Shown piece after piece: positions 1 through 64,000 of a stretch of DNA of 64,000 nt; within the stretch, counting starts at the first letter, position 1; every line of letters starts with the position of its first letter. Location: contig NZ_JABEND010000002.1 in the NCBI RefSeq assembly GCF_013002705.1, forward strand, positions 186,001 to 250,000, read 5' to 3'. Made by a program: the position numbers and the translations under genes. The notes below the pieces were generated by a model. The model did no database searches, had not been told where the DNA came from, and saw only the letters and a program-made list of their open reading frames with translations. The stretch comes from Nakamurella aerolata. Lineage in GTDB: Bacteria; Actinomycetota; Actinomycetes; Mycobacteriales; Nakamurellaceae.

Positions 1-243
1 CTGTCCGGCTTCTACCGGGACGTCATCGCCACCGCCTTCGGCGCCGACGTGCCACTGATCAACCCGGATCTGGCGGAAGACGTGCGCACCGCCGCCGGCC
101 GGTTCGGCGCCGACGGCGCGCTGCGCCGGCTGGACGCGGTGCTGGCCTGCCGGGAGGCGATCGAGCTGAACGTCAAGCCGCAGATCGCGGTCGAGACCTT
201 GATGGTGCAGCTGGCCGGCATCGGCGAACCGGCAGCCTCCTAG
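1..243 (+). CDS. holB: DNA polymerase III subunit delta' C-terminus (partial)
   Basis: This open frame enters from the left edge and stops with TAG at 241-243, so only the last 80 residues are present. The helical segment ending in CREAIELNVKPQIAVETLM resembles the C-terminal collar domain of actinobacterial HolB, where a cysteine-arginine-glutamate run precedes an N-V-K-P motif. HolB is part of the clamp loader that places the sliding clamp on DNA at the replication fork. The PSP1-domain gene two genes downstream is a common neighbour of holB in Gram-positive bacteria, which supports the call. The ATPase-like domain lies outside the window. Confidence 0.72.
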   Translation: MSGFYRDVIATAFGADVPLINPDLAEDVRTAAGRFGADGALRRLDAVLACREAIELNVKPQIAVETLMVQLAGIGEPAAS

Positions 244-347
244 CCGCCGCCACGGCTGCCGGCCGGCGGCGCCCGAGCACTGTTCGTCACCGGAGATTCA
301 CCTTCGCGTCGCTGCGCCGGTGCGCCGCCGCTGGTTACCGTCGCCGG

Positions 348-1922
348 ATGGCCGACAATCCCCGGGTGATGTCCCGACGCAACGTCATCGCCGCCGGCGC
401 GGCGGGAGCCGCCGCCACCGTGGCAAACCTGCTGCCCGGCCTGGCTTTCGCACCGCAGGCGGAGGCGGCACCGACCGCGAACCCGTCGGCGCCGCCGACC
501 CAGACCAAAACCGTGACGGGGCACCTCGAGCCGGGCAACCCCGATTACTACTACGTCCCCGTCGAGGTGCCGGCCGGGGTGTCCCGGATCGACGTCTCCT
601 ACAGCTACAACCGGCCGGACGTGCCGCCGGGCCGGCGTGGAAATGCCTGCGACATCGGCATGTTCGGGCCCGAGGGCCTTGAGTTGGGTAACCGCAAGGC
701 TTTCCGCGGCTGGTCCGGGGGTGCCCGCTCCGAGTTCTTCATCAGCCCGTCGGAGGCGACGCCCGGTTATCTGGCCGGCCCGGTGGGCGCCGGCACCTGG
801 CACGTGGTGCTGGGCGCGTACACCATCGCCCCGTCCGGCATGGACTTCTCGGTGACGGTGACGCTCACCTTCGGCCGCCCGACGCCACCGTTCCGGGCGA
901 TCGCCGCGCCCACCAGAGCACCGCGGCGGGAACGCGGCCGGGCCTGGTATCGCGGCGACTGCCACCTGCACACCGTGCACTCCGACGGCAAGCGCACCCC
1001 CGAGCAGCTCGTCGCCGCCGCCACCGCCGCGAAGCTGGACTTCATCACCTCCACTGAGCACAACACCCCCAGCGCCCAGCTGGTGTGGGGCCGGTACGCC
1101 ACCGACGACCTGCTGATCCTCAACGGCGAAGAGGTGACCACCCGTTCAGGGCACTGGCCGGCGATCGGCCTGCCGGCCGACACCTGGATCGACTGGCGCT
1201 ACCGCGCCGACACCCCCGAGGAGTTCAGGCGCTTCACCGACCAGGTGCACGCCGCGGGCGGCCTCGTCACCGCGGCGCACCCGTTCGCCAACTGTTTTGC
1301 CTGCGCCTTCGAGTTCCCGCTGGACGCCGGGGTCGACCTGATCGAGGTCTGGAACGGCCCGTGGACCCCGGAGGACGACGCCGCCGTCACGCACTGGGAC
1401 GGCTTGCTGCGCACCGGTACCTTCCTGCCGGCGATCGGCGACTCCGACGCGCACGCCCCGGCGGACACCGTCGGGCTGCCGCAGACGGTGGTCTACGCCG
1501 ACAAGCTGGAGCGGACGGCGCTGATGCAGCGGCTCAAGCAGGGCCGCTCGTACCTGGTGGCGAGCGCCGGGCTGAGCCTGGCCGCCGGCGCCTGGGCCGC
1601 GGGCGCGGCTCCGGCGAGCAACAGCGACGGCACCGCCGCCGAACTTGCCGGCAAGCCCGGCGTCGCCGGGCTCGGTGGCCGGCTCGCGGTCGACTGGGGC
1701 GTCGAGGTGACGGTGCGCTGCCGGGTCAGCGGGTTCCCCGCCGGCGCCGTCGCCACCGTCTTCGACCAGCTCGGCCCGCAACTGCACACCCCGGTGGACG
1801 GCCCCGATCAACTGGTGGAGTGGGTGACCGACGCCAGGTACACCTGCTGGGTGCGGTTCGAGGTGCGGGACGCGGCGGGGGCGATGCTGGCGCTGAGCAA
1901 CCCGATCTTCGTGGGGAAGTAG
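348..1922 (+). CDS. Tat-exported CehA/McbA-like PHP-domain metallohydrolase
   Basis: A 524-residue protein with a twin-arginine signal (SRRNVIAAG near residues 9-17, then an Ala-rich hydrophobic stretch to about residue 42), so it should be exported folded. A beta-rich domain (about 50-185) precedes a PHP phosphoesterase domain. PHP metal ligands are visible as CHLHTVHSDG near residue 205, STEHN about 30 residues later, AAHPF near 308 and DSDAH near 365. Known CehA relatives hydrolyse esters or phosphoesters; the substrate here is unknown. ATG codons at 348 and 369 are both possible starts, and neither has a strong ribosome site. It lies between holB and a PSP1 gene but shows no functional link to either. 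Confidence 0.8.
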   Translation: MADNPRVMSRRNVIAAGAAGAAATVANLLPGLAFAPQAEAAPTANPSAPPTQTKTVTGHLEPGNPDYYYVPVEVPAGVSRIDVSYSYNRPDVPPGRRGNACDIGMFGPEGLELGNRKAFRGWSGGARSEFFISPSEATPGYLAGPVGAGTWHVVLGAYTIAPSGMDFSVTVTLTFGRPTPPFRAIAAPTRAPRRERGRAWYRGDCHLHTVHSDGKRTPEQLVAAATAAKLDFITSTEHNTPSAQLVWGRYATDDLLILNGEEVTTRSGHWPAIGLPADTWIDWRYRADTPEEFRRFTDQVHAAGGLVTAAHPFANCFACAFEFPLDAGVDLIEVWNGPWTPEDDAAVTHWDGLLRTGTFLPAIGDSDAHAPADTVGLPQTVVYADKLERTALMQRLKQGRSYLVASAGLSLAAGAWAAGAAPASNSDGTAAELAGKPGVAGLGGRLAVDWGVEVTVRCRVSGFPAGAVATVFDQLGPQLHTPVDGPDQLVEWVTDARYTCWVRFEVRDAAGAMLALSNPIFVGK

Positions 1923-1944
1923 CCGCCCGACCTACACTCGCGGC

Positions 1945-2769
1945 ATGGGCATGCTGTGCGCCGTCGCGTTCTCACCGACCGGGCAACTGCACTATGCGCG
2001 GCCCGGCGACCACCGGCCGGAAGTCGGCGACCATGTGCTGCTGCCGACCGAGCACGGCCCGCTCACCGCCCAGGTGATGTGGGCGGCGGAGCAGACCGCC
2101 TTCGCCGACGACGAACTCGACGGCTTCCCCGAACTGCTCGGCCCTGCCAGCGAAGACGACCTGGCGCAGACCCAGCGGCTGCGGAAGGTCAAGGCCCGCA
2201 CCATGGTGGCCAGCCGCAAGCTGATCCGCGAGCACGGCCTGCCGATGAAGGTGCTCTCGGTGGACCCGCGCGCCGATACCGGCAAGACCGTCATCTACTA
2301 CTCGGCACCGCACACCGTCGACTTCCGCTCGCTGCTGCGCGACCTGTCGGCCACCCTGGGTAGCCGGGTGGAGCTGGTGCAGCTGCCCGATCGGGACGCG
2401 GTGCGCGTCACCGGTGCGATCGGCTCGTGCGGTCGCGACACCTGCTGTTCCACCTTTCTCTCCGACTACGAGCCGGTGACCCTCGCGATGGCAAGGGACC
2501 AGGATCTGCCGACCAATCCGCTGCGGATATCAGGGGCGTGCGGCCGGCTGATGTGCTGTTTGAAGTACGAACACCCGCTGTACCAGCAGTTTCGCAAGGA
2601 CGCCCCGGCCGTCGGCGAGGACGTCGAGTCACCGGCCGGGCCCGGCACCGTTGTCGGCCATTCGGTGCCACGGGACGCGGTGGTGGTGAAGCTGGCGGCA
2701 GATGGATCCAGTCACATCTGCCCCAAGGCGTCGGTCTGTGCGTCACGAAAGGCCTACGACTCCCGTTAA
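1945..2769 (+). CDS. PSP1 domain protein (RicT/YaaT-like)
   Basis: A 274-residue protein of the PSP1 family. The N-terminal half carries the fold with an arginine/lysine-rich segment (RKVKARTMVASRKL). The signature cysteines follow: CGRDTCC near residue 155, then CGRLMCC and CLKYEHP near 195-205. In Bacillus, RicT/YaaT binds an iron-sulfur cluster and works with RNase Y in RNA processing and developmental regulation; the actinobacterial role is not settled. A TACACT box at 1933-1938 lies 6 bases before the ATG at 1945 and no Shine-Dalgarno is present, so the mRNA is probably leaderless. A second in-frame ATG at 1951 is possible. Confidence 0.85.
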   Translation: MGMLCAVAFSPTGQLHYARPGDHRPEVGDHVLLPTEHGPLTAQVMWAAEQTAFADDELDGFPELLGPASEDDLAQTQRLRKVKARTMVASRKLIREHGLPMKVLSVDPRADTGKTVIYYSAPHTVDFRSLLRDLSATLGSRVELVQLPDRDAVRVTGAIGSCGRDTCCSTFLSDYEPVTLAMARDQDLPTNPLRISGACGRLMCCLKYEHPLYQQFRKDAPAVGEDVESPAGPGTVVGHSVPRDAVVVKLAADGSSHICPKASVCASRKAYDSR

Positions 2770-2796
2770 GATCGGTAGGGGCCAGTACGACCGATC
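2770..2796 (+). terminator. Possible stem-loop after the PSP1 gene
   Basis: GATCGGT at 2770-2776 pairs with ACCGATC at 2790-2796 across a 13-base loop, starting directly after the PSP1 stop codon. There is no T tract, so a terminator role is only suggested. The rest of the intergenic space to 2997 shows nothing else that I can support. Confidence 0.35.
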
Positions 2797-2997
2797 GGGT
2801 GAAATCTGAGGTGGTGGCCGCGCGGCCGGGGAAGTGTTTCCGGCGGCGGGGCAACGTTGTCGTGCTGGCGCGCATCTGAAGTGGGTAGACGCCATCGCTA
2901 GGTAGCACCGACAAGCTGCAGCGGGGAAGTCGTTGGGCCGGCCCTTTCCGGGTCGAGTCGGGGTTGGTCGGTAGCAGGTCGCAGCTTGGGGAGCGTC

Positions 2998-4449
2998 ATG
3001 AGCGTCAACAATCTTTCACGCCGCTGGCGGCACGGAGCGGGCATCGCCGCGCTGGCCGTGGTGGCCGCGCTGGTCGCCGGCTGCTCCGGCAGTGCCGGGG
3101 CAGCCGAGAACGCCGCCGAGAACGCCGCGGCGACGGCCGGCCAGACCGGCAAGGCCACCCAGGACGGCGGCGCCACGGCGACGGCCGCGCCCGGCTCGGA
3201 TGGCGGGTCGGTCACCGTGCAGCAGCCGGCCGCGTCGTCCGGGGCGAACCCGAGCGCGTCGAGCGGAACCGGGGAACCGCCGGCGAGCGGGTCAGGGCCG
3301 GCGGCGTCCTCCGGGAGGGCATCGGCCGCGGCAGTGTCGAGCCCGCCGCCGAGCAGGCCGCAGCCCGTGCCGGCCACCGTCACCGCGACACCGGCCTTCG
3401 GCAGCGACACGCTGAGCCCGATCGAACCGGCCACCATCAAGGTGAGCGGCGGCACCATCACCGAGCTCAAGGTGCTGGCCGAGGACGGCAGCCCGATCGA
3501 CGGCTCGTTCTCCGCCGACCGCACCAGCTGGACCTCGGACCAGCGGCTGCGCTACGGCGCGAAGTACCGCGCCGTCGGCACCGTCGCCGGGGCGGCGGGT
3601 CGAGCCGATGCCAGCATCGACGGCACCTGGAGCACCTTTTCGGCCAGCACCTCGCAGGGCCGCATCTCGCCGGGACCCGGCACCGAGGTGGGCGTCGCGG
3701 CGCCCGTCATGATCAGGTTCGGCACCTGCGTGTCGGAGGAGCGTCGTGCCGATGTGCTCAAGCACCTGAAGGTGACCACCTCGAATCCGGTGGAGCTGGG
3801 CGCCAAGTGGCTGCGGCACGACGGCGACGACTGCAAGTCACTTGACTTGCGCCCCAAGGACTTTTGGCCGGCCAACACCAAGGTGACGGTGTCGCTGGAT
3901 CTGCTCGGCGTGCAACTGTCCGACTCGGTGTGGGGTGCGCGGGAGCCGCTGCAGACCAGCTTCACGGTTGGCCGCAAACTGGTGACCTACGCCGACGCCG
4001 AGACCAAGCAGATCGTGGTGAAGCGCGACGGCGAGACGGTCGCGACCTATCCGACGTCGATGGGCCGCGGCGACCGGGTCGGCGACAAGCGGATGACGAC
4101 CCGCTCCGGCATCCACGTGGTGACGAGCAAAGAAGCCGACAAGAAGATGACCAACGAGAAGTTCGGCTACAAGGATCTGCCGGAACCGTGGTCGGTGCGG
4201 ATCTCCAACAACGGCGAGTTCATCCACCAGAACCTGGCCTCGCTCGACAAGCAGGGCAAGGAGAACGTGTCGCACGGCTGCCTGAACCTGTCCGATGTGA
4301 ACGCCAAGGAGTACTTCGCCATGGCGGAGTACGGCGATCCGGTGATCATCACCGGCACCTCCGTGCCGCTGTCCGAGGCCGACGGCGACATCTACGACTG
4401 GACCATCGACTTCGCCGAGTGGACGCCGGTACCGACGACCACCGGCTGA
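2998..4449 (+). CDS. Lipoprotein L,D-transpeptidase (Ig-like plus YkuD)
   Basis: A 483-residue cell-wall enzyme. A signal with lipobox LVAGC near residue 29 marks it as a lipoprotein. It is followed by about 100 residues of Ala/Ser/Pro/Gly linker, an Ig-like region (about 135-310) as in mycobacterial Ldt proteins, and a C-terminal YkuD domain. The catalytic motif is SHGCLNLS, with the partner histidine in FIHQN about 20 residues earlier. These enzymes make 3-3 crosslinks between meso-diaminopimelate residues of peptidoglycan. ATG at 2998 has GGGGAG at 2988-2993; a TTG at 2986 in the same frame is less likely. Confidence 0.88.
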   Translation: MSVNNLSRRWRHGAGIAALAVVAALVAGCSGSAGAAENAAENAAATAGQTGKATQDGGATATAAPGSDGGSVTVQQPAASSGANPSASSGTGEPPASGSGPAASSGRASAAAVSSPPPSRPQPVPATVTATPAFGSDTLSPIEPATIKVSGGTITELKVLAEDGSPIDGSFSADRTSWTSDQRLRYGAKYRAVGTVAGAAGRADASIDGTWSTFSASTSQGRISPGPGTEVGVAAPVMIRFGTCVSEERRADVLKHLKVTTSNPVELGAKWLRHDGDDCKSLDLRPKDFWPANTKVTVSLDLLGVQLSDSVWGAREPLQTSFTVGRKLVTYADAETKQIVVKRDGETVATYPTSMGRGDRVGDKRMTTRSGIHVVTSKEADKKMTNEKFGYKDLPEPWSVRISNNGEFIHQNLASLDKQGKENVSHGCLNLSDVNAKEYFAMAEYGDPVIITGTSVPLSEADGDIYDWTIDFAEWTPVPTTTG

Positions 4450-4653
4450 GACCGGTCGGTGTCGGTCGGCATGGTCGTTGGGACCGGGCAGCGGAAAAAT
4501 CGGTGCCTCGCCGCGAGTCTGTGGGACGCGACCTGGGCAAACGCTGATCGAACCGCACATTTTTCTCCCGGCCTGGCGTTGCCCATGAGCGCGGACCGGC
4601 AGCGTTCGGCGAGGCTGCGCCACCCGTTAGACTGATCCCGCGCAGCAGCGTGC

Positions 4654-4729
4654 GCCGCCTTAGCTCAGTCGGCAGAGCATCTCACTCGTAATGAGAAGGT
4701 CTGGGGTTCGATTCCCCAAGGCGGCTCCA
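4654..4729 (+). tRNA. tRNA-Thr (CGT)
   Basis: Cloverleaf with acceptor GCCGCCT/AGGCGGC, D-arm GCTC..GAGC, anticodon stem TCTCA/TGAGA with loop CTCGTAA, T-arm TGGGG TTCGATT CCCCA and encoded CCA. Anticodon CGT reads ACG. The 3' part, from the anticodon arm on, is the left attachment site of the integrated element; integration restores the gene so the tRNA stays intact. Confidence 0.95.
4683..4729. repeat. attL core, 47-bp direct repeat
   Basis: Identical to 15983-16029. It begins in the tRNA-Thr anticodon stem and ends with the encoded CCA. Tyrosine integrases of this type usually cross over within the anticodon or T-arm part of such a core. Confidence 0.92.
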
Positions 4730-4739
4730 GCATGGACGA

Positions 4740-4776
4740 GGCCCTGACCAGCGAATACGTTGGTCGGGGCCTCGTT
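4740..4776 (+). terminator. Stem-loop terminator after tRNA-Thr
   Basis: GGCCCTGACCA at 4740-4750 pairs, with one G-T, with TGGTCGGGGCC at 4761-4771, followed by TCGTTT. A very similar hairpin lies at 16040-16071 after the right attachment site, so this terminator belongs to the mobile element end and is brought in with it. Confidence 0.7.
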
Positions 4777-4810
4777 TGCGTTGCGGCGCCAGTCGTCGAT
4801 CCGGGCGGCC

Positions 4811-4831
4811 TGCTAACGGTTTTGCTAACAG
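4811..4831. repeat. Paired 9-bp repeats, likely left integrase arm site
   Basis: TGCTAACGG at 4811 and TGCTAACAG at 4823 have a 12-bp period and sit about 80 bp inside the attL core. The same pair with the same period is found inside attR (15859-15879) and in the remnant left end (16110-16130). The position suits arm-type binding of the tyrosine integrase. Confidence 0.6.
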
Positions 4832-4833
4832 CT

Positions 4834-5205
4834 TCACTCATCGAGGTTGGGCCAGTGCGCTGCACCGTAGGTTCGCGCGTCGGCGGCGAACGCATCCCGC
4901 GACGCCGTGTCGATGTCGCCGGGCAGCGCCATCCGCAGCGCGTCGACCACGTCCGAATACCGAATCGGTGGTTGTGGCGCTTGCGGGTGGTGGTTCCTCA
5001 GCTCGATGACCAGATCGACCAGCAGCCGCATGCATCGACTCGGTTCGGTTCGCCAGAGCCAGCCGAATACGTGGCCGCCGGTGTCATCGATGATGACGAA
5101 CCTGCGGATGCCGCCGTCGGCGATGATCTGGTCTGCGAGTCGCGCGACGTACCCGGCCTGCATCCGCTTGTAGATGTCGATCGGGACCTCGATGGTGCGG
5201 TTCAT
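4834..5205 (-). CDS. Hypothetical element protein at the integrase-proximal end
   Basis: A 123-residue protein of unknown function, read leftward after int. Translation is placed at ATG 5205 because AGGAAGGA lies just upstream; a longer frame to 5262 has no such site. The sequence has an N-terminal segment starting MNRTIEVPID, a probable beta strand RRFVIIDD and a Trp-rich patch GWLWRTE, with no catalytic motif that I recognise and no membrane segment. It starts 53 bp after the int stop and probably shares the int transcript. The equivalent place in the neighbouring remnant holds a different gene, so this end of the element also varies. Confidence 0.6.
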   Translation of the reverse strand: MNRTIEVPIDIYKRMQAGYVARLADQIIADGGIRRFVIIDDTGGHVFGWLWRTEPSRCMRLLVDLVIELRNHHPQAPQPPIRYSDVVDALRMALPGDIDTASRDAFAADARTYGAAHWPNLDE

Positions 5206-5258
5206 CTCTTGATTCCTTCCTGATGGTGGCCGCTCTGGTTGAACGGTGATCTGGCAGC

Positions 5259-6419
5259 TCATCCGCCGACGGCGGACGCGAAAATGTCAGCTGCTTTGGT
5301 CTCGGAAGCCCGCAGCACGTGCGCGTACACCCGCAACGTGATCGCGGGGTCGGCATGGCCGAGCCGGCCGGCGACGACGTGCACCGGCACTCCGGCTTCG
5401 AGGAGCACGGTGGCGTGGATGTGCCGCAGGTCGTGCAGACGGATCCGGGGGAGCGAAGGATTCGCGGTCTTGTTGTGCTGTTCGATGAGCTTCGGAATGA
5501 GCTGCGATGGCGTGTCTGGGTAGAGCGGCAACCCCGCACCCCGCGTGAAAACGAAGTCGCCGGCAGCCCAGTCGGGGCCCGCGGCGAAGCGCTGGTCGCG
5601 CTGGTCGCGCTGGTGGCTCCGGAGTACCGCAACGGTCGCGTCGTCGAGGCTGACCGTGCGAGCATGGCCGCCCTTGGTGGTGCCTTCCACTCGTTGGCCG
5701 TTGATGACGGCCACGGTCCCTTGAATCTCCAAGCTGCCGGCGTCGAGGTCGACGTTCGACCAGCGCAGGTTGAGGAGCTCTCCGCGCCGAGCGCCGGTGT
5801 AGGCCGCCAGGTGGAAGAAGGGGAACAGGCGATGCGGCCGGGTGGTCTCGAGGAACACGCGGAGGTCAGCGGGAGTCCAGATGTGCTTAGCAGCGGCCGA
5901 CTGCTTGCGCGGACGTTTCGCGCGATCGACAGGGCTGGCGTTGAGCAGCTGGTCTATGTTCACCGCGTCGTGGAAGGCCTTGCGCAGGATCGCGTGGACC
6001 TTCTCGACGGTGCTGCGGGCGAGTGGACGCCCCTTCGCACCGCCGGCTTTGAGTAGATCGGTGTACAGCCTGGTCAGCATGGCCGGCTGTACCGCCTGGA
6101 GCCGAACGTCGCCCAGCCGAGGCGTCACGTAGCGGTCGATGAGATCTCGGTAGGACGCGATGGTTTGCGGCTTCACTTCGACCTCGTGAACGCCAAGCCA
6201 GGAGTCGAGGAACTGCCCGACCGTGATCGTGGTCCGGTTGACGTACTCCGAGCGGCTGGCAGCGACGCGAGCTTCGTCGCGGGCGGTCTTGGCTTCGCGT
6301 TCCGTGGCGAAGCCGCCGACCCATCGGGGTCTGCTGCGGCCGGTTTCCGGGTCGCGAACCCGCACCACGTAGGACCAGGTCGTTCCGCGTTGAAGGATGC
6401 CGTCCTTTACGCCGGCCAC
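5259..6419 (-). CDS. int: Tyrosine site-specific integrase
   Basis: A 386-residue phage-type integrase that should join the element's attP to the tRNA-Thr attB. An N-terminal arm-binding domain (about 1-60), a SAM-like core-binding domain (about 65-160; TVGQFLDSWL) and a catalytic domain are present. Catalytic residues are visible: Arg in TGARRGELL, the H-x-x-R box in HDLRHIHA, His in GRLGHADP and the nucleophile Tyr in LRVYAHVL near the C-terminus. The GTG start at 6417-6419 lies inside the end of the excisionase gene, so the two are translationally coupled. A decayed copy of its last 30 codons lies at 16849-16940. Confidence 0.93.
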   Translation of the reverse strand: MAGVKDGILQRGTTWSYVVRVRDPETGRSRPRWVGGFATEREAKTARDEARVAASRSEYVNRTTITVGQFLDSWLGVHEVEVKPQTIASYRDLIDRYVTPRLGDVRLQAVQPAMLTRLYTDLLKAGGAKGRPLARSTVEKVHAILRKAFHDAVNIDQLLNASPVDRAKRPRKQSAAAKHIWTPADLRVFLETTRPHRLFPFFHLAAYTGARRGELLNLRWSNVDLDAGSLEIQGTVAVINGQRVEGTTKGGHARTVSLDDATVAVLRSHQRDQRDQRFAAGPDWAAGDFVFTRGAGLPLYPDTPSQLIPKLIEQHNKTANPSLPRIRLHDLRHIHATVLLEAGVPVHVVAGRLGHADPAITLRVYAHVLRASETKAADIFASAVGG

Positions 6420-6598
6420 GGCAGTTCCTCCGTGCCGAGCGACGCGACGTAGTCCCGCAGGTCATCGGCGCGAACGCGGCGGCAGCCGCCGATCTTGACC
6501 GACTTCAAGTCGCCGACGTTGATCAGTTGGTAGGCCTTGCCCCGGCTGATGCCGAGGAACTGCGCGACCTCAGTGACTCGGTACAGCATGCGTCTCAT
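6407..6598 (-). CDS. xis: Excisionase / MerR-like helix-turn-helix
   Basis: A 63-residue DNA-binding protein of the HTH_17 excisionase type: LYRVTEVAQFLGISRGKAY forms the helix-turn-helix and GGCRRVRADDL the wing. It is predicted to direct the integrase toward excision. An AGGAGG at 6604-6609 precedes ATG 6598. The last 13 bases overlap int, the usual xis-int arrangement of AICEs. It is small, complete and shows no damage. Confidence 0.88.
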   Translation of the reverse strand: MRRMLYRVTEVAQFLGISRGKAYQLINVGDLKSVKIGGCRRVRADDLRDYVASLGTEELPWPA

Positions 6599-6661
6599 AG
6601 CGTCCTCCTAGTGATCGATGGGTTATGGCCGAACGGGGTTAGTCGGGGGCAGACCCCAGGT

Positions 6662-8152
6662 TCAGGGGTAGTCCGTGGCAAGTTGCTGCTCCTCTCGTGC
6701 GTGGTCTAGTGCCTCGAGGTGCTCGGTATAGACGCGCGTGGTCAGCAGGAGGTCGCCGGGCGAGAGATGGCCCAGACCGCGGAACTTCCAGGAACCGACC
6801 ACTAGCGTCGATTCGCTGTGGCCCGCGACGCCAGCACGGTCGATGCCGTCGCCCAGCGGAAAACCATCCGCTTGCCGGTGAGCGGCTCGCGCTCCGCGCA
6901 GCTCACCCAGGGTCACGGAGAAGGCTCGGGATTTGGTGGTGAAATGACCACGGAACCCGAGCATGTGGACCCAGCGTTCGATTCCGGCGAACTCGGGCTG
7001 AGTTGCGAGCCGCTCTACGGCCCTCAGCATCCGCACCACATGCGGGGAAAGACCGTGCAGTGCAGCCGCTTCCGCTGTCCGGACACCACTGATCAGGCCG
7101 AAGTCTTCGGCCGCCTTGGTTGAATACTTGGCGATGTACGCCGCTACTTTCTGCGGGGTGACATGTCCGTCGTCGTCGGTGTCGCCCACGACTCTCCGAA
7201 TATCGAGCTGGTCCCCGAAGCGGAGCGCCCGGACGCCGTCGTCGGTAGACGCCGCGAGGAAGCCAGAAGCAGCCGACTCCCGCATGAGATTAGGCAGGTC
7301 CAGGTTGCTCAGATTTGCCGGCCATGGTGCGTATGGCACTTCCGGGCCATCGAGACGGATGATCGCGTGGAAGTGAACGACTCCTCGAGCCTGGAACTCC
7401 GCTACCTTGGCGAAACTGATGCGCATGATCGATCCAAGTTGTCGCTCAGGCAGCTCCAACTCGTCGGCACACCGACGCCTCAACGCGATGGTGAATCGAC
7501 GCCACAGCTCAGGTGCCTTGGCATTGAACGCTGCCGCACCGGTGTAGTCGTAGCAATCGGGGCAGATCGGCGTTCCGAGCCGTGGATCGTCGTCGTCATG
7601 GGTGATAGGGCAGCGGGTGGTCCGGCCGTGCGAGCAGGTCACCTTGGCGCTCCCTGGCCGGCCTCCGCTGGCGCTCCGTCCGGCCCTTCCGCGCCCGCAA
7701 CCCTGCCCGTGTACCGAACCGAACGACGGCCCGGTCAACGTCACGAACCACGACGGGTTGCCGGCTACCGCTCGAGGTACGCCCTTTGTGCCACCTGCGA
7801 TGCCGGCTTGGAGCAAGTGCCACACATCGCCGGCATAGGTCCTACTACATGGCGGGCAGACCGACGCCCTTCGATTGCCGCAGCGCACCAGCAGCTGGCC
7901 ATCAGGCTCATCCTTGCTGTCGTAGATCGTCCGTGCCGATGATTCCCCCGAGGCGACCACTTTGCCGTCGAGCCGGACTGGCCGATGGCAGAACCCGGAT
8001 GATGCTATGAGTCGCTGCCAGCGGGGGAAGCCAGGCTCCAATTGACGTCGAATAGCCTGCTCGACGCACTCGCTCGGCACTTCGGGCTGGGCGTGGGAAG
8101 CAGCGGCGGCCGCGACTCTCACCGCCTGTGGGTCTGCAAATGGCAGAGTCAT
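6662..8152 (-). CDS. RepSA-type replication initiator
   Basis: A 496-residue protein resembling the pSAM2 RepSA family of rolling-circle initiators found in AICEs. Visible are a zinc-binding N-terminal part (CGNRRASVCPPCSRTY), a second Cys/His cluster (CSHGRTTRC ... CPDCYDY) and a central segment FHAIIRLDG that may hold the metal-binding histidines of the nicking domain. It should start replication of the excised circle. Its ATG overlaps the TGA of the transfer gene upstream (TCAT at 8149-8152), so the two are coupled. It ends 63 bp before xis. Confidence 0.85.
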   Translation of the reverse strand: MTLPFADPQAVRVAAAAASHAQPEVPSECVEQAIRRQLEPGFPRWQRLIASSGFCHRPVRLDGKVVASGESSARTIYDSKDEPDGQLLVRCGNRRASVCPPCSRTYAGDVWHLLQAGIAGGTKGVPRAVAGNPSWFVTLTGPSFGSVHGQGCGRGRAGRSASGGRPGSAKVTCSHGRTTRCPITHDDDDPRLGTPICPDCYDYTGAAAFNAKAPELWRRFTIALRRRCADELELPERQLGSIMRISFAKVAEFQARGVVHFHAIIRLDGPEVPYAPWPANLSNLDLPNLMRESAASGFLAASTDDGVRALRFGDQLDIRRVVGDTDDDGHVTPQKVAAYIAKYSTKAAEDFGLISGVRTAEAAALHGLSPHVVRMLRAVERLATQPEFAGIERWVHMLGFRGHFTTKSRAFSVTLGELRGARAAHRQADGFPLGDGIDRAGVAGHSESTLVVGSWKFRGLGHLSPGDLLLTTRVYTEHLEALDHAREEQQLATDYP

Positions 8153-9516
8153 GCGACATCCTCTCGGAGCTTCCGGCTACCCAGATCGTCGCTGAGGCAG
8201 CGGATTTCCTCGTCTCTGATGTAGGAAGCACGAACCATCTGCGGTTCGCCGCCGCCCTCCGACGCGATGTAGCCGACCCCTGGCTGTGCGGCGGGAATGT
8301 CCTCTGCACGTGCACCCATCGCGTGCATCCCGTCGCCGAGCACCATGTCCACCTGGGAGCCGCTGTCGAGCCGCATCGCGATTCGCGTCGGAAACAGCGA
8401 CCGGAACGAGACCACTTCTTTGCGTGGATCCTGCGCGCAACCGATTACGACTACGGCTGCGGCACGACCGCGAGCCAGCAGCGCCGAAACGGCCGCCGTC
8501 GCACGGTTCCGCAGTTTGGCATCTGGCTCATAGGCCGTCAGTGTCGACAGCTCGTCGACGACGATGATCAGCATGGGGTCATCGACCGTTGGTACGTGTT
8601 GTCGCGCGATTCCGGCAAGCCGACGGCATCGCTCATCCATCAGAGCCACCGCAGACTCGAGCAGCTCCACCATCACAACCGTTGACTCACACGCGAAACG
8701 GTCGAAGACGCCCTGGCCGATCCCCAGCTCCATTCCGCCCTTCGGATCGACTGCCCAGGCAGAAACCGTGCCCGTACGAATGGCGGAGGACACGCCGGCC
8801 AACATCGCCCACACGATCGAGGACTTGCCGGAACCGGTGACACCGCCAATGAAGGTGTGGGACCCCAAGAGGGGCAGTACCCATGGCGTGCCGTTCGAGG
8901 TCATCCCAACCGGGACCTGCCGGAGATCACTGCTCGCGGCCCACGGCAGCCGTCCCAGTGGGTCCGCCAGCAGATCGTGAAACCTGAGTTCGATCTGAAT
9001 CACGCCTGGCTGCACGTCGTAAACCCGTGCACTTCGTGCGGCGAAGGCCGCCGCGATCTGCGGGCACGCCGCCTGCCAGACACCGGTGTGCTGTCCGATC
9101 ACCATGGCGACGGTCAGGTGATGCACGCCCTCGTCGATGTCGACGCCAGCAAGTCGGGGCACCACCGTCGTGCCGTCCAGGCGTTTGGTCAAGCCGCACA
9201 TCTCGGTGATCGGCAGCCACCGACGCCGATACGCGCGGCGGGTTTTCGCGCGCGCCCGGGGTGACGTGATCAGCCGTCGGAACAGGCTGGGGCTGATTAC
9301 GCGCAGCATGATCAACGCGATGCCAACGCCACCAAGGATCACGAGTCCAACGGCCCAACCCAACAGCTGGCCGGCGAGGACAACCACCACGATCGGCGCT
9401 GCGATGGAAGGCCGGCTGACCAGCCACCAGATAGCTCGGAGGGCACCAAGTACCAGCCGCCCGAGGAGGTACCCGACGAGCTCAGTCGGGTCCGCGGGTG
9501 CTGTTGACCTGGTCAT
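8149..9516 (-). CDS. FtsK/SpoIIIE-type transfer ATPase (Tra)
   Basis: A 455-residue membrane-anchored DNA translocase. Two hydrophobic segments lie in the first 90 residues, followed by an FtsK domain with Walker A GGVTGSGKSS and Walker B LIIVVDELS. In AICEs a single protein of this type moves double-stranded DNA between hyphae or cells. ATG 9516 overlaps the stop of the upstream gene; a longer frame to 9612 would start inside that gene and is not favoured. It is the second gene of the leftward transcript and is followed by the initiator with an ATGA overlap. Confidence 0.9.
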   Translation of the reverse strand: MTRSTAPADPTELVGYLLGRLVLGALRAIWWLVSRPSIAAPIVVVVLAGQLLGWAVGLVILGGVGIALIMLRVISPSLFRRLITSPRARAKTRRAYRRRWLPITEMCGLTKRLDGTTVVPRLAGVDIDEGVHHLTVAMVIGQHTGVWQAACPQIAAAFAARSARVYDVQPGVIQIELRFHDLLADPLGRLPWAASSDLRQVPVGMTSNGTPWVLPLLGSHTFIGGVTGSGKSSIVWAMLAGVSSAIRTGTVSAWAVDPKGGMELGIGQGVFDRFACESTVVMVELLESAVALMDERCRRLAGIARQHVPTVDDPMLIIVVDELSTLTAYEPDAKLRNRATAAVSALLARGRAAAVVVIGCAQDPRKEVVSFRSLFPTRIAMRLDSGSQVDMVLGDGMHAMGARAEDIPAAQPGVGYIASEGGGEPQMVRASYIRDEEIRCLSDDLGSRKLREDVA

Positions 9517-9848
9517 GCTGCCGGCGCCTTGGCCGGGCCGGAGCCGGAAGCGCTCACGGGGGCGACCCGCTGCGCGCGGAAGGAAACTCCGGAACGGCCC
9601 TCGATCTCCCACGTCGTGGCGACCAGATCATGAACCTCGACAAAGCTTCCCGCCGAAACTTTTGGCTCCGCGTCAACGACGATGGTCAGCGCCTCGCGCA
9701 TGAACTCGTCGCCGATGGGCACGACGGTGAGCTGCCAGAGCATCGCCCCGGACTTGTCCACCCGCTGGTTGCCGGACTGATCGAGCTTGGCGCTCGGTGC
9801 AACGACGACTACGTACTTGGTTCCTTCGGTGCGCAACCTCATCCGCAT
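9513..9848 (-). CDS. Small AICE regulatory protein (SCO3933-like)
   Basis: A 111-residue protein at the head of the leftward core operon. A conserved strand pattern (KYVVVVAPSAKLD, then AMLWQLTVVPIG) and the position just before tra resemble proteins annotated as the SCO3933 family in Streptomyces elements. Its exact role is unknown. ATG 9848 is chosen because AGGAAAGGAG lies just upstream; the frame continues to 9929 without a ribosome site. The C-terminus is Ala/Pro-rich. Confidence 0.65.
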   Translation of the reverse strand: MRMRLRTEGTKYVVVVAPSAKLDQSGNQRVDKSGAMLWQLTVVPIGDEFMREALTIVVDAEPKVSAGSFVEVHDLVATTWEIEGRSGVSFRAQRVAPVSASGSGPAKAPAA

Positions 9849-9919
9849 GGTCTGCTCCTTTCCTGGGGTCGCGCGGTTCGCGACCTCTGCATCGAGTGGA
9901 AACCCGGTTCGCAGAAGCG

Positions 9920-9940
9920 ACCCGGACAAACTGTCCGGGT
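9920..9940. promoter_or_regulatory. 21-bp palindrome between divergent element operons
   Basis: ACCCGGACA and TGTCCGGGT form a perfect inverted repeat with a 3-bp centre (AAC). It lies between the leftward core operon (start 9848) and the rightward XRE gene (start 9982). This is the expected place for an operator that sets the switch between the integrated and replicating states. Confidence 0.65.
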
Positions 9941-9981
9941 ACCAAAGGGACGAAGTCGGAGGGCCCCGCTACGCTGACGAA

Positions 9982-11196
9982 ATGCGGGGCGCCGGTGATC
10001 AGATGAGCACGGGGCAACGTGTCGCCTTCTACCGTCGGCGCCGCGGCCTCACCCAGGGTGTGCTCGCCGGACTCATCGGACGCAGCGAGGACTGGCTCAG
10101 CAAGGTCGAGCGCAACCAACGCCGGCTCAACGAGCAGACCTTGACCGCCGTAGCTCAGGCGCTGCGTGTCATGCCCGAAGACATCAAGGGCCAGCCCGTG
10201 TTGGCTGAGGCTGATCGTCCGGCGAACGACGATGTTCCTGCTGTTCGCGAAGCACTCTTGGACCATCGACGGCTGTCCGCGACGCTCTTCGCAGTCGAAC
10301 GATCATTCGTCGATGTGGACGCGGTAGCGGCGTACTCCCGCAACGTCTGGGACCTGTACCAACGCGGTCAGACGGGCGCGGTCATCTCTGAATTGCCTCG
10401 GCTGATCAGGGATGCTCAGGCGCTCGAGGCGTCCGGCGACTCGGACGGCCGTCCTTGGGCAGTGTCAGCCCGGATTCACCACCTCGCAGCTACGACGCTG
10501 GCAAAGCTGGGCGAGAGCGAGCTGGCATGGACGGCCGGCGAGCAGGCGATGCGTGCGGCAGAGCGGTCCGGCGACCCGTTGGCGATTGCGTCCGCGTCCA
10601 GGGCGACCACGCATGCCTTGTTAGCAATGGGACGCTTCGATCATGCCGTTGAGCTTGGTCAGCGCACCGCCGACTGGTTGAACGATCAGTTGCGGAAGGA
10701 CGATCCTGCGGCGCTGAGTCTGCTGGGAATGCTGCACCTACGGACCGCGATCGCGGCGTCCCAGCGTCAGGATCGCGCCGCTACGAACGAACTTCTTGAC
10801 CGTGCCGAGGCGCTCGCCTCTCGACTCGGCCGCGATGCGAACCTTTGGCAGACCAGCTTCGGACCGACGAACGTGCGCCTGCATCGAGTCGCAGCCAACC
10901 TCAATCTGGAAGACGTGGCCTGGGTCATCGAGCACGGCGCCGAGGTCAACAGCTCGCAACTTCCGATCGAACGGACGGTCGCGCACAAGATCGACCTGGC
11001 CCGCGCAAACAGCTACCACGCAAAGGACCAGACCGCAGTCGAGTACCTCATCGACGCCGAGCACCTGGCGCCCGATCTGGTGCGCCAGAGCGCCGCCGTT
11101 CGCGAAACGGTCAAGTCGATGCTGCACCGCAACATCGCTTCGACTGGCAAGGGCAGCCTGCTGGGCGACCTCGCCGTGCGCTGCCGGGCGGTCTGA
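9982..11196 (+). CDS. XRE-family regulator with TPR-like C-terminal domain
   Basis: A 404-residue regulator. An N-terminal XRE helix-turn-helix (GQRVAFYRRRRGLTQGVLAG, then LIGRSEDWLSKVERNQR) is followed by a long all-helical part with tetratricopeptide-like repeats (about 130-390), seen in many actinobacterial element regulators. It likely controls the divergent core genes through the palindrome at 9920-9940. A TACGCT box at 9970-9975 lies 6 bases before ATG 9982, which suggests a leaderless mRNA; ATG 10003 is the alternative start. Its stop overlaps the flavoprotein start (TGATG), so the two are coupled. Confidence 0.82.
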   Translation: MRGAGDQMSTGQRVAFYRRRRGLTQGVLAGLIGRSEDWLSKVERNQRRLNEQTLTAVAQALRVMPEDIKGQPVLAEADRPANDDVPAVREALLDHRRLSATLFAVERSFVDVDAVAAYSRNVWDLYQRGQTGAVISELPRLIRDAQALEASGDSDGRPWAVSARIHHLAATTLAKLGESELAWTAGEQAMRAAERSGDPLAIASASRATTHALLAMGRFDHAVELGQRTADWLNDQLRKDDPAALSLLGMLHLRTAIAASQRQDRAATNELLDRAEALASRLGRDANLWQTSFGPTNVRLHRVAANLNLEDVAWVIEHGAEVNSSQLPIERTVAHKIDLARANSYHAKDQTAVEYLIDAEHLAPDLVRQSAAVRETVKSMLHRNIASTGKGSLLGDLAVRCRAV

Positions 11197-11744
11197 TGGC
11201 CACCATCGGGGTTGTGGCCAGCGCTGCCGGAGGTGTCGAGCAGCTGCGGGAGGGCTTGGTGCAGCCACTCATTGAAAGGGGCCACGTCGTCGCGCTCACT
11301 GTGACGCCAACAGCCGGGGGATGGCTGGACCGTACCGGCGAGAGGACCAAGCTCGCTGAGTTGACTGGTCTGCCTGTCCGCTCAGAACCCCGGTTCCCGG
11401 ACGAAGATACCCCCCATCCGCAGATTGACCTCTACGTGGCAGCACCCTGGACAGCCAGCAGCACGGCGAAGCTCTCGCTGGGGATCGCCGACAATCAGGC
11501 ACTCACCGCACTCTGTGAGTCGATCGCGACGGTGCCAGTGATCGTCTTCCCACGGGTGAACGCTGCGCATGCACGTCAACCGGCCTGGCCGGACCACATC
11601 GCGCGCCTCAGAGCAGCCGGCGTTCAGCTCATCTACGGGGACGATGTGTGGCCGCTCGCCGAACCACGGGCCGCCGGCCCACGTGTGCTCCCGTGGCCTG
11701 CCATCATCTCCGCTGTGGAGACCCTTGAGGCGGGGCGCTCGTGA
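11196..11744 (+). CDS. Flavoprotein (PF02441-like), AICE conserved
   Basis: A 182-residue protein with a Rossmann-like N-terminus (GVVASAAGG) and the pattern of flavin-dependent decarboxylase-like flavoproteins: LTVTPTAGGWLD, LYVAAPWTASSTAKLSLGIA and VIVFPRVNAAHA. Such genes often accompany XRE regulators in actinobacterial elements, with unknown substrate. It overlaps the regulator stop by one base. Its last 40 codons exist as a decayed copy at 16944-17059, showing that it is part of the element backbone and not cargo. Confidence 0.78.
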   Translation: MATIGVVASAAGGVEQLREGLVQPLIERGHVVALTVTPTAGGWLDRTGERTKLAELTGLPVRSEPRFPDEDTPHPQIDLYVAAPWTASSTAKLSLGIADNQALTALCESIATVPVIVFPRVNAAHARQPAWPDHIARLRAAGVQLIYGDDVWPLAEPRAAGPRVLPWPAIISAVETLEAGRS

Positions 11745-11745
11745 G

Positions 11746-11769
11746 GACTTTCTCTACTGGATCAAGGAG
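11746..11769 (+). promoter_or_regulatory. Conserved leader before the variable cargo slot
   Basis: The stretch ACTTTCTCTACTGGATCAAG plus GAG, containing the ribosome site AAGGAG of the next gene, recurs with no change in those bases at 17062-17084. In both places it follows the flavoprotein stop and precedes an unrelated cargo gene. It marks the left boundary of the exchangeable region. Confidence 0.6.
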
Positions 11770-11777
11770 TCTCCGAG

Positions 11778-12638
11778 GTGAGTAATCCCGAGGAGCCCAG
11801 ACCGGAAGATGACATTACGATAGGTCCGCCACTTCGATGTGTGGAGGCCTCAATCCCAGTTGTCGGCGACATCATGGCCCAGATTGGCCGGTTTCTGGGT
11901 CTGCTGCGCTGGGCAATCGAGTACGCAATGCCTCCTAAAGAAGCATGGTTCCCGAACACTATTGCCGCTGTTGCGTGCTTCTCCAGGGCGTATCAAGGAT
12001 TGCAGGCAAGCACGTGGCTCGCGCTTCATGGTTTCTATACAGAAGCTCGAATTGCGATTCGCAGTGTCTATGAGTCTGCAGGGCTGGCCAGAATGCTCGC
12101 ACATGACACCGAACTTGCTGAAAAGTGGCTCCATCGGGGTGACTGGGTTCCTGATCGTAACTCGCGTTCCTACGCTGACGCCATGACAGGCGGCGAAGGT
12201 GAAACGTACAGGGAGTACTACAAGCGAGCAAGCACGATCGCGCACCCGGCCGCGATTTCAACCCTTCCTTTTGTGTTGACGGCTGCTGGCGAACCTAACC
12301 TCACTTGGGGTCCTGCCTTCGATGAGAGCAGTTGTCTGAGTGTGTTGAAGGAAATCGCGATCGAGGCGGCGTTTGTTTGTTTTGCGTTTCGCATCGCCGC
12401 GGTTGATGAGGCAGCGATTGATCCGGCTTGGCTCCGAGATCTGGCCGACCTATCTCGGGAGGTTACTGGGGAGCGTCTCGAGCACCTTGATCGCGACTGG
12501 GATGCAATGACTAGTGCATATGAAGAATTCCGAGCGCACGTACAGCACGACGACGCACTCGACGCCACTCTAGAAGAGCACCCAAACAGTATGCGGAATG
12601 TTAGGGACCGAATTCGGCGAGACATCCCCGATGACTGA
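11778..12638 (+). CDS. Helical cargo protein, DUF5677-like
   Basis: A 286-residue, mostly helical protein. The central segment LHGFYTEARIAIRSVYESAG, with RGDWVPDRNSR further on, resembles proteins grouped under DUF5677, whose function is unknown; I am not sure of the match. No signal or strong membrane span is seen. The GTG start at 11778 has AAGGAG at 11764-11769. Codons are clearly more AT-rich than in the element core (for example the TTTGTTTGTTTTGCG stretch near 12370), which fits recent acquisition. It is followed after 32 bp by a DUF6414-like gene, and the two probably form one cassette. Confidence 0.5.
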   Translation: MSNPEEPRPEDDITIGPPLRCVEASIPVVGDIMAQIGRFLGLLRWAIEYAMPPKEAWFPNTIAAVACFSRAYQGLQASTWLALHGFYTEARIAIRSVYESAGLARMLAHDTELAEKWLHRGDWVPDRNSRSYADAMTGGEGETYREYYKRASTIAHPAAISTLPFVLTAAGEPNLTWGPAFDESSCLSVLKEIAIEAAFVCFAFRIAAVDEAAIDPAWLRDLADLSREVTGERLEHLDRDWDAMTSAYEEFRAHVQHDDALDATLEEHPNSMRNVRDRIRRDIPDD

Positions 12639-12670
12639 GAAGAAGATCATTGATTGGAGGAGATCGCAAG

Positions 12671-13681
12671 ATGAATGAAAGCGCACTGACTCCGCCCTTC
12701 ATTCGAGAGTTCATTTACGTAGACGTCGACCGAGCAAGGGTATTGCTTAGTCAACTCGCTGGCAGTGTCCGTAAGGGCTTTAAATTGGTCGATGGCTCGA
12801 CCCGAGATCGTTCGCTTGGAGTTGGTCGCGCGACGTATCTACGTGGCGGAGATGCCCGAGGCTCTGAAGAGGAGCACTCTGTCGAGGACGGACTGGTTTC
12901 GGACCTGGAGGAGGCGCTCGACGTAAACGGCGCATTGTCGGACATCTCGGTGCGCATCGACGATCCTGATGACTTGAATCTTGAAAAACTGGCACGCGAG
13001 GTCCTGCCGGGCTCGGTTGTTCGCCTGACTGCTCTAGGGCAGATGTTTGACGCGACTTATGTCGCAGAATCGCTGGCTGCGATAATGACGGCTGCCGCCG
13101 GAATATCGGCGATCGCGGGACCCCGAGATAGCCGAGCGCGAAGTGGTAAACCTGGCGGCGCGAAACAATCACGAGATCGAAGGGTCCCAGAAGGTGGACA
13201 GCTGGAGGATCTCATACCTATGATCGATAACCTGGACATTCTCGAAGGCCTCGACACGGATTCGGTGCGGGCAATTGTAAAGACCACGAGAGGCATATTT
13301 CCCGCTGGGCTGCACCTGGTTTTCAGTTCCCAGAACGGTCGGAAGTGGTCGGCCCTCGCGCGACTACAAAAGGACAGAAAGTACCTGGATGCGGAACCGG
13401 AGATCTTGTTTTCGCGGTACGGTACGGGAAAGAGTCTTTGGACGGTGCTGGGTACAGTAGGGCACTTCGCTGCTTCCAGACCCCCTGATATGGCTAGTCC
13501 CCAGGCCGACTTGGTTCGCGACGACAAATCAGTCGATCGAGCCAGCTTTGTTGCTATGGTCAACGGCCTCATCGGGACGATGGCCTCACTTGGATTTTCC
13601 AGTACTGCATCCTATCCAGGAGTTTCGATCGTACCAGTTGCTGTTTATCGATCGGTCGAGATTGGGGGAGCGTCGATATAA
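12671..13681 (+). CDS. Cargo protein, DUF6414-like
   Basis: A 336-residue protein. The N-terminal segment REFIYVDVDRARVLLSQL matches the opening I associate with the DUF6414 family (a strand, then D-x-x-R and a helix ending in S-Q-L), whose function is not known. The C-terminal part is alpha/beta. ATG 12671 is chosen for GGAGGAG at 12656-12662; an upstream TTG at 12650 is in frame. Base composition is as AT-rich as in the previous gene. Pairing with that gene, and the position in an AICE cargo slot beside an Abi gene, suggest a defence or toxin-type cassette. This is inference from position only. Confidence 0.55.
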   Translation: MNESALTPPFIREFIYVDVDRARVLLSQLAGSVRKGFKLVDGSTRDRSLGVGRATYLRGGDARGSEEEHSVEDGLVSDLEEALDVNGALSDISVRIDDPDDLNLEKLAREVLPGSVVRLTALGQMFDATYVAESLAAIMTAAAGISAIAGPRDSRARSGKPGGAKQSRDRRVPEGGQLEDLIPMIDNLDILEGLDTDSVRAIVKTTRGIFPAGLHLVFSSQNGRKWSALARLQKDRKYLDAEPEILFSRYGTGKSLWTVLGTVGHFAASRPPDMASPQADLVRDDKSVDRASFVAMVNGLIGTMASLGFSSTASYPGVSIVPVAVYRSVEIGGASI

Positions 13682-14038
13682 GTGCCTTCCGTGCTTCGGC
13701 GCTGGGACAACCCCACAGCTGTGAAGTCACGCCGTACTGGCTTTGGGGCCAGCTCCTTGATGCCCTGCTCGATGGAGACCGATCGAATACGCACCTGGAC
13801 CGCAAAGGCGCCACCAGGCCTGGGTGGCCGGGACTTCACGCGGAAAGCTCATTCAGAATGGAGCGCGGTCTACGGGAAGAACGCTCCTTCCAACGAACTG
13901 GCTGCTAAGGGTGCTCCGAGAGGCTTCGCTCGGCCGGCCAGCGTCCTGAGTCTCGCGTGGGACACGTGGGACACGTGGGACGTAGTGTCCGTGACAATGG
14001 ACCTCGTGGCCTCTACCCGCGTGTCGCGACTTTTTTTG
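13682..14038. other. Spacer with 9-bp tandem repeats
   Basis: No gene here has convincing support. A frame from GTG 13682 to 14077 starts right after the DUF6414-like stop, but its product is low in recognisable structure and contains a run made by the repeat. Three copies of CGTGGGAC(A) with a 9-bp period lie at 13956-13982, followed by GTGTCC at 13987-13992, which is complementary to the repeat. A run of seven T lies at 14031-14037, just before the large hairpin. Confidence 0.5.
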
Positions 14039-14166
14039 GCGTCCAGATGGCTAGGCTACCGGTGCGTAGCACGCTAAGCGCCCGAAGGGCCGGTAGCCTA
14101 GCCATCTGGACGCAAGACGAAACCCCGGCGATGTGGCCGGGGCCAGGGATCGTTCCGGGGTCTTCG
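14039..14166 (+). ncRNA. Structured RNA upstream of Abi gene (abiF-motif candidate)
   Basis: A perfect 24-bp inverted repeat (14039-14062 with 14090-14113) encloses a 27-base loop. A second hairpin follows: CCCCGGC 14123-14129 with GCCGGGG 14136-14142. An alternative helix pairs 14118-14128 with 14155-14166 (CGAAACCCCGG with CCGGGGTCTTCG, one bulge) and excludes the small hairpin. The whole lies 31 bp before the Abi_2-like start. A conserved structured RNA called the abiF motif is known upstream of Abi_2 genes; placement and structure fit, but I could not test the covariance model. Confidence 0.65.
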
Positions 14167-14196
14167 ATGGTCACAGTACCAGTAGGAGGCCATCCG

Positions 14197-14865
14197 ATGC
14201 TAGATCCCAGCGTCGACTACACGCTGTTGCAAGATCTGATCACGACCGAGCGTCTAAGTTCGTACTTCAAGTGGGCCGGCGGTGACCTCGATCGAGCGTT
14301 CGAGCTCTACGAGTGGAACATGGAAGCATCAGCGGCGGCGCTGTCCGTAGCGGCGATGGTCGAGGTCATCGTCCGAAACGCGCTGGACCGTGAGCTGACC
14401 GCCTGGGCGGCCAAGCGCCAGCTCGGCGACTGGCTAGCCGCTGTACCGCTCGACCCGCGCGGGCGCGAGGACATCGTGAAAGCTCGTGCTCGGGCTGCTC
14501 GTGGTGGACGCCAGGTCAAGCACGGGCACGTGGTCGCCGAGTTGAGCCTGGGCTTCTGGCGGTTCCTCCTGGCCAGCAAGTACTTGACCAGCCTGTGGAT
14601 TCCTGCGCTGGGTAGGGCGTTCCCGTTCGCCGCAGGGGATGAACGAACGAAGCGACGCCAGATGGAATCTCATGCCCAGCAGATCTTGTACCTCCGCAAC
14701 CGGGCTGCGCATCACGAGCCGATCCATCGACGCGATCTCGCCGCCGATATGCGTCGCGCGCTCAGACTCGTAGGGGCAGTTGATGCAACGGCCGAAAGTT
14801 GGGTGCGTTCCCGTGAACGACTGACGACAGTGATCGCTGAACGGCCGATGTCTCCTGGTCCTTGA
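14197..14865 (+). CDS. Abi_2/AbiF-like HEPN protein (abortive infection)
   Basis: A 222-residue protein of the Abi_2 type. Family landmarks are visible: RLSSYFKWAGGDLDRAFELY at 22-41, EWNMEASAA after it, VEVIVRNALDREL near 60-72, VVAELSLGFWRFLL near 110-123, and the C-terminal HEPN nuclease motif RNRAAH (R167-x4-H172) inside LRNRAAHHEP. HEPN proteins of this type cleave RNA; Abi_2 proteins act in phage exclusion and as toxins. ATG 14197 is selected for AGGAGG at 14185-14190. The structured RNA directly upstream is likely its partner. GC content is higher than in the two preceding cargo genes, so this cassette probably arrived separately. Confidence 0.85.
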   Translation: MLDPSVDYTLLQDLITTERLSSYFKWAGGDLDRAFELYEWNMEASAAALSVAAMVEVIVRNALDRELTAWAAKRQLGDWLAAVPLDPRGREDIVKARARAARGGRQVKHGHVVAELSLGFWRFLLASKYLTSLWIPALGRAFPFAAGDERTKRRQMESHAQQILYLRNRAAHHEPIHRRDLAADMRRALRLVGAVDATAESWVRSRERLTTVIAERPMSPGP

Positions 14866-14924
14866 AGAAACCCGAACACCAGGAGCGCCCGGGCGGAACG
14901 TAGCCCAAGCGGGAACCATGGCGC

Positions 14925-14939
14925 GTCCCCCTGGGGGAC
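14925..14939 (+). terminator. GC hairpin after the Abi gene
   Basis: GTCCCC (14925-14930) and GGGGAC (14934-14939) form a 6-bp stem with a CTG loop. It lies 60 bp after the Abi stop and before the convergent Cys-rich gene. There is no U tract. Confidence 0.45.
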
Positions 14940-14991
14940 CAGCGTCAAGGCCGGGTCTTTCGGACAGCGGTGCTCGCCCGCCCCGACTGGA

Positions 14992-15372
14992 TTAGCCCTT
15001 CTGACTCAACGCGTCCCTGACAGCCTCGACAGTCTCATGATTGCCGCGAGGATGTGTCTCGATCCACCATGCGAGATACTCCCGCGCCCCCTGCTTTGTC
15101 GCGGCAGCAGGGAACATCACGCACATTGAGGCCTGGGTGCCCTCGCTCTCGATGTGGCTCCAGCCGTCTATGCAATCTCCATAGGCCCTCCAGCGCGAAT
15201 GCTTGCCACACTCCCATTGATGGCGCACGATTGCGCATCGGTAGCACGCGAGCGTTCCGTTCATTCGCGCGAACCGCCGCCGCCATTCAAAATCCAGTGC
15301 GTATGCGTCCCCGTTCCGGGGGATCGGCTGGTCGCACAGGCAACAGGTCAACCGAAAGTCTGGTCTCTTCAC
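14992..15372 (-). CDS. Small Cys-rich protein, putative zinc binder
   Basis: A 126-residue protein of unknown function. Two C-x-x-C knuckles near the N-terminus (CCLCDQP and CYRCAIV) plus CGKH suggest a treble-clef or HNH-like zinc site, but the catalytic HNH residues are not seen. The GTG start at 15370-15372 is chosen because GAGGAG lies 8 bases upstream; the frame remains open to 15435. It reads leftward, opposite to the Abi gene, and follows the HicB-like gene after 80 bp. Being inside the element, it counts as cargo. Confidence 0.55.
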   Translation of the reverse strand: MKRPDFRLTCCLCDQPIPRNGDAYALDFEWRRRFARMNGTLACYRCAIVRHQWECGKHSRWRAYGDCIDGWSHIESEGTQASMCVMFPAAATKQGAREYLAWWIETHPRGNHETVEAVRDALSQKG

Positions 15373-15452
15373 TGGGATGCTCCTCAGCCGTAAATGGACG
15401 TCAACTGAAGGCGTTCTGCCAGTAGCGGCGGACACCTGCGATCCCGTGCTGC

Positions 15453-15680
15453 CTACTGTAGGCCATCATCCGATGTCGTGGGCTCGAAATGCTTATCGAT
15501 CACGATGGACGTGTCGTTGGCCGTCGGTACCTGCTCTCCGAGGACGAACTCGATCGCTTCTCGTATCATCGCCTCGGCATCTGCAATGTCTCGGACCTGG
15601 GAGATCGCGCCTGGCACCTCGACGCATTGGAGCGTCCACCAGCCCTGAGACCGCGTTGCCCGCACCGTGTAGGTCGTCAT
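15453..15680 (-). CDS. HicB-like antitoxin, orphan
   Basis: A 75-residue protein with the HicB fold pattern: strand MTTYTVRATRSQGWWTLQC, then VPGAISQVRDIADAEAMIRE as strand-turn-helix. HicB antitoxins normally neutralise the HicA mRNA interferase. No HicA-type gene is next to it, and it lacks the C-terminal DNA-binding extension of long HicB proteins. GAGGAG lies 9 bases before ATG 15680. It may be a remnant of a toxin-antitoxin pair, or protect against HicA toxins from elsewhere. Confidence 0.65.
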   Translation of the reverse strand: MTTYTVRATRSQGWWTLQCVEVPGAISQVRDIADAEAMIREAIEFVLGEQVPTANDTSIVIDKHFEPTTSDDGLQ

Positions 15681-15858
15681 CGCGTTGGGCTCCTCACCTG
15701 AGAAGGTCGGTCTGGTCGTTGACCTGCCCGCCCTGACCACTGGTCGCGCCGTCCGGTGACAGTAGTCGGAGCGGTCGAGCGTAGCCTTCACAGCCGGCGG
15801 TCTGGAACCCTGTGCACCTCGCGCCCGCCGTCCGCGCCACCACTTCGCGCCGTATGGC

Positions 15859-15879
15859 TGCTAACAGATTTGCTAACAG
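15859..15879. repeat. Paired 9-bp repeats, likely right integrase arm site
   Basis: TGCTAACAG occurs at 15859 and 15871, with the same 12-bp period as the left pair at 4811. It lies about 100 bp inside attR. Confidence 0.6.
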
Positions 15880-15982
15880 CAGCAGTGCTCGACATGGTCA
15901 ACACTGGACGATCCGGGAATCAACGATCGAGCATCGCCGCACGTCAGAGCACTGGGTGAACACCGGCAGACGCCCGGCGCGG

Positions 15983-16029
15983 CACTCGTAATGAGAAGGT
16001 CTGGGGTTCGATTCCCCAAGGCGGCTCCA
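15983..16029. repeat. attR core, 47-bp direct repeat
   Basis: Identical to 4683-4729. It holds only the 3' part of tRNA-Thr (from the anticodon stem onward), so no functional tRNA is encoded here. It also forms the left boundary of the decayed second element. Confidence 0.92.
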
Positions 16030-16130
16030 ATGTGGACAAGGCCCTGACCAGCGGAAACGTTGGGCAGGGCCTCAGCTCGTTCGACCCTGACTTTGGGCGC
16101 GGGCCGGCTTGCTGACGGCGTTGCTAACAG
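16030..16130. repeat. Second copy of the element left end
   Basis: Similar to 4730-4831 through the hairpin region and the paired arm repeats (TGCTGACGG at 16110, TGCTAACAG at 16122). The copies differ at many positions, so they come from related but distinct elements and not from a recent duplication. Confidence 0.75.
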
Positions 16131-16203
16131 GCGCAGCGATCCTGCATGCGCAACCTCGGTGGGGCGTGGAGCGTCCCACCTGAGGCTCGTCTAGGTTCTG
16201 GGT

Positions 16204-16761
16204 GTGGACCCATGGAGCGGCTGGCTTGGCGCGTTGGTCGGTGCAGCGGTTGGCGGCCTGATTGCCTTCTTGGTCGCGTATTTCGTGCTGAGAAAAACCA
16301 TTTCGGAGCAACACGCCGCGGCAGCCCGGCAGTCGAAGGAGCAGCTCGACGCCCAGCGACGATCCATGCTGTTCGATTCACTGGGCAAGTTTGTCGATGG
16401 AACCTTTGGGATGAACGACGCGATCGAACATGGGCCGTTGGCAGTCCGCGCTGCGCACTCCAGGGCTCTCGGCGGAATCCTTCTGTTCGAGGTTGCGCTC
16501 GGCGAGGACGAGGATGAGATAGGAAAGCTGCTTCGGCGTATTGACGACGTCATGTGGCAGTTCAGCGTTATGGCGGCGTCTCCAGCTGATGCCAAAGCTG
16601 TCCGGCCCGTTGCGGTTCGGCGCGACAAGTTGACAGACGCCTTCGGCGCGATTATTGCGACTGTTCAGGAATGGGTGGCTCATCCTGCGAAGCGCGCCGA
16701 CATGGTGGCGCTCTTGCAAAAGTCGGCCGAATCGCTCGAGGCCACGCGGGGTCCTCAGTAG
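16204..16761 (+). CDS. Hypothetical membrane-anchored protein
   Basis: A 185-residue protein of unknown function. One N-terminal transmembrane segment (ALVGAAVGGLIAFLVAYFVL, about residues 10-29) is followed by a charged helical, probably coiled-coil stretch rich in Gln, Lys and Arg, and a helical cytoplasmic domain. Such single-span helical proteins occur as accessory cargo in many elements. The start is GTG 16204 with only a weak ribosome site. It occupies the space between the attachment core and int in the remnant, the place held by a different gene in the intact element. Confidence 0.6.
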   Translation: MDPWSGWLGALVGAAVGGLIAFLVAYFVLRKTISEQHAAAARQSKEQLDAQRRSMLFDSLGKFVDGTFGMNDAIEHGPLAVRAAHSRALGGILLFEVALGEDEDEIGKLLRRIDDVMWQFSVMAASPADAKAVRPVAVRRDKLTDAFGAIIATVQEWVAHPAKRADMVALLQKSAESLEATRGPQ

Positions 16762-16848
16762 CTGCATGCATGATCGCCTGCAGTGCCGTGAGTCGATTCC
16801 GACAATCGCCGGCCAAGCAGCGTCCGGTTTCGCGAGGCTGCACCTTCT

Positions 16849-16940
16849 TTACCTGTCGGGGGCGGCAGCGAAGATGTCGGCTGCCTTGTTCTCGGCTCCT
16901 TGAGTACGCGGGCGTAGACCCGTAGAGTGATCGCTGGTTC
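16849..16940 (-). pseudogene. Integrase C-terminal fragment
   Basis: Read on the minus strand, it gives PAITLRVYARVL, matching PAITLRVYAHVL of the intact integrase and including the catalytic tyrosine. After a one-base deletion it continues ENKAADIFAAA, matching ETKAADIFASA. Only about 30 codons remain. It proves that a second related element once sat here. Confidence 0.88.
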
Positions 16941-16943
16941 CGG

Positions 16944-17059
16944 TCGTCTATGAGGACGATGGGTGGCCGCTCACCGAACCCCGAGCCGCCGGTTCGCGGG
17001 TTCCGTCGTGACCCGCCATCATCGCCGCCGTGGAGGCTGTCGCCGGGAGGCCCTCGTGA
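16944..17059 (+). pseudogene. Flavoprotein C-terminal fragment
   Basis: The translation DDGWPLTEPRAAGSRV, then PAIIAAVEAV, aligns with DDVWPLAEPRAAGPRV and PAIISAVETL of the intact flavoprotein. A TGA at 17009-17011 replaces the Trp codon between the two parts. The stop codon at 17057-17059 coincides with the native stop. Confidence 0.85.
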
Positions 17060-17090
17060 GAACTTTCTCTACTGGATCAAGGAGCGGCTG

Positions 17091-17524
17091 ATGTCGCAAA
17101 TCGATGGAGCGGTCTACGCTGACCAAGTTTCGATCGTCGTTCGAGTCACTGGAGACTTTCGGTTTCCGGACTTGTCGGCCGATATGGAACAATCAAAGAT
17201 ATCGCTATACCGGCGTTGACTGCCTACCTTACTGCAAGATTTGTTCGCAAGAAGGAATCTCAAACACTTGACATAATGGCGAACATTACCGACGCGGAGT
17301 TCGAGATGAAAGCCATGAATGCGGTGCGGTCGAGATATCAGCAGTTGAGTCTGGATCAATTGCACGTTGCTCGCCTTAGCTGGGCGGCAGACGGAAGCGT
17401 CAACGCTGAGGTCATTGTCGACCCTCCGGACGGCAGGAGATTTGAAGTTGGTATCAAGATGGAAGGTGCGGCGGGCGTTGCGGTTGTATCTATGATGCGG
17501 ATAGATCCGCCTCAGAGTATGTGA
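17091..17524 (+). CDS. Remnant-element cargo, two overlapping frames (17091-17219, 17216-17524)
   Basis: ATG 17091 follows the conserved leader with GGAG at 17081-17084 and encodes 42 residues (MSQIDGAVYADQVSIVVRVT and on). Its TGA at 17217-17219 overlaps a TTG at 17216 that opens a 102-residue frame ending at 17524 (a segment EMKAMNAVRSRYQQL, then beta strands VNAEVIVDPP and FEVGIKMEG). These are either two coupled small genes or one gene broken by a frameshift near 17215. Neither part resembles a family I know. The AT-rich composition resembles the cargo of the intact element, but the sequence is unrelated. Confidence 0.5.
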
Positions 17525-17863
17525 CGCACGACGACGAATCAATACACTGACGAGCGGGTCGCTGGACTCGGTCCTGGATTCGAGATCGGCTACTTCGAAC
17601 AACTCTGGCGGGCAATCGGGCGCCTTCCTTTTGCTACTCCGAAGCTTATTCACTGAACGCGAATTCGTTGAACTGGCCGGCGTGGCGTAAGGGCATCGGT
17701 CGGCCAATGTGAAAGAATTGGAGTTACCACATTTCGATTCAGCAACGGTCCCACCGAAGCTATCCAATCAAGGGCGCGGCTTTGCCGCGCAACCCGGGCT
17801 GTCGTTCGTTGGCCCGACAGGGACCCTCGCGCTCCGGGACTGGCGGCCCTCCGCGCACCCCCA
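17525..17863. other. Gene-poor junction with one hairpin
   Basis: No supported gene. GCGCGGC 17774-17780 and GCCGCGC 17784-17790 form a perfect 7-bp stem with a TTT loop, suitably placed to end transcripts of the leftward PIN gene. I searched this stretch for a third copy of the attachment core and saw none. Confidence 0.55.
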
Positions 17864-18304
17864 TCAGCCCATCGACCGACTGCCCGGGTTCGGGCGCAAC
17901 TTCAACGGTCGAAGACCGGTCGGGGTCATAGCGAGTGCCCAAGGCCCCGGCCCGCGCTTGACGATCTCACGTCGCAGACGATCCTCGTGTCGTAGGAACA
18001 ACTCCAGCTGCTGCTGCGGCCCCATGTCCTGCTTAGCCCCGATCCATACTGAGCGGACACCGTGCTCGTGGTATGCGCGTAGCTCAGCGGGACGTGATCT
18101 GATGCGGCGCTCGCGGCTCACGACGATGTACTGGCGGTCTCCGACGATCGGAAGCCATTCCAGGTCGGCGGTACCGCGCGGAATCTCCGGCAGGTCACTG
18201 TGTCCGGGATAGACGACGTCCAGGCGTCCACGCCGCTGCAGTAGCTTGCCAAGTCCGAGGGTGTTCTCGTCGGTGAAATACACCGGCGTGACCCTCGCCG
18301 CCAT
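17864..18304 (-). CDS. PIN-like toxin of DUF433/PIN pair
   Basis: A 146-residue PIN-like protein. YFTDENTLGLGKLL supplies the first acidic residues, and VGDRQYIVVSRERRIRSRPA corresponds to the second strand and helix of PIN-like toxins, where one usually sees R-D; here it reads S-R-E-R-R. Relatives are RNA-cleaving toxins paired with DUF433 proteins. The ATG at 18302-18304 overlaps the stop of the upstream antitoxin gene, so the pair is coupled. It lies outside the element remnants as far as can be seen. Confidence 0.75.
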   Translation of the reverse strand: MAARVTPVYFTDENTLGLGKLLQRRGRLDVVYPGHSDLPEIPRGTADLEWLPIVGDRQYIVVSRERRIRSRPAELRAYHEHGVRSVWIGAKQDMGPQQQLELFLRHEDRLRREIVKRGPGPWALAMTPTGLRPLKLRPNPGSRSMG

Positions 18305-19014
18305 CAGGCGGCGCGTTCGCTAGCGGCAATCAACTCGAACCGGAGAGCCTCGTCGACCTGCTCGATCGTCAAGTCGTACAGATCTGCCAGGTCGTCCCGG
18401 CCCGTGCCGGCTCGGTAGTCCTCAGCAAGTGCCTCGGTCTTGACGCTACGGATCGCAGGTTGACCGAACGCTCGGCGAGGGTCCATCACCACACCGGGGG
18501 TGCGGGCCTCTGGCTTCAAACGTGCCACTTCGTCATCGTCGTACTCGACCGCCGAGTGGAACCGTTCGGCGGCGTCCGCAAGAACCAGCTGACCGCTGCG
18601 GACGACGACGAGCTGGAGTGACGGATCCACCCCGACCCGTTCCTGCACGGCTCGAACCAGTTCGCGGCCGGAAACGTCAAGGAGCGGCCGCGCATGAGCG
18701 AGCGGATAGCGGCCGAACTCTTCGCGGAGCTGAACGATCGCCGGCCGCAGGCGCTGGACCGGTACCTCCCGGCTGCGGAACTCGGCCAACAGGCGCGCCT
18801 CGACCATTTCGCCCCAGGTCACCGAATCGGATCCGGTTGGTTCTTGGCGGAGCACCGGCTCATAGAACCTTCGATCGCGGACGTAGCCCTCGAGCCAGCG
18901 CTTTGCAGTGCCGGAGTGCAGGCCGACGAGGCGATCGACGTCCGGGTAGGAGTAGATCGCTCGATCGAGCAGGGACCCAGCCATGGAACCCATACTGTCA
19001 CCAGGGACCGTCAC
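18304..19014 (-). CDS. DUF433-domain antitoxin
   Basis: A 236-residue protein. The N-terminal part (LLDRAIYSYPDVDRLVGLHS) is a MerR-like winged helix with a T-A-K-R-W-L-E-G continuation, and the C-terminal part (SVKTEALAEDYRAGTGRDDL) is the DUF433 domain, typically bound to a PIN toxin. It likely represses the pair's promoter and neutralises the toxin. The start at 19014 is the longest; ATG codons at about residues 8 and 11 are also possible. TGA at 18304-18306 overlaps the toxin ATG by one base. Confidence 0.78.
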   Translation of the reverse strand: MTVPGDSMGSMAGSLLDRAIYSYPDVDRLVGLHSGTAKRWLEGYVRDRRFYEPVLRQEPTGSDSVTWGEMVEARLLAEFRSREVPVQRLRPAIVQLREEFGRYPLAHARPLLDVSGRELVRAVQERVGVDPSLQLVVVRSGQLVLADAAERFHSAVEYDDDEVARLKPEARTPGVVMDPRRAFGQPAIRSVKTEALAEDYRAGTGRDDLADLYDLTIEQVDEALRFELIAASERAA

Positions 19015-19084
19015 CGGGTGGTCGGCCCGCCGCGGATGGGCCTTCTGCGGTAGTACCGATCGACACAGTGCCGCCCAGCACGGC

Positions 19085-20638
19085 TCACCTGACGTCGAAG
19101 CGCGCCATCATCGCCATGTCCTCGTGTTCAAGGTTGTGGCAGTGGAGCACATACCGGCCGACGTAGTCGCTGAACCTGACGGCGATCTCCAGCGTCTCGC
19201 CCGGCAGCATGTCGACGGTGTCCTTTAAGCCATCGTCCTCCCGGCCGAGAACCAGGAATGGATCGAGATGCACGTGCACCGGATGATGCACGTTGGAGGT
19301 CAGCCGCCAGATTTCGGTCCGGTCCCGCTGGATGGTCGCCACCGCCCGTTGCGGGCGGAAAGGTTCGCCGTTGATGGTCCACATCGCTGTCCGACCGTCC
19401 GAGCCGCGGGCGAAAAGGAAGTTGCGCCGCGGTGCCCCGGCCGGAATGTCCCGCGCCGGCGGGCGTTCGGCGAGCCGGGCCGGCACCCGGCTGTCGTCAC
19501 GCCCGCGACGCGCGACGGCGAATCGCATGACGAGCGCGGTGCCGCCACCGCCGATGCCGTTGCGCATGGTCACCTGACGTCCGGGTGGCAGCGCTGCGAA
19601 GTCGACGACGGCATCGATGCGTTCGCCGGGCGCCAAGGTGATCTCGCCGCGCTCACGGGGGGCCGCGAGCAGGCCGCCGTCCGACCCGATCTGCACGAAC
19701 GGCAGCCGGGTGCCGTCGGCGTCCAGCGTCAGTGACAGGCGACGAGCGTTGCCGGCGTTGAGGATCCGCAGTCGGTATCGAGCCGCGTCCACCTCGGCAA
19801 CCGGCCACGGTGCTCCGTTGACCAGCATCACGTCGCCGAGCACTCCCGACATCCACTCGTCGGCGACGCCCGGGCGTTGCAGTGTGGGGTCCACCGACGG
19901 GTACCGGAACGAGCCGTCGGCATCGAACGACCGATCTGCGATCAGCAGCGGCAACTCTCGTTCATCGCGAGGCAGCGACAACGAGTCCTCGTGATCGTCC
20001 CGAACCAGGTGCATGCCGGCCAGGCCCCGCCACACCGCCGGGCCGGTGAAGTCCATGCGGTGGTCGTGGTACCACAGGGTGGCCGCCGGTTGATCCATGG
20101 GGTATCGATATTCACGGGTGCTGGTTCGGAGCCGAGCCTCGGGGTCGGCCATGCCGGTCATGCCGGTGTGCCCGGCATGTGTGCCGCCGTTTCCGTCGGA
20201 CATCCGTTGGGGGAGAAGCAGATCGGTCGGCCAGCCATCGCTGTCGGCCGGGGTGTGCCCACCGTGCAGATGGGTGACGGTGGGGACGGGCAGCGCGTTG
20301 GTGTGGGTGATTGTTACCGGAGAACCGGATCGGGTCTCGATTGTCGGGCCGGGGAACGTGCCGTCGTAACCCCACACCGGCGTGCGCACCCCCGGCAGGA
20401 TCTGGAGATCGGCCACGCGCTGGGTGATGAGGATTCGTCCGGCCCGGTCCGGGCGCAGTACCGAAGCCTTCGGCAGTGGCACGGAAAACGGCTTTGGCAG
20501 CGGAAGTCGGCTGGGAACGAGCGTGGCGCTGGTACCAGCAACGTCGGCGGCGCAGCCGCCAAGGGTTGCCCCGGCCGCGCCGGTGACCGCGGCGGCCAGC
20601 ACGAACCTGCCGAACTCGCGACGGGTGAACTCGCTCAT
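19085..20638 (-). CDS. Multicopper oxidase, Tat-exported lipoprotein
   Basis: A 517-residue three-domain oxidase of the CotA/bilirubin-oxidase type. A twin-arginine signal (TRREFGRFVLAAA) ends in LGGC, so it may be a Tat-exported lipoprotein. All four copper motifs are present: HLHGGH (about 145), WYHDHR (about 190), HPVHVHLDPF (about 455) and HCHNLEHEDM near the C-terminus. It should oxidise phenols or metal ions, reducing oxygen to water at the cell surface. Its ATG overlaps the stop of the four-span membrane gene upstream, so the two are cotranscribed. Confidence 0.9.
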   Translation of the reverse strand: MSEFTRREFGRFVLAAAVTGAAGATLGGCAADVAGTSATLVPSRLPLPKPFSVPLPKASVLRPDRAGRILITQRVADLQILPGVRTPVWGYDGTFPGPTIETRSGSPVTITHTNALPVPTVTHLHGGHTPADSDGWPTDLLLPQRMSDGNGGTHAGHTGMTGMADPEARLRTSTREYRYPMDQPAATLWYHDHRMDFTGPAVWRGLAGMHLVRDDHEDSLSLPRDERELPLLIADRSFDADGSFRYPSVDPTLQRPGVADEWMSGVLGDVMLVNGAPWPVAEVDAARYRLRILNAGNARRLSLTLDADGTRLPFVQIGSDGGLLAAPRERGEITLAPGERIDAVVDFAALPPGRQVTMRNGIGGGGTALVMRFAVARRGRDDSRVPARLAERPPARDIPAGAPRRNFLFARGSDGRTAMWTINGEPFRPQRAVATIQRDRTEIWRLTSNVHHPVHVHLDPFLVLGREDDGLKDTVDMLPGETLEIAVRFSDYVGRYVLHCHNLEHEDMAMMARFDVR

Positions 20639-21081
20639 CCCGCCGCGGCCTCCGTGTCCGGATGACGATCTGCGGCGGGCCGTTCTGGTCGGCGATCGGC
20701 GCGCCTGGACCGCTGCGTGGCCGCGCTAGGCCGCAGGACGGCGATGGCGTAGCCGATCGCCGTAGCCACGATGCCCACTCCCAACGGAATGTGCACGCCC
20801 AGGGAGCGGGAGAAACCCAGACCGATCTGCAGTCCCTCGGCAAGCGCGAGGGTCAGCGGGGGGACCACCAGCCACCGCGGGCCCCGGCGCAGCACCACCA
20901 GCAGCGCAAGCACGCTCATCAACAGCGCTGTGCCCGCCAGTATCTCGCCGGTGCCGCCGTGCCAGGCGAGCGCGCCGATCACGCCGTCCAGGTATTGGCC
21001 GATGGACAGTGGTTGGGCGATCGCCAGCGCTGCGTGCGCGACGGCAACGATGCGCAACAGCATGAGTAGGGGTCTCTGCAT
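20635..21081 (-). CDS. Four-span membrane protein with the oxidase
   Basis: A 148-residue protein with four predicted transmembrane segments (around residues 8-24, 45-64, 70-88 and 93-113) and an Arg-rich C-terminal tail. I do not recognise a family. The four-base overlap with the multicopper oxidase indicates shared translation and perhaps a common function in copper handling or electron supply; that is inference. No Shine-Dalgarno is seen before ATG 21081. Confidence 0.7.
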   Translation of the reverse strand: MQRPLLMLLRIVAVAHAALAIAQPLSIGQYLDGVIGALAWHGGTGEILAGTALLMSVLALLVVLRRGPRWLVVPPLTLALAEGLQIGLGFSRSLGVHIPLGVGIVATAIGYAIAVLRPSAATQRSRRADRRPERPAADRHPDTEAAAG

Positions 21082-21086
21082 GAAGA

Positions 21087-21201
21087 CAGCCTATATGTAG
21101 ACAGGCTGCACGTACATGAGGGTCTTCCCTGAATCCGATTCTCTCGCTGCGGGTCCTACCTACTCGTCGGGCCGGGGATAGTGGCCAGGATGTAGCCTGG
21201 C
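21087..21201. promoter_or_regulatory. Two inverted repeats between the oxidase and PadR units
   Basis: CAGCCT (21087-21092) and AGGCTG (21103-21108) flank a centre holding ATGTAG. GCCAGG (21184-21189) and CCTGGC (21196-21201) also flank ATGTAG. Both lie between the leftward oxidase unit and the rightward padR gene, as expected for operators of a PadR repressor acting on both directions. Confidence 0.4.
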
Positions 21202-21204
21202 GGC

Positions 21205-21531
21205 ATGAAAGCGGATGCCGTACGCGGGCACCTGGACAGCCTGATCCTGGCGGTGCTGGAAGGTGCGCCGCTGCATGGCTACGGCGTGATCGAGGCTCTC
21301 GCGGCGCGTAGCGGCGGCGAGCTCGCGTTGCCGACCGGCACTGTGTATCCGGCGCTGCAGCGATTGGAACGTGCGGGGTTTGTCAGCAGTTCGTGGGATG
21401 TTGTCGGTGGGCGCAAACGCCGCACTTACGCGCTCACTCGAGATGGCGCCGCCCAACTGGGCGTGAGTCGGGCGGAGTGGATCCGGTTCAGTGGCACCAT
21501 CGGCACGCTGTTGGGCGGTGCCAGGGCATGA
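21205..21531 (+). CDS. PadR-family transcriptional regulator
   Basis: A 108-residue winged-helix protein: GHLDSLILAVLEGAPLHGYG, then LPTGTVYPALQRLERAGFV and the wing RKRRTYALTRDG, typical of PadR. It probably represses its own operon with the membrane protein that follows (ATGA overlap at 21528-21531), and possibly the divergent oxidase unit. The start at 21205 follows a palindrome (21184-21201), with no clear ribosome site. Confidence 0.88.
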   Translation: MKADAVRGHLDSLILAVLEGAPLHGYGVIEALAARSGGELALPTGTVYPALQRLERAGFVSSSWDVVGGRKRRTYALTRDGAAQLGVSRAEWIRFSGTIGTLLGGARA

Positions 21532-22250
21532 GCGACGCCATCGACTCCCTCGTCATCGACCTGCGGCGATCGCTGCCGACTCTCTCCTGGCGCGCACGCC
21601 GCTCGCTGCTCCATGAGATCGAGGCCGATCTGCGTGATGCGCAGGCGGCCTACCTGGCCGCCGGCTCGTCGGCCGCGAGCACTGCGTCCAGGGCGGTCGC
21701 GGACTTCGGCGATCCGGGCGTGGTGGTGGCCGAGCTGACCACAGAGTTCGGTGCCAGGGTGGTGCGCTGGATCGGCGCGGCGCAAGCTGCCGTTGCCGTG
21801 CTGATGTTCGTCAGCTGGATGGCTGTTGGACTCGCTACCAAGGGCGCCGAACGCGCAGCCCCGGACTGGGGGTGGATGTGCCTGGCCTTCGTTGCCGGCA
21901 CGCTTCCCACTGTTCTGCTCGGCCTGCTCGCTCGTCGCAGGCTGGGCGCCGTGACGCTGGCACCTGAGGTGGTGCGCCGATGGGGTCGCGGGGTGGTGGC
22001 CGGCGTCCTGCTGGGCATGGCGCTGACCCACGGCGCCACCCGCCTCAAGAGTGGTGTGGCCCAGATCGCGCCACAGCCGGGCGATGCCGTTCTCGGCGTC
22101 GCGTCGGACTGGGCGGCGATCGCGTTGTTGGCGGCGGCCGGTTACGTCGCCTTCGTCGTCCATCGCCTCGGGCGCGGTACGGCGCCGCGGCAGGACGTCC
22201 ACCGGACGCCCGCTCCGATGCCCGGAGCGACGCCGGTGCGCAGTGCCTGA
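21528..22250 (+). CDS. HAAS-type membrane protein coupled to PadR
   Basis: A 240-residue protein. An N-terminal permease-prefix segment (RRSLLHEIEADLRDAQAAYL, about 25-44, then AVADFGDPGVVVAEL) is typical of HAAS/DUF1700-like proteins encoded next to PadR regulators. Four hydrophobic spans follow. The start codon overlaps the padR stop. In similar pairs the membrane protein may sense envelope state; no enzyme motif is present. Confidence 0.72.
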   Translation: MSDAIDSLVIDLRRSLPTLSWRARRSLLHEIEADLRDAQAAYLAAGSSAASTASRAVADFGDPGVVVAELTTEFGARVVRWIGAAQAAVAVLMFVSWMAVGLATKGAERAAPDWGWMCLAFVAGTLPTVLLGLLARRRLGAVTLAPEVVRRWGRGVVAGVLLGMALTHGATRLKSGVAQIAPQPGDAVLGVASDWAAIALLAAAGYVAFVVHRLGRGTAPRQDVHRTPAPMPGATPVRSA

Positions 22251-22345
22251 CGCGCAGTCGCACTGCCGGTGCCCAGTGCAGGCCTGACCGATGTCGGCGC
22301 GGTCGCGCCGCCCTGAATCGGCACCACGTCGGCGATGATGCATCC

Positions 22346-22711
22346 ATGCAGCTTCCCGAGTACCACGGTGACGACTTCTACTGCGATGTGGCGATTCCGC
22401 ATCCAGAGGCTTTGCGGGTGGTCCACGACGACGCTCGGGTGTTGGCCTTCCAGCACACCAAGCCCTTCTGGGACGTGCACGTGGTGGTGGTGCCCAAGCG
22501 GCACATCCCCTCGCTGACGGCGACGACGGACGCCGACGAGGCCGACCTGCGTGCGCTGTTCGCGGCGGTTCGGTCGGTGGCCGGCGTGGTGGAGGCCGAG
22601 TATGGGGCGGCTGCGGTGCTCACCAACCTCGGCCGGTACCAGGACTCGAAGCATCTCCACGTTCACGTCCACTCCGGTGCCCGCCGCCCTCAGCTCGATC
22701 GGTGGCGGTAG
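22346..22711 (+). CDS. HIT-family hydrolase
   Basis: A 121-residue histidine triad protein, a nucleotide hydrolase or transferase acting on nucleoside phosphoramidates or AMP esters. The active-site triad is HLHVHVH near residue 108, preceded by the helix-strand HVVVVPKRHIPSL. Family members are usually 110-150 residues, so this one is complete. ATG 22346 is chosen because the frame upstream runs through the end of the preceding gene. It stands alone between unrelated genes. Confidence 0.88.
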   Translation: MQLPEYHGDDFYCDVAIPHPEALRVVHDDARVLAFQHTKPFWDVHVVVVPKRHIPSLTATTDADEADLRALFAAVRSVAGVVEAEYGAAAVLTNLGRYQDSKHLHVHVHSGARRPQLDRWR

Positions 22712-23238
22712 CCGAGTCGGTACGGACTGGCGGCGTGAGAGCGGTGCTGCGGGCATTCAGTGGGCATAACCGTTGCGCGACGGGCGGATTGCTGCCGGCG
22801 GTGAAGCCAGCCTGCGACGCGGAGACTGCCGATCAGCGGGGTCATCCCCATCAGGGCGGCGCCGGCGCCGTGCAGGCGCATCGCCAGCTGAAACGATGTT
22901 TCCCTCCGAACGGGTGAGAAATCGTTACCTTGCAGGGGTTTCATCATCCGACCGGGTGAATTCGGCCCGTGCCGCGGGCCAGGTGAATCATTCACAAACA
23001 TGTCGGACGGCGGGGTGAACAACTCGCTGAGCGGTGTTACCGCAGGTCAGCGGGTGTCCAATCGGACAGGTCACACTACGTCGAGCCGGCCAACCCCCGC
23101 TCAGCCGGTCAGGGGACGGCGCCAGCGCGCCATTGCCGGGCCACGGCGAAGCGCTTAGCGTCTGTCACGTTCGTCAGCGAACTCCGGAGCACTGGCTACC
23201 CCTTCCCCCGACATTGCTCGACGCTGAGAGGTCCCGCT
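22712..23238. other. Long 5' region before the LGFP operon
   Basis: No supported gene. TCCGAACGGGTGAG (about 22906) and TCCGACCGGGTGAAT (about 22947) are near-repeats, and TGTCC/GGACA at 23055-23068 forms a small stem. A long untranslated leader before an exported cell-wall gene recalls the c-di-AMP riboswitches that precede actinobacterial wall hydrolases, but I cannot fold it convincingly. Confidence 0.4.
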
Positions 23239-24327
23239 ATGACGCGTGTCTTCCGTACCGCCTACCCGCATGCTCCCGCTGCGCCCCACCGCGACGCCGG
23301 CTCCGTCGCGGCCATCGTCACTGACCATCGCCGACATCCCCGCGGTACCAGCAGGTTCCGCCGTGCCGGACTCGGCGTACTCGCCGGGCTGGTCGTCGCC
23401 CCGCTGCTGTCGGTGGCGGCCGCACCGGCGACCCAGGCAGCTTGTTCGTACATCCCGCCGGACCGCGACATCAACGTCACCCGCAAGGTGTACGAGGTCG
23501 GGCAGCGGATGAACGTTAACGGCAAGGTGATGCTCTCCGGCTTCGAAACCGGTTGGGTGGAATCACGTATGAACAACCTGCCCTGCGGCGACCGCGACTC
23601 GCTCGGCGTCTTCCAGCAGCGTCCGTCGATGGGCTGGGGCACGGCGGCGCAGGTGCAGAACGTCGACTATGCGGCCACCCAGTACTTCAGCCGCGCCATC
23701 GTCAACGACCGCAAGTATCCGAACTACACGCCAGGCCAGCTGGCCCAGTCTGTGCAGATCTCGGCCTTCCCCGACCGCTACGACGCGGCCAGGTCCAAGG
23801 CCGAAGCGATGATCACCGAGGCGCGGGCGCCGTACGGCACCATCGGTGCCAAATGGCGCGCCGCCGGCGGGAGCGGCTCCCCGGTCGGAAACCCTGTCAG
23901 GGCAGAAGAATCCGGCAAGATCGGCGCCCGCTTCCAGGAGTTCCAGAAGGGCATGATCATCTGGAATCCTGCGAACAACCAGGCCTGGATGGTGTACGGC
24001 GCGATTCTGGCCAAGTACCGCAGCACCGGCTCCGAACAGGTCTGGGGCTTTCCCACTCAGGACGAGGGTGACGCTTCCGCCTCGCCCACCGGCAGCAAGG
24101 GCCGCTTCCAGAAGTTCGAGAAGGCACTCGTGTTGTGGTCGACGGCCACCAACGCGCACATCGTCAAGGGCGACATCCGCAAGTACTTCGAGAACAATCA
24201 ATACGAAACGAAGTTCGGCTATCCAACCTCCGACGAGATCGCCGACGGTGCCGGCGTCAAGCAGACCTTCGAGCTCGGCACCATGTTCTGGAACCAGACC
24301 GACGGCGTTCGCTGGGAGGCGAAGTAG
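23239..24327 (+). CDS. Exported LGFP-repeat protein with lysozyme-like domain
   Basis: A 362-residue secreted protein. After a long basic N-region there is a hydrophobic signal (about 44-64) with cleavage after ATQA. Residues 75-190 form a helical domain with VMLSGFETGWVESRM and SLGVFQQRP, reminiscent of lytic-transglycosylase-like domains in which a Glu inside such a helix is catalytic. Residues 195-362 hold LGFP repeats (GSPVGNP, VWGFPTQDE, KFGYPTSDE), which anchor proteins to the actinobacterial cell wall. It is the first gene of a three-gene operon; the next gene starts directly after its stop. Confidence 0.8.
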   Translation: MTRVFRTAYPHAPAAPHRDAGSVAAIVTDHRRHPRGTSRFRRAGLGVLAGLVVAPLLSVAAAPATQAACSYIPPDRDINVTRKVYEVGQRMNVNGKVMLSGFETGWVESRMNNLPCGDRDSLGVFQQRPSMGWGTAAQVQNVDYAATQYFSRAIVNDRKYPNYTPGQLAQSVQISAFPDRYDAARSKAEAMITEARAPYGTIGAKWRAAGGSGSPVGNPVRAEESGKIGARFQEFQKGMIIWNPANNQAWMVYGAILAKYRSTGSEQVWGFPTQDEGDASASPTGSKGRFQKFEKALVLWSTATNAHIVKGDIRKYFENNQYETKFGYPTSDEIADGAGVKQTFELGTMFWNQTDGVRWEAK

Positions 24328-25413
24328 ATGACAGCGCAACCACTCTCACCCGGCAGTGGCCGGTTCGGCAGACGGTCGCTGTTCGGCCGGGCGGGCACCC
24401 TCGGTCTTGCTGTTACCGGCGGAGTGCTGGCCACCAGCTTGCCGGGTCTGCTGGCCGCACCGGCAGCTCAGGCGTCGAGCCTGAACGGCGTCATCGGCCG
24501 GCAAGAGATCATCGACCGTGGCTGGCGCCGGTACCACCAGCGGCCCCGCTACTCGTGGACCAGCCAGACCGAGGGCTTCCGCAACGACTGCTCGGGGTTC
24601 GTCTCGTACGCCTGGAACACGTTGCCGCAGGGCAACAATGGTTGGACGACCTACTCGCTGCCGCAGATCACCCACCGTATCAGCGCCGCTGAGCTGCGCG
24701 CCGGCGACATCCTGCTGTGGGTGGGCAACCAGGCGGAGCAAACCGGCCACGTTCAACTCTTCCTGGGGTGGACCGACGCGGCGCGGAGCCGCTTCCAGGT
24801 CTTGGAACACGGTGGCGGCAACAGCGGGGTGGAACCGCCGGAGTTCAACACGTACTCGGCAATCCGGGCCGGCTACTACCCTGCCCGTTACAACAAGGTC
24901 AATGAACTCGACCCGTACGGCACCATCAGGGTGAAGTGGCTGGCCACCGGCGGTGCGTCGTCACCGGTCGGCAACCCGACGCTGCCGGAGCTGGATGCCA
25001 AGCGGGGCGGGCGGTTCCAGCAGTTCCAGAACGGCATGATCATCTGGAACCGCGCCAACAACCAGGCCTGGATGGTGTACGGCGCCATCCTCACCAAGTA
25101 CCGCGACACCGGGTCGGAGCAAGCCTGGGGCTTCCCGACGCAGGACGAATTCGATGCCTCGGCCTCGCCCACCGGCAGTAAGGGCCGCTTCCAGAAGTTT
25201 GAGAACGCATTGATCTTGTGGTCGGCACAGACCGACGTGCACCTGCTGCACGGAGAGATTCGTAAGTACTTCGAGAACAACGACTACGAAAAGCGTTTCG
25301 GCTACCCGACATCCGATGAGATCCCCGAGGGCAGCGGCTTCAAGCAGACCTTCGAACTCGGCACCATCCACTGGAATCCGACCAGTGGCGCAACCTGGGA
25401 GGCAAAAGCATGA
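24328..25413 (+). CDS. Tat-exported NlpC/P60-like protein with LGFP repeats
   Basis: A 361-residue protein. A twin-arginine signal (GRRSLFGRAG) leads to an NlpC/P60-like or CHAP-like domain: the catalytic cysteine in NDCSGFVSYAW (about 88), then GDILLWVG and HVQLFLGW with the histidine near 145. LGFP repeats fill residues 200-361 and are nearly the same as those of the preceding gene, so the C-terminal halves arose by duplication. It likely cleaves peptidoglycan stem peptides. It starts at the base after the previous stop and overlaps the esterase start by four bases. Confidence 0.82.
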   Translation: MTAQPLSPGSGRFGRRSLFGRAGTLGLAVTGGVLATSLPGLLAAPAAQASSLNGVIGRQEIIDRGWRRYHQRPRYSWTSQTEGFRNDCSGFVSYAWNTLPQGNNGWTTYSLPQITHRISAAELRAGDILLWVGNQAEQTGHVQLFLGWTDAARSRFQVLEHGGGNSGVEPPEFNTYSAIRAGYYPARYNKVNELDPYGTIRVKWLATGGASSPVGNPTLPELDAKRGGRFQQFQNGMIIWNRANNQAWMVYGAILTKYRDTGSEQAWGFPTQDEFDASASPTGSKGRFQKFENALILWSAQTDVHLLHGEIRKYFENNDYEKRFGYPTSDEIPEGSGFKQTFELGTIHWNPTSGATWEAKA

Positions 25414-26486
25414 CCGTTTCGAACCCCATCGATCCCACCACCAGCGCCGACACCACCGACACCGCCGGAACGGCAACGGCCGCGAAACCGACGGTGCTGA
25501 ACCGCCGCAACACGCTCAAGGCAGGTGCGTTGGCGCTGGCCGCGTCCGCCGTCACCATCGGCGGCGCCACCACCCAAGCCAGGGCCGCGGTGCCCGGCCT
25601 CACCGAGATCTTCAACGTGAGGGTCAATGCCCGCTGGTGGGACTTCCGGTTCAACACCACCGCCATGACGCTCTTCCCGCCGTCGGTCCGGGTGATCCTG
25701 CCGGACGGGTACGACCAGAACCCCGGGCGCCGGTATCCCGTGCTGTTGCTGCTGCACGGCGGGCACGCCGAGGGCGTCAACCCGGCGCAGCGGTTCCCCG
25801 GCGCGTACAAGGACTGGACCGAGCACGGCGGCATCGCCGACCGGCAGACCGTCGGCAAGGACGTCATCATCCTGTGCCCCGACGGTGGCAACGGCGGCTT
25901 CTACGTCAACTGGAAGGGCCCGCAGGGCGCCAAGGTGAACTGGGAGGAGTTCCACATTCCGCAGCTGTTGAACTGGGCCGACCAACGACTGCGGACCATC
26001 GTCGGCTGGAAAACCAAAGCGGTGGCGGGGCTTTCCATGGGTGGCTACGGCGCCATGGTCTACGCCGCCCGCAACCCGCAGGTGTTCAGCTCCGCCAGCG
26101 CCTACTCGGGTGCGCTGGATGTGTTCGACATCAACCAGATCGCGGTGATGACGGGCTCACCGGTGTCGGACGGGCAACTGCCCGGTTCCATCTTCCAGGC
26201 GGACACCGGCATGATGCAGCAGTGGAACCCGCGGGCACTGGCGGGCAACCTGCGCGGCCTGCGGCTGTTCGTCTCCAGCGGCGACGGTAACGACGGCAAC
26301 CCCGCTTCCTGGATCCAGGAGTCGACGGCACGCCGTACCAACGATGCCTTTGTCGGTGACCTGCGAGCCAGGGGCATCGGCGTCGACTACCGCTTCATGC
26401 GCGGCGGCGGGCACGTCTGGCCGAACTGGAACTACTTCTTCGGACAGGACATCAACGGCATTCTCGCTGCGCTGCCTCATCAATGA
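25410..26486 (+). CDS. Tat-exported esterase (esterase D / mycolyltransferase-like)
   Basis: A 358-residue alpha/beta hydrolase. A twin-arginine signal (NRRNTLKAGALALAA, about 29-45) is followed by the esterase domain: oxyanion segment LLLHGGHAEG (about 112), nucleophile elbow GLSMGGYG (about 207) and the histidine in GGGHVWPNW near the C-terminus. This family includes the antigen-85 mycolyltransferases but also ordinary exported esterases; without a phylogeny I cannot choose. Coupling to two LGFP wall proteins points to action on a cell-envelope ester. Confidence 0.8.
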   Translation: MTVSNPIDPTTSADTTDTAGTATAAKPTVLNRRNTLKAGALALAASAVTIGGATTQARAAVPGLTEIFNVRVNARWWDFRFNTTAMTLFPPSVRVILPDGYDQNPGRRYPVLLLLHGGHAEGVNPAQRFPGAYKDWTEHGGIADRQTVGKDVIILCPDGGNGGFYVNWKGPQGAKVNWEEFHIPQLLNWADQRLRTIVGWKTKAVAGLSMGGYGAMVYAARNPQVFSSASAYSGALDVFDINQIAVMTGSPVSDGQLPGSIFQADTGMMQQWNPRALAGNLRGLRLFVSSGDGNDGNPASWIQESTARRTNDAFVGDLRARGIGVDYRFMRGGGHVWPNWNYFFGQDINGILAALPHQ

Positions 26487-26545
26487 CGGTGGGGCCGTGA
26501 GAGGCCACTCCGCTCGGATGGTCGCGGCCGGGTAACATGGGCGTA

Positions 26546-26634
26546 GCCACGCGGGGTGCCGGCAACCGATGTTTGCCGGCTGAGATCACACCCGTCGAAC
26601 CTGACCTCGATCATGCGAGCGGAGGGATCGTGGC
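26546..26634 (+). promoter_or_regulatory. TPP riboswitch upstream of tenA
   Basis: The thi-box consensus is clear: GCGGGGTGCC at 26551-26560, CTGAGA at 26580-26585, GAACCTGA at 26597-26604 and GCGAGCGGAGGGA near the end. P1 is GCCACG (26546-26551) with CGTGGC (26629-26634). The aptamer ends 41 bp before the tenA ATG. It should shut expression when thiamin pyrophosphate is abundant. Confidence 0.93.
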
Positions 26635-26675
26635 CGCGTCGACAGGCGCCCCTTTGCCTCGTGGGAGTTGTTGCC

Positions 26676-27380
26676 ATGAGCAGTGTTTCAGCCTCATCCG
26701 GATTCTCGGCAGAGCAGCGCCGTCGCTGCGACGAGCTCTTCGAGACGTTCTACGCGCACCCGTTCCTGCGGGGGCTGGCGGATGGCACCGCCTCAAGGGA
26801 GAGCGTGCTGCACTACGTCGGCCAGGACAATCAATACCTGACCGCGTTCATCCGCTGCTACGGGTTGGGCCTGGCCAAAAGCCCTGACCGGCAATGGATG
26901 GCGTGGTTCAGGGACAACGTCACCTTCCTGTTGGCCGACGAGACCCACCCGCATCACGTGCTGTGCCAGGCTTTCGGCGTCGACTACGCCGATGCCCAGC
27001 TCGACACCATGGCGCCCACCGCGCAGGCATACATCAATCACATGATGGTCAGCGGATACGACAGCCTCGGGGTACTGATGGCGGCACTGTTGCCGTGCCC
27101 GTGGACGTACATCTGGGCAGCGCAACGGCAACAGGCCAAGGCGCCTGCGGCGCAGGACAATCCGTTCGCCGGCTGGTGGGAGTTCTATGCCAACGTCGAG
27201 TGTGACGAGCTGCTTGCCCAGTTCATTGCCAGGGTCGACGCCCTGGCCGAGCAGGCCGGCCCTGCCGAACGCGCTCGGATGGCCGCGGCGTTCGAAGCCA
27301 GCTGCGAGTACGAGGTCGCCTTCTGGGAGATGGCCTTCACCCAGCAGCGCTGGCAACACAAGGAACTGGCGCTCAACTGA
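26676..27380 (+). CDS. tenA: TenA/thiaminase II-like aminopyrimidine salvage enzyme
   Basis: A 234-residue helical protein of the TenA family, which hydrolyses aminomethylpyrimidine to hydroxymethylpyrimidine for thiamin salvage. Landmarks: FYAHPFLRGLADG, LHYVGQDNQYL, the cysteine in HHVLCQAFGVDY, CPWTYIWAA and the C-terminal ASCEYEVAFWEMAF with the conserved Glu. ATG 26676 has GGGAG about 10 bases upstream and lies after the riboswitch; a longer frame from 26556 would run through the aptamer and is rejected. The 3' end overlaps the convergent thiD by 8 bp. Confidence 0.92.
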   Translation: MSSVSASSGFSAEQRRRCDELFETFYAHPFLRGLADGTASRESVLHYVGQDNQYLTAFIRCYGLGLAKSPDRQWMAWFRDNVTFLLADETHPHHVLCQAFGVDYADAQLDTMAPTAQAYINHMMVSGYDSLGVLMAALLPCPWTYIWAAQRQQAKAPAAQDNPFAGWWEFYANVECDELLAQFIARVDALAEQAGPAERARMAAAFEASCEYEVAFWEMAFTQQRWQHKELALN

Positions 27381-28254
27381 CCCACCAACGGTGGAAGTGG
27401 TGCACCGGGCCGGGTCCGGCGCCGATGTGCAGGCTGTCGGCACCGCCCAGGGCGTCGGTCAGCCAGTTTTTGGCACCGGTCACCGCTTCCAGCCAGCTCG
27501 CGCGCTGCGGCAGCAGCGCGGCAATCGCCGACGACAACGAGCAACCCGTCCCGTGGGTGTTGCGGGTCGGCACCACCGGCGCCGTCAACTCGGTGACGCC
27601 GTGCTCGTCTGCCCACACATCAACCGCGGCTGCGGTTTCGGTGTCGGGGGCCGCGGTGTCGCTGCCGGCGTGGGCGGCTCGGTCATCAGCAGCGGCAGCG
27701 CCGCCGGGCACGGCGGCCAGGTGCCCGCCCTTGAGCAGCACCCGGCGGACACCGCGATCGATCAGAGCCCTTGCCTGGATGCGCATCTCGGCCACGGTGC
27801 CGGCCGGCTCGGTGCCGAGCAGGGCAGCCGCCTCGTGCAGGTTCGGGGTGATCGCGTCGGCCTTGCCGACCAGTTGGCTCATCGCCGCCATGGCATCGGC
27901 ATCCAGCAGCCCCGACCCAGCCGTCGAGATCATCACAGGGTCGAGCACCACAGGGCAGCGCAGCACGTCACCGATCAACTCCCCGACGGTGTCGCAGATC
28001 TCCGCGGTGGCCAGCATGCCGATCTTGATCGCGTCGATGTGCACGTCGGCGGCGAGCGTCCGCGCCTGTTCGACGACGAAATCGGCTGGGACCACATGGA
28101 TTCCGGTGACGCCTCTGGTGCTCTGCGCGGTCAGTGCCGTCATCGCGGCGCACCCGTAGACGCCGAGCGCGCTGAACGTCTTGAGGTCGGCCTGAATGCC
28201 CGCGCCGCCGGACGGGTCGGACCCGGCGATGCTGAGCGCGACCGGCGGTGTCAT
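27373..28254 (-). CDS. thiD: Hydroxymethylpyrimidine (phosphate) kinase
   Basis: A 293-residue ribokinase-type kinase that phosphorylates HMP and HMP-P to the pyrophosphate. ALSIAGSDPSGGAGIQADLK at the N-terminus, LDPVMISTAGSGLL in the middle and the anion hole/catalytic aspartate motif NTHGTGCSLSSAIAA are diagnostic. An Ala/Asp-rich insert of about 35 residues (about 200-235) precedes the last motif. It is the last gene of the thiM-thiE-thiD operon: ATG 28254 overlaps the thiE stop (ATGA). The frame extends far upstream inside thiE, but no other start is plausible. Confidence 0.93.
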   Translation of the reverse strand: MTPPVALSIAGSDPSGGAGIQADLKTFSALGVYGCAAMTALTAQSTRGVTGIHVVPADFVVEQARTLAADVHIDAIKIGMLATAEICDTVGELIGDVLRCPVVLDPVMISTAGSGLLDADAMAAMSQLVGKADAITPNLHEAAALLGTEPAGTVAEMRIQARALIDRGVRRVLLKGGHLAAVPGGAAAADDRAAHAGSDTAAPDTETAAAVDVWADEHGVTELTAPVVPTRNTHGTGCSLSSAIAALLPQRASWLEAVTGAKNWLTDALGGADSLHIGAGPGPVHHFHRWWVS

Positions 28255-28910
28255 GCCGCGGCCTGCCAGCATTGCCGCAACTGCGCAGCCGCAGCGGCGG
28301 GTTCGTCGGCGGCGCAGATCGCGCTGACCACCGCGATGCCGGCGAAACCTTTGCCCCGCAACAGGGACGCTCGTTCGGCGGTGATCCCGCCGATCGCCAC
28401 GCCCGGCAGGCCGGCAGCGGATGCCAGCCGGCCGGCATCGTCCGGACCCAACGGCCGGGCATGGTCCGGCTTGCTGGCCGTTGCCCACACCGGCCCGATG
28501 CCGAAATAGTCGACGGTGCCGGGCGGTAGCGCCGAAGCCGCTGCCAACTCGACGGCCTTGCGCACCGACAGGCCGAGCAGACGGCTGGGCCCCAACAATT
28601 CTCGGGCGGCAACCGGATCCAGATCGCTCTGGCCGACGTGGGCTCCGTCGGCACCGATCGCCTCGACCAGGTGAACCCGATCGTTCACCAGCAGCGGAAT
28701 CCCCGCCGGCCGCAGAGCGTCTCGCAGCTCTCGCCCCAACCGGACGAACGCGGCGTCCTCGGCTTTCCGATCGCGCAGCTGGACCACGGTGACGCCGCCC
28801 TGCACCGCCGCCGCGGCAGTCGCCGGCACCCCGCGGTCGCCGCACATCGCGGTGTCCGTCACCAGGTACAGGCTGGGATCCAGCGCCGGACGCGGCCGCG
28901 CGCTGGTCAC
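28251..28910 (-). CDS. thiE: Thiamin phosphate synthase
   Basis: A 219-residue TIM-barrel enzyme joining HMP-PP and thiazole phosphate. Motifs: YLVTDTAMC, VVQLRDRKAED (pyrophosphate/magnesium binding), LLVNDRVHL, GAHVGQSDL, YFGIGPVWATASKPD and VAIGGI. It is the middle gene of the operon, overlapping thiM upstream and thiD downstream by four bases each. Length is normal for the family. Confidence 0.94.
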   Translation of the reverse strand: MTSARPRPALDPSLYLVTDTAMCGDRGVPATAAAAVQGGVTVVQLRDRKAEDAAFVRLGRELRDALRPAGIPLLVNDRVHLVEAIGADGAHVGQSDLDPVAARELLGPSRLLGLSVRKAVELAAASALPPGTVDYFGIGPVWATASKPDHARPLGPDDAGRLASAAGLPGVAIGGITAERASLLRGKGFAGIAVVSAICAADEPAAAAAQLRQCWQAAA

Positions 28911-29806
28911 TGCGGATCCACCCGATCAGCCAGCTCAGCCGGCTCCAGCAGGAACAGCTGATCCAGCAGCTCGACCGCGAAAGAGCCTGGCCCCGAAGCG
29001 GAATCCGCCGCGGTCTCGGCTGCCAGGGTCAACGCGGCTGTCGCAGTGCCGGCAGCAATCATGGCGTCGTCGGAGACCGCGCAGCACCCGGCCATCAAGG
29101 CGCCGAGCGCACAGCCCACCCCGGTCACCTTCGTCATCCATGGGTGCCCGTGGGCCAGCCTGAGCAACCTCTGGCCGTCGGTGATCAGGTCGACCGGACC
29201 GCTCACCGCGACAGTTGTCGCATATCGTCCGGCAAGGTCGCCGGCTGCTTGCAGCGCGGCGTCCGGGGCGTGCGCCGCGTCGACCCCGCGGCCGCCCTCA
29301 CCGCCGCCGAGCGCCAGGATCTCGGAGGCGTTACCGCGGATCACCGCCGGTGCGGCCAGCGCCAGCAGTTCGGCCGCGGTCGTGGTGCGCCACGGCAGGC
29401 CGCCGACGGCCACCGGGTCGAGCACCCACGGCGTTCCCGCAGCCGCCGCTGCCGGTACGGCTGCGCGCATCCCGGCCACCGTGTCGTCGTACGGAGTACC
29501 CAGATTGACCAGCACGCCAGAGGCGACGGCAGTGAAACCCGCTGCCTCGTGCGGATTGTCGACCATGGCGGGCGCTGCCCCGGCCGCCAGCAACAGGTTC
29601 GCGGTGAACGGCGCCACCACGATGTTGGTGAGGCACTGCACCAGCGGGCTGTCGGTGCGCAGTCGGTCCCAACAGTCAGCGAGCTCGGCCGCAGCCGGCG
29701 CGGACAACTCAGTCGGCGCGGACAACTCAGCCGGCGCCGGCGGTTCCGACAGCGCGGCGGGGCCTTCGGGTGGGAGTGCAGATGCAGATGGTGCGGCGTC
29801 AGCCAT
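28907..29806 (-). CDS. thiM: Hydroxyethylthiazole kinase
   Basis: A 299-residue enzyme that phosphorylates hydroxyethylthiazole for thiamin salvage. Motifs: PLVQCLTNIVV, FTANLLLAAGAAPAM, WVLDPVAVG, VIRGNASE and the nucleotide/anion site VTGVGCALGALMAGC. The first 40 residues are an extra Ala/Pro/Glu-rich extension that family members usually lack. GAAGGGA before the start is both Shine-Dalgarno and part of the riboswitch. It heads the thiM-thiE-thiD operon, which salvages both halves of thiamin together with tenA. Confidence 0.92.
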   Translation of the reverse strand: MADAAPSASALPPEGPAALSEPPAPAELSAPTELSAPAAAELADCWDRLRTDSPLVQCLTNIVVAPFTANLLLAAGAAPAMVDNPHEAAGFTAVASGVLVNLGTPYDDTVAGMRAAVPAAAAAGTPWVLDPVAVGGLPWRTTTAAELLALAAPAVIRGNASEILALGGGEGGRGVDAAHAPDAALQAAGDLAGRYATTVAVSGPVDLITDGQRLLRLAHGHPWMTKVTGVGCALGALMAGCCAVSDDAMIAAGTATAALTLAAETAADSASGPGSFAVELLDQLFLLEPAELADRVDPQ

Positions 29807-29886
29807 GTGACGTCCCTTCGCTAGTACGAACTAGTGCAGGTTCGACGGGTGTGATCTCAGCCGCGCTTGGCGGCACCCCGCGTCAC
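29807..29886 (-). promoter_or_regulatory. TPP riboswitch abutting the thiM start codon
   Basis: On the minus strand: GCGGGGTGCC, GGCTGAGATCACACCC, GAACCTG and GCGAAGGGA, the thi-box consensus. P1 pairs GTGACG (minus strand, 29886-29881) with CGTCAC (29812-29807), which touches the ATG at 29806. The ribosome-binding AGGGA is therefore inside the aptamer, so ligand binding should block translation directly. Confidence 0.93.
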
Positions 29887-30168
29887 GGTCAAGGGTAGCG
29901 CCCGCCGGCGCGCCGTCGAGCGGGTGCGATGCGGGCGGTCCGTTTGCCGGCTTTCGTCCCGGCGGCCGCACCTGGCAGGATGGGCCAATGGCCGGGTGGG
30001 GCGAGAACGGGTACGGCATCGCTGTGCCCTGGTCAGGGGAAACCCCTGGCGAGGCGAGACAGTTGCACCACGCATCCGGCGCCGCCGCGGCCCGCTCCGC
30101 GGGCGAAGGGGCGCCGCGAACAGCAGGAACTGGTCGACCCACCCGGTCACACGCCGCCCGGCAGGGCC
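29887..30168 (+). other. Region before the reverse transcriptase; possible folded RNA
   Basis: No supported gene; a frame from 29929 joins the reverse transcriptase but its first 80 residues look untranslated. Stems visible are CAGGGG/CCCCTG at 30034-30048 with an AAA loop, and CCCGC/GCGGG around 30091-30103 enclosed by GGCGCC repeats. If the downstream enzyme is a retron RT, its msr-msd RNA would be expected here, but I do not see a clear terminal a1/a2 pair. Confidence 0.4.
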
Positions 30169-31434
30169 GTGGCTGACTGGGCGTTCGACTCCGGCACCGC
30201 GGCGCGGTTGGCCAGGGTCGTCGTCGAAAGCCGGACGAGCTGGCGCGCCGCCGACGTGGCCGAGGCGCTGACGCAGTTGCTGCCTCCGGAACAGGCCGAG
30301 GAGCTGGCCGCCAGAATGCTGGCCGCCATGCCAAGTCCACCCGTTGACGTCGGTCCGGCCGTCACCGGCTATCTGGCTGGTCTGCGCCGGCAGGACGCCC
30401 CGGCGACGATCGCGTTCGAGGTTCGCACCGCAGAACTCTGGGCCGGTTTGACGCCGCTGGCGGACCCGGCCGCGCTGGCGCGACTGCTCGACATCACCGT
30501 CGGCGAGCTGGAGTTCTTCGCCGATCGCCGCGGCTGGCTCCGGACGAAACCTACTGCACTGCAACACTATCGTTACCGCACCCTACCCAAGCAGTCCGGG
30601 CTGCGAGTGCTGGAGATCCCCAAGCCGAGGCTGCGGGAACTGCAGCGGCGGGTGCTGCGACACTGCGTCGCTCCGATCCCGCCGCATCCGGCAGCGCACG
30701 GCTTTGTGCCGGGCCGCTCGGTGCACACCTTCGCGGAGCCGCACACCGGCAGTCGGGTGGTGATCAGGGTCGACCTGCGTGACTTCTTCCTCACTGTCGC
30801 CCGCCCGCAGATCGAGGCGACGTTTCATACGGTTGGCTATCCACCCGCGGTGGGTGAGGTGCTGGCGGCGCTGTGCACCACGGCCACCGCTCCGGCCGCT
30901 TTCGCGGGCATCGATTCGGCGACAGCGGCTCGACTGCGCCGACCGCACCTGCCGCAGGGTGCTCCCACCTCACCCGCGTTGTCGAATCTCGCGATGTTCG
31001 AGGTGGACCGCAGACTCGCCGCGTTCGCTGGGCGGCACGGGCTCAGTTACACCCGCTACGCCGACGATCTGGCCTTCTCCACCGGCCTGGGCGAACCTGC
31101 GATTGCGGTGAGCGCCGTGCTCGCTGTCACCCGGAAAGTTGTTGCCGCAGCGGGACATCGGTTGCATCCGCGTAAGGTGTTGGTTCGGCGGGCCCAGCAG
31201 CGGCAGCAGCTGACCGGGCTGGTGGTGAATCGCACCCCGCAGCCACCGCGAGCGGAGTTCGACACCCTGCGAGCGATTCTGTACAACTGCGCCCGGTTCG
31301 GCCCGGAAAGCCAGAACCGGGACGACCTCGCCGACTTCCGCGGCCACCTGCTCGGGCGGATGCAGTGGGTGGCGTCCGGCAGCGCGACCAGGCGACGGGC
31401 ACTCGCGGAGCTGTTCGATCGGATCGCCTGGTAG
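30169..31434 (+). CDS. Retron-type reverse transcriptase
   Basis: A 421-residue RT. An N-terminal helical region (about 1-110; LDITVGELEFFADRRGWLR) precedes the RT fold: EIPKPRLRELQRRVL, AHGFVPGRSVHTFAEPH (retrons often have N-A-x-x-H at the end; here F-A-E-P-H), VDLRDFF with the first catalytic Asp, LPQGAPTSPALSNL, YADD at 297-300, and HPRKVLVRRAQQRQQLTGLV (the V-T-G type motif). No maturase or Cas domain is present. The GTG at 30169 is the chosen start, with a weak ribosome site. No effector gene is fused or adjacent, so it is either a retron with a distant partner or a stand-alone actinobacterial RT. Confidence 0.82.
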   Translation: MADWAFDSGTAARLARVVVESRTSWRAADVAEALTQLLPPEQAEELAARMLAAMPSPPVDVGPAVTGYLAGLRRQDAPATIAFEVRTAELWAGLTPLADPAALARLLDITVGELEFFADRRGWLRTKPTALQHYRYRTLPKQSGLRVLEIPKPRLRELQRRVLRHCVAPIPPHPAAHGFVPGRSVHTFAEPHTGSRVVIRVDLRDFFLTVARPQIEATFHTVGYPPAVGEVLAALCTTATAPAAFAGIDSATAARLRRPHLPQGAPTSPALSNLAMFEVDRRLAAFAGRHGLSYTRYADDLAFSTGLGEPAIAVSAVLAVTRKVVAAAGHRLHPRKVLVRRAQQRQQLTGLVVNRTPQPPRAEFDTLRAILYNCARFGPESQNRDDLADFRGHLLGRMQWVASGSATRRRALAELFDRIAW

Positions 31435-31476
31435 CGCGGGCGGCGGGCCGGATCGCGCCGGTGGCACCATGGATAC

Positions 31477-32493
31477 ATGAGCGAAGATGCGGCCTACGTC
31501 GACAAGGGCAAAGAATTCAAGCGCGACACCAACTACATCACCACCAGGATCACCCGCGACGGTGCCGACGGCTATCCGGTGGAGCCGGGCCGCTACCGGT
31601 TGATCGCGGCGCGCGCCTGCCCATGGGCCAACCGGACCATCATCGTTCGCCGGCTGCTCGGCCTGGAAGACGCCATCTCGCTCGGCATGCCGGGCCCGAC
31701 GCACGACCAGCGTTCATGGACCTTCGATCTCGACCCGGACGGGAAAGATCCGGTGCTCGGCATCGAACGCCTGCAGCAGGCCTACTTCGCCCGCGACCCC
31801 GAGTACCCGCGCGGCATCACCGTTCCGGCGATCGTCGACGTTCCCACCGGCAAGGTGGTCACCAACGACTTCGCCCAGATCACTCTCGACTTCGAGTCCG
31901 AATGGGTCGATTACCACCGCGATGGTGCCCCGGATCTGTACCCGCAGGCCCTGCGGGAGGAGATCGACGCAGTGAACAAGCGGGTCTTCACCGAGGTGAA
32001 CAACGGTGTGTACCGCGCCGGGTTCGCCGGCTCGCAAGAGGCGTACGACGCCGCTTACGACAGGCTCTTCACCGCCCTTGACTGGCTGGAGGAGCGGCTG
32101 TCGAAGCAGCGATTCCTGGTGGGGGACACCATCACCGAGGCCGATGTGCGGCTGTTCACCACACTGGCCCGATTCGACCCTGTCTACCACGGGCACTTCA
32201 AGTGCAACCGGCAGAAGCTCGACGAGTTCGACGCGCTTTGGGGTTACGCGCGAGACCTGTTCCAGACTCCCGGCTTTGGCGACACCGTCGACTTCGAGCA
32301 GATCAAGCAGCACTACTACATCGTGCACAAAGATGTGAACCCCACCCAGATCGTGCCGAAGGGGCCAGATCTGGCCAACTGGCTCACCCCGCACGGCCGG
32401 GAAGCCTTGGGCGGCAAGCCGTTCGGCGACGGTACCCCGCCAGGACCGGTTCCCCAGAACGAGCGAGTGACGCCCGGCCACGGCGCGGGCTGA
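31477..32493 (+). CDS. Glutathionyl-hydroquinone reductase-like (ECM4/YqjG type)
   Basis: A 338-residue protein of the glutathione S-transferase superfamily. The active-site motif ACPWANR (Cys48) lies in the thioredoxin-like domain and VPAIVDVPTGKVVTND follows; the helical C-terminal domain includes FLVGDTITEADVRLFTTLAR. Such enzymes reduce conjugated hydroquinones. Actinobacteria usually use mycothiol, so the true thiol partner may differ. ATG 31477 begins 42 bp after the RT stop, but the products have no obvious link. Confidence 0.86.
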   Translation: MSEDAAYVDKGKEFKRDTNYITTRITRDGADGYPVEPGRYRLIAARACPWANRTIIVRRLLGLEDAISLGMPGPTHDQRSWTFDLDPDGKDPVLGIERLQQAYFARDPEYPRGITVPAIVDVPTGKVVTNDFAQITLDFESEWVDYHRDGAPDLYPQALREEIDAVNKRVFTEVNNGVYRAGFAGSQEAYDAAYDRLFTALDWLEERLSKQRFLVGDTITEADVRLFTTLARFDPVYHGHFKCNRQKLDEFDALWGYARDLFQTPGFGDTVDFEQIKQHYYIVHKDVNPTQIVPKGPDLANWLTPHGREALGGKPFGDGTPPGPVPQNERVTPGHGAG

Positions 32494-32578
32494 GGCGCTG
32501 CGCGGGCTGAGCCGCGGCAGGGCTGAGGCGGCGGCGCGGGCTGAGGCGGGACTGGTTGCGCCGGTGGGCTTGCCTGCC

Positions 32579-33079
32579 TCAGGCGGTGGGATCCATCTGC
32601 CGCACCTGCTTTTCGCCGTCACCGGCGCTGAGAATCGTTCGGCAGATGTCGCCGAGTGCGGCCTGCTGCTCGGGGGTGAGCGGGTCGAAGAGCACCGACC
32701 GCACGGTCTCGGCGTGCAGCGGCGCGGTGCGTACCAGCCGCTCGTAGCCCGCGGGTGTCAACGCCGCCACCTGACCCCGGCGATCGGTGCTGTCCTGCTC
32801 CCGCGTCACCCAGCCAAGTGCCTCCAGCCGGGTGACCGCATGCGACAGCCGCGACTGCGACGAGCCGGTCACCTCGGCGAGACGATTCATTCGTAACCGA
32901 TGTTCCGGCGCCTCGGACAGCATGGCAAGAATCAGGTAGTACGCGTGGGGCATGTGGCCGGTCAGCTGCATGTCGCGCTCGATACTCTCGTCGAGCAGCC
33001 GCTGCATGGCCAGGTAGCTGCGCCAGATCTGTTGTTGTTCAGCGGTGAGCCACGGCCCTGGCCTGTTGTTCGCCTCCAC
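32579..33079 (-). CDS. MarR-family regulator
   Basis: A 166-residue winged-helix regulator: LRMNRLAEVTGSSQSRLSHA and VTRLEALGWVTREQDSTDRR form the recognition helix and wing, with LTPAGYERLVR after it. It is convergent with the GST-like gene, with only 85 bp of GC-rich repeats (GCGGGCTGAG units) between, and divergent from the NUDIX gene. Members of this family usually repress drug or oxidative-stress genes; its targets are not obvious. Confidence 0.88.
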   Translation of the reverse strand: MEANNRPGPWLTAEQQQIWRSYLAMQRLLDESIERDMQLTGHMPHAYYLILAMLSEAPEHRLRMNRLAEVTGSSQSRLSHAVTRLEALGWVTREQDSTDRRGQVAALTPAGYERLVRTAPLHAETVRSVLFDPLTPEQQAALGDICRTILSAGDGEKQVRQMDPTA

Positions 33080-33247
33080 GCTTCACCTGCCTGCCCGACG
33101 AGTCCCCGCACTCGCCTGTCAGCGGTCCAGCCTACGGGCGGTCACTCGACGTGCCGAACGGCACGCCGTTGTGCCGGGTCAGCCGGCCATGTGGTCCGCT
33201 GGTGACCGAGGCGCCAACCGGGACCGAGCAAGACGGGACGCCGGGCA

Positions 33248-33316
33248 GCGAACACAGAGCACAGAGCACTGGGCGCAGTGCGCGGAGCACAGAGCAACAG
33301 AGCACAGAGCACGGAG
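33248..33316. repeat. Short degenerate repeats before the NUDIX gene
   Basis: Seven-base units of the type ACAGAGC/GAGCACA recur irregularly (33248-33316). The tract ends at the ribosome site GGAGGGG of the NUDIX gene, so it lies in its leader. It has no coding content on its own. Confidence 0.5.
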
Positions 33317-33326
33317 GGGATCACGG

Positions 33327-33803
33327 GTGATCGAGGACGAAGCCCCGCACGGCTGGCGCCGCGCGGCCCGGGTGCTGCCCGTCGATAGCGAGGGCCGGGT
33401 GCTGTTGCTGCACGGTTGGGATCCGCACCGGCCGGAGCAGCCGTTCTGGTTCACCATCGGCGGCGGCGCCGAACCGGATGAGTCGTTGGCGCAGGCCGCG
33501 GCGCGCGAGCTCAGGGAAGAGGTTGGTGCCGTCGTCGACCCGGCTGACCTCGGCGAACCGGTGGGGGAGCTGCGCCACCAGTTCTCCTGGGCCGGCAAGA
33601 CGCTGTGGCAGCACGAGGTCTATTTCGCTTGGGCGGCAGCGCATTTCACCGCCGACTTCGACGGGATGGACCGCGCCGAGCAGAACAGCATCGACCAGGC
33701 GCGATGGTGGAGTCCGGATGAGCTGGCGGCCGACGGCAGCGGGACCTCGCCGAACCTGACCGCCACCATGCGCAAGGCCATCGCGGCCGTCACCCGGAGG
33801 TGA
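33327..33803 (+). CDS. NUDIX hydrolase
   Basis: A 158-residue protein with a complete NUDIX box: GGGAEPDESLAQAAARELRE, then EVG (about 46-68), which binds magnesium and cleaves nucleoside diphosphate derivatives. The substrate cannot be told. GTG 33327 is chosen because GGAGGGG lies 8 bases upstream. It follows a repetitive leader and precedes the tRNA cluster on the opposite strand. Confidence 0.88.
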   Translation: MIEDEAPHGWRRAARVLPVDSEGRVLLLHGWDPHRPEQPFWFTIGGGAEPDESLAQAAARELREEVGAVVDPADLGEPVGELRHQFSWAGKTLWQHEVYFAWAAAHFTADFDGMDRAEQNSIDQARWWSPDELAADGSGTSPNLTATMRKAIAAVTRR

Positions 33804-33883
33804 ACGGCGGCGAGGCGGAACGGGTAAAGCCGAGCTGAGCGGCCGATCCGGAAGCGGTCGGTGCCGAGTGGCTGCTGAAACAG

Positions 33884-33956
33884 TGGGCCCCCAGGGGCTC
33901 GAACCCTGGACCAGCGGATTAAAAGTCCGATGCTCTACCAACTGAGCTAGAGGCCC
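33884..33956 (-). tRNA. tRNA-Lys (TTT)
   Basis: Minus-strand cloverleaf starting GGGCCTC at 33956, D-arm AGCTCAGTTGGTAGAGC, anticodon loop CTTTTAA (TTT) and T-arm CCAGGGTTCGAGCCCTGG. CCA is not encoded. It is the most downstream of four tRNAs read leftward. Confidence 0.93.
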
Positions 33957-34023
33957 GTGGCCCGGAATCGTGCGGGCACGTTGAGCGTACCGAATCGCGG
34001 TGGGCCGGCTTACCGGCCGGTGC

Positions 34024-34100
34024 TGGTGGCCAGGGCCGGGATCGAACCGGCGACCTTTCACTTTTCAGGCGAACGCTCGTACCAACTGAGCTACCTGGCC
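34024..34100 (-). tRNA. tRNA-Phe (GAA)
   Basis: Minus-strand cloverleaf: acceptor GGCCAGG/CCTGGCC, anticodon stem TTCGC/GTGAA with loop CTGAAAA (GAA), T-arm CCGGTTCGATCCCGG and an encoded CCA. Confidence 0.93.
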
Positions 34101-34149
34101 CTACGCCGCGGGGCCGGTCCGATTGATCGAACCGGCCCCACCGCGTACG

Positions 34150-34223
34150 CGACCCTGACGGGACTTGAACCCGCGACCTCCGCCGTGACAGGGCGGCGCG
34201 CTAACCAACTGCGCCACAGGGCC
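34150..34223 (-). tRNA. tRNA-Asp (GTC)
   Basis: Minus-strand cloverleaf: acceptor GGCCCTG/CAGGGTC, anticodon stem CCGCC/GGCGG with loop CTGTCAC (GTC), T-arm GCGGGTTCAAGTCCCGT. CCA is not encoded. Confidence 0.93.
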
Positions 34224-34271
34224 TTACTGTTGCTGCCTTGTACTGCTGGCTCCGGTTGCAAACAACCGGAG

Positions 34272-34344
34272 TACCCCCAACGGGATTCGAACCCGTGCTA
34301 CCGCCGTGAAAGGGCGGGGTCCTAGGCCGCTAGACGATGGGGGC
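34272..34344 (-). tRNA. tRNA-Glu (TTC)
   Basis: Minus-strand cloverleaf: acceptor GCCCCCA/TGGGGGT, D-arm TCGTCTAGCGGCCTAGGA, anticodon stem CCGCC/GGCGG with loop CTTTCAC (TTC), T-arm ACGGGTTCGAATCCCGT. It is the first of the Glu-Asp-Phe-Lys cluster. Confidence 0.93.
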
Positions 34345-34461
34345 TGGACCAAAGTCCGCCTCCAACGGCTTGCCGTTGGGAGCGCAATCAGCATACGGCA
34401 CCGCTCCAGCGACTAACAAAACGGCTGGTCAGCGCCGGGTCGGCCGGTTCGGTGCCGGCGC

Positions 34462-36423
34462 TCAGTCGTTGCTGCGATGACGGCCGTGCGGCAGGTCGGC
34501 CCGGTTCACCTGGTCCGGGCGCAGGCCGGCCAGCCGGTCTTGCACGGGGACACTGGAATCGTCGAGCTGGTGCTCACCGCGGCGACCGGGCGACCCGGCT
34601 GAGCCGTCCTGCCCGTCGTCCGGGGCGACCGCGTGCTCGACCACCTGCCCGCCCGCGCCCACCGCGGCGGTGCTCGCCGCCATGGCGCCGACGGTGGGGC
34701 CGTCCCCGATGTCCGACGCTGCCGCGACGGTGTCGCCGGTGCGCTCGCGCTGCTGCCTGGCCGCCTCGGACGCGGCCCTGGTCTGCTCCTGCAGCGCGGA
34801 GACGGTGCGCAGCGGCGTCTCCTTGAAGAACAGCAGCAGGATGAACGCCACCACCGCCACCGCAGCGGCGGCCCAGAACACCGGGTGCATGGAGTCAACA
34901 AAGCCCTGCTGGAACGGATGCGCGAGCACGCTCGGGATCCGCTGCAGGAACGAGGTGTCGTCCTGCATCTGGGCACCCATCTGTTCGATGGAGCGCTGCA
35001 CCACCGCCGGATCGGACGAGTGCGCGTTCGCCGCGGCCGCCTGCTGGAAGGCCGGGTCGCTGTTCGCGGCGGTGAGCTCTTTGCCGATGTTCTTCGGCAT
35101 CGCGCTGAACAGCATCGACAGGAACACCGCGACGCCGAGGGTGCCGCCGACCTGGCGGAAGAAGGTGGCGGCCGAGGTGGCCACTCCCATGTCCTTGGCC
35201 TCGACCGAGTTCTGCGTCGCGATGGTGAGGGACTGCATGCAGTTGCCGACCCCGAAGCCGATGATGAAGATCATCCCCCAGAGCCAGATGTTGGGGGTAT
35301 CGATCTTCAGGTTCAGCGCGAGCAGCACCGCGCCGACAAACACCAGCGCCATGCCGATCTGCGGAAAGATCTTGTAGCGCCCGGTCTTTGCGGTGAGCTG
35401 ACCGGAGATCACCGAGGCGCTCATCATGCCGATGGTCATCGCCAGCATCTGCAGACCGGACTCGGTTGGGGTGGCACCGCGGACGATCTGCAAGAACAGC
35501 GGCAGCGTCAAGATGGCGCCGAACATGGCCATGCCGACCAGCAGCCCTGCGCCCTGCATCAGCGAGAAGTTGCGGCTTTTGAACAACCGCAGCGGGATCA
35601 GTGCGTCGTCGCCCATCTTCGACTCGATGACGACAAACGCGATCAGACCGACGACGCCGATGATCGCTAGCACGATCACGACCGGCGACCCCCAGCCCCA
35701 ACCCTGGCCCTGTTCGGCGATGGTGAGCAGCGGCACCAGGCCGATCACCAGCGCGGCCGCGCCCCAGTAGTCGATCTTGTGTGGTCGCGGGGTGTGCGGG
35801 ATGTGCAGCACCTTTGCCACGACGCACAGCGCGATCAGGCCGATCGGGACGTTGATCAGGAAAACCCAGCGCCAGCCGGCGATTCCGAGAATCGAGTTGG
35901 CACCGGCGAACAACCCGCCGATCAGCGGCCCGAGCACCGAGCTGGTGCCGAACACCGCCATGAAGTAGCCCTGGTACTTGGCGCGCTCCCGCGGCGGCAG
36001 GATGTCCGCCATGATCGCCAGCGACAACGACATCAGGCCGCCGGCGCCCAGCCCCTGGAACGCCCGGAACGCGGCCAGCATGTACATCGAGGTGGCGAAG
36101 GTACAGGCCAGCGACCCGATCACGAACAGCGAGATGGCCAGCAGGTAGAACGGTCGGCGGCCGTAGATGTCCGACAGTTTTCCGTACAGCGGCGTGGCGA
36201 TGGTGCTGGTGATCAGGTAAGCGGTGGTGACCCAGGCCTGCAGCGAAATGCCGTTCAGGTCATCGGAAATGGTCCGAATCGCGGTCGACACGACGGTCTG
36301 GTCGAGCGCGGCGAGGAACATGCCCGCCATCAGCCCGGAGAGGATGGTGAGGATCTCCCGGTGCGTCATCGACCCGTCGGCCGACCCCGGCGGGGCCGCG
36401 GCAACCGCGCTCCGATTCGACAT
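34462..36423 (-). CDS. MFS drug exporter, EmrB/QacA (DHA2) type
   Basis: A 653-residue, 14-span proton-drug antiporter. Motif A is GKLSDIYGRRPFYLL (about 80), motif D is ALDQTVVSTAIRTI (about 40), and motif C-like RAFQGLGAGGLMSL follows. Between the last two spans is a large extracytoplasmic loop (about 480-555), and the C-terminus carries about 100 hydrophilic residues, longer than usual. ATG 36423 has GAGAAAGG upstream. It starts 17 bp after a MarR gene, which likely represses it together with itself. Confidence 0.9.
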   Translation of the reverse strand: MSNRSAVAAAPPGSADGSMTHREILTILSGLMAGMFLAALDQTVVSTAIRTISDDLNGISLQAWVTTAYLITSTIATPLYGKLSDIYGRRPFYLLAISLFVIGSLACTFATSMYMLAAFRAFQGLGAGGLMSLSLAIMADILPPRERAKYQGYFMAVFGTSSVLGPLIGGLFAGANSILGIAGWRWVFLINVPIGLIALCVVAKVLHIPHTPRPHKIDYWGAAALVIGLVPLLTIAEQGQGWGWGSPVVIVLAIIGVVGLIAFVVIESKMGDDALIPLRLFKSRNFSLMQGAGLLVGMAMFGAILTLPLFLQIVRGATPTESGLQMLAMTIGMMSASVISGQLTAKTGRYKIFPQIGMALVFVGAVLLALNLKIDTPNIWLWGMIFIIGFGVGNCMQSLTIATQNSVEAKDMGVATSAATFFRQVGGTLGVAVFLSMLFSAMPKNIGKELTAANSDPAFQQAAAANAHSSDPAVVQRSIEQMGAQMQDDTSFLQRIPSVLAHPFQQGFVDSMHPVFWAAAAVAVVAFILLLFFKETPLRTVSALQEQTRAASEAARQQRERTGDTVAAASDIGDGPTVGAMAASTAAVGAGGQVVEHAVAPDDGQDGSAGSPGRRGEHQLDDSSVPVQDRLAGLRPDQVNRADLPHGRHRSND

Positions 36424-36439
36424 TGTTGTGGTGCCTTTC

Positions 36440-37030
36440 TCAGGTAGTGCGCTCAGTGTTGGTCCGCTGCCGATCCGGCGCTCGGCGAGCGGCGGCGGCC
36501 GGGTCGGGCTCCCCGGTGTGCGAGGCCAGCACGGCCTCGGTGATGGATTCCCGTTGCGACTCCATGTCTTCGACGTAGCGGTGCAGCAACTCCGCGAGGG
36601 TGCGCCGGTCGTGATCGGACCAGGCTGCGGTGACCCCGGCGAACAGGGCAATGCTGTCCCGCCGCAACGCATCTCGCCGCTGCCGCCCGAGGTCGGTGAG
36701 CACCAGCAGTGAGGCCCGACCGTCGTCCGGGTCGGCCTGCCGTTCCAGGAAGCCCTCCTTGACCAGCTGCGCCACCTGCCGGGACACCGTCGACGGATCG
36801 GCGCACAGCTCCTCGGCCAGATCGGCGGCCCGGCGACGCTGCCCGTCGGCGAACTTGAACAACAGGAACGTCGGGGCGGCCGACACCCTGCCGGTCGCGG
36901 TGATCCGGTTCCTGATCGCGCCGTACTGCCGCATCAGCCGGGTCATCAGACCGGAGATGACGGTGCCGTCGGCCCCGGCGGGCACCTCATCCACCGGACC
37001 GCTGCCGTCCTGCCGCTGCTGATCAGCCAT
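36440..37030 (-). CDS. MarR-family regulator of the MFS exporter
   Basis: A 196-residue winged-helix protein: RRAADLAEELCADPSTVSRQ and VAQLVKEGFLERQADPDDGR are the recognition helix and wing, followed by LVLTDLGRQRR. Gene order (regulator first, exporter 17 bp later) is typical for ligand-responsive efflux control. An Arg/Thr-rich C-terminal tail of about 25 residues is present. Confidence 0.9.
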   Translation of the reverse strand: MADQQRQDGSGPVDEVPAGADGTVISGLMTRLMRQYGAIRNRITATGRVSAAPTFLLFKFADGQRRRAADLAEELCADPSTVSRQVAQLVKEGFLERQADPDDGRASLLVLTDLGRQRRDALRRDSIALFAGVTAAWSDHDRRTLAELLHRYVEDMESQRESITEAVLASHTGEPDPAAAARRAPDRQRTNTERTT

Positions 37031-37308
37031 TTGTTGCCCTTACCAACTAGTTGCCGTCGGCAAGTATGCACCCGCGGCGGCCCTCGGTCGAATCGAAAAG
37101 CTATGCGTCCGGGGAAGGCCAGGAGTATCGCCGGCCCGGTTGGCTACGCAAGGTGATCAACAGTGGGGATAAATACGCCCGATCGACACGGCGGCGCCCG
37201 CCGGCTTGCTGCCTAAGGTCGGAGGGTCGGGGCGCGCTGGGCAGCCCGTACCCGTCCTGCCCGTGCCTTCGGCGTGAAGCCGCCCCCGTGGTGAGAAGGA
37301 GCCCGCCG

Positions 37309-38325
37309 ATGACGACACCAACCTCACCGCACCAGCTGTGGTCCCGCCGCCGGCTGCTGACCACCGGCCTCGCCGTGCCGGTGGCGGCGACCACGACGCT
37401 CGTGCTGCCCGCACTGTCCGCCGCGCCGGCCGCGGCCGCGGTGCCGAGCAACTCGACGCAGGTGATCACCGTCGCCGCGGCAGCGGGCGCGTCCACCGCT
37501 ACCCTGTCGGCCTGGCAGCGGCAATCGACTGGGCAGTGGAGACGGGCGTTCGGGCCGATGCCGGCCAGGGTCGGCTCGGCCGGGATCGGAGCGGCGCGGG
37601 AGGGCAGCAAACGCACCCCAGCCGGCAGCTATCCGCTCAACCTGGCGTTCGGCCGGCTGGCCAACCCCGGCACCAGGCTGCCGTACTTCACGACCGACAC
37701 CAACGACTGGTGGGACAGCAACGTCGCATCACCCACCTACAACACCCACGTGCGCCGCGCCACCAGCCCAGGCGGCGCTTCCGAGAACCTCTACAACGTC
37801 GGCACCGCCTACAACTACGCGGTCAACATCGGCTACAACCTGCAGCGGGTGCCCGGCGCCGGCTCCGCCTTCTTCCTGCATGTGTCCACCGGCGGCCCCA
37901 CCGCCGGCTGCGTTGCCATCGCCCAGACCAGCCTGCAGGCGATCATGCGGTGGCTCGACCCGGCACAGCACCCGACCATCGACATGCGCACCGGCAACCC
38001 GTGGGTGCCGCCGACCCAGTCGGTGTACTCGTCGATCAGCTTGGACACGGCCACCCAAACCGTCCCGGTGGGCGCCCCGGTGACGATCAAGGGAGTGCTG
38101 CAGGCGGGGACCGGACAACGCCTGGGCGGCATGGTGATTCAGGTGTGGGGCGAGGACCGCGGGGTGCCCGGTTGGGCCAGGCAAACCACCGCGACCACCA
38201 AGGCGGACGGCAGCTACGCGGTGACGGTGCGGCCGCCGAAGAGCCGCTACTACCAGGTGCGTTGGCCCGGTGGCGGTTCGTGGCTGGGCAGTACGTCCCG
38301 CACCATCCTGCTGGTGACGCATTGA
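37309..38325 (+). CDS. Tat-exported L,D-transpeptidase-like protein (YkuD)
   Basis: A 338-residue protein. A twin-arginine signal (SRRRLLTTGLAV, about 12-24) leads to a YkuD-like domain whose catalytic region reads FFLHVSTGGPTAGCVAI (His about 190, Cys about 200), the variant with G-C-V in place of S-H-G-C. Residues 243-338 form a beta-sandwich (VPVGAPVTIKGVLQAGTG), probably wall-binding. ATG 37309 has GAGAAGGA at 37293-37300. It is the second YkuD protein in the window; the first is the lipoprotein at 2998-4449. Confidence 0.82.
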   Translation: MTTPTSPHQLWSRRRLLTTGLAVPVAATTTLVLPALSAAPAAAAVPSNSTQVITVAAAAGASTATLSAWQRQSTGQWRRAFGPMPARVGSAGIGAAREGSKRTPAGSYPLNLAFGRLANPGTRLPYFTTDTNDWWDSNVASPTYNTHVRRATSPGGASENLYNVGTAYNYAVNIGYNLQRVPGAGSAFFLHVSTGGPTAGCVAIAQTSLQAIMRWLDPAQHPTIDMRTGNPWVPPTQSVYSSISLDTATQTVPVGAPVTIKGVLQAGTGQRLGGMVIQVWGEDRGVPGWARQTTATTKADGSYAVTVRPPKSRYYQVRWPGGGSWLGSTSRTILLVTH

Positions 38326-38351
38326 CCGCTTGCGGACCGGACCAGTAGCGG

Positions 38352-40376
38352 TCAGGACCAGTAGCGGTGCAGCACGTCGTCGGCGCCGGCGCGCACGTCG
38401 CGGATGCGCACCTGCTTGCCGACGTTCGGCGCCTCGAGCATGTAGGGAACGTCGTTGGCGATGCCGAGATAGATCGCGACGTGACCTTCGAAACCGACGA
38501 TGTCGCCCGGCTTCGCGTCCTCCCACTTGACGTCGGTGCCGCCGGAGCGCTGGCTGGCCGAGTCGGTGCCGGTGCTGAAACCGGCCTGCTTCAACACATA
38601 TCCGGTCAGCCCCGAGCAGTCGAAGCCGGTGACCCCTTGGCAGGAGTTCTTCTCGCCGCCGCCGCGGGAGCAGCCGTCGTCCGGACCGCGGCCGTCGGTG
38701 CCGCCGCCCCAGACGTACGGGGTGCCCAAGAAGGCGAGCCCGGACGCCAGGCCGCGCGCCACCTTGTCGTTCGGCGCCTTGATCATCTTGCCGCGCAACT
38801 GTTCCGGCACGTTCGGGTTGTCCGGGATCTGCACCATCATCCCGTCGGTGCGGACCGAACCCGCCTGCTGCTCGCCCTGGCCCTGCTCGCCCTGGCTCTG
38901 CTGGCCGTTCTGGGCGGCGTCGCTGGTGCCGAAGTACTTGGCGAACAGGAAGTAGAAGTTGCGGTTGCCGTAGCTGCTGCACGAGTCGCCGACGCCGGGG
39001 TAGGCCTCGAGCGAGGCCTGGTTCGGCTGGTAGGGCGTGTAGTTGTACAGCGACGCGGTGGCCTTGTTCTTGATGGTCACCGAGCTGCCGCCACAACCGG
39101 ATTCTTTGACGTTCCAAAGGATCTCGACGGTTTGGCCGGCGCGGTAGTTGTACTTGTCAGGGTTGACGACGTAGCGCGCCCACTGCTTGGCCATGCCGCT
39201 GGCCTGCTTGACGAAACCGGCGTACTCGGGGTCGCAGTTGGCGCCGCCGCCCGGTCCGGTGTCGGGGCAGTGCCAGCCGTACGCTGCGGCATAAGACTTC
39301 TCGCTCACCGACGAGTCGGTGAGCAGACCCGATTCCTTCTCCAGCGTCACCAGCATCACCTGCGGATTGACGCCGCAGGCCACCGACACCTTCTGGATCA
39401 CCTCGGCGGCGTCGGCTTCGGGGTTGCCGGCAATCGCCTTGCAGTACTCGTCCTGCGGGGTGTCCGGCAGCTCCACCTTGAGGTTCTTCAGGCACCAATC
39501 CCCTTGGCAGTCTTTGCCTTTGGCGTCGATGAAGGTGCGGATCTGGTCGGTGCTCATCGCCTGCGTGTTGTAGAAGACCGCGTCCGAGACGATGAAACCG
39601 GGGTCGAAGGTGGACGGTGCGCCGGTGGGCGTCTCGCCGTCCTGCGGGCAGGTGTCCTGCTTGGGGTGCCAGTTGTAGGCGGGCGTCGGCTGGTACAGCT
39701 TCTTGACCAGTGCGGCGGCGGTGGTGCGCCAGCCGTTGTACTTCACCCCTTGCTGCTTGCGTTGCACCGCCTCGGCGACGGCCCAGTCCGGCTGCGCGCC
39801 CTTCTGGTAGCCGGGCACCTTGGCCTGCAGGGCGTTGAAGAACATCCGGCTGGCGCCGATCGGATCGGTGCGGTCGTCGAAGGTGTAGCCCTTCTTAGGC
39901 TGGGCGAACAGGCCGATGCTGTCGCCCTCGCGGAAGTTCGGGTTGAGCGCCGAGTCCGTCATCGCGGCGAGCAGTCCGACCTTGATGCCGCGCTGCGAGA
40001 TGCCCATCGCCTTGCCGACCGAGATGACGGTGCTGGCGGTCTGCACCTGGGCATCGCCGAGCTTGGTCCGCCCGAACATGCCGCCGGTGGCGGCGGTGCC
40101 AGGGATCTCATCGGTGGTGGTGCTGCAGCCGTCGCCGCCGGTCGGCGGGGCAGTCAGGTAGGCGGTGTCGCCGTCGCCCAGCACCCCGTAGCCGGCCGGC
40201 ACCGGACCTGCGGTGTCGGCAACGGCAGCCGTCGCCGCGGCATTGCTGGGTTTGTCCGACGTGGCGTTCAAGCTCAGGACGACCGCGCCGGTACCCACAG
40301 CGAGTGACAGCGCGGCGGCCAGCAACGGGCGGAGCTTGCGGCGGGCAGGAGGGGTGGGCGGCTGCCACTGCTGCAT
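38352..40376 (-). CDS. Large NlpC/P60 peptidoglycan hydrolase
   Basis: A 674-residue exported or membrane-anchored protein. It has an N-terminal hydrophobic segment (about 18-40), two long regions that are Cys-containing and alpha-helical (about 60-450; one around KVGLLAAMTDSALNPNF, one around SVACGVNPQVMLVTLEKESG, which resemble glucosaminidase/transglycosylase-type helices) and a C-terminal NlpC/P60 domain with GFDCSGLTGYVLKQAG (Cys), GHVAIYLG (His) and the third polar site after it. It should cut stem peptides. ATG 40376 has GGAAGGAG upstream. It is convergent with the YkuD gene. Confidence 0.85.
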   Translation of the reverse strand: MQQWQPPTPPARRKLRPLLAAALSLAVGTGAVVLSLNATSDKPSNAAATAAVADTAGPVPAGYGVLGDGDTAYLTAPPTGGDGCSTTTDEIPGTAATGGMFGRTKLGDAQVQTASTVISVGKAMGISQRGIKVGLLAAMTDSALNPNFREGDSIGLFAQPKKGYTFDDRTDPIGASRMFFNALQAKVPGYQKGAQPDWAVAEAVQRKQQGVKYNGWRTTAAALVKKLYQPTPAYNWHPKQDTCPQDGETPTGAPSTFDPGFIVSDAVFYNTQAMSTDQIRTFIDAKGKDCQGDWCLKNLKVELPDTPQDEYCKAIAGNPEADAAEVIQKVSVACGVNPQVMLVTLEKESGLLTDSSVSEKSYAAAYGWHCPDTGPGGGANCDPEYAGFVKQASGMAKQWARYVVNPDKYNYRAGQTVEILWNVKESGCGGSSVTIKNKATASLYNYTPYQPNQASLEAYPGVGDSCSSYGNRNFYFLFAKYFGTSDAAQNGQQSQGEQGQGEQQAGSVRTDGMMVQIPDNPNVPEQLRGKMIKAPNDKVARGLASGLAFLGTPYVWGGGTDGRGPDDGCSRGGGEKNSCQGVTGFDCSGLTGYVLKQAGFSTGTDSASQRSGGTDVKWEDAKPGDIVGFEGHVAIYLGIANDVPYMLEAPNVGKQVRIRDVRAGADDVLHRYWS

Positions 40377-40564
40377 GTGCCCTGCTCCTTCCCCCCACGT
40401 CCCGGCGTTCTCCGGGCGATACGACGCTGCCGTGCGCATTCAGGTTCCCCACCCTGCGTCGGTGCACGACGAGCCGCCTTTTCTGCCCGCCGATAGGTTA
40501 CGGTCCGCGCGCGGGTACCCGACATGGGGAGAAGTCCCCCGGCTCGCTCGATAGTGTTCCGGCC

Positions 40565-41686
40565 ATGAGTTCGAGCAAACCCAAGGCCACCGACAGTCCG
40601 GCTGAGGGCGACGCGCCGCCGGTACTCAGCACCATCGACGGCGCGCTCGGGCACCTCACCCTGAACCGGCCACGGCAGATCAACGCGCTGTCGATCCCGC
40701 TGATCCAACAGTTCAGTGCGCAGCTGGATGCGTGGGCCGGCGACGACGCCGTGCAGGCGGTCCTGGTGGACGGCGCGGGCGAACGCGGGCTGTGCGCCGG
40801 CGGCGACATCAAGGCGCTATATGCAGGCATCGTCTCCGGCGAGGGGCCCGGCAGCTTCTTCAGCGACGAGTACGCGATGAACGCCGCGATCGCGCACTAT
40901 CCGAAGCCGTACGTGGCGATCATGGACGGCATCACCATGGGCGGCGGCATCGGCATAGCCGGCCACGGCAGCGTCCGGGTGGTCACCGAGACGTCGCAGT
41001 TGGCGATGCCGGAGACCGCGATCGGGCTGTTCCCCGACGTCGGCGCGCTGTACCTGTTGGCGCGTGCACCGGGGGAGATCGGCACCCACATGGCGCTCAG
41101 CGGTGCCCGGCTGGGGGCGGCGGCTGCCATCGAGGCGGGGCTGGCCGATCACTTCCTGACGCGCCGGCGGGTGCCAGAGCTGGTGGCCCGGCTAGCGCGG
41201 GACGGGCGGTCCGTGCTGGACGGTTTCGAGCGGGACTTAGAGCGGGACTTCGAGCGGGACTTCGAGTGGGACTTCGAGTGGGACTTCGAGTGGGACTTCG
41301 AGTGGGACGAGGCCCCGGCCGACACCGGTTTCGCGGCGGGCGCGCGCGAGTGGATCGACGCCTGTTATCGCGGCGACGACGTCGACGAGATGTTGGCTCG
41401 GCTGGACGCCCGTCCCGAGGACGCCGCGCGGCAGGCCGCCGCCACCATCAGGGCGATGTCACCGACGTCGGTCAAGGTGACGCTGCGGGCACTGCGCGAT
41501 GCGGCGTCGATGACGGTGGATGAGGTGCTGGCGCAAGACCTTTCCCTTGTGCACCGCTTTCTGACGGTGCCGGATCTGCGGGAGGGAATCAGGGCCCAGG
41601 TGATCGACAAGGACCGCAATCCGCGGTGGGATCCGGCCTCGCTTGACGAGGTGTCCGACGCCGACGTTTCTCGCTTCTTCGACTGA
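40565..41686 (+). CDS. Enoyl-CoA hydratase/isomerase, 3-hydroxyisobutyryl-CoA hydrolase-like
   Basis: A 373-residue crotonase-fold enzyme. LCAGGDIKALYAG (about 78-90) is the oxyanion-hole segment, MDGITMGGGIGIAGHGSVRV the second, and PETAIGLFPDVGALYLL holds the catalytic acidic residues. Length and the C-terminal part (YRGDDVDEMLARL, SLVHRFL) fit the 3-hydroxyisobutyryl-CoA hydrolases of valine breakdown. Residues 222-248 are a tandem repeat of E-R/W-D-F not expected in the family. ATG 40565 is used; the frame extends upstream without support. Confidence 0.86.
   Translation: MSSSKPKATDSPAEGDAPPVLSTIDGALGHLTLNRPRQINALSIPLIQQFSAQLDAWAGDDAVQAVLVDGAGERGLCAGGDIKALYAGIVSGEGPGSFFSDEYAMNAAIAHYPKPYVAIMDGITMGGGIGIAGHGSVRVVTETSQLAMPETAIGLFPDVGALYLLARAPGEIGTHMALSGARLGAAAAIEAGLADHFLTRRRVPELVARLARDGRSVLDGFERDLERDFERDFEWDFEWDFEWDFEWDEAPADTGFAAGAREWIDACYRGDDVDEMLARLDARPEDAARQAAATIRAMSPTSVKVTLRALRDAASMTVDEVLAQDLSLVHRFLTVPDLREGIRAQVIDKDRNPRWDPASLDEVSDADVSRFFD
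41228..41308 (+). repeat. In-frame 12-bp minisatellite in the hydratase gene
   Basis: Seven tandem units of GAGCGGGACTTC or GAGTGGGACTTC (the last incomplete), giving E-R-D-F then E-W-D-F. Units of one sort are grouped, so the array grew by local duplication. Confidence 0.9.
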
Positions 41687-41829
41687 GGTTTCTTTCGGCT
41701 GGATGTGGTCGGGCTGGGAGCTTGGCCCTGGATGGTTGGTGGCCGGTTCGAGCCTGCCGGATGATGGCGCAAGATCAGTGCAGCGTCGTGGGTTCGGCGC
41801 TGCGGCTCGCACATCCAGGGAGAAGCGCC

Positions 41830-42492
41830 ATGTGGCACGACATGTTCACCTTCCAGATCCCCGCGGCTGAGAAGATCATCCGCACGGTGCTGGTGTACCT
41901 ACTGATTCTGGTGTTGTTGCGGGTGTCAGGGCGGCGGTCGATGGCGCAGCTGTCGACGATGGATTTGACCGTGATGTTTCTGCTGTCGAATGTGGTGCAG
42001 AACGCCATCATCGGCAATGACAACTCGCTCGTCGGCGGTGCCCTCGGAGCAGTGGTGCTGGTGGCCGGCAACGAGCTGATCGACTATCTCTGCTATCGGC
42101 GACCGGCGCTGCGAAAGTTGTTGCAGGGCCGCACGGTTGAGGTGATCCGGCACGGTTCGCCCATCGAACCGGAGTTGCGCCGGTTGGGGTTGCGGGAGAG
42201 CGATCTGAACCGCATGGTGCGCATTCAGAACGGAAACAGTGTTGACGAGGTGGCGCACGGCCGGATGGATCCCGACGGGCACCTGGAGATCAAGCTGCGT
42301 AGGCGATTTCAAGGTGCGACAGCCAACGACATCGACCAGTTGGAAGCCCGGCTGGCTCGTATTGAGCAGCTGCTGACCGCGCAGATGGGCGCTGGTGCTG
42401 GCAAGTCTGACGTTCTCGCTGGGCTTCCTGGTGCAGGCGCCGCTGGCGGGGCAGCTGCTAGTGGTGAAGGTGCCGTTGGTGGGGTGCGGTAG
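41830..42492 (+). CDS. YetF-like (DUF421) membrane protein
   Basis: A 220-residue membrane protein. Three hydrophobic spans in the first 95 residues (TVLVYLLILVLLRVSGRRSM with the family's G-R-R) are followed by the DUF421 cytoplasmic domain (LQGRTVEVIRHGSPIEPELR, then LRESDLNRMVR). The last 35 residues are Gly/Ala-rich and not part of the family. ATG 41830 has AGGGAGA upstream. Function is unknown; some relatives affect spore or envelope properties. Confidence 0.82.
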   Translation: MWHDMFTFQIPAAEKIIRTVLVYLLILVLLRVSGRRSMAQLSTMDLTVMFLLSNVVQNAIIGNDNSLVGGALGAVVLVAGNELIDYLCYRRPALRKLLQGRTVEVIRHGSPIEPELRRLGLRESDLNRMVRIQNGNSVDEVAHGRMDPDGHLEIKLRRRFQGATANDIDQLEARLARIEQLLTAQMGAGAGKSDVLAGLPGAGAAGGAAASGEGAVGGVR

Positions 42493-42720
42493 GTGGAGGT
42501 GCCGGCAGTGGTGCGGCAGCTGCGCCTGGCGGTGCGGCCGGTGATGGGGCAGGGGCTGCCGATGCACAGTGAGACTTGTTGGCAGCGTTAGCAGTAGGGC
42601 CTGTTAGCCGCTGCGGCCGAGGGCGGTGGGTGCGGTCTTGCAGCGCGTGGCTCGGTGCGCGTGTGCGCAGGTGTGCCGGCGCGGTGAGCGTCTGCGGCGA
42701 CAATGGGCGGTGACGTTTCG

Positions 42721-42791
42721 ACCTGAGCTGCCTCCAGTGGGCGAAACAGGCGCCGTGAAACGATTTTCGGGGCGCTGGAGGCAGCTCAGGT
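42721..42791. repeat. 17-bp perfect inverted repeat, 37-bp centre
   Basis: ACCTGAGCTGCCTCCAG (42721-42737) and its exact complement (42775-42791). The centre contains a weaker inner stem GGCGCC/GGCGC. It could be a terminator-like hairpin after the yetF-type gene, a structured RNA, or a miniature element with terminal inverted repeats. Confidence 0.75.
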
Positions 42792-43110
42792 ACAAGGTGG
42801 CGGGGCATGAACTTGGTTTCATGCTTGCGGCCGCCGGATCTCTGCAGCGGGAGATCGGCAGAGACCGGAATGTGGCTGCTCGGCTGGGAGTGCTGTTGAT
42901 TCGCGGGTACGCCGTTGAATCACGTGAGAATTGCTGCGGCGCATGGCTTTCGACGGCCTTCTTTCTGCAGCGTGCGCTGTTGTGACGCGGCTCGTGGGGT
43001 CGCGCTGCTCGATTCTGAGGCGAGTAGATGAATCGCGGCGCGGGCTGGGCGAGGCCGCGTCGAGGACTGTAGGCGCGGGTGAGACGCTTCCGTTGCCTTG
43101 CTCCGCTCTC

Positions 43111-43290
43111 TTCTGCGGCGCGGATCTCGACCCGCGCCCCCGCTGCCGGTGGGCCGCTGCCGCTGAACTGGTGCCGGTATCCGCTGCCGCTGCATTGCTT
43201 CCGCTCTTCTGCGGCGCGGATCCCGACCCGCGCCCCCGCTGCCGCTGGCCGCTGCCCGCATGCCGCTGCCGCTGAACTGTTGCCGGCATG
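43111..43290. repeat. 96-bp tandem duplication
   Basis: TTCTGCGGCGCGGATC followed by CGACCCGCGCCCCCGCTGCCG begins at 43111 and again at 43207, with slightly diverged continuation rich in GCCGCTGCCGCTG. It ends near the start of the HNH gene. Confidence 0.75.
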
Positions 43291-43453
43291 CCGCTGCCGC
43301 TGAGATTTCGGCCTCGTCGGCCAGGCTCTTGCGCCAGCGCGCGTGGCGCATTGTCGGATCGACAAGCCGGAGACTGGCGAATTCATCCGATTGGCGGATC
43401 GAACAGGCGTACCAGAAGAGGTAGTCTGGGTGTGTCACAAGGGGGTGATGTTG

Positions 43454-45871
43454 ATGCTCAACCGGAAGCCGGTTCGGGTTGGTGCTGCGCGGGTTTCGCA
43501 GGCGGTGTTCCAGCGGTGGCGTACGGCATTGGGGGTGCTGCAGCCGGGGTCGGGTTTGGTTGCGCATCTGGAATCCCGCCCGCCCACGGCGGCTTTGCTG
43601 GTCGCGCGGGCTGGGTCGCCTACGGTGCCCGGGCCCTCCACTCGCGCCGGCGCCACTGATGCCGCTCCGTCTACTCGTGCCAGCGGCGCCGCGGGCGAGG
43701 TCAACAAGGAAGAGGCCAACAAGGGCGATATCAACTCGGGGAACCCCGGCGTCGATTCACCGCCCGCTGCCGCCCATCGCGCCGATCGTGCTCCATCCGC
43801 CAGTGCCGGCACCGGCGCCCGCAGCGGCGGCGACTCGGGGAATCCCGAGGTGGATAGCCCGCGCGCTGCCACGCGCAACGCTGATCCGGCGAGTGGTGAG
43901 GCCGATAACCCTGACGCTGCCGGGTCCGGCGCCGATGATGCCGACGGTGCCGCTGATGCCGGTGTTGCGGGGGTGGTGTTGCACGGGAATGTGCTGCTGG
44001 ATTCGGTGGTGGCTCGGGAGCGGGTGATTCGGCATTTGCAGGCGCAGAACGCTGCCGACCTTGGCGAGCTGGCCCGGAGCTATGTGGGGGTGCGGGAGTT
44101 CCTGGACACCGAAGTCGCCGGTGCGTTGACGATTTCTGAGCGTGCCGCCGCCACCCAGATCACGATCGCCGAGCAGCTGCGGAAAATTCCGGTCACCTGG
44201 GCGGCGTGGAACGCCGGGGAGATTGATCTACCGAAAGTCCGCTACCTCGCCGAACAAGTGGAGCAGTTGGACGAGGCGACAGCGCGACTGTTGGAGGAGC
44301 GGATCTATCCCTCCGCCGTGGATAAACCGATGGCGTTGTTCCGCCGCCAGGTCCGCAGAGTGTTGCTCGGGCTGAACCCCGACCACGCCCAGGAATCCCA
44401 TGAGGAGGCCGTCGCGCAGCGGAATGTGTCGTGTGTGCCGGGTGAGGATGGGATGGCGCAGCTGGTGTACTACGGCCCGGCGCAGGACGTGGAGGTGGTG
44501 TGGCGGGTGTTGACCGTGATGGCCGACACCGCGAAAACCCCCGACGACTCCCGCGGGATCGATGCGCGCCGCGCGGACTGTCTGGTCGACCTGTTCCACC
44601 ACGTGGTCGAGCACGGCCTCCCCGGCGGCGGGGTGTTCACACCGAAGCAGCGGTCCAGGGTTCGGTTGCAGGTGACCATGCCGTACACCGTGCTGACCGG
44701 CGGTGCCGAGGTGTGTGAGTTGGACGGGTACGGGCCGATCACCGCCGCCCAAGCCCGCGCCATCCTCGCCCGCACCCCCACCGGCACCCCAACCGGCGCA
44801 TCCGCAAGCGATGCAGACGCAACCGGAGCATCCATCGCCGATGCCTTCGCAGCCGGCGCTGATATGGGTGGGCGAGAGGTGAACCACGCCAACAACACTG
44901 GACCCGGTCAGCGATCCGACGCTGACCATCCAGCCGGCCGCAGACCAGGCGCCTCCGATCGGGCCGGTCGAAGATCGGGTGTGTCGAGTGGGACGAGTCG
45001 ACGACCAGACACTCCCCAGGGAACAGGGGGAGCAGGCAGCAGGCCCGCCGCTCCTGGCGGCAGCGACCGAAGACCACACCAACCGAAGGGCAGCGCGACG
45101 GGCAGTAGGTCCGATCCTGGCTGTGACCTGCTTGTGCAGCGTTTGGTGTGTGATCCGTTGGACGGGTCGTTGTTGGATGCCACCCGGATCGCGGGGTATG
45201 TGCCGCCGGAATGGCTCGCCGAACAGATCCGGACCCGGGACCGCACCTGCGTGGCACCGGGCTGCCGGCAACCCGCCGCCCGCACCGAGATCGACCACCG
45301 CGTCCCGTACCAGGCCGGTGGGGCGACCAGCGCGGACAACCTGAACCTGCTGTGCAAACATCACCACCGCGCCAAAGACGGCGGCGGCTGGACCCTCACC
45401 CGCACCGCCGACGGTAGCTACCACTGGACCTCACCCCTGGGCCGCACCCACACCAGAGAACCCGAAACCTGGTGGCAGCCAACCGAAGCGCCCGCAGCAG
45501 GCCATACCGAGTCGGACGCGACGCCGACCGGCGACCAAGCGGACGGCAGCGAGTCGACCGGCGGCCAGGCGGAAAGCAGCGAGTCGACCGGCGGACAGAT
45601 GGGAGGCGAACAGGCGGTGGGCGAACAGGCGGTGGGCGAACGCACGGCAGCTCGGTCCACCACGGGGATGCCCGTCGCGGGCAAGCCAGCTAACGGCGAC
45701 AACGGTGAGCGGCGCGAGGAGCCGCTACTCGGCAACCGGCCATCGGACGACACGAGCGCCGAGCCAAGCGACAGCGCTGACCGTGCCGACAGCGCTGACC
45801 GTGCCGACAACGCTGCCCGTATCGACAACGCCGACCGAGACAGCCACGCCGACGATCCACCGCCGTTCTGA
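43454..45871 (+). CDS. HNH endonuclease, DUF222/13E12 repeat type
   Basis: An 805-residue protein of the actinobacterial DUF222-HNH family. The DUF222 domain (about 165-420; LTISERAAATQITIAEQLRK, ARLLEERIYPSAVDKPMALF) is followed by a linker of about 110 residues rich in Ala, Gly, Asp, Ser and Arg, then the HNH nuclease: CVAPGCRQPAARTEIDHRVP and DNLNLLCKHHHRAKDGGGW. The C-terminal 140 residues are repetitive (ESTGGQ and ADRADS units). ATG 43454 is chosen over 43448 and 43343 because GGGGG at 43440-43444 gives proper spacing. These genes occur in multiple copies in many genomes and behave like selfish or defence-type nucleases; the role is unknown. Confidence 0.85.
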   Translation: MLNRKPVRVGAARVSQAVFQRWRTALGVLQPGSGLVAHLESRPPTAALLVARAGSPTVPGPSTRAGATDAAPSTRASGAAGEVNKEEANKGDINSGNPGVDSPPAAAHRADRAPSASAGTGARSGGDSGNPEVDSPRAATRNADPASGEADNPDAAGSGADDADGAADAGVAGVVLHGNVLLDSVVARERVIRHLQAQNAADLGELARSYVGVREFLDTEVAGALTISERAAATQITIAEQLRKIPVTWAAWNAGEIDLPKVRYLAEQVEQLDEATARLLEERIYPSAVDKPMALFRRQVRRVLLGLNPDHAQESHEEAVAQRNVSCVPGEDGMAQLVYYGPAQDVEVVWRVLTVMADTAKTPDDSRGIDARRADCLVDLFHHVVEHGLPGGGVFTPKQRSRVRLQVTMPYTVLTGGAEVCELDGYGPITAAQARAILARTPTGTPTGASASDADATGASIADAFAAGADMGGREVNHANNTGPGQRSDADHPAGRRPGASDRAGRRSGVSSGTSRRPDTPQGTGGAGSRPAAPGGSDRRPHQPKGSATGSRSDPGCDLLVQRLVCDPLDGSLLDATRIAGYVPPEWLAEQIRTRDRTCVAPGCRQPAARTEIDHRVPYQAGGATSADNLNLLCKHHHRAKDGGGWTLTRTADGSYHWTSPLGRTHTREPETWWQPTEAPAAGHTESDATPTGDQADGSESTGGQAESSESTGGQMGGEQAVGEQAVGERTAARSTTGMPVAGKPANGDNGERREEPLLGNRPSDDTSAEPSDSADRADSADRADNAARIDNADRDSHADDPPPF

Positions 45872-46023
45872 TCCGCTCCAACCGGCCCGCCGGGCCGGTG
45901 ACGGAACGCCATGCAGGACAAAGCATCTCGATGCCCGGCATCACCGATCCCGCCGCGCGGCCGGGTCAGCTCATCCGCCCGCCGGCAGGGTGGACTCACC
46001 CATCCTGCCTTCCTGCCGCTCGC

Positions 46024-48381
46024 TCAGCCGACGCGCCCGCCCGATCCGCTCTCGGTGGGCCCGGCCCCGGCGCCGGACTGGTCAGCCCCGCCGACCCCGC
46101 TGCCCGACACCCCGCTGCCCGGCACACCGGCACCAGCACCGGCACCCGCACCGACCACCACGCCCGCCAGATCAGCAGCGTCCGGCGCAACCTCCTCGTC
46201 GTCCAGCGCGGCCTCGAACTGCGACTGGTAGAGCCGGTAGTAGGCGCCCTCCGCCGCGATCAGCTCGGCATGCGTGCCCTGCTCAACGATGCTGCCGTGC
46301 TCCATCACCAAGATCAGATCCGCATCGCGGATGGTCGACAACCGGTGCGCGATAACAAAACTCGTCCGATCGCTGCGCAGCGCTGCCATCGCCTGCTGCA
46401 CCAGCACCTCGGTGCGAGTGTCCACCGAACTGGTCGCCTCATCCAGGATCAGCAGCGACGGATTGGCCAGGAACGCCCTGGCAATCGTGATCAGCTGCTT
46501 CTCACCGACCGACACATTGCTGCCCTCGGAATCGATCACCGTGTCGTAACCGTCCGGCAGCGACCGCACGAACCGGTCGACATACGTCGCCGTCGCCGCC
46601 TCGATAATCTCGTCCTCGGTGGCGTCGGGCCGGCCGTAAGCGATATTGTCCCGGATGGTCCCGCCGAACAGCCAGGTGTCCTGCAGCACCATGCCGATCC
46701 GCGACCGCAGGTCGTCCCGCCGCATCGTCGACACATCCACCCCGTCCAGCGTGATCCGGCCACCGTTCAACTCGTAGAACCGCATGATCAAGTTGACCAA
46801 CGTGGTCTTGCCGGCACCGGTCGGTCCGACAATCGCCACCGTGTGCCCCGGGTCGGCCACCAGCGACAGATCCGTGATCAGCGGCTGATCCGGCGAATAC
46901 GAGAAGTCCACGTTCTCGAACCGCACCTCGCCCTTGGTATCGCCCGCCGGAATAGTGGCCGGCTGCAACGGGTCCGGCGACTGCTCCGGCTCGTCCAGCA
47001 ACTCGAACACCCGCTCCGCCGACGCCACCCCGGACTGCAGCACGTTCGCCATCGACGCCACCTGGCTCAACGGCTGGGTGAACTGCCGCGAGTACTGGAT
47101 GAACGCCTGCACGCTGCCGATGGTCATCGCGCCGCTGGTCACCCGCAGCCCGCCGACCACCGCGACCAACACATACGTCAGGTTCCCGATGAACATCATC
47201 GACGGCATGATGATCCCGGAGATGAACTGCGCCTTGAAACTCGACTCGTACAGTTCGGCGTTCTTGTCGGCGAACCGCTGCTGCGCCTGCCGCTGCCGCC
47301 CGAACACCTTCACCAGCGAATGCCCGGTGTAGTACTCCTCGATCTGCGAGTTCAGCTCGCCGGTTGACCGCCACTGCGTGATGAACTGCTTCTGGCTGCG
47401 CTTGGCCACCTGCGCCGTGATCACCAACATGATCGGAATCGAAATGAGTGCGATCAGCGTCAGCCAGAACGAGACGATCACCATCATCACCAAGGTGCCG
47501 ATCACCGTCAGCAGGCTGGTGAGCAGCTGAGACATGGTCTGATTGATCGACTGCGACACGTTGTCGATGTCGTTGGTCACCCGCGATAGCACCTCGCCAC
47601 GGGTCTGCTTGTCGAAGTAGCTGAGCGGCAACCGGTTCAGCTTGTCCTCAACATCGGACCGCAGCTTGCGCATGGTGCGGTTCACCATGCCGGTCAACAA
47701 ATAGCCCTGCAACCAACCGAGCAGCGAACTGGCCACATAGATCACCAGCACCCACAGCAGAATCGTTGCCAGCCGCGGGAAGTCGATGCCGGCACCGGGT
47801 GTCAGCGTCAGCGTCGACAACATGGTGGCCTGGTCGTTCTGCCCGGCCGCGCGCAGCGCAGCCACCACCTGATCCTGACTGGTGCCCGGCGGGAAGTCCT
47901 GGAAGATCGTCCGGCTGGTCCAGCCCTCGAAGATCACATCGGTGGCATGCCCGAGAACCTTCGGACCGATCACGCTCAGCACGACGCTCGCGACGGCCAG
48001 GCCGATCACCACCATCGCCAACACCCGTTGCGGCGCAAGCAGTCCGATCAAGCGCTTCGCCGACGCGGAGAAGTTCTGCGACTTCTCCACCGGGCCGGCG
48101 TTGCCGCCCCAGCCGCCGCCACGGTTGCCACCCTTGCGCGTCACCTCCCGCACCGTCGCGGCATCGTCGGCCGCGCTGGATTCGGTACTTGGCGCCGGGG
48201 ATTCGGCTGCTGCATCCCGCGCCTGATCGGCAGGGACGCCCGCTCGATCGGCCGCGACACTCGCGCGATCGGCCGGGACGCCCGCTCGATCGGCCGCGAC
48301 ACTCGCTCGATCGGCCGGGACGCCCGGCTCGGTCGGGCCGCCCTTGTTCTCACCAGCACCGGGACCCAGGGGCGTGTTCAT
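46024..48381 (-). CDS. ABC exporter half, consensus Walker B subunit
   Basis: A 785-residue transporter half: about 110 N-terminal hydrophilic residues with a 14-residue tandem repeat, six spans (about 115-430) and a nucleotide-binding domain. Walker A is GPTGAGKTTLVNL, signature NVSVGEKQ (degenerate), Walker B LLILDEATSSVD with the catalytic Glu. The gene overlaps its partner upstream by ATGA. With the partner it forms a heterodimeric drug or lipid exporter. The C-terminus is a Gly/Ala-rich tail of about 50 residues. Confidence 0.9.
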   Translation of the reverse strand: MNTPLGPGAGENKGGPTEPGVPADRASVAADRAGVPADRASVAADRAGVPADQARDAAAESPAPSTESSAADDAATVREVTRKGGNRGGGWGGNAGPVEKSQNFSASAKRLIGLLAPQRVLAMVVIGLAVASVVLSVIGPKVLGHATDVIFEGWTSRTIFQDFPPGTSQDQVVAALRAAGQNDQATMLSTLTLTPGAGIDFPRLATILLWVLVIYVASSLLGWLQGYLLTGMVNRTMRKLRSDVEDKLNRLPLSYFDKQTRGEVLSRVTNDIDNVSQSINQTMSQLLTSLLTVIGTLVMMVIVSFWLTLIALISIPIMLVITAQVAKRSQKQFITQWRSTGELNSQIEEYYTGHSLVKVFGRQRQAQQRFADKNAELYESSFKAQFISGIIMPSMMFIGNLTYVLVAVVGGLRVTSGAMTIGSVQAFIQYSRQFTQPLSQVASMANVLQSGVASAERVFELLDEPEQSPDPLQPATIPAGDTKGEVRFENVDFSYSPDQPLITDLSLVADPGHTVAIVGPTGAGKTTLVNLIMRFYELNGGRITLDGVDVSTMRRDDLRSRIGMVLQDTWLFGGTIRDNIAYGRPDATEDEIIEAATATYVDRFVRSLPDGYDTVIDSEGSNVSVGEKQLITIARAFLANPSLLILDEATSSVDTRTEVLVQQAMAALRSDRTSFVIAHRLSTIRDADLILVMEHGSIVEQGTHAELIAAEGAYYRLYQSQFEAALDDEEVAPDAADLAGVVVGAGAGAGAGVPGSGVSGSGVGGADQSGAGAGPTESGSGGRVG
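48208..48324 (-). repeat. 42-bp coding tandem repeat in the ABC N-terminus
   Basis: The unit GVPADRASVAADRA occurs twice in full and once in part (residues 20-58). It encodes a charged Ala-rich helix before the first membrane span. Confidence 0.8.
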
Positions 48382-50111
48382 GCTGCCTCCTCCGCGGTGA
48401 GCTGGGACTGCACGATCTCGACGTAGGTGGCGCAGCCGGCCAGCAGCTCGTCGTGAGTGCCGGTGCCCACGACCCTGCCGTTCTCCAGCACGATGATCTG
48501 GTCGGCATCGACGATGGTCGAGACCCGTTGCGCCACCACAATCACGGTCGCGTGCGCCGAGATCGGCCGCAACGCCCGGCGCAGCCTGGCATCGGTCGCC
48601 ACGTCCAACGCCGAGAACGAATCGTCGAACAGGTACACCGGCGCCTGCTTCACCAACGCTCTGGCGATCGCCAGCCGCTGCCGCTGCCCGCCGGAGACAT
48701 TCGACCCGCCCTGGGCGACCGGGGCGTTCAGTCCCTCAGGCATCTCGGCAACGAAGTCCTTGGCCTGCGCGATCTCCAGTGCCCGCCACAGTTCTTCATC
48801 GGTGGCGTCCGGGTTTCCGTAGCGCAGATTACTGGCCACCGTCCCGGTGAACAGGAACGCCTTCTGCGGGATCAGCCCGATGCGTTCCCACAGCTGCGCC
48901 GGGTCGTACTCGCGGATGTCCAAGCCGTCCAACAACACTCGACCGCCAGTCACGTCGAACAGCCGCGGAATCAGCGACAACAACGTGGTCTTACCGGCAC
49001 CGGTGGACCCGACGATCGCCGTCATCCCGCCGGGGCGAGCAGTCAGGTTGATGTCCGACAACACCGGATCGTCGGCACCCGGGTAGGTGAACTCCACGTC
49101 CTGCAGCTGCACAACGCCGCGCGCCGGCGGCGCCGGCTGTGGGTTGGCCGGCGGCCGGACCGAGCTCTCGGTGTCCAGCACCTCTTGGATGCGCTCGGCG
49201 GAGACCGCGGCCCGCGGGATCATCGTCGACATGAACGTCGCCATCATCACGGCCATCAGAATCTGAATCAGATAGGAAAGGAAAGCGGTCAGCGAGCCGA
49301 CCTCGATTGCGCCGGAGTCGACCCGGTGCCCGCCGAACCACAGCACCGCCACCGACGAGGCGTTCAGGATCAGCATCACCACCGGGAACATCAACGCCAT
49401 CAGCCGCCCGACCCGCAGCGACACCTGGGTCAGCTCGTCGTTGGCCACCGCAAAGCGTTGCGTCTCTTGGGGTTCGCGGACAAACGCCCGCACCACCCTG
49501 ATACCGGTGATCTGCTCGCGCAGCACCCGGTTGACGTTGTCCAGCCGCTCCTGCATCTTGCGGAAGCTCGGCACCATGTTGATCACGATCAACGACAGCG
49601 CGCCGAGCAGGACCGGCACCGCCACCAGCAGCAGCCAGGAAAGGCCGGCGTCCTCGCGCAGCGCCATCACAATGCCGCCGATGCACATGATCGGCGCCAT
49701 CACCAGCAGCGTGAACGTCATCAGCACGACGGTCTGCACCTGGGTGACGTCGTTGGTGTTCCTGGTGATCAGGCTGGCCGGGGTGAATCGGCCCACCTCA
49801 CGGTCGGCGAAGGTACCGACCTTGTTGAACACCGACTGCCGCACGTCGCGGCCGAAGCCCATCGCCACCTGAGCGCCGTAGTACACCGCGGCAATGCTGC
49901 ACAGGATCTGCACAAGGGTGACCAGCAGCATCAGCCCCCCGAGGCTCCAGATCTTGCCGACATCGCCGCGGGCCACACCCTTGTCGATGATGTCGGCGTT
50001 CAGGCTGGGCAGGTACAGCGAGGCGATGGTCGCCACCAACTGCAGCAACAAGATCGCGCAGATCTTGCCGCGATAGGGACCAAGGTGACTGCGCAGTAGT
50101 CGCAACAACAT
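48378..50111 (-). CDS. ABC exporter half, degenerate Walker B subunit
   Basis: A 577-residue transporter half with six spans (about 15-300) and a nucleotide-binding domain: Walker A GSTGAGKTTLLSL, signature NVSGGQRQR (canonical), Walker B VYLFDDSFSALD, where Asp replaces the catalytic Glu. In heterodimeric exporters such as TM287/288 one ATP site is degenerate, made from just this Walker B and the non-canonical signature of the partner. The start at 50111 has AAAGG upstream. It probably follows tetR in the same transcript. Confidence 0.9.
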   Translation of the reverse strand: MLLRLLRSHLGPYRGKICAILLLQLVATIASLYLPSLNADIIDKGVARGDVGKIWSLGGLMLLVTLVQILCSIAAVYYGAQVAMGFGRDVRQSVFNKVGTFADREVGRFTPASLITRNTNDVTQVQTVVLMTFTLLVMAPIMCIGGIVMALREDAGLSWLLLVAVPVLLGALSLIVINMVPSFRKMQERLDNVNRVLREQITGIRVVRAFVREPQETQRFAVANDELTQVSLRVGRLMALMFPVVMLILNASSVAVLWFGGHRVDSGAIEVGSLTAFLSYLIQILMAVMMATFMSTMIPRAAVSAERIQEVLDTESSVRPPANPQPAPPARGVVQLQDVEFTYPGADDPVLSDINLTARPGGMTAIVGSTGAGKTTLLSLIPRLFDVTGGRVLLDGLDIREYDPAQLWERIGLIPQKAFLFTGTVASNLRYGNPDATDEELWRALEIAQAKDFVAEMPEGLNAPVAQGGSNVSGGQRQRLAIARALVKQAPVYLFDDSFSALDVATDARLRRALRPISAHATVIVVAQRVSTIVDADQIIVLENGRVVGTGTHDELLAGCATYVEIVQSQLTAEEAA

Positions 50112-50432
50112 CTCGTCTGGCCTTTCGGTGTGGGGTGCGGGTCGAGCTTGCCGCTCGGGCCGGCAGGTGGTCTGGCAGGACGGCCGGGGCGGCCGGGCCG
50201 GGCGGGGCGGCCGGGCCGGGCGGGGACGGCTGAGTCGGGTGGAATCGCTGGGTGGGGCGGGTCAGGACGGCTGGGTCGGGCGGCTAAGTGCGGGTCAGGG
50301 CGGCTGGGTCGGGCGGATTGGCTGGGTCGGTCAGTGCGGGCCAGGACGGCTGGGTCGGGCGGGACGGCCGGGCAAGTTCGGCTGGGTTGGCTGGGTGCGG
50401 CAGTCAGCCTGCCGCCTGCCGGTGCGGAAAGG
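50112..50432. other. G-rich repeat region between tetR and the ABC genes
   Basis: No gene. On the plus strand, units of the type GGCTGGGTCGGGCGG recur (50219-50400), with GGGCCGGGCGGGGC near 50180-50220. The transcript on the other strand would be C-rich. The repeats continue the Arg/Pro-coding repeats at the end of tetR, so the tail of tetR and this spacer may share an origin. Confidence 0.55.
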
Positions 50433-51290
50433 TCAAGGCGATTTCGCTGGGCGCGAGCGCCGCGGCCGGGACCCGCTCCCGGATTTCGCTGTCGGCCGGA
50501 CCGGCTGGTCCGGCTGGCCCGGCGGTCCCAATCGGCCCGGTGGGGGATCGCTGTCCGACTGCTCAGCCGCCTTCCGCGCCGGCCCGGCGCGCCCACGGTT
50601 CCGCGCCGATTCGGCGCGCCGAGAGTGCTGCGCCGGCTCGGAGCGCGCTGACTTCCGTGCCGGCTCGGAGCGCCCAGACTTCCGCGCCGGCTTGGTGCGG
50701 CCCGGGTTGTGCGCCGGCCCGGCGCACCCAGGATTCCGCGCGATGCCGTGCAGCAGCGTGGCAATGATCTCGTCGGAGCCGAGCGTCTGGCCCTCGTTGA
50801 TCAGCGGGTGCGTGCCGGCGAACGTCAGCAGATAGGTGATGTGCGCAGCGCTTTCCGGCGGCACCGCCAGCTCATCGGCGAACTCACCGAACAGGTCCCT
50901 GATGGCCGCGCCGGTGGGATCGGCTGCCGCCGAACCGGTCCACTCCGGCGGCATCCAGTGGGCGGCAATCACCAACTCGACAACACTGCGCACCCGCTCG
51001 CTGGTGATCTCCACCAGCCGGCGCACCATGTCGGCCAACTCAGTCTCCTGCCCTACCTCGCGCAGCGCCTCGGCGTACGGGGCGATGTCGGTCGCCCAGC
51101 GCACCGTGAACTCGATCAGTTCGCTCTTGCTGCCGAAGACCTTGAAGATGGTGCCCTCGGAGACGTCGGCGGCCGCGGCGATCTGTTTGGTGGTGACCGC
51201 AAGCCCGTGCCGCCGCAGCAGCGGCTCGGTCGCCCGCGCGAGCTGACGCCGGCGGTCATCCGGCTTCATCGGAGTGGCGCGAGGGGACAT
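50433..51290 (-). CDS. TetR-family regulator with long basic tail
   Basis: A 285-residue regulator. Helix-turn-helix: VTTKQIAAAADVSEGTIFKV (about 32-51), then the usual ligand-binding helical domain to about residue 195. The last 90 residues are repeats of the kind GRSEPARKSARSEPAQ, Arg/Ala/Pro/Ser-rich and absent from normal TetR proteins; they look like histone-like tails or recent repeat growth. Start ATG 51290 is favoured; ATG 51269 and GTG 51320 are alternatives. A palindrome at 51301-51324 is its likely operator. It should repress itself and the ABC exporter genes. Confidence 0.85.
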   Translation of the reverse strand: MSPRATPMKPDDRRRQLARATEPLLRRHGLAVTTKQIAAAADVSEGTIFKVFGSKSELIEFTVRWATDIAPYAEALREVGQETELADMVRRLVEITSERVRSVVELVIAAHWMPPEWTGSAAADPTGAAIRDLFGEFADELAVPPESAAHITYLLTFAGTHPLINEGQTLGSDEIIATLLHGIARNPGCAGPAHNPGRTKPARKSGRSEPARKSARSEPAQHSRRAESARNRGRAGPARKAAEQSDSDPPPGRLGPPGQPDQPVRPTAKSGSGSRPRRSRPAKSP

Positions 51291-51300
51291 GAGGACCAGC

Positions 51301-51324
51301 GTAAGTAAGTGAGCACTCACTCAC
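51301..51324. promoter_or_regulatory. TetR operator candidate
   Basis: GTAAGTAAGTGA and GCACTCACTCAC form a 24-bp palindrome with A/G alternation at four mirrored positions, built of tandem GTRAGT half sites. It lies 11 bp before the tetR start. Confidence 0.75.
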
Positions 51325-51412
51325 AAGCAAGGCCATGAGCTGCGGAAATGCCGCGGAATCCGCCGAGCAGCCCGAACCGCTCATTCCGCCGTTACGAGGC
51401 CGCCCGGCAACC

Positions 51413-51423
51413 TGTACTATACA
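51413..51423. promoter_or_regulatory. GntR autoregulatory site and -10 box
   Basis: TGTA-CTA-TACA is a perfect inverted repeat overlapping the -10-like TACTAT (51415-51420), 8 bases before the GntR ATG. This fits a leaderless, self-repressed gene. Confidence 0.55.
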
Positions 51424-51428
51424 AATCA

Positions 51429-53272
<1,844 letters not shown>

Positions 53273-53456
53273 CGGCGCCGCCGCCACGGTCGCTCACCTC
53301 CGATGTCTGAGCGTGACCATATCTGCGCTGTAGCTCGCCCGATGGAGCGGAATTGCGCATTCGGGTCTTGACGTCGGAGGTCTACGTGCCAGACGATCGG
53401 GCCACCCGACGGTCACCGACGACCGCCGGGTCCCGACGATCCAAAGTGGTGACGAC

Positions 53457-56400
53457 ATGCGCTTCGCTGCCCGCCCGACCCGCTCCCTGTCCCGCGCACT
53501 ACTGGCCGCCACCTCCGCCGTGGTGTTGGTCGCCGCCGGGCTCTCGGCCCTGCCCGCGCGGTCCGCGGCCGCTCCGGCCGAGCCTGCGGAGGCCGCCGCG
53601 ACGCCGACGCTGGAGCTGCTGCCGCGGCCCAGCTCGTGGCAGCCGGCCGACGGCAGCTTCCCGCTGAAATCGGGGATGCCGGTGCGCTACCTGAGCAGCC
53701 AGGCGCAGTCCGTCGCGGCGCCCGGTGTTCCGGCCGACGGCGACACCGGCGGCGTGCAGCAACGGGTCGCCGAGGTGGCCGGGCAGTTGGCCGCCGACGC
53801 CAAGGATGCCGATCGGCTGACGCTCAAGCCGCAACCGGTCGCGACCGCGGACGCCGAGGGTGCGGTGCTGCTGAAGCTGTCAGCCGACCCGGCCGAGCTG
53901 GGTCGCGAGGGATACCGCATCGACACCACCGGCAGCGGCATCACCGTCACCGCCCCGACCGGCACCGACCTGTACTACGCCACCCGCAGCCTGCTGCAGC
54001 TGATGAAGGGCTCAGGGGCGCCCATCCCGGCCGGCGTGATCACCGACCAGCCGGACCAGCGGATCCGGATGGTGCACATCGACGCCGCCCGGAAGTACTG
54101 GGAGCCAACGGCTCTGAAGGACCTGATCCGGCGGATGGCATACCAGAAGATGAACGCCCTGCAGCTGCACATCGCCGAGCCAGAGGGCTTTCGGCTCTAC
54201 GACCCGAAGTACCCGGGTCTGGCCGACCCGAAGTACTCCTACGACAAGAAGACCATCACCGACCTGGTGGAGTTCGCCAGGCTGCGTGGGGTCGACATCA
54301 TCCCGGGATTCGAGTTCCCCGGGCACGCCACCGCGATCTCCGACTACTTCAAGGTCGGCATCGCCGATGGCCCCAATGCCTGTGGCCAGCAGTACATCTA
54401 CGGCTGGGTGACACCGAACTTCGCCATCGACATGACCTCGCCGAAGGCCAGGCAGGTCAGCGACGAGGTGATCCGCACCTTCGCATCGTGGTTCCCGAGC
54501 AAGTACGTGCACCTCGGTGGCGACGAGCTGCCGCCCAGCGTCGGGAACTGCCCGCGGATCAAGGACTATGTGGCCAACGATCCCAAGCTGGACACCTTCG
54601 GCGACCTGGTGCTGGACTACCTCAACGGTCTCAACGGCACCGTCAACGATCTCGGCAAGACCTCCATCATCTACAACGGCTTCGAGAACGACCCGGCCCC
54701 GCGGGTGCAGCTCGACAAGAACGTGGTGGTGATGAACTGGACCGGCGAGAACCCCATCAACAACCCGGCTTTCAACGGCCACCAGATCATCGACACGCCA
54801 AGCTTCGCCTACCTGACGCCGAACCAGTACCACCACCTGATTCCCGACACCAAGAAGATCGCCGAGACCTGGCAACCTCCGGTCGACGACCCGCGCTACC
54901 TTGGCTCAGGGGTGTCGGCGTGGGCCGACTACAACATGTGGGCCTCCGACGAGTTCTTCGAGAACCTGCTGGCACCTGGCCGCACGGTGATGGCCGACCG
55001 GACCTGGCGCAACACCCCGGCACCGGGCGGCGCCGCGGCCGTGCAGGCGCTGGCGGACCAGCTCCCACCGGCGCCGGGACTGACCGGTTTCCCGCCGCAG
55101 CAACGGGTGGGCCCGGCAAAGCCGTTGAGCAGCTACGACTTCGAGCCCGCCGAGTCCCCGCAGGGTTGGCACCAGGGCGCGCCGGACGGGATTGTCGCGC
55201 CGCTGCTGGACGCCACCGGTCGGGCCAACGGCTCCAGCTACATCATCAACGTGCCGGAAAGCGTCGACGGCCTCACCGGCAAGGCCTGGCGCTTCGACAA
55301 CGACGGCGACGGAGTCGGTTTCGGGCACGTGGATCTGGCCCAGTCATGGACCGCGTCGGTGTGGTTCGCGCCCAGCCAGCTCCGCGAGGGCGCCGTGCTC
55401 TACAACTCCGAGGCCCGCTCGATCGCCGTCGACGCCGGCGGTGTCACCTTCACCGACCGGACCGACCCCGAGGCGGTCAGCACGTTCAGCGTGCCGGCGA
55501 AGCTCACCGCCAGCCGGTGGAACTTCTTGAGCATCGTCGCCGACCGCACCAGCACAACGGTATACGTCAACGGTGTGGAGTCGGCCGAGGTGCGGCAGAG
55601 CATGCCGCTGCCGCGCGGTTCGATCGGCCGCAAGGGCGCTCCCGGCATCAGGGGTGACCTCGACAACCTGACCATCTACGACGCGGCACTGCCCGGCAAC
55701 ATGATCAAGAAGCTGTACGACAAGGACTCCCAGGCGGGCAAGGACTATCAGCCGACGGTGGCCTCGCTGAACAGCCACCCGACACCGGACTGGTTCAACA
55801 ACGACAAGTTCGGCATCTTCATCCACTGGGGCGCCTACTCGGTGCCGGCCTGGGGACCGCGCGGCTCCTACGCCGAGTGGTATTGGAACTACTTGAACAA
55901 CCCCGGCAGTCCGACCAACACCTACCACAAGCAGACCTACGGCGTTGACTTCCCGTACGACCGCTTCGCCCAGGAGTGGGATCCGAGCAAGTTCGACCCG
56001 TCTGCCTGGGTTCAGCTTTTCAAGGACGCCGGCGCCAAATACTTCGTGTTGACCAGCAAACACCATGAGGGCGTTGCCCTTTTCGACTCCAAGGTGAGTG
56101 AGCGCGACACCGTCGCGATGGGGCCGGGGCGTGACCTGGCGAAGGAACTGTTCGACGCGGCGCGCGCCGAGAGCGATCTCAAGGCCGGCTTCTACTACTC
56201 GCTCTACGAGTGGTTCAACCCGCAGTACACCGGTAAGCCGGCCACCAATCCCTATACCGGGCAACCGGTTCCGTACACCGGCGGCCAGACCAGCGGCGAC
56301 TACGTGCAGGACTACATGAAGCCGCAGATGGAAGAGCTGATCAAGCAATACGACCCGGACATCCTGTGGTGCGACGGGCAGTGGGACAAGCCGGCCTCGT

Positions 56401-57875
56401 ACTGGGACACCGCGCCGGTCATCGCCGACTTCTACAACCAGGCTAAGAACCGTCCCGAGCCCAAGAAGGTGGCGGTCGCCAACCGCTGCAAGATCCAGAC
56501 CGGCGAGCTCGACTCCAAGGAGCTGGACTTCCAGACGCCCGAGTACACCGTCAAGGACGACATCGACCCGAACAAGTGGGAAGCCAGCCGCGGAATCGCA
56601 CACTCCTACGGGTACAACCAGAATGAGCCGGAGGAGGATTACCTCACCACCGACGAACTTGTCGACTCGCTGGCCGACATCGTGTCCAAGAACGGAAACC
56701 TGTTGCTGGACATCGGTCCTCGCGCCGACGGCACCATCCCCGAGCTGCAGCAGCAGCGGCTGCGCGAGATCGGTCAGTGGCTGAACATCAACGGCGAAGC
56801 CATCTACGGCACCACCTACTTCAACAGGGCCGAGGAGCCGGCGTCGGACGTGCCGGTGCGGTACACCGTCAAAGACGGTGACCTGTATGCGATTGCACTG
56901 GACTGGCCGGGCCGCACCTTGACCTTGGGCTCCGACCTGCCGATCCAGCGCGACTCCAAGGTCACCCTGCTCGGCAGCGATGGGACGGCGCTGCCGTGGA
57001 AGCGAGATGCCAACGGGCGCATGGTGATCACCATGCCCGCTGCCGGCGAGAAGGCCACCACCAGCCGCAACGCCTTCGCCTTCAAGATCAGCACCAGCGG
57101 CGTGCGCAGCCTGCCGCGGGTGTGGGTGGACCCGGTGACGCCGGCCGAACCCGGCGGCAGCACCACCGCAACCATCACCGTCACCAACACCAGCCAGACC
57201 GCACCGCTGGCAGCGGCGCGGATCACCCTCGACGTTCCGGCCGGCTGGCAGGCGTCGACCACCAGCATTCAGGTGCCGGCGCTGGCCGGTGGGCAGAGCC
57301 GCAGCTTCCGGGTGACGCTGACCGCCACCGCCGACGCCGTCACCCCGGCGACCTTGGGAGTCAAGCTGGTCTCCGGCCGGTCCAGCGCGGCGGTTGACGT
57401 TCCGCTTGCGGTGAAGCTGCCGAACCTCGCGTTGAACAAGCCGGCAACCCAGAAGAGCACCGCGTGGGGCGCGCCGGCCGCCCGCGCGGTGGACGGCAAC
57501 ACCAACGGGGCGTTCGGCGCCGGCTCGGTGACGCACACCGCCGAGCCGGAGTCGCAGGCCTGGTGGCAGGTGGACCTCGGCAAGAGCCAGCCCATCGGCT
57601 CGGTGGACGTCTACAACCGCACCGACTGCTGCTCCGAGCGGCTCAGCAACTATTGGGTGATGACCTCCGACCAGCCGTTCACCAGCGACTCGCTCGAGCA
57701 GACCCGCACCGCAGCCGGCGTCACCGCCGTCAAGGTCACGGCGCAGGCCGGCACGCCGTCCACCGTCGCGCTGCCGAAGGGGACCAGCGGCCGCTACCTG
57801 CGGATCCAGCTGGAGTCCGGCAGCAACCCGCTGTCGCTGGCCGAGGTGGAGGTGTTCGGCACCAGCGGGGGCTGA
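53457..57875 (+). CDS. Secreted bifunctional GH20-GH29 glycosidase with LamG, NEW3 and F5/8C
   Basis: A 1472-residue exoenzyme. Signal peptide 1-40. Then a GH20 unit: an alpha/beta lead domain and a barrel with IRMVHIDAARKYW, LQLHIAEPEGFRL, IIPGFEFPGHA and LGGDELPP, whose D356-E357 is the catalytic pair. A LamG/concanavalin-like domain (about 555-760) follows, then a GH29 fucosidase barrel (about 770-1115) with FGIFIHWGAYSVPAWGPRGS, LTSKHHEG and nucleophile D973 in LWCDGQW; a C-terminal beta domain; a NEW3 domain (about 1220-1295; TATITVTNTSQTAPL); and an F5/8 type C carbohydrate-binding domain (about 1323-1470; AWWQVDLG). GH20 removes beta-linked N-acetylhexosamine and GH29 removes alpha-L-fucose. 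No neighbour gene shares the pathway. Confidence 0.9.
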   Translation: MRFAARPTRSLSRALLAATSAVVLVAAGLSALPARSAAAPAEPAEAAATPTLELLPRPSSWQPADGSFPLKSGMPVRYLSSQAQSVAAPGVPADGDTGGVQQRVAEVAGQLAADAKDADRLTLKPQPVATADAEGAVLLKLSADPAELGREGYRIDTTGSGITVTAPTGTDLYYATRSLLQLMKGSGAPIPAGVITDQPDQRIRMVHIDAARKYWEPTALKDLIRRMAYQKMNALQLHIAEPEGFRLYDPKYPGLADPKYSYDKKTITDLVEFARLRGVDIIPGFEFPGHATAISDYFKVGIADGPNACGQQYIYGWVTPNFAIDMTSPKARQVSDEVIRTFASWFPSKYVHLGGDELPPSVGNCPRIKDYVANDPKLDTFGDLVLDYLNGLNGTVNDLGKTSIIYNGFENDPAPRVQLDKNVVVMNWTGENPINNPAFNGHQIIDTPSFAYLTPNQYHHLIPDTKKIAETWQPPVDDPRYLGSGVSAWADYNMWASDEFFENLLAPGRTVMADRTWRNTPAPGGAAAVQALADQLPPAPGLTGFPPQQRVGPAKPLSSYDFEPAESPQGWHQGAPDGIVAPLLDATGRANGSSYIINVPESVDGLTGKAWRFDNDGDGVGFGHVDLAQSWTASVWFAPSQLREGAVLYNSEARSIAVDAGGVTFTDRTDPEAVSTFSVPAKLTASRWNFLSIVADRTSTTVYVNGVESAEVRQSMPLPRGSIGRKGAPGIRGDLDNLTIYDAALPGNMIKKLYDKDSQAGKDYQPTVASLNSHPTPDWFNNDKFGIFIHWGAYSVPAWGPRGSYAEWYWNYLNNPGSPTNTYHKQTYGVDFPYDRFAQEWDPSKFDPSAWVQLFKDAGAKYFVLTSKHHEGVALFDSKVSERDTVAMGPGRDLAKELFDAARAESDLKAGFYYSLYEWFNPQYTGKPATNPYTGQPVPYTGGQTSGDYVQDYMKPQMEELIKQYDPDILWCDGQWDKPASYWDTAPVIADFYNQAKNRPEPKKVAVANRCKIQTGELDSKELDFQTPEYTVKDDIDPNKWEASRGIAHSYGYNQNEPEEDYLTTDELVDSLADIVSKNGNLLLDIGPRADGTIPELQQQRLREIGQWLNINGEAIYGTTYFNRAEEPASDVPVRYTVKDGDLYAIALDWPGRTLTLGSDLPIQRDSKVTLLGSDGTALPWKRDANGRMVITMPAAGEKATTSRNAFAFKISTSGVRSLPRVWVDPVTPAEPGGSTTATITVTNTSQTAPLAAARITLDVPAGWQASTTSIQVPALAGGQSRSFRVTLTATADAVTPATLGVKLVSGRSSAAVDVPLAVKLPNLALNKPATQKSTAWGAPAARAVDGNTNGAFGAGSVTHTAEPESQAWWQVDLGKSQPIGSVDVYNRTDCCSERLSNYWVMTSDQPFTSDSLEQTRTAAGVTAVKVTAQAGTPSTVALPKGTSGRYLRIQLESGSNPLSLAEVEVFGTSGG

Positions 57876-57960
57876 CCCCCGGCGTGGCCGCCCGGGCGAT
57901 CGGGTGGGCCTGCCGATCGCAGACCAGCCCGCTGTCGGTGTCGGCGCGCACAATGGTTCG

Positions 57961-60900
57961 GTGAGCAAACGCGCCAACCGGACGAGCGCGGGCTCGGCCG
58001 ACCCGTTGGCGCGGTTCTCGCCGCTGGTGCGGCAGTGGTTCGGGCAGGCGTTCGCCGAGCCGACCGCGGCGCAGGCCGGCGCCTGGGACGCGATCGGCAA
58101 GGGCGAGCACACCCTGGTGGTGGCTCCCACCGGCTCCGGCAAGACCCTGGCCGCCTTCCTGTCGGCGATCGACCGGATCGTCACCCGGCCGGAGCCGCCC
58201 AGCGATCCGCACCATCGCTGCGGCGTCATCTACCTTTCGCCGATCAAGGCGCTCGCGGTCGATGTGGAACGCAACCTGCGCTCGCCGCTGGCCGGGCTCG
58301 CCGGCCTGGCCAGGGCGCAGGGCGGCAGCGTGCCGGACGTCACCGTCGCGGTGCGGTCCGGCGACACTCCGGCGGCCGACCGCCGCGACTTCGCGCGCAA
58401 CGGCGCCGACATCCTCATCACCACCCCTGAGTCGCTGTTCCTGCTGCTGACCAGCCAGGCGCGGGAGATGTTCGCCGGCGTGCACACGGTGATCGTCGAC
58501 GAGGTGCATTCCATCGCCGGCAGCAAACGCGGTGCGCACCTTGCTGTCTCGCTCGACCGGTTGGATGCGCTGCTGGAGCGGCCGGCGCAGCGGATCGGCC
58601 TGTCCGCGACGGTGCGCCCGGTGGAAGAAGCGGCGCGGTTCCTGGCCGGCGGCCGGCCGGTCACCACCGTCGCCCCGCCGGCCCGCAAGGTGATCAACCT
58701 CGACGTCACCGTCCCGGTGGAGGACATGACGGCGCTCGGCCAGGTCAGCGCCACCGATCCTGACCTGTCCGGCGCCGCTGCCGGCGACCCGCGCCGCAGC
58801 AGCATCTGGCCGCACGTCGAGGAGCAGGTGGTCGACCTGATCACCGCGCACCGGTCGACCATCGTGTTCGCCAACTCCCGGCGGCTGGCGGAGCGGCTCA
58901 CCGCAAGGATCAACGAGATCCACGCAGAGCGCACCGGCGAGTTCGATCCGCAGGCCGCCCGCGACGCCAAGCCACCCGCGCAGCTGATGGCCCAGTCCGA
59001 CCGCAGCCACGGCACCGCCGCGGTGCTCGCCAAGGCTCATCACGGGTCGGTGTCGCACCAGCAGCGCGCCGTCATCGAGGACGAGCTCAAGCAGGGCGTG
59101 CTGCCCGCGGTGGTGGCCACCTCGTCGCTGGAACTCGGCATCGACATGGGTGCGGTCGACCTCGTCATCCAGGTGGAAGCCCCGCCGAGCGTTGCCGGCG
59201 GCCTGCAGCGCATCGGCCGGGCCGGGCATCAGGTCGGCGCCCCCAGCCACGGTGTGCTGTTCCCCAAGTTCCGAGGCGATCTGCTGGCCAGCGCGGTGGT
59301 TGCCGAACGGATGCTGGGCGGAGAGATCGAGCAGCTGCGCATCCCCTCGCTGCCACTGGACGTACTGGCCCAGCAGATCGTCGCGATCATCGCGATGGAC
59401 TCGCTGACGGTGCCCGAACTGCAGGCCCTGCTGCGCCGGTCGGCGCCGTACGCCACCCTCGGCCGCGGCGCGCTGGACGCGGTGCTGGACATGCTGTCCG
59501 GCCGCTACCCCAGCGAGGAGTTCGGCGAGCTGCGACCCCGGCTGGTCTGGGACAGGGCCACCGACCGGCTCACCGCCAGGCGCAACGCGCAGACGCTGGC
59601 CGTCACCTCCGGCGGGACCATTCCCGATCGCGGCCTTTTCGGGGTGTTCTTGGCGACCGAGGGTCAGGGCAGCGGGGGAGCCGGCCGCCGGGTCGGCGAG
59701 CTGGACGAGGAAATGGTCTACGAGTCGCGGGTCGGCGACGTGTTCGCGCTCGGCAGCTCGAGCTGGCGGATTGTCGAGATCACCCACGACAGGGTGCTGG
59801 TGCTGCCGGCCAGCGGTCTGCCCGGCCGGCTGCCGTTCTGGAAGGGCGACACGCTGGGCCGGCCCGCCGAACTCGGTACGGCGCACGGGGCGTTCGTCCG
59901 GGAGCTGGCGACGGCATCGCAAACGCAGGCGCAGCAACGGCTTTCCGGTATCGGCCTTGACGGCAACGCCAGCGCCAACCTGCTCGAGTACCTGAGCGCC
60001 CAGACCGAAGCCACCGGTGTGCTGCCGGACGAGAAAACCATTGTGCTGGAACGGTTTCGGGACGAGCTGGGCGATTGGCGGGTCGTTCTGCACTCGCCGT
60101 ACGGCGCTGCCGTGCATGCGCCGTGGGCGCTGGTGCTGGCGGCCAGGCTGCGGGAACGCTTCGGGGTGGACGTCTCCGCCATGCACGCCGACGACGGCAT
60201 TGTGCTGCGGCTGCCCGATCTCGGCGGCGACGACGACGCCGACCCACTCGCCGAGCTGCCTGAGCTGATCACCCTCGACCCCGGCACCGTCACCGCAGAG
60301 GTCACCGAGCAGATCGGCGGCAGCGCGGTATTCGCGGCCCGCTTCCGGGAGTGCGCCGCACGGGCATTGTTGTTGCCGCGCCGCCAGATCGGGGCGCGGC
60401 AGCCGCTGTGGCAGCAGCGGCTGCGGGCCACGGCGCTGCTCGAGGTGGCCAGCAGGTACCCGAGCTTCCCGATCGTCGCCGAGGCGGTGCGGGAATGCCT
60501 GCAGGACGTTTTCGATGTGCCGGCGCTGGTGGCAGTGCAGCGCGGCCTGGCCGACCGGTCGGTGCGGCTGGTGCCGGTGCAGACCCCGGCGCCGAGCCCG
60601 TTCGCGTCGTCGCTGCTGTTCGGCTACGTCGCGCAGTTCATCTACGACGGCGACTCGCCGCTGGCCGAGCGCCGGGCCGCCGCGCTCACCCTCGACCCCG
60701 ACCTGCTCGCCGAACTGCTCGGCGGCGCCGATGCCCCGGTGCTGTCCGACCTGCTCGACGCCGACACCGTTACCGAGACCGAGCGCGGGCTGCAGCGGCT
60801 CACCCCGGAGCGCAAGGCCCGCTCCGACGACGACATTGCCGATCTGCTAAGGATTCTCGGCCCGTTGACCGCGGCCGAGATCGCCGAGCGCAGCGTCGAT

Positions 60901-63015
60901 GAGCTGGACGTGCCCGCGGTACTTAACGGATTGCGGGCCACCCGCAGGGTGATCGACGTCAGGGTCGGCGGCCGCGAGGTGCTGGCCGACCCGGCCGACG
61001 CCCCGCTGCTGCGCGACGGGTTGGGGGTGGCGCTGCCGCAGGGCATCGCGGCGTCGCTGTTGGACACAACGGTGGACGAGCCGATCGACCGGTTGATCGG
61101 TCGCTACGCCCGCACCCGCGGGCCGTTCGTGGCGGCCGCCCCTGCTGCCCGGTTCGGCATCGGGGTGGCGGTGGCGCTGGATGCGTTGCGGCGCTTGCAA
61201 TCAGCCGGACGCATTGCCGAGGGCGACTTGCGCCCGGCCGGCAGCGCCCCGGTCGACCCGTTGGACGCGGCCGCCGCCGAACACGCCACCGGGGCCGGCG
61301 GTAGCCGGGAGTTCGTCGATGCCGAGGTGCTGCGGCTGCTGCGCCGGCGCTCGCTGGCGAGCCTGCGGTCGGAGGTGGAACCGGCCACCTCGTCCGCGTT
61401 CGCCGCGTTCCTGCCGGCCTGGAACGGCATCGGCGCCGGCCGCGGCCAGCAACCGCTGCGCGGCGTCGACGGGGTGCTGCGCGCGGTGGAACAGCTTGCC
61501 GGAGCCAGAGTTCCGGCCTCGGCGCTGGAGTCGCTGATTCTGCCGGCCAGGGTCCCTGGCTATTCACCGGCCATGCTCGACGAGCTGATGACCAGTGGAG
61601 AAGTGGTGTGGGCCGGGCACGGGGCACTGGGTACCGACGACGGCTGGGTCAGCCTGCACCCCGCCGACACCGCGTCGCTCACTCTGCCCGAACCGCCGGC
61701 CGACCTTCCCGACAGCGTGCAGACACCCCTGCATCAGGCGCTGCTGCGAGTGCTCGGCAACGGCGGTGGCTACTTCTTCCGGGAACTGGCAGATGCGGTG
61801 GCCCGCAACGGTTTCCCCGGTGCCGACCCGGCCGGGAACAACTCGGTGGCCGGTGTCGGCAGCGGGGCCGGGGCTGGCGCCGGGGCAGCGCGCGGTACGG
61901 GGCCGGTTACCGACACGGTGGCCGGTGCCGGTGGTTCGGTGGTCGGCGACGAGGCACTCGGCTCGGCGCTGTGGGACCTGGTGTTCGCCGGGCTGGTGAG
62001 CGGCGACACCATCGCACCGCTCCGGGCCAGGCTGGCCGGCGGTCGCACCGCGCACCGCCCCGGTGGACGCAGCCGTGGGCAGCAGCGACTCCGGTTGCCC
62101 AGCCGCGGCCGGCTGGCCGCCGTCCCACGAGCACCGCGGCTGCCGCCGCACCTGGCCGGACGCTGGTCGCTGCTGCCGCCGGTGGAGACCGACCCGACGG
62201 TGCGCGCGCACGCCAACGCCGAATTGCTGCTGGAGCGGCACGGCGTGGTGACCAGGGGTGCCGCGGTGGCGGAGGAAACCCCGGGCGGTTTCGGCGCCCT
62301 CTACCGGGTGCTGTCGGCGTTCGAAGAATCCGGCAGAGTGCGGCGCGGCTACTTCGTCGAAGGGTTGGGCGCGGCGCAGTTCGCCACCGCCGGTGCCGTC
62401 GATCGGCTGCGCGCCGGCCCGGTCGACGACTCCACCGGCCGGCGCGGCCAGACCGATGCGCCGGTCGTGGTGCTGGCCGCCGCCGACCCGGCCAATCCCT
62501 ACGGTGCCGCCTTGCCGTGGCCGGAACGCACCGGCGCATCGGCTCCGGCGTCAGCGCAGGGCGACCCGGCGAGCGCGCCGGCGGGCGCCGAGACTGCGAG
62601 TGCTGTGGGTACTGGGGGTGCCGGCACCGCCGGCGCCGCAGCGGTGGGCACCGGGCAAGCAAGTGCTGGGGCAACCGGCGCCGGCACATCGGCCGATGCC
62701 GCGCCGGACAGCCACCGACCGGCCCGTCGCGCCGGCGCACTGGTGGTGCTGCGCCAGGGCCGGCTGCTGCTGTATGCCGAGCGCGGTGGTCGCTCGCTGC
62801 TCAGCTTCACCGACGATCAGGACGAATTGGACGCCGCGGCGACAGCGTTGGCTTCGGCTGTGCTGTCCGGACATGTCGCAACGATGACTATCACCCGAGT
62901 GGATGGCGTCGATGCCGTCGGTCCGCAATCTCGCGGGGCCGTACTGGACGCGCTGCAACGCAACGGGTTTACTGTCACCCCACGTGGACTACGGCTCCGA
63001 ACGGGGGTGCGGTGA
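57961..63015 (+). CDS. lhr: Lhr-type large DNA helicase
   Basis: A 1684-residue superfamily-2 helicase. Motif I APTGSGKT (about 56-63), DEVH box VDEVHSIAGSKRGAHL (about 180), motif III LSATVRP, motif IV TIVFANSRR, motif V LELGIDMG and motif VI QRIGRAGHQ; then winged-helix, beta-barrel and the long Lhr C-terminal domain. Low-complexity Gly/Ala inserts (about 1290-1320 and 1520-1565) interrupt the C-terminal part. Mycobacterial Lhr is a 3'-5' ssDNA translocase induced by DNA damage. GTG 57961 is the chosen start; nei follows directly after the stop. Confidence 0.93.
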   Translation: MSKRANRTSAGSADPLARFSPLVRQWFGQAFAEPTAAQAGAWDAIGKGEHTLVVAPTGSGKTLAAFLSAIDRIVTRPEPPSDPHHRCGVIYLSPIKALAVDVERNLRSPLAGLAGLARAQGGSVPDVTVAVRSGDTPAADRRDFARNGADILITTPESLFLLLTSQAREMFAGVHTVIVDEVHSIAGSKRGAHLAVSLDRLDALLERPAQRIGLSATVRPVEEAARFLAGGRPVTTVAPPARKVINLDVTVPVEDMTALGQVSATDPDLSGAAAGDPRRSSIWPHVEEQVVDLITAHRSTIVFANSRRLAERLTARINEIHAERTGEFDPQAARDAKPPAQLMAQSDRSHGTAAVLAKAHHGSVSHQQRAVIEDELKQGVLPAVVATSSLELGIDMGAVDLVIQVEAPPSVAGGLQRIGRAGHQVGAPSHGVLFPKFRGDLLASAVVAERMLGGEIEQLRIPSLPLDVLAQQIVAIIAMDSLTVPELQALLRRSAPYATLGRGALDAVLDMLSGRYPSEEFGELRPRLVWDRATDRLTARRNAQTLAVTSGGTIPDRGLFGVFLATEGQGSGGAGRRVGELDEEMVYESRVGDVFALGSSSWRIVEITHDRVLVLPASGLPGRLPFWKGDTLGRPAELGTAHGAFVRELATASQTQAQQRLSGIGLDGNASANLLEYLSAQTEATGVLPDEKTIVLERFRDELGDWRVVLHSPYGAAVHAPWALVLAARLRERFGVDVSAMHADDGIVLRLPDLGGDDDADPLAELPELITLDPGTVTAEVTEQIGGSAVFAARFRECAARALLLPRRQIGARQPLWQQRLRATALLEVASRYPSFPIVAEAVRECLQDVFDVPALVAVQRGLADRSVRLVPVQTPAPSPFASSLLFGYVAQFIYDGDSPLAERRAAALTLDPDLLAELLGGADAPVLSDLLDADTVTETERGLQRLTPERKARSDDDIADLLRILGPLTAAEIAERSVDELDVPAVLNGLRATRRVIDVRVGGREVLADPADAPLLRDGLGVALPQGIAASLLDTTVDEPIDRLIGRYARTRGPFVAAAPAARFGIGVAVALDALRRLQSAGRIAEGDLRPAGSAPVDPLDAAAAEHATGAGGSREFVDAEVLRLLRRRSLASLRSEVEPATSSAFAAFLPAWNGIGAGRGQQPLRGVDGVLRAVEQLAGARVPASALESLILPARVPGYSPAMLDELMTSGEVVWAGHGALGTDDGWVSLHPADTASLTLPEPPADLPDSVQTPLHQALLRVLGNGGGYFFRELADAVARNGFPGADPAGNNSVAGVGSGAGAGAGAARGTGPVTDTVAGAGGSVVGDEALGSALWDLVFAGLVSGDTIAPLRARLAGGRTAHRPGGRSRGQQRLRLPSRGRLAAVPRAPRLPPHLAGRWSLLPPVETDPTVRAHANAELLLERHGVVTRGAAVAEETPGGFGALYRVLSAFEESGRVRRGYFVEGLGAAQFATAGAVDRLRAGPVDDSTGRRGQTDAPVVVLAAADPANPYGAALPWPERTGASAPASAQGDPASAPAGAETASAVGTGGAGTAGAAAVGTGQASAGATGAGTSADAAPDSHRPARRAGALVVLRQGRLLLYAERGGRSLLSFTDDQDELDAAATALASAVLSGHVATMTITRVDGVDAVGPQSRGAVLDALQRNGFTVTPRGLRLRTGVR

Positions 63016-63990
63016 ATGCCGGAAGGCGACACCGTCTTGCGGACGGCGCGCACCCTGCACCGGGCGTTGAGCGGAAAGCCCTTGACGCGCACCGAGTTTC
63101 GCTGGGGCGCGCTCGGCGAGATCGACCTGGCCGGACGGCAGGTGATCGAGACGGTTGCCTACGGCAAGCATCTGCTCACCAGGATCGCCGGCGGACGCGG
63201 TAGCGCCGGCCCGCACCGTTCGGCCGCCGAGGTCCCGCTCACCCTGCACACCCACCTGCGGATGGACGGCAGCTGGCGGTTGCACCGCACCGGCAGCCGC
63301 GACTGGCCGCGTACCGACGACCCGCAGATCCGGGCCGTGGTGGCCGGCAGCGACTGGACCTGCGTCGGAATCCTGCTCGGCATGATCGACCTGGTGCCCA
63401 CCGAACGCGAGTCCGAACTGGTCGGCGCCCTCGGGCCGGACATCATGGCCGAGCAGTGGCCGGACACCGGGCGGAGCGAAGCGCTCAGGCGGTGGTCAAC
63501 CGCGGCCGACCGACCGCTCGGCGAGGTGCTGCTCGACCAGCGCGTCGTCGCCGGTATCGGCACCTTCTACATGGCCGAAGCGCTGTTCGCCCGGCGGCTC
63601 TCGCCGTGGAGGCCGGCGTCGGAGCTGGATGCGGATGCGGCGGGCGAGTTGCTCGATACCGCTCGCCGGTTGTTGCTGGCCGGCGCCGAACAACCCGTCC
63701 CGAACACCACCGGCGACACCCGCCGCAAAGAAACCTCCTACGTGCACGCGCGGTCCGGCCGGCCCTGCCGGCGCTGCGGCGGCGGAGTACGAGTGGCCGG
63801 CGTCGGTACCGCGCCGCACGAACGCCCGGCGTTCTACTGCCCGAACTGTCAGCCCGGGCCGGCACCCACCGACAACGGTCGCCCGCAGGCCCCGCTGGGC
63901 GCGGCGCCGACCCGGCCGGGGTCACTGCGCAACGTCGGTCTTGGGCCACCCCGCTGGCGAGCGGAACCGGGTCGCGGATACCGCCGATGA
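63016..63990 (+). CDS. nei: Fpg/Nei-family DNA glycosylase (endonuclease VIII-like)
   Basis: A 324-residue base-excision glycosylase/AP lyase. The N-terminal M-PEGDT gives catalytic Pro2 and Glu3; a helix-two-turn-helix segment DQRVVAGIGTFYMAEALF follows, and the zinc finger C-terminus reads CRRCGGG ... CPNCQ. It removes oxidised pyrimidines. Gene order lhr-nei, with the ATG directly after the lhr TGA, is the same as in mycobacteria. The last 40 residues after the zinc finger are an Arg/Pro-rich extension. The gene ends 10 bases before the window edge. Confidence 0.93.
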   Translation: MPEGDTVLRTARTLHRALSGKPLTRTEFRWGALGEIDLAGRQVIETVAYGKHLLTRIAGGRGSAGPHRSAAEVPLTLHTHLRMDGSWRLHRTGSRDWPRTDDPQIRAVVAGSDWTCVGILLGMIDLVPTERESELVGALGPDIMAEQWPDTGRSEALRRWSTAADRPLGEVLLDQRVVAGIGTFYMAEALFARRLSPWRPASELDADAAGELLDTARRLLLAGAEQPVPNTTGDTRRKETSYVHARSGRPCRRCGGGVRVAGVGTAPHERPAFYCPNCQPGPAPTDNGRPQAPLGAAPTRPGSLRNVGLGPPRWRAEPGRGYRR

Positions 63991-64000
63991 GACGCGCTGG

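Follow-up and report, generated by a model that had tools for sequence, protein, structure and literature searches.

One uninterrupted gene of Nakamurella aerolata, lying in the 64,000-nt stretch of DNA that we analysed (the window), joins a GH20 and a GH29 glycoside hydrolase in a single polypeptide. We consider it probable that the product is a secreted exo-beta-N-acetylhexosaminidase and alpha-L-fucosidase, steered by a fucose lectin, whose modules cooperate on one glycan. The gene (53457..57875, + strand, as for all features below) is intact from ATG to TGA with zero internal stops and encodes 1472 aa arranged as GH20b-GH20-LamG-GH29-Fucosidase_C-NEW3-F-type lectin; every Pfam match of the protein lies over the curated cut-off. 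The uninterrupted frame and the Pfam matches thus bear out the original prediction that hexosaminidase and fucosidase domains share one polypeptide. A putative signal peptide (aa ~1-39, MRFAARPTRSLSRALLAATSAVVLVAAGLSALPARSAAA; 53457..53573) was read off the translation by eye, and no C-terminal cell-wall anchor motif was seen in that translation; with both barrels apparently intact, this is consistent with the one secreted protein that had been claimed. We call [GH20-LamG] module A and [GH29-NEW3-F-lectin] module B. The first comprises the non-catalytic GH20b domain (aa 53-198, 53613..54050; PF02838, Glyco_hydro_20b, 1.8e-16), the GH20 catalytic barrel (aa 204-473, 54066..54875; PF00728, Glyco_hydro_20, 3.5e-40), which extends past the Pfam span to about aa 545 in an AlphaFold model, and a LamG/concanavalin-like domain (aa 617-748, 55305..55700; PF13385, Laminin_G_3, 3e-12). 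A junction (aa 754-763, YDKDSQAGKD; 55716..55745) connects the last part of LamG with the mature fucosidase's N-terminus. The fucosidase comprises the GH29 alpha-L-fucosidase barrel (aa 757-1114, 55725..56798; PF01120, Alpha_L_fucos, 3.7e-115) and the Fucosidase_C domain (aa 1133-1211, 56853..57089; PF16757, 4e-10). The NEW3, or NPCBM-associated, domain follows GH29 as predicted (aa 1230-1296, 57144..57344; PF10633, NPCBM_assoc, 3.7e-8). A simple scan for a palindromic operator 5' of the gene gave nothing convincing, and the neighbours scanned in the window included no further gene for glycan degradation.

The best solved relative of the fucosidase half is the Thermotoga maritima fucosidase (1HL8, E 3.5e-73), followed here by human FUCA1 (7PLS, 1.8e-69), both GH29-A enzymes of single activity, without lectin or GH20. 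The window GH29 and 1HL8 have the nucleophile and acid/base positions in common: alignment places the putative nucleophile at D973 (ILWCD; 56373..56375) and the acid/base at E1029 (TPEY; 56541..56543), both invariant in relatives, so that the acidic residues of this barrel appear intact, as had been stated. The C-terminal domain (aa 1318-1470, 57408..57866) had been called an F5/8C module. It does match the F5/8-type C Pfam family (aa 1333-1461, 2.5e-15) and a NedA-like model (1.1e-19), but it is more exactly assigned, by its sequence, as an F-type (putatively fucose-binding) lectin, or fucolectin. Six solved structures match aa 1321-1472 (1.8e-31 to 1e-12), and every one, eel agglutinin 1K12 included, is an F-type lectin. 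The fucose triad is complete (H1360, R1388 and R1395, the two arginines within R1388-T-D-C-C-S-E-R1395, which conforms to R-x-D-x4-R), the vicinal cysteine pair C1391-C1392 is present, and AVDGN at 1344-1348 (D1346-G-N1348) matches the cation motif h2DGx. The 27 residues that separate H1360 from R1388 make this stretch one residue longer than its counterpart between H52 and R79 in the eel agglutinin; the published HX24 spacing is shorter. A lectin of this type would fit fucosylated targets.

In the GH20 half, the predicted assisting Asp and general acid/base, D356-E357 (in HLGGDE; 54522..54527), and R212, the Arg of hexosaminidase subsite -1 (54090..54092), are invariant in 8 module-A proteins. 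The claim of intact acidic residues thus appears sound for this barrel too, and a check on sequence for loss of active-site residues found none in either. The AlphaFold model of aa 50-757 (pLDDT 80, pTM 0.85) matches solved GH20 enzymes with Z of about 30-35, a fold search that tests the GH20 part and barely covers LamG. The exo-beta-N-acetylhexosaminidases S. plicatus SpHex, B. fragilis 4PYS and A. muciniphila Am2136 share with it the D-E pair, the Arg, the Trp/Tyr set and the fold; unlike them, the window GH20 has E-P in place of D-D, a short loop 2 with LamG, and a fused fucosidase. In the original prediction LamG was the joint between GH20 and GH29, which has to be corrected: it follows GH20 in the A-B fusion, in the B-A fusion and in stand-alone module A (arrangements described below), and is therefore a part of the GH20 module that travels with it, not a mere linker. 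Module A combines LamG with a short loop 2 (YPGLADPKYSYD), the condition under which GH20 enzymes require a remote element (PMC4449183). The lacto-N-biosidase LnbB of B. bifidum likewise has a short loop 2, its active site being completed by a lectin-like domain; from this likeness we infer that LamG may close the GH20 pocket.

LnbB also raises a different reading of the enzyme, in which the GH20 unit frees a disaccharide (Gal-beta1,3-GlcNAc, lacto-N-biosidase type) once GH29 has stripped a blocking fucose. Lacto-N-biosidases are among the nearest solved enzymes by profile bits and by structure, their Z being tied with that of hexosaminidases: the module-A profile is topped by solved StrLNBase (181 bits), and two other lacto-N-biosidases score well. 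LnbB shares the GH20b-GH20-lectin-like layout (structural Z 34.6, at about 19% identity), and its W465-x-D467 corresponds to W489-x-D491. Besides, a GH20 gene adjoins a related GH29 gene in five Streptomyces, and the one inspected is lacto-N-biosidase-like. Two residues stand against this reading. The subsite -1 Arg, R162 in SpHex, is Q190 in LnbB (PMC4449183) and is absent from StrLNBase, whereas R212 occurs in all module-A proteins. At subsite -2, formed in LnbB by Asn259/His263 (PMC8004761), the His is retained as H290, but the Asn position is E286 here and D in some relatives. LnbB differs further in carrying CBM32 and Ig-like domains where the window protein has the fucosidase. In view of the subsite -1 Arg and the N259 position, we put aside, as rather unlikely, the lacto-N-biosidase assignment to which the profile ranking pointed, and prefer an exo-hexosaminidase.

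Homologues were searched for with queries shorter than the whole protein and with a two-row profile, the samples being 394 genomes from the class and 341 from one family. In the class sample the A-B fusion was found only in the window's own genome and in three others (G947, G933, G1012), all of one other genus in another family, which agrees with the prediction that the order is uncommon; the junction position is identical in these three. In one genome (G1157) A and B are separate neighbouring genes: at the window's junction site the first ends with a stop and, after a gap of 16 nt, the other brings a signal peptide of its own. Two Streptosporangiaceae (G554, G757) carry the reversed B-A fusion, and module B occurs alone in Microtetraspora and others. 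The A-B order was found in 0/16 congeners of the window's genome and is absent among the 80 GH29 loci nearest to the window's; strict single-sequence scans of genome contigs and viral contigs gave no match. When the GH20 half was searched by itself across the phylum at E<=1e-50, nothing came up either, a weak negative since only four candidates were scored per genome; the A3 profile later picked up relatives within the class. Trees suggest that the modules were joined more than once, and the persistence of the two halves as neighbours or in either fused order suggests that keeping both activities together is useful. Both enzymes might instead act on unrelated substrates, the fusion being neutral or merely ensuring co-secretion. 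Module order does vary by lineage, so that a fixed geometry seems unnecessary; we nevertheless find this reading unlikely, since the two modules recur side by side, whether as separate genes or fused as A-B or B-A, with apparently repeated joining, and since the surroundings of the G554 fusion are hexosamine-directed as well: the fused gene adjoins a second GH20 gene and one for a GH84 N-acetylglucosaminidase, and a permease gene of an ABC transporter lies further along.

The GH20 half is divergent, its closest relatives being 38-41% identical; for GH20s that do not belong to this family of modules, identity is about 33% or lower. Catalysis by this half could have been lost or altered, so that it would chiefly contribute binding or structure to a fucosidase; known enzymes are indeed only distantly identical, the beta-2 acidic pair is E241-P242, and the active-site His is gone in a distant relative (L131). 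The D-D pair at beta-2 is typical of GH20 hexosaminidases and is probably no strict defining trait. Its first acid is E or D in the window protein and 6 relatives, and is E in solved 4PYS too (E-G), while the second position is variable; E-P was therefore dropped as evidence of a dead GH20. Further departures from typical hexosaminidases are an E in place of D as partner of the active-site His, and a T two residues past Y452. Since D356-E357, R212, H290, W428, Y452, W489 and D491 are all present, and nearly all in the 6 relatives too, we regard loss of catalysis as improbable. Lastly, sequencing or assembly could have merged two adjacent genes by mistake, as the absence of the fusion from the congeners might hint; this is ruled out for practical purposes by three independent genomes with the same A-B order and junction, and by an open, stop-free frame inside a 639-kb contig.

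Architecture, residues, lectin motif and the arrangements observed are the ground on which we infer the two activities, the exo-hexosaminidase mode, LamG closure, cooperation and substrate of the dual enzyme that we prefer. Module A would most likely remove terminal beta-linked N-acetylhexosamine by substrate-assisted catalysis, with D356 assisting and E357 as acid/base, and with LamG as the remote element needed to close the pocket. Module B, whose fucosidase resembles those of GH29 subfamily A, would most likely remove terminal alpha-L-fucose by a retaining mechanism through D973 and E1029, while the F-type lectin would keep the enzyme on fucose-rich glycan surfaces. Tethered in this way, the two could work on a single fucosylated, GlcNAc-containing glycan, one exposing what the other cuts. 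The gene would have arisen when a GH20-LamG gene was joined to a GH29-NEW3-lectin gene, while a different lineage fused these modules the other way round.

Module B has a described counterpart in Streptosporangium roseum SrFucNaFLD (ACZ87343.1), reported as a GH29-A fucosidase that also carries an NPCBM-associated domain and an F-type lectin domain (PMC10154630, PMC10076258, citing Bishnoi et al. 2018). By that published description, its GH29, NEW3 and F-type lectin are ordered as in module B; the description names Fuc, Na and FLD as its sole parts, unlike the window protein with its GH20-LamG half. Microtetraspora relatives, from the same family as S. roseum, share 70% identity with the window protein in GH29 and 66% in the lectin. 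No description of a GH20-GH29 polypeptide was found in the literature searched, a search outside which most subscription papers fall.

The reversed domain order is the most interesting part. We propose tentatively, at somewhat under even confidence, that a two-module glycan-degrading system was joined more than once, in both orders and with its two-gene form extant, selection favouring tethering whatever the geometry. If true, nature itself would have run an experiment on intramolecular proximity in sequential glycan attack. Comparing the A-B, B-A and separate-gene states offers a direct way to ask whether tethering and domain order make a difference, something for which artificial fusions are the usual tool. 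Module A may also be a case besides LnbB of a LamG-like domain completing a GH20 active site. Single enzymes trimming both fucose and hexosamine could be of use in glycan analysis and remodelling, and would show the order in which nature removes these sugars.

An uninterrupted reading frame of 1472 aa, ATG to TGA, occupies 53457-57875 (+); in its product, Pfam matches to GH20b, GH20, Laminin_G_3, GH29, Fucosidase_C, NEW3 and F5/8-type C follow one another in this order, all seven scoring above the curated cut-offs. The original observation of two enzyme units in a single polypeptide is confirmed and sharpened; the two halves may act together on fucosylated, GlcNAc-containing glycans. The genome carries one copy of this gene, together with distant GH20 and GH29 proteins, and the gene is absent from 16 other genomes of the genus. 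Genes for a GntR/UTRA regulator (51348-52208, +) and a NAD-dependent epimerase/dehydratase of sugar-nucleotide type (52205-53272, +) sit directly upstream. Directly downstream lies a very long ORF, Lhr-type helicase-like by its motifs (57904-63015, +), followed by an Fpg/Nei-type DNA glycosylase gene (63016-63990); neither of these two genes seems connected with the enzyme.

We then considered the catalytic residues, predicted to be intact in both halves. A phmmer alignment with the T. maritima alpha-L-fucosidase (1HL8), whose aligned residues are established as nucleophile and acid/base, assigns these positions to D973 and E1029; both are kept in the window protein and unchanged in eleven relatives. 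The GH20 half bears out the prediction as well: D356-E357 is invariant across eight proteins containing GH20b-GH20-LamG (module A), as are R212, Y452, W489 and D491, while H290 is present in 7/8 and W428 is replaced by Y or F in two. Where many hexosaminidases have D-D, the window GH20 has E-P, the first position being acidic in all module-A relatives except the most distant one and the second variable. In a distant GH20-LamG-F5/8C-like protein (G596, L131:6494-9451, +), the active-site His is Lys and the beta-2 acid is Gln; it is possibly inactive.

An AlphaFold model of aa 50-757, built from an eight-row alignment (pLDDT 80, pTM 0.85), matched solved GH20 enzymes with Z of 30-35, lacto-N-biosidases and hexosaminidases being tied at the top. 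The module-A profile scored highest against the solved lacto-N-biosidase StrLNBase. However, the Arg used by hexosaminidases is retained as R212, whereas the B. bifidum lacto-N-biosidase LnbB has Gln190 there (PMC4449183), and the position of LnbB Asn259, part of subsite -2 (PMC8004761), is acidic here. Because of these two residues, we favour release of a single N-acetylhexosamine as the predicted activity over lacto-N-biosidase action. In five Streptomyces loci (L028, L029, L031, L037 and L038; ~4500-10900), a GH20 gene lies between an upstream GH29 gene and another, GH29-like one downstream; in L028 the GH20 is missing both the active-site Arg and the stretch that follows it, and has NSPGH, like StrLNBase, which suggests a putative fucosidase/lacto-N-biosidase cluster.

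LamG, proposed to join the two catalytic units, instead stays with GH20, which it follows in every module-A relative, with or without an attached fucosidase. In LnbB, a lectin-like domain after GH20 gives a loop required for activity where GH20 loop 2 is short (PMC4449183); since every module-A protein compared likewise has a short loop 2, LamG likely completes the GH20 pocket by analogy.

The C-terminal domain does match Pfam F5/8-type C, as originally named, but is better described as an F-type lectin: its solved sequence relatives are F-type lectins only (striped bass FBP32, pneumococcal fucolectin-related proteins, S. mitis Sm-hPAF and eel agglutinin). It has the features described in PMC5712786, namely the fucose triad H1360, R1388 and R1395 (as R-x-D-x4-R), an AVDGN cation motif and the vicinal Cys pair, from which binding of L-fucose is predicted. 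According to its published descriptions (PMC10154630, PMC10076258), S. roseum SrFucNaFLD is a GH29-A enzyme with the same GH29-NEW3-lectin layout as this half (module B). A GH29 with 54% identity to that of the window (G199:C16:59011-60471, L111/L124) has one in-frame TAG within the matched stretch, and no lectin was found in its ORF.

The nearest stand-alone modules B, from Microtetraspora and other Streptosporangiaceae, are GH29-NEW3-lectin proteins without GH20, and GH20 shared the ORF of GH29 in 0/80 of the nearest GH29 loci (genome_contigs). Two genomes of the same family encode the reverse of the window order, GH29-NEW3-F-lectin-GH20-LamG, in a single ORF (G554, L122:6621-11174, -; G757, L130:6789-11735, +), and in both a further GH20 gene lies immediately upstream. 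In G554 this fusion adjoins a GH84 N-acetylglucosaminidase gene with an F5/8C domain (L122:4142-6529, -), beyond which lies a permease gene of a binding-protein-dependent ABC transporter. Three genomes of one genus in another family (G947, G933 and G1012) share the window order, their NEW3 being seen in the alignment and not in the domain scan. In the A-B fusions, that of the window included, the LamG end directly abuts the mature start of the fucosidase. In G1157, modules A and B are two separate genes on the same strand, the boundary consisting of TGA, 16 nt including GGAAGGA, GTG and then a second signal peptide.

The tree of module A places the G1157 module, which stands alone, with those of G947, G933 and G1012 (100/100); grouping the window with these three was rejected (p-AU 6e-8), as was setting all fused forms apart from G1157 (1e-5). 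In the module-B tree, G1157 clusters with unfused Streptosporangiaceae modules (98/92), and its grouping with the same three was rejected (p 0.006), while the fused forms as one group were not rejected (support 43/46). The window A and the outgroup sit on long branches, which need to be read with caution, and the groups tested were named after inspection of the trees. The most economical interpretation is that modules were joined at least twice, as A-B and as B-A, and probably more often, and that some were re-paired. Alternatively, one early A-B fusion may have been split later in the G1157 lineage. The component families are all known already; what is new is their combination in the GH20-GH29 polypeptide and in its counterpart in reversed order.
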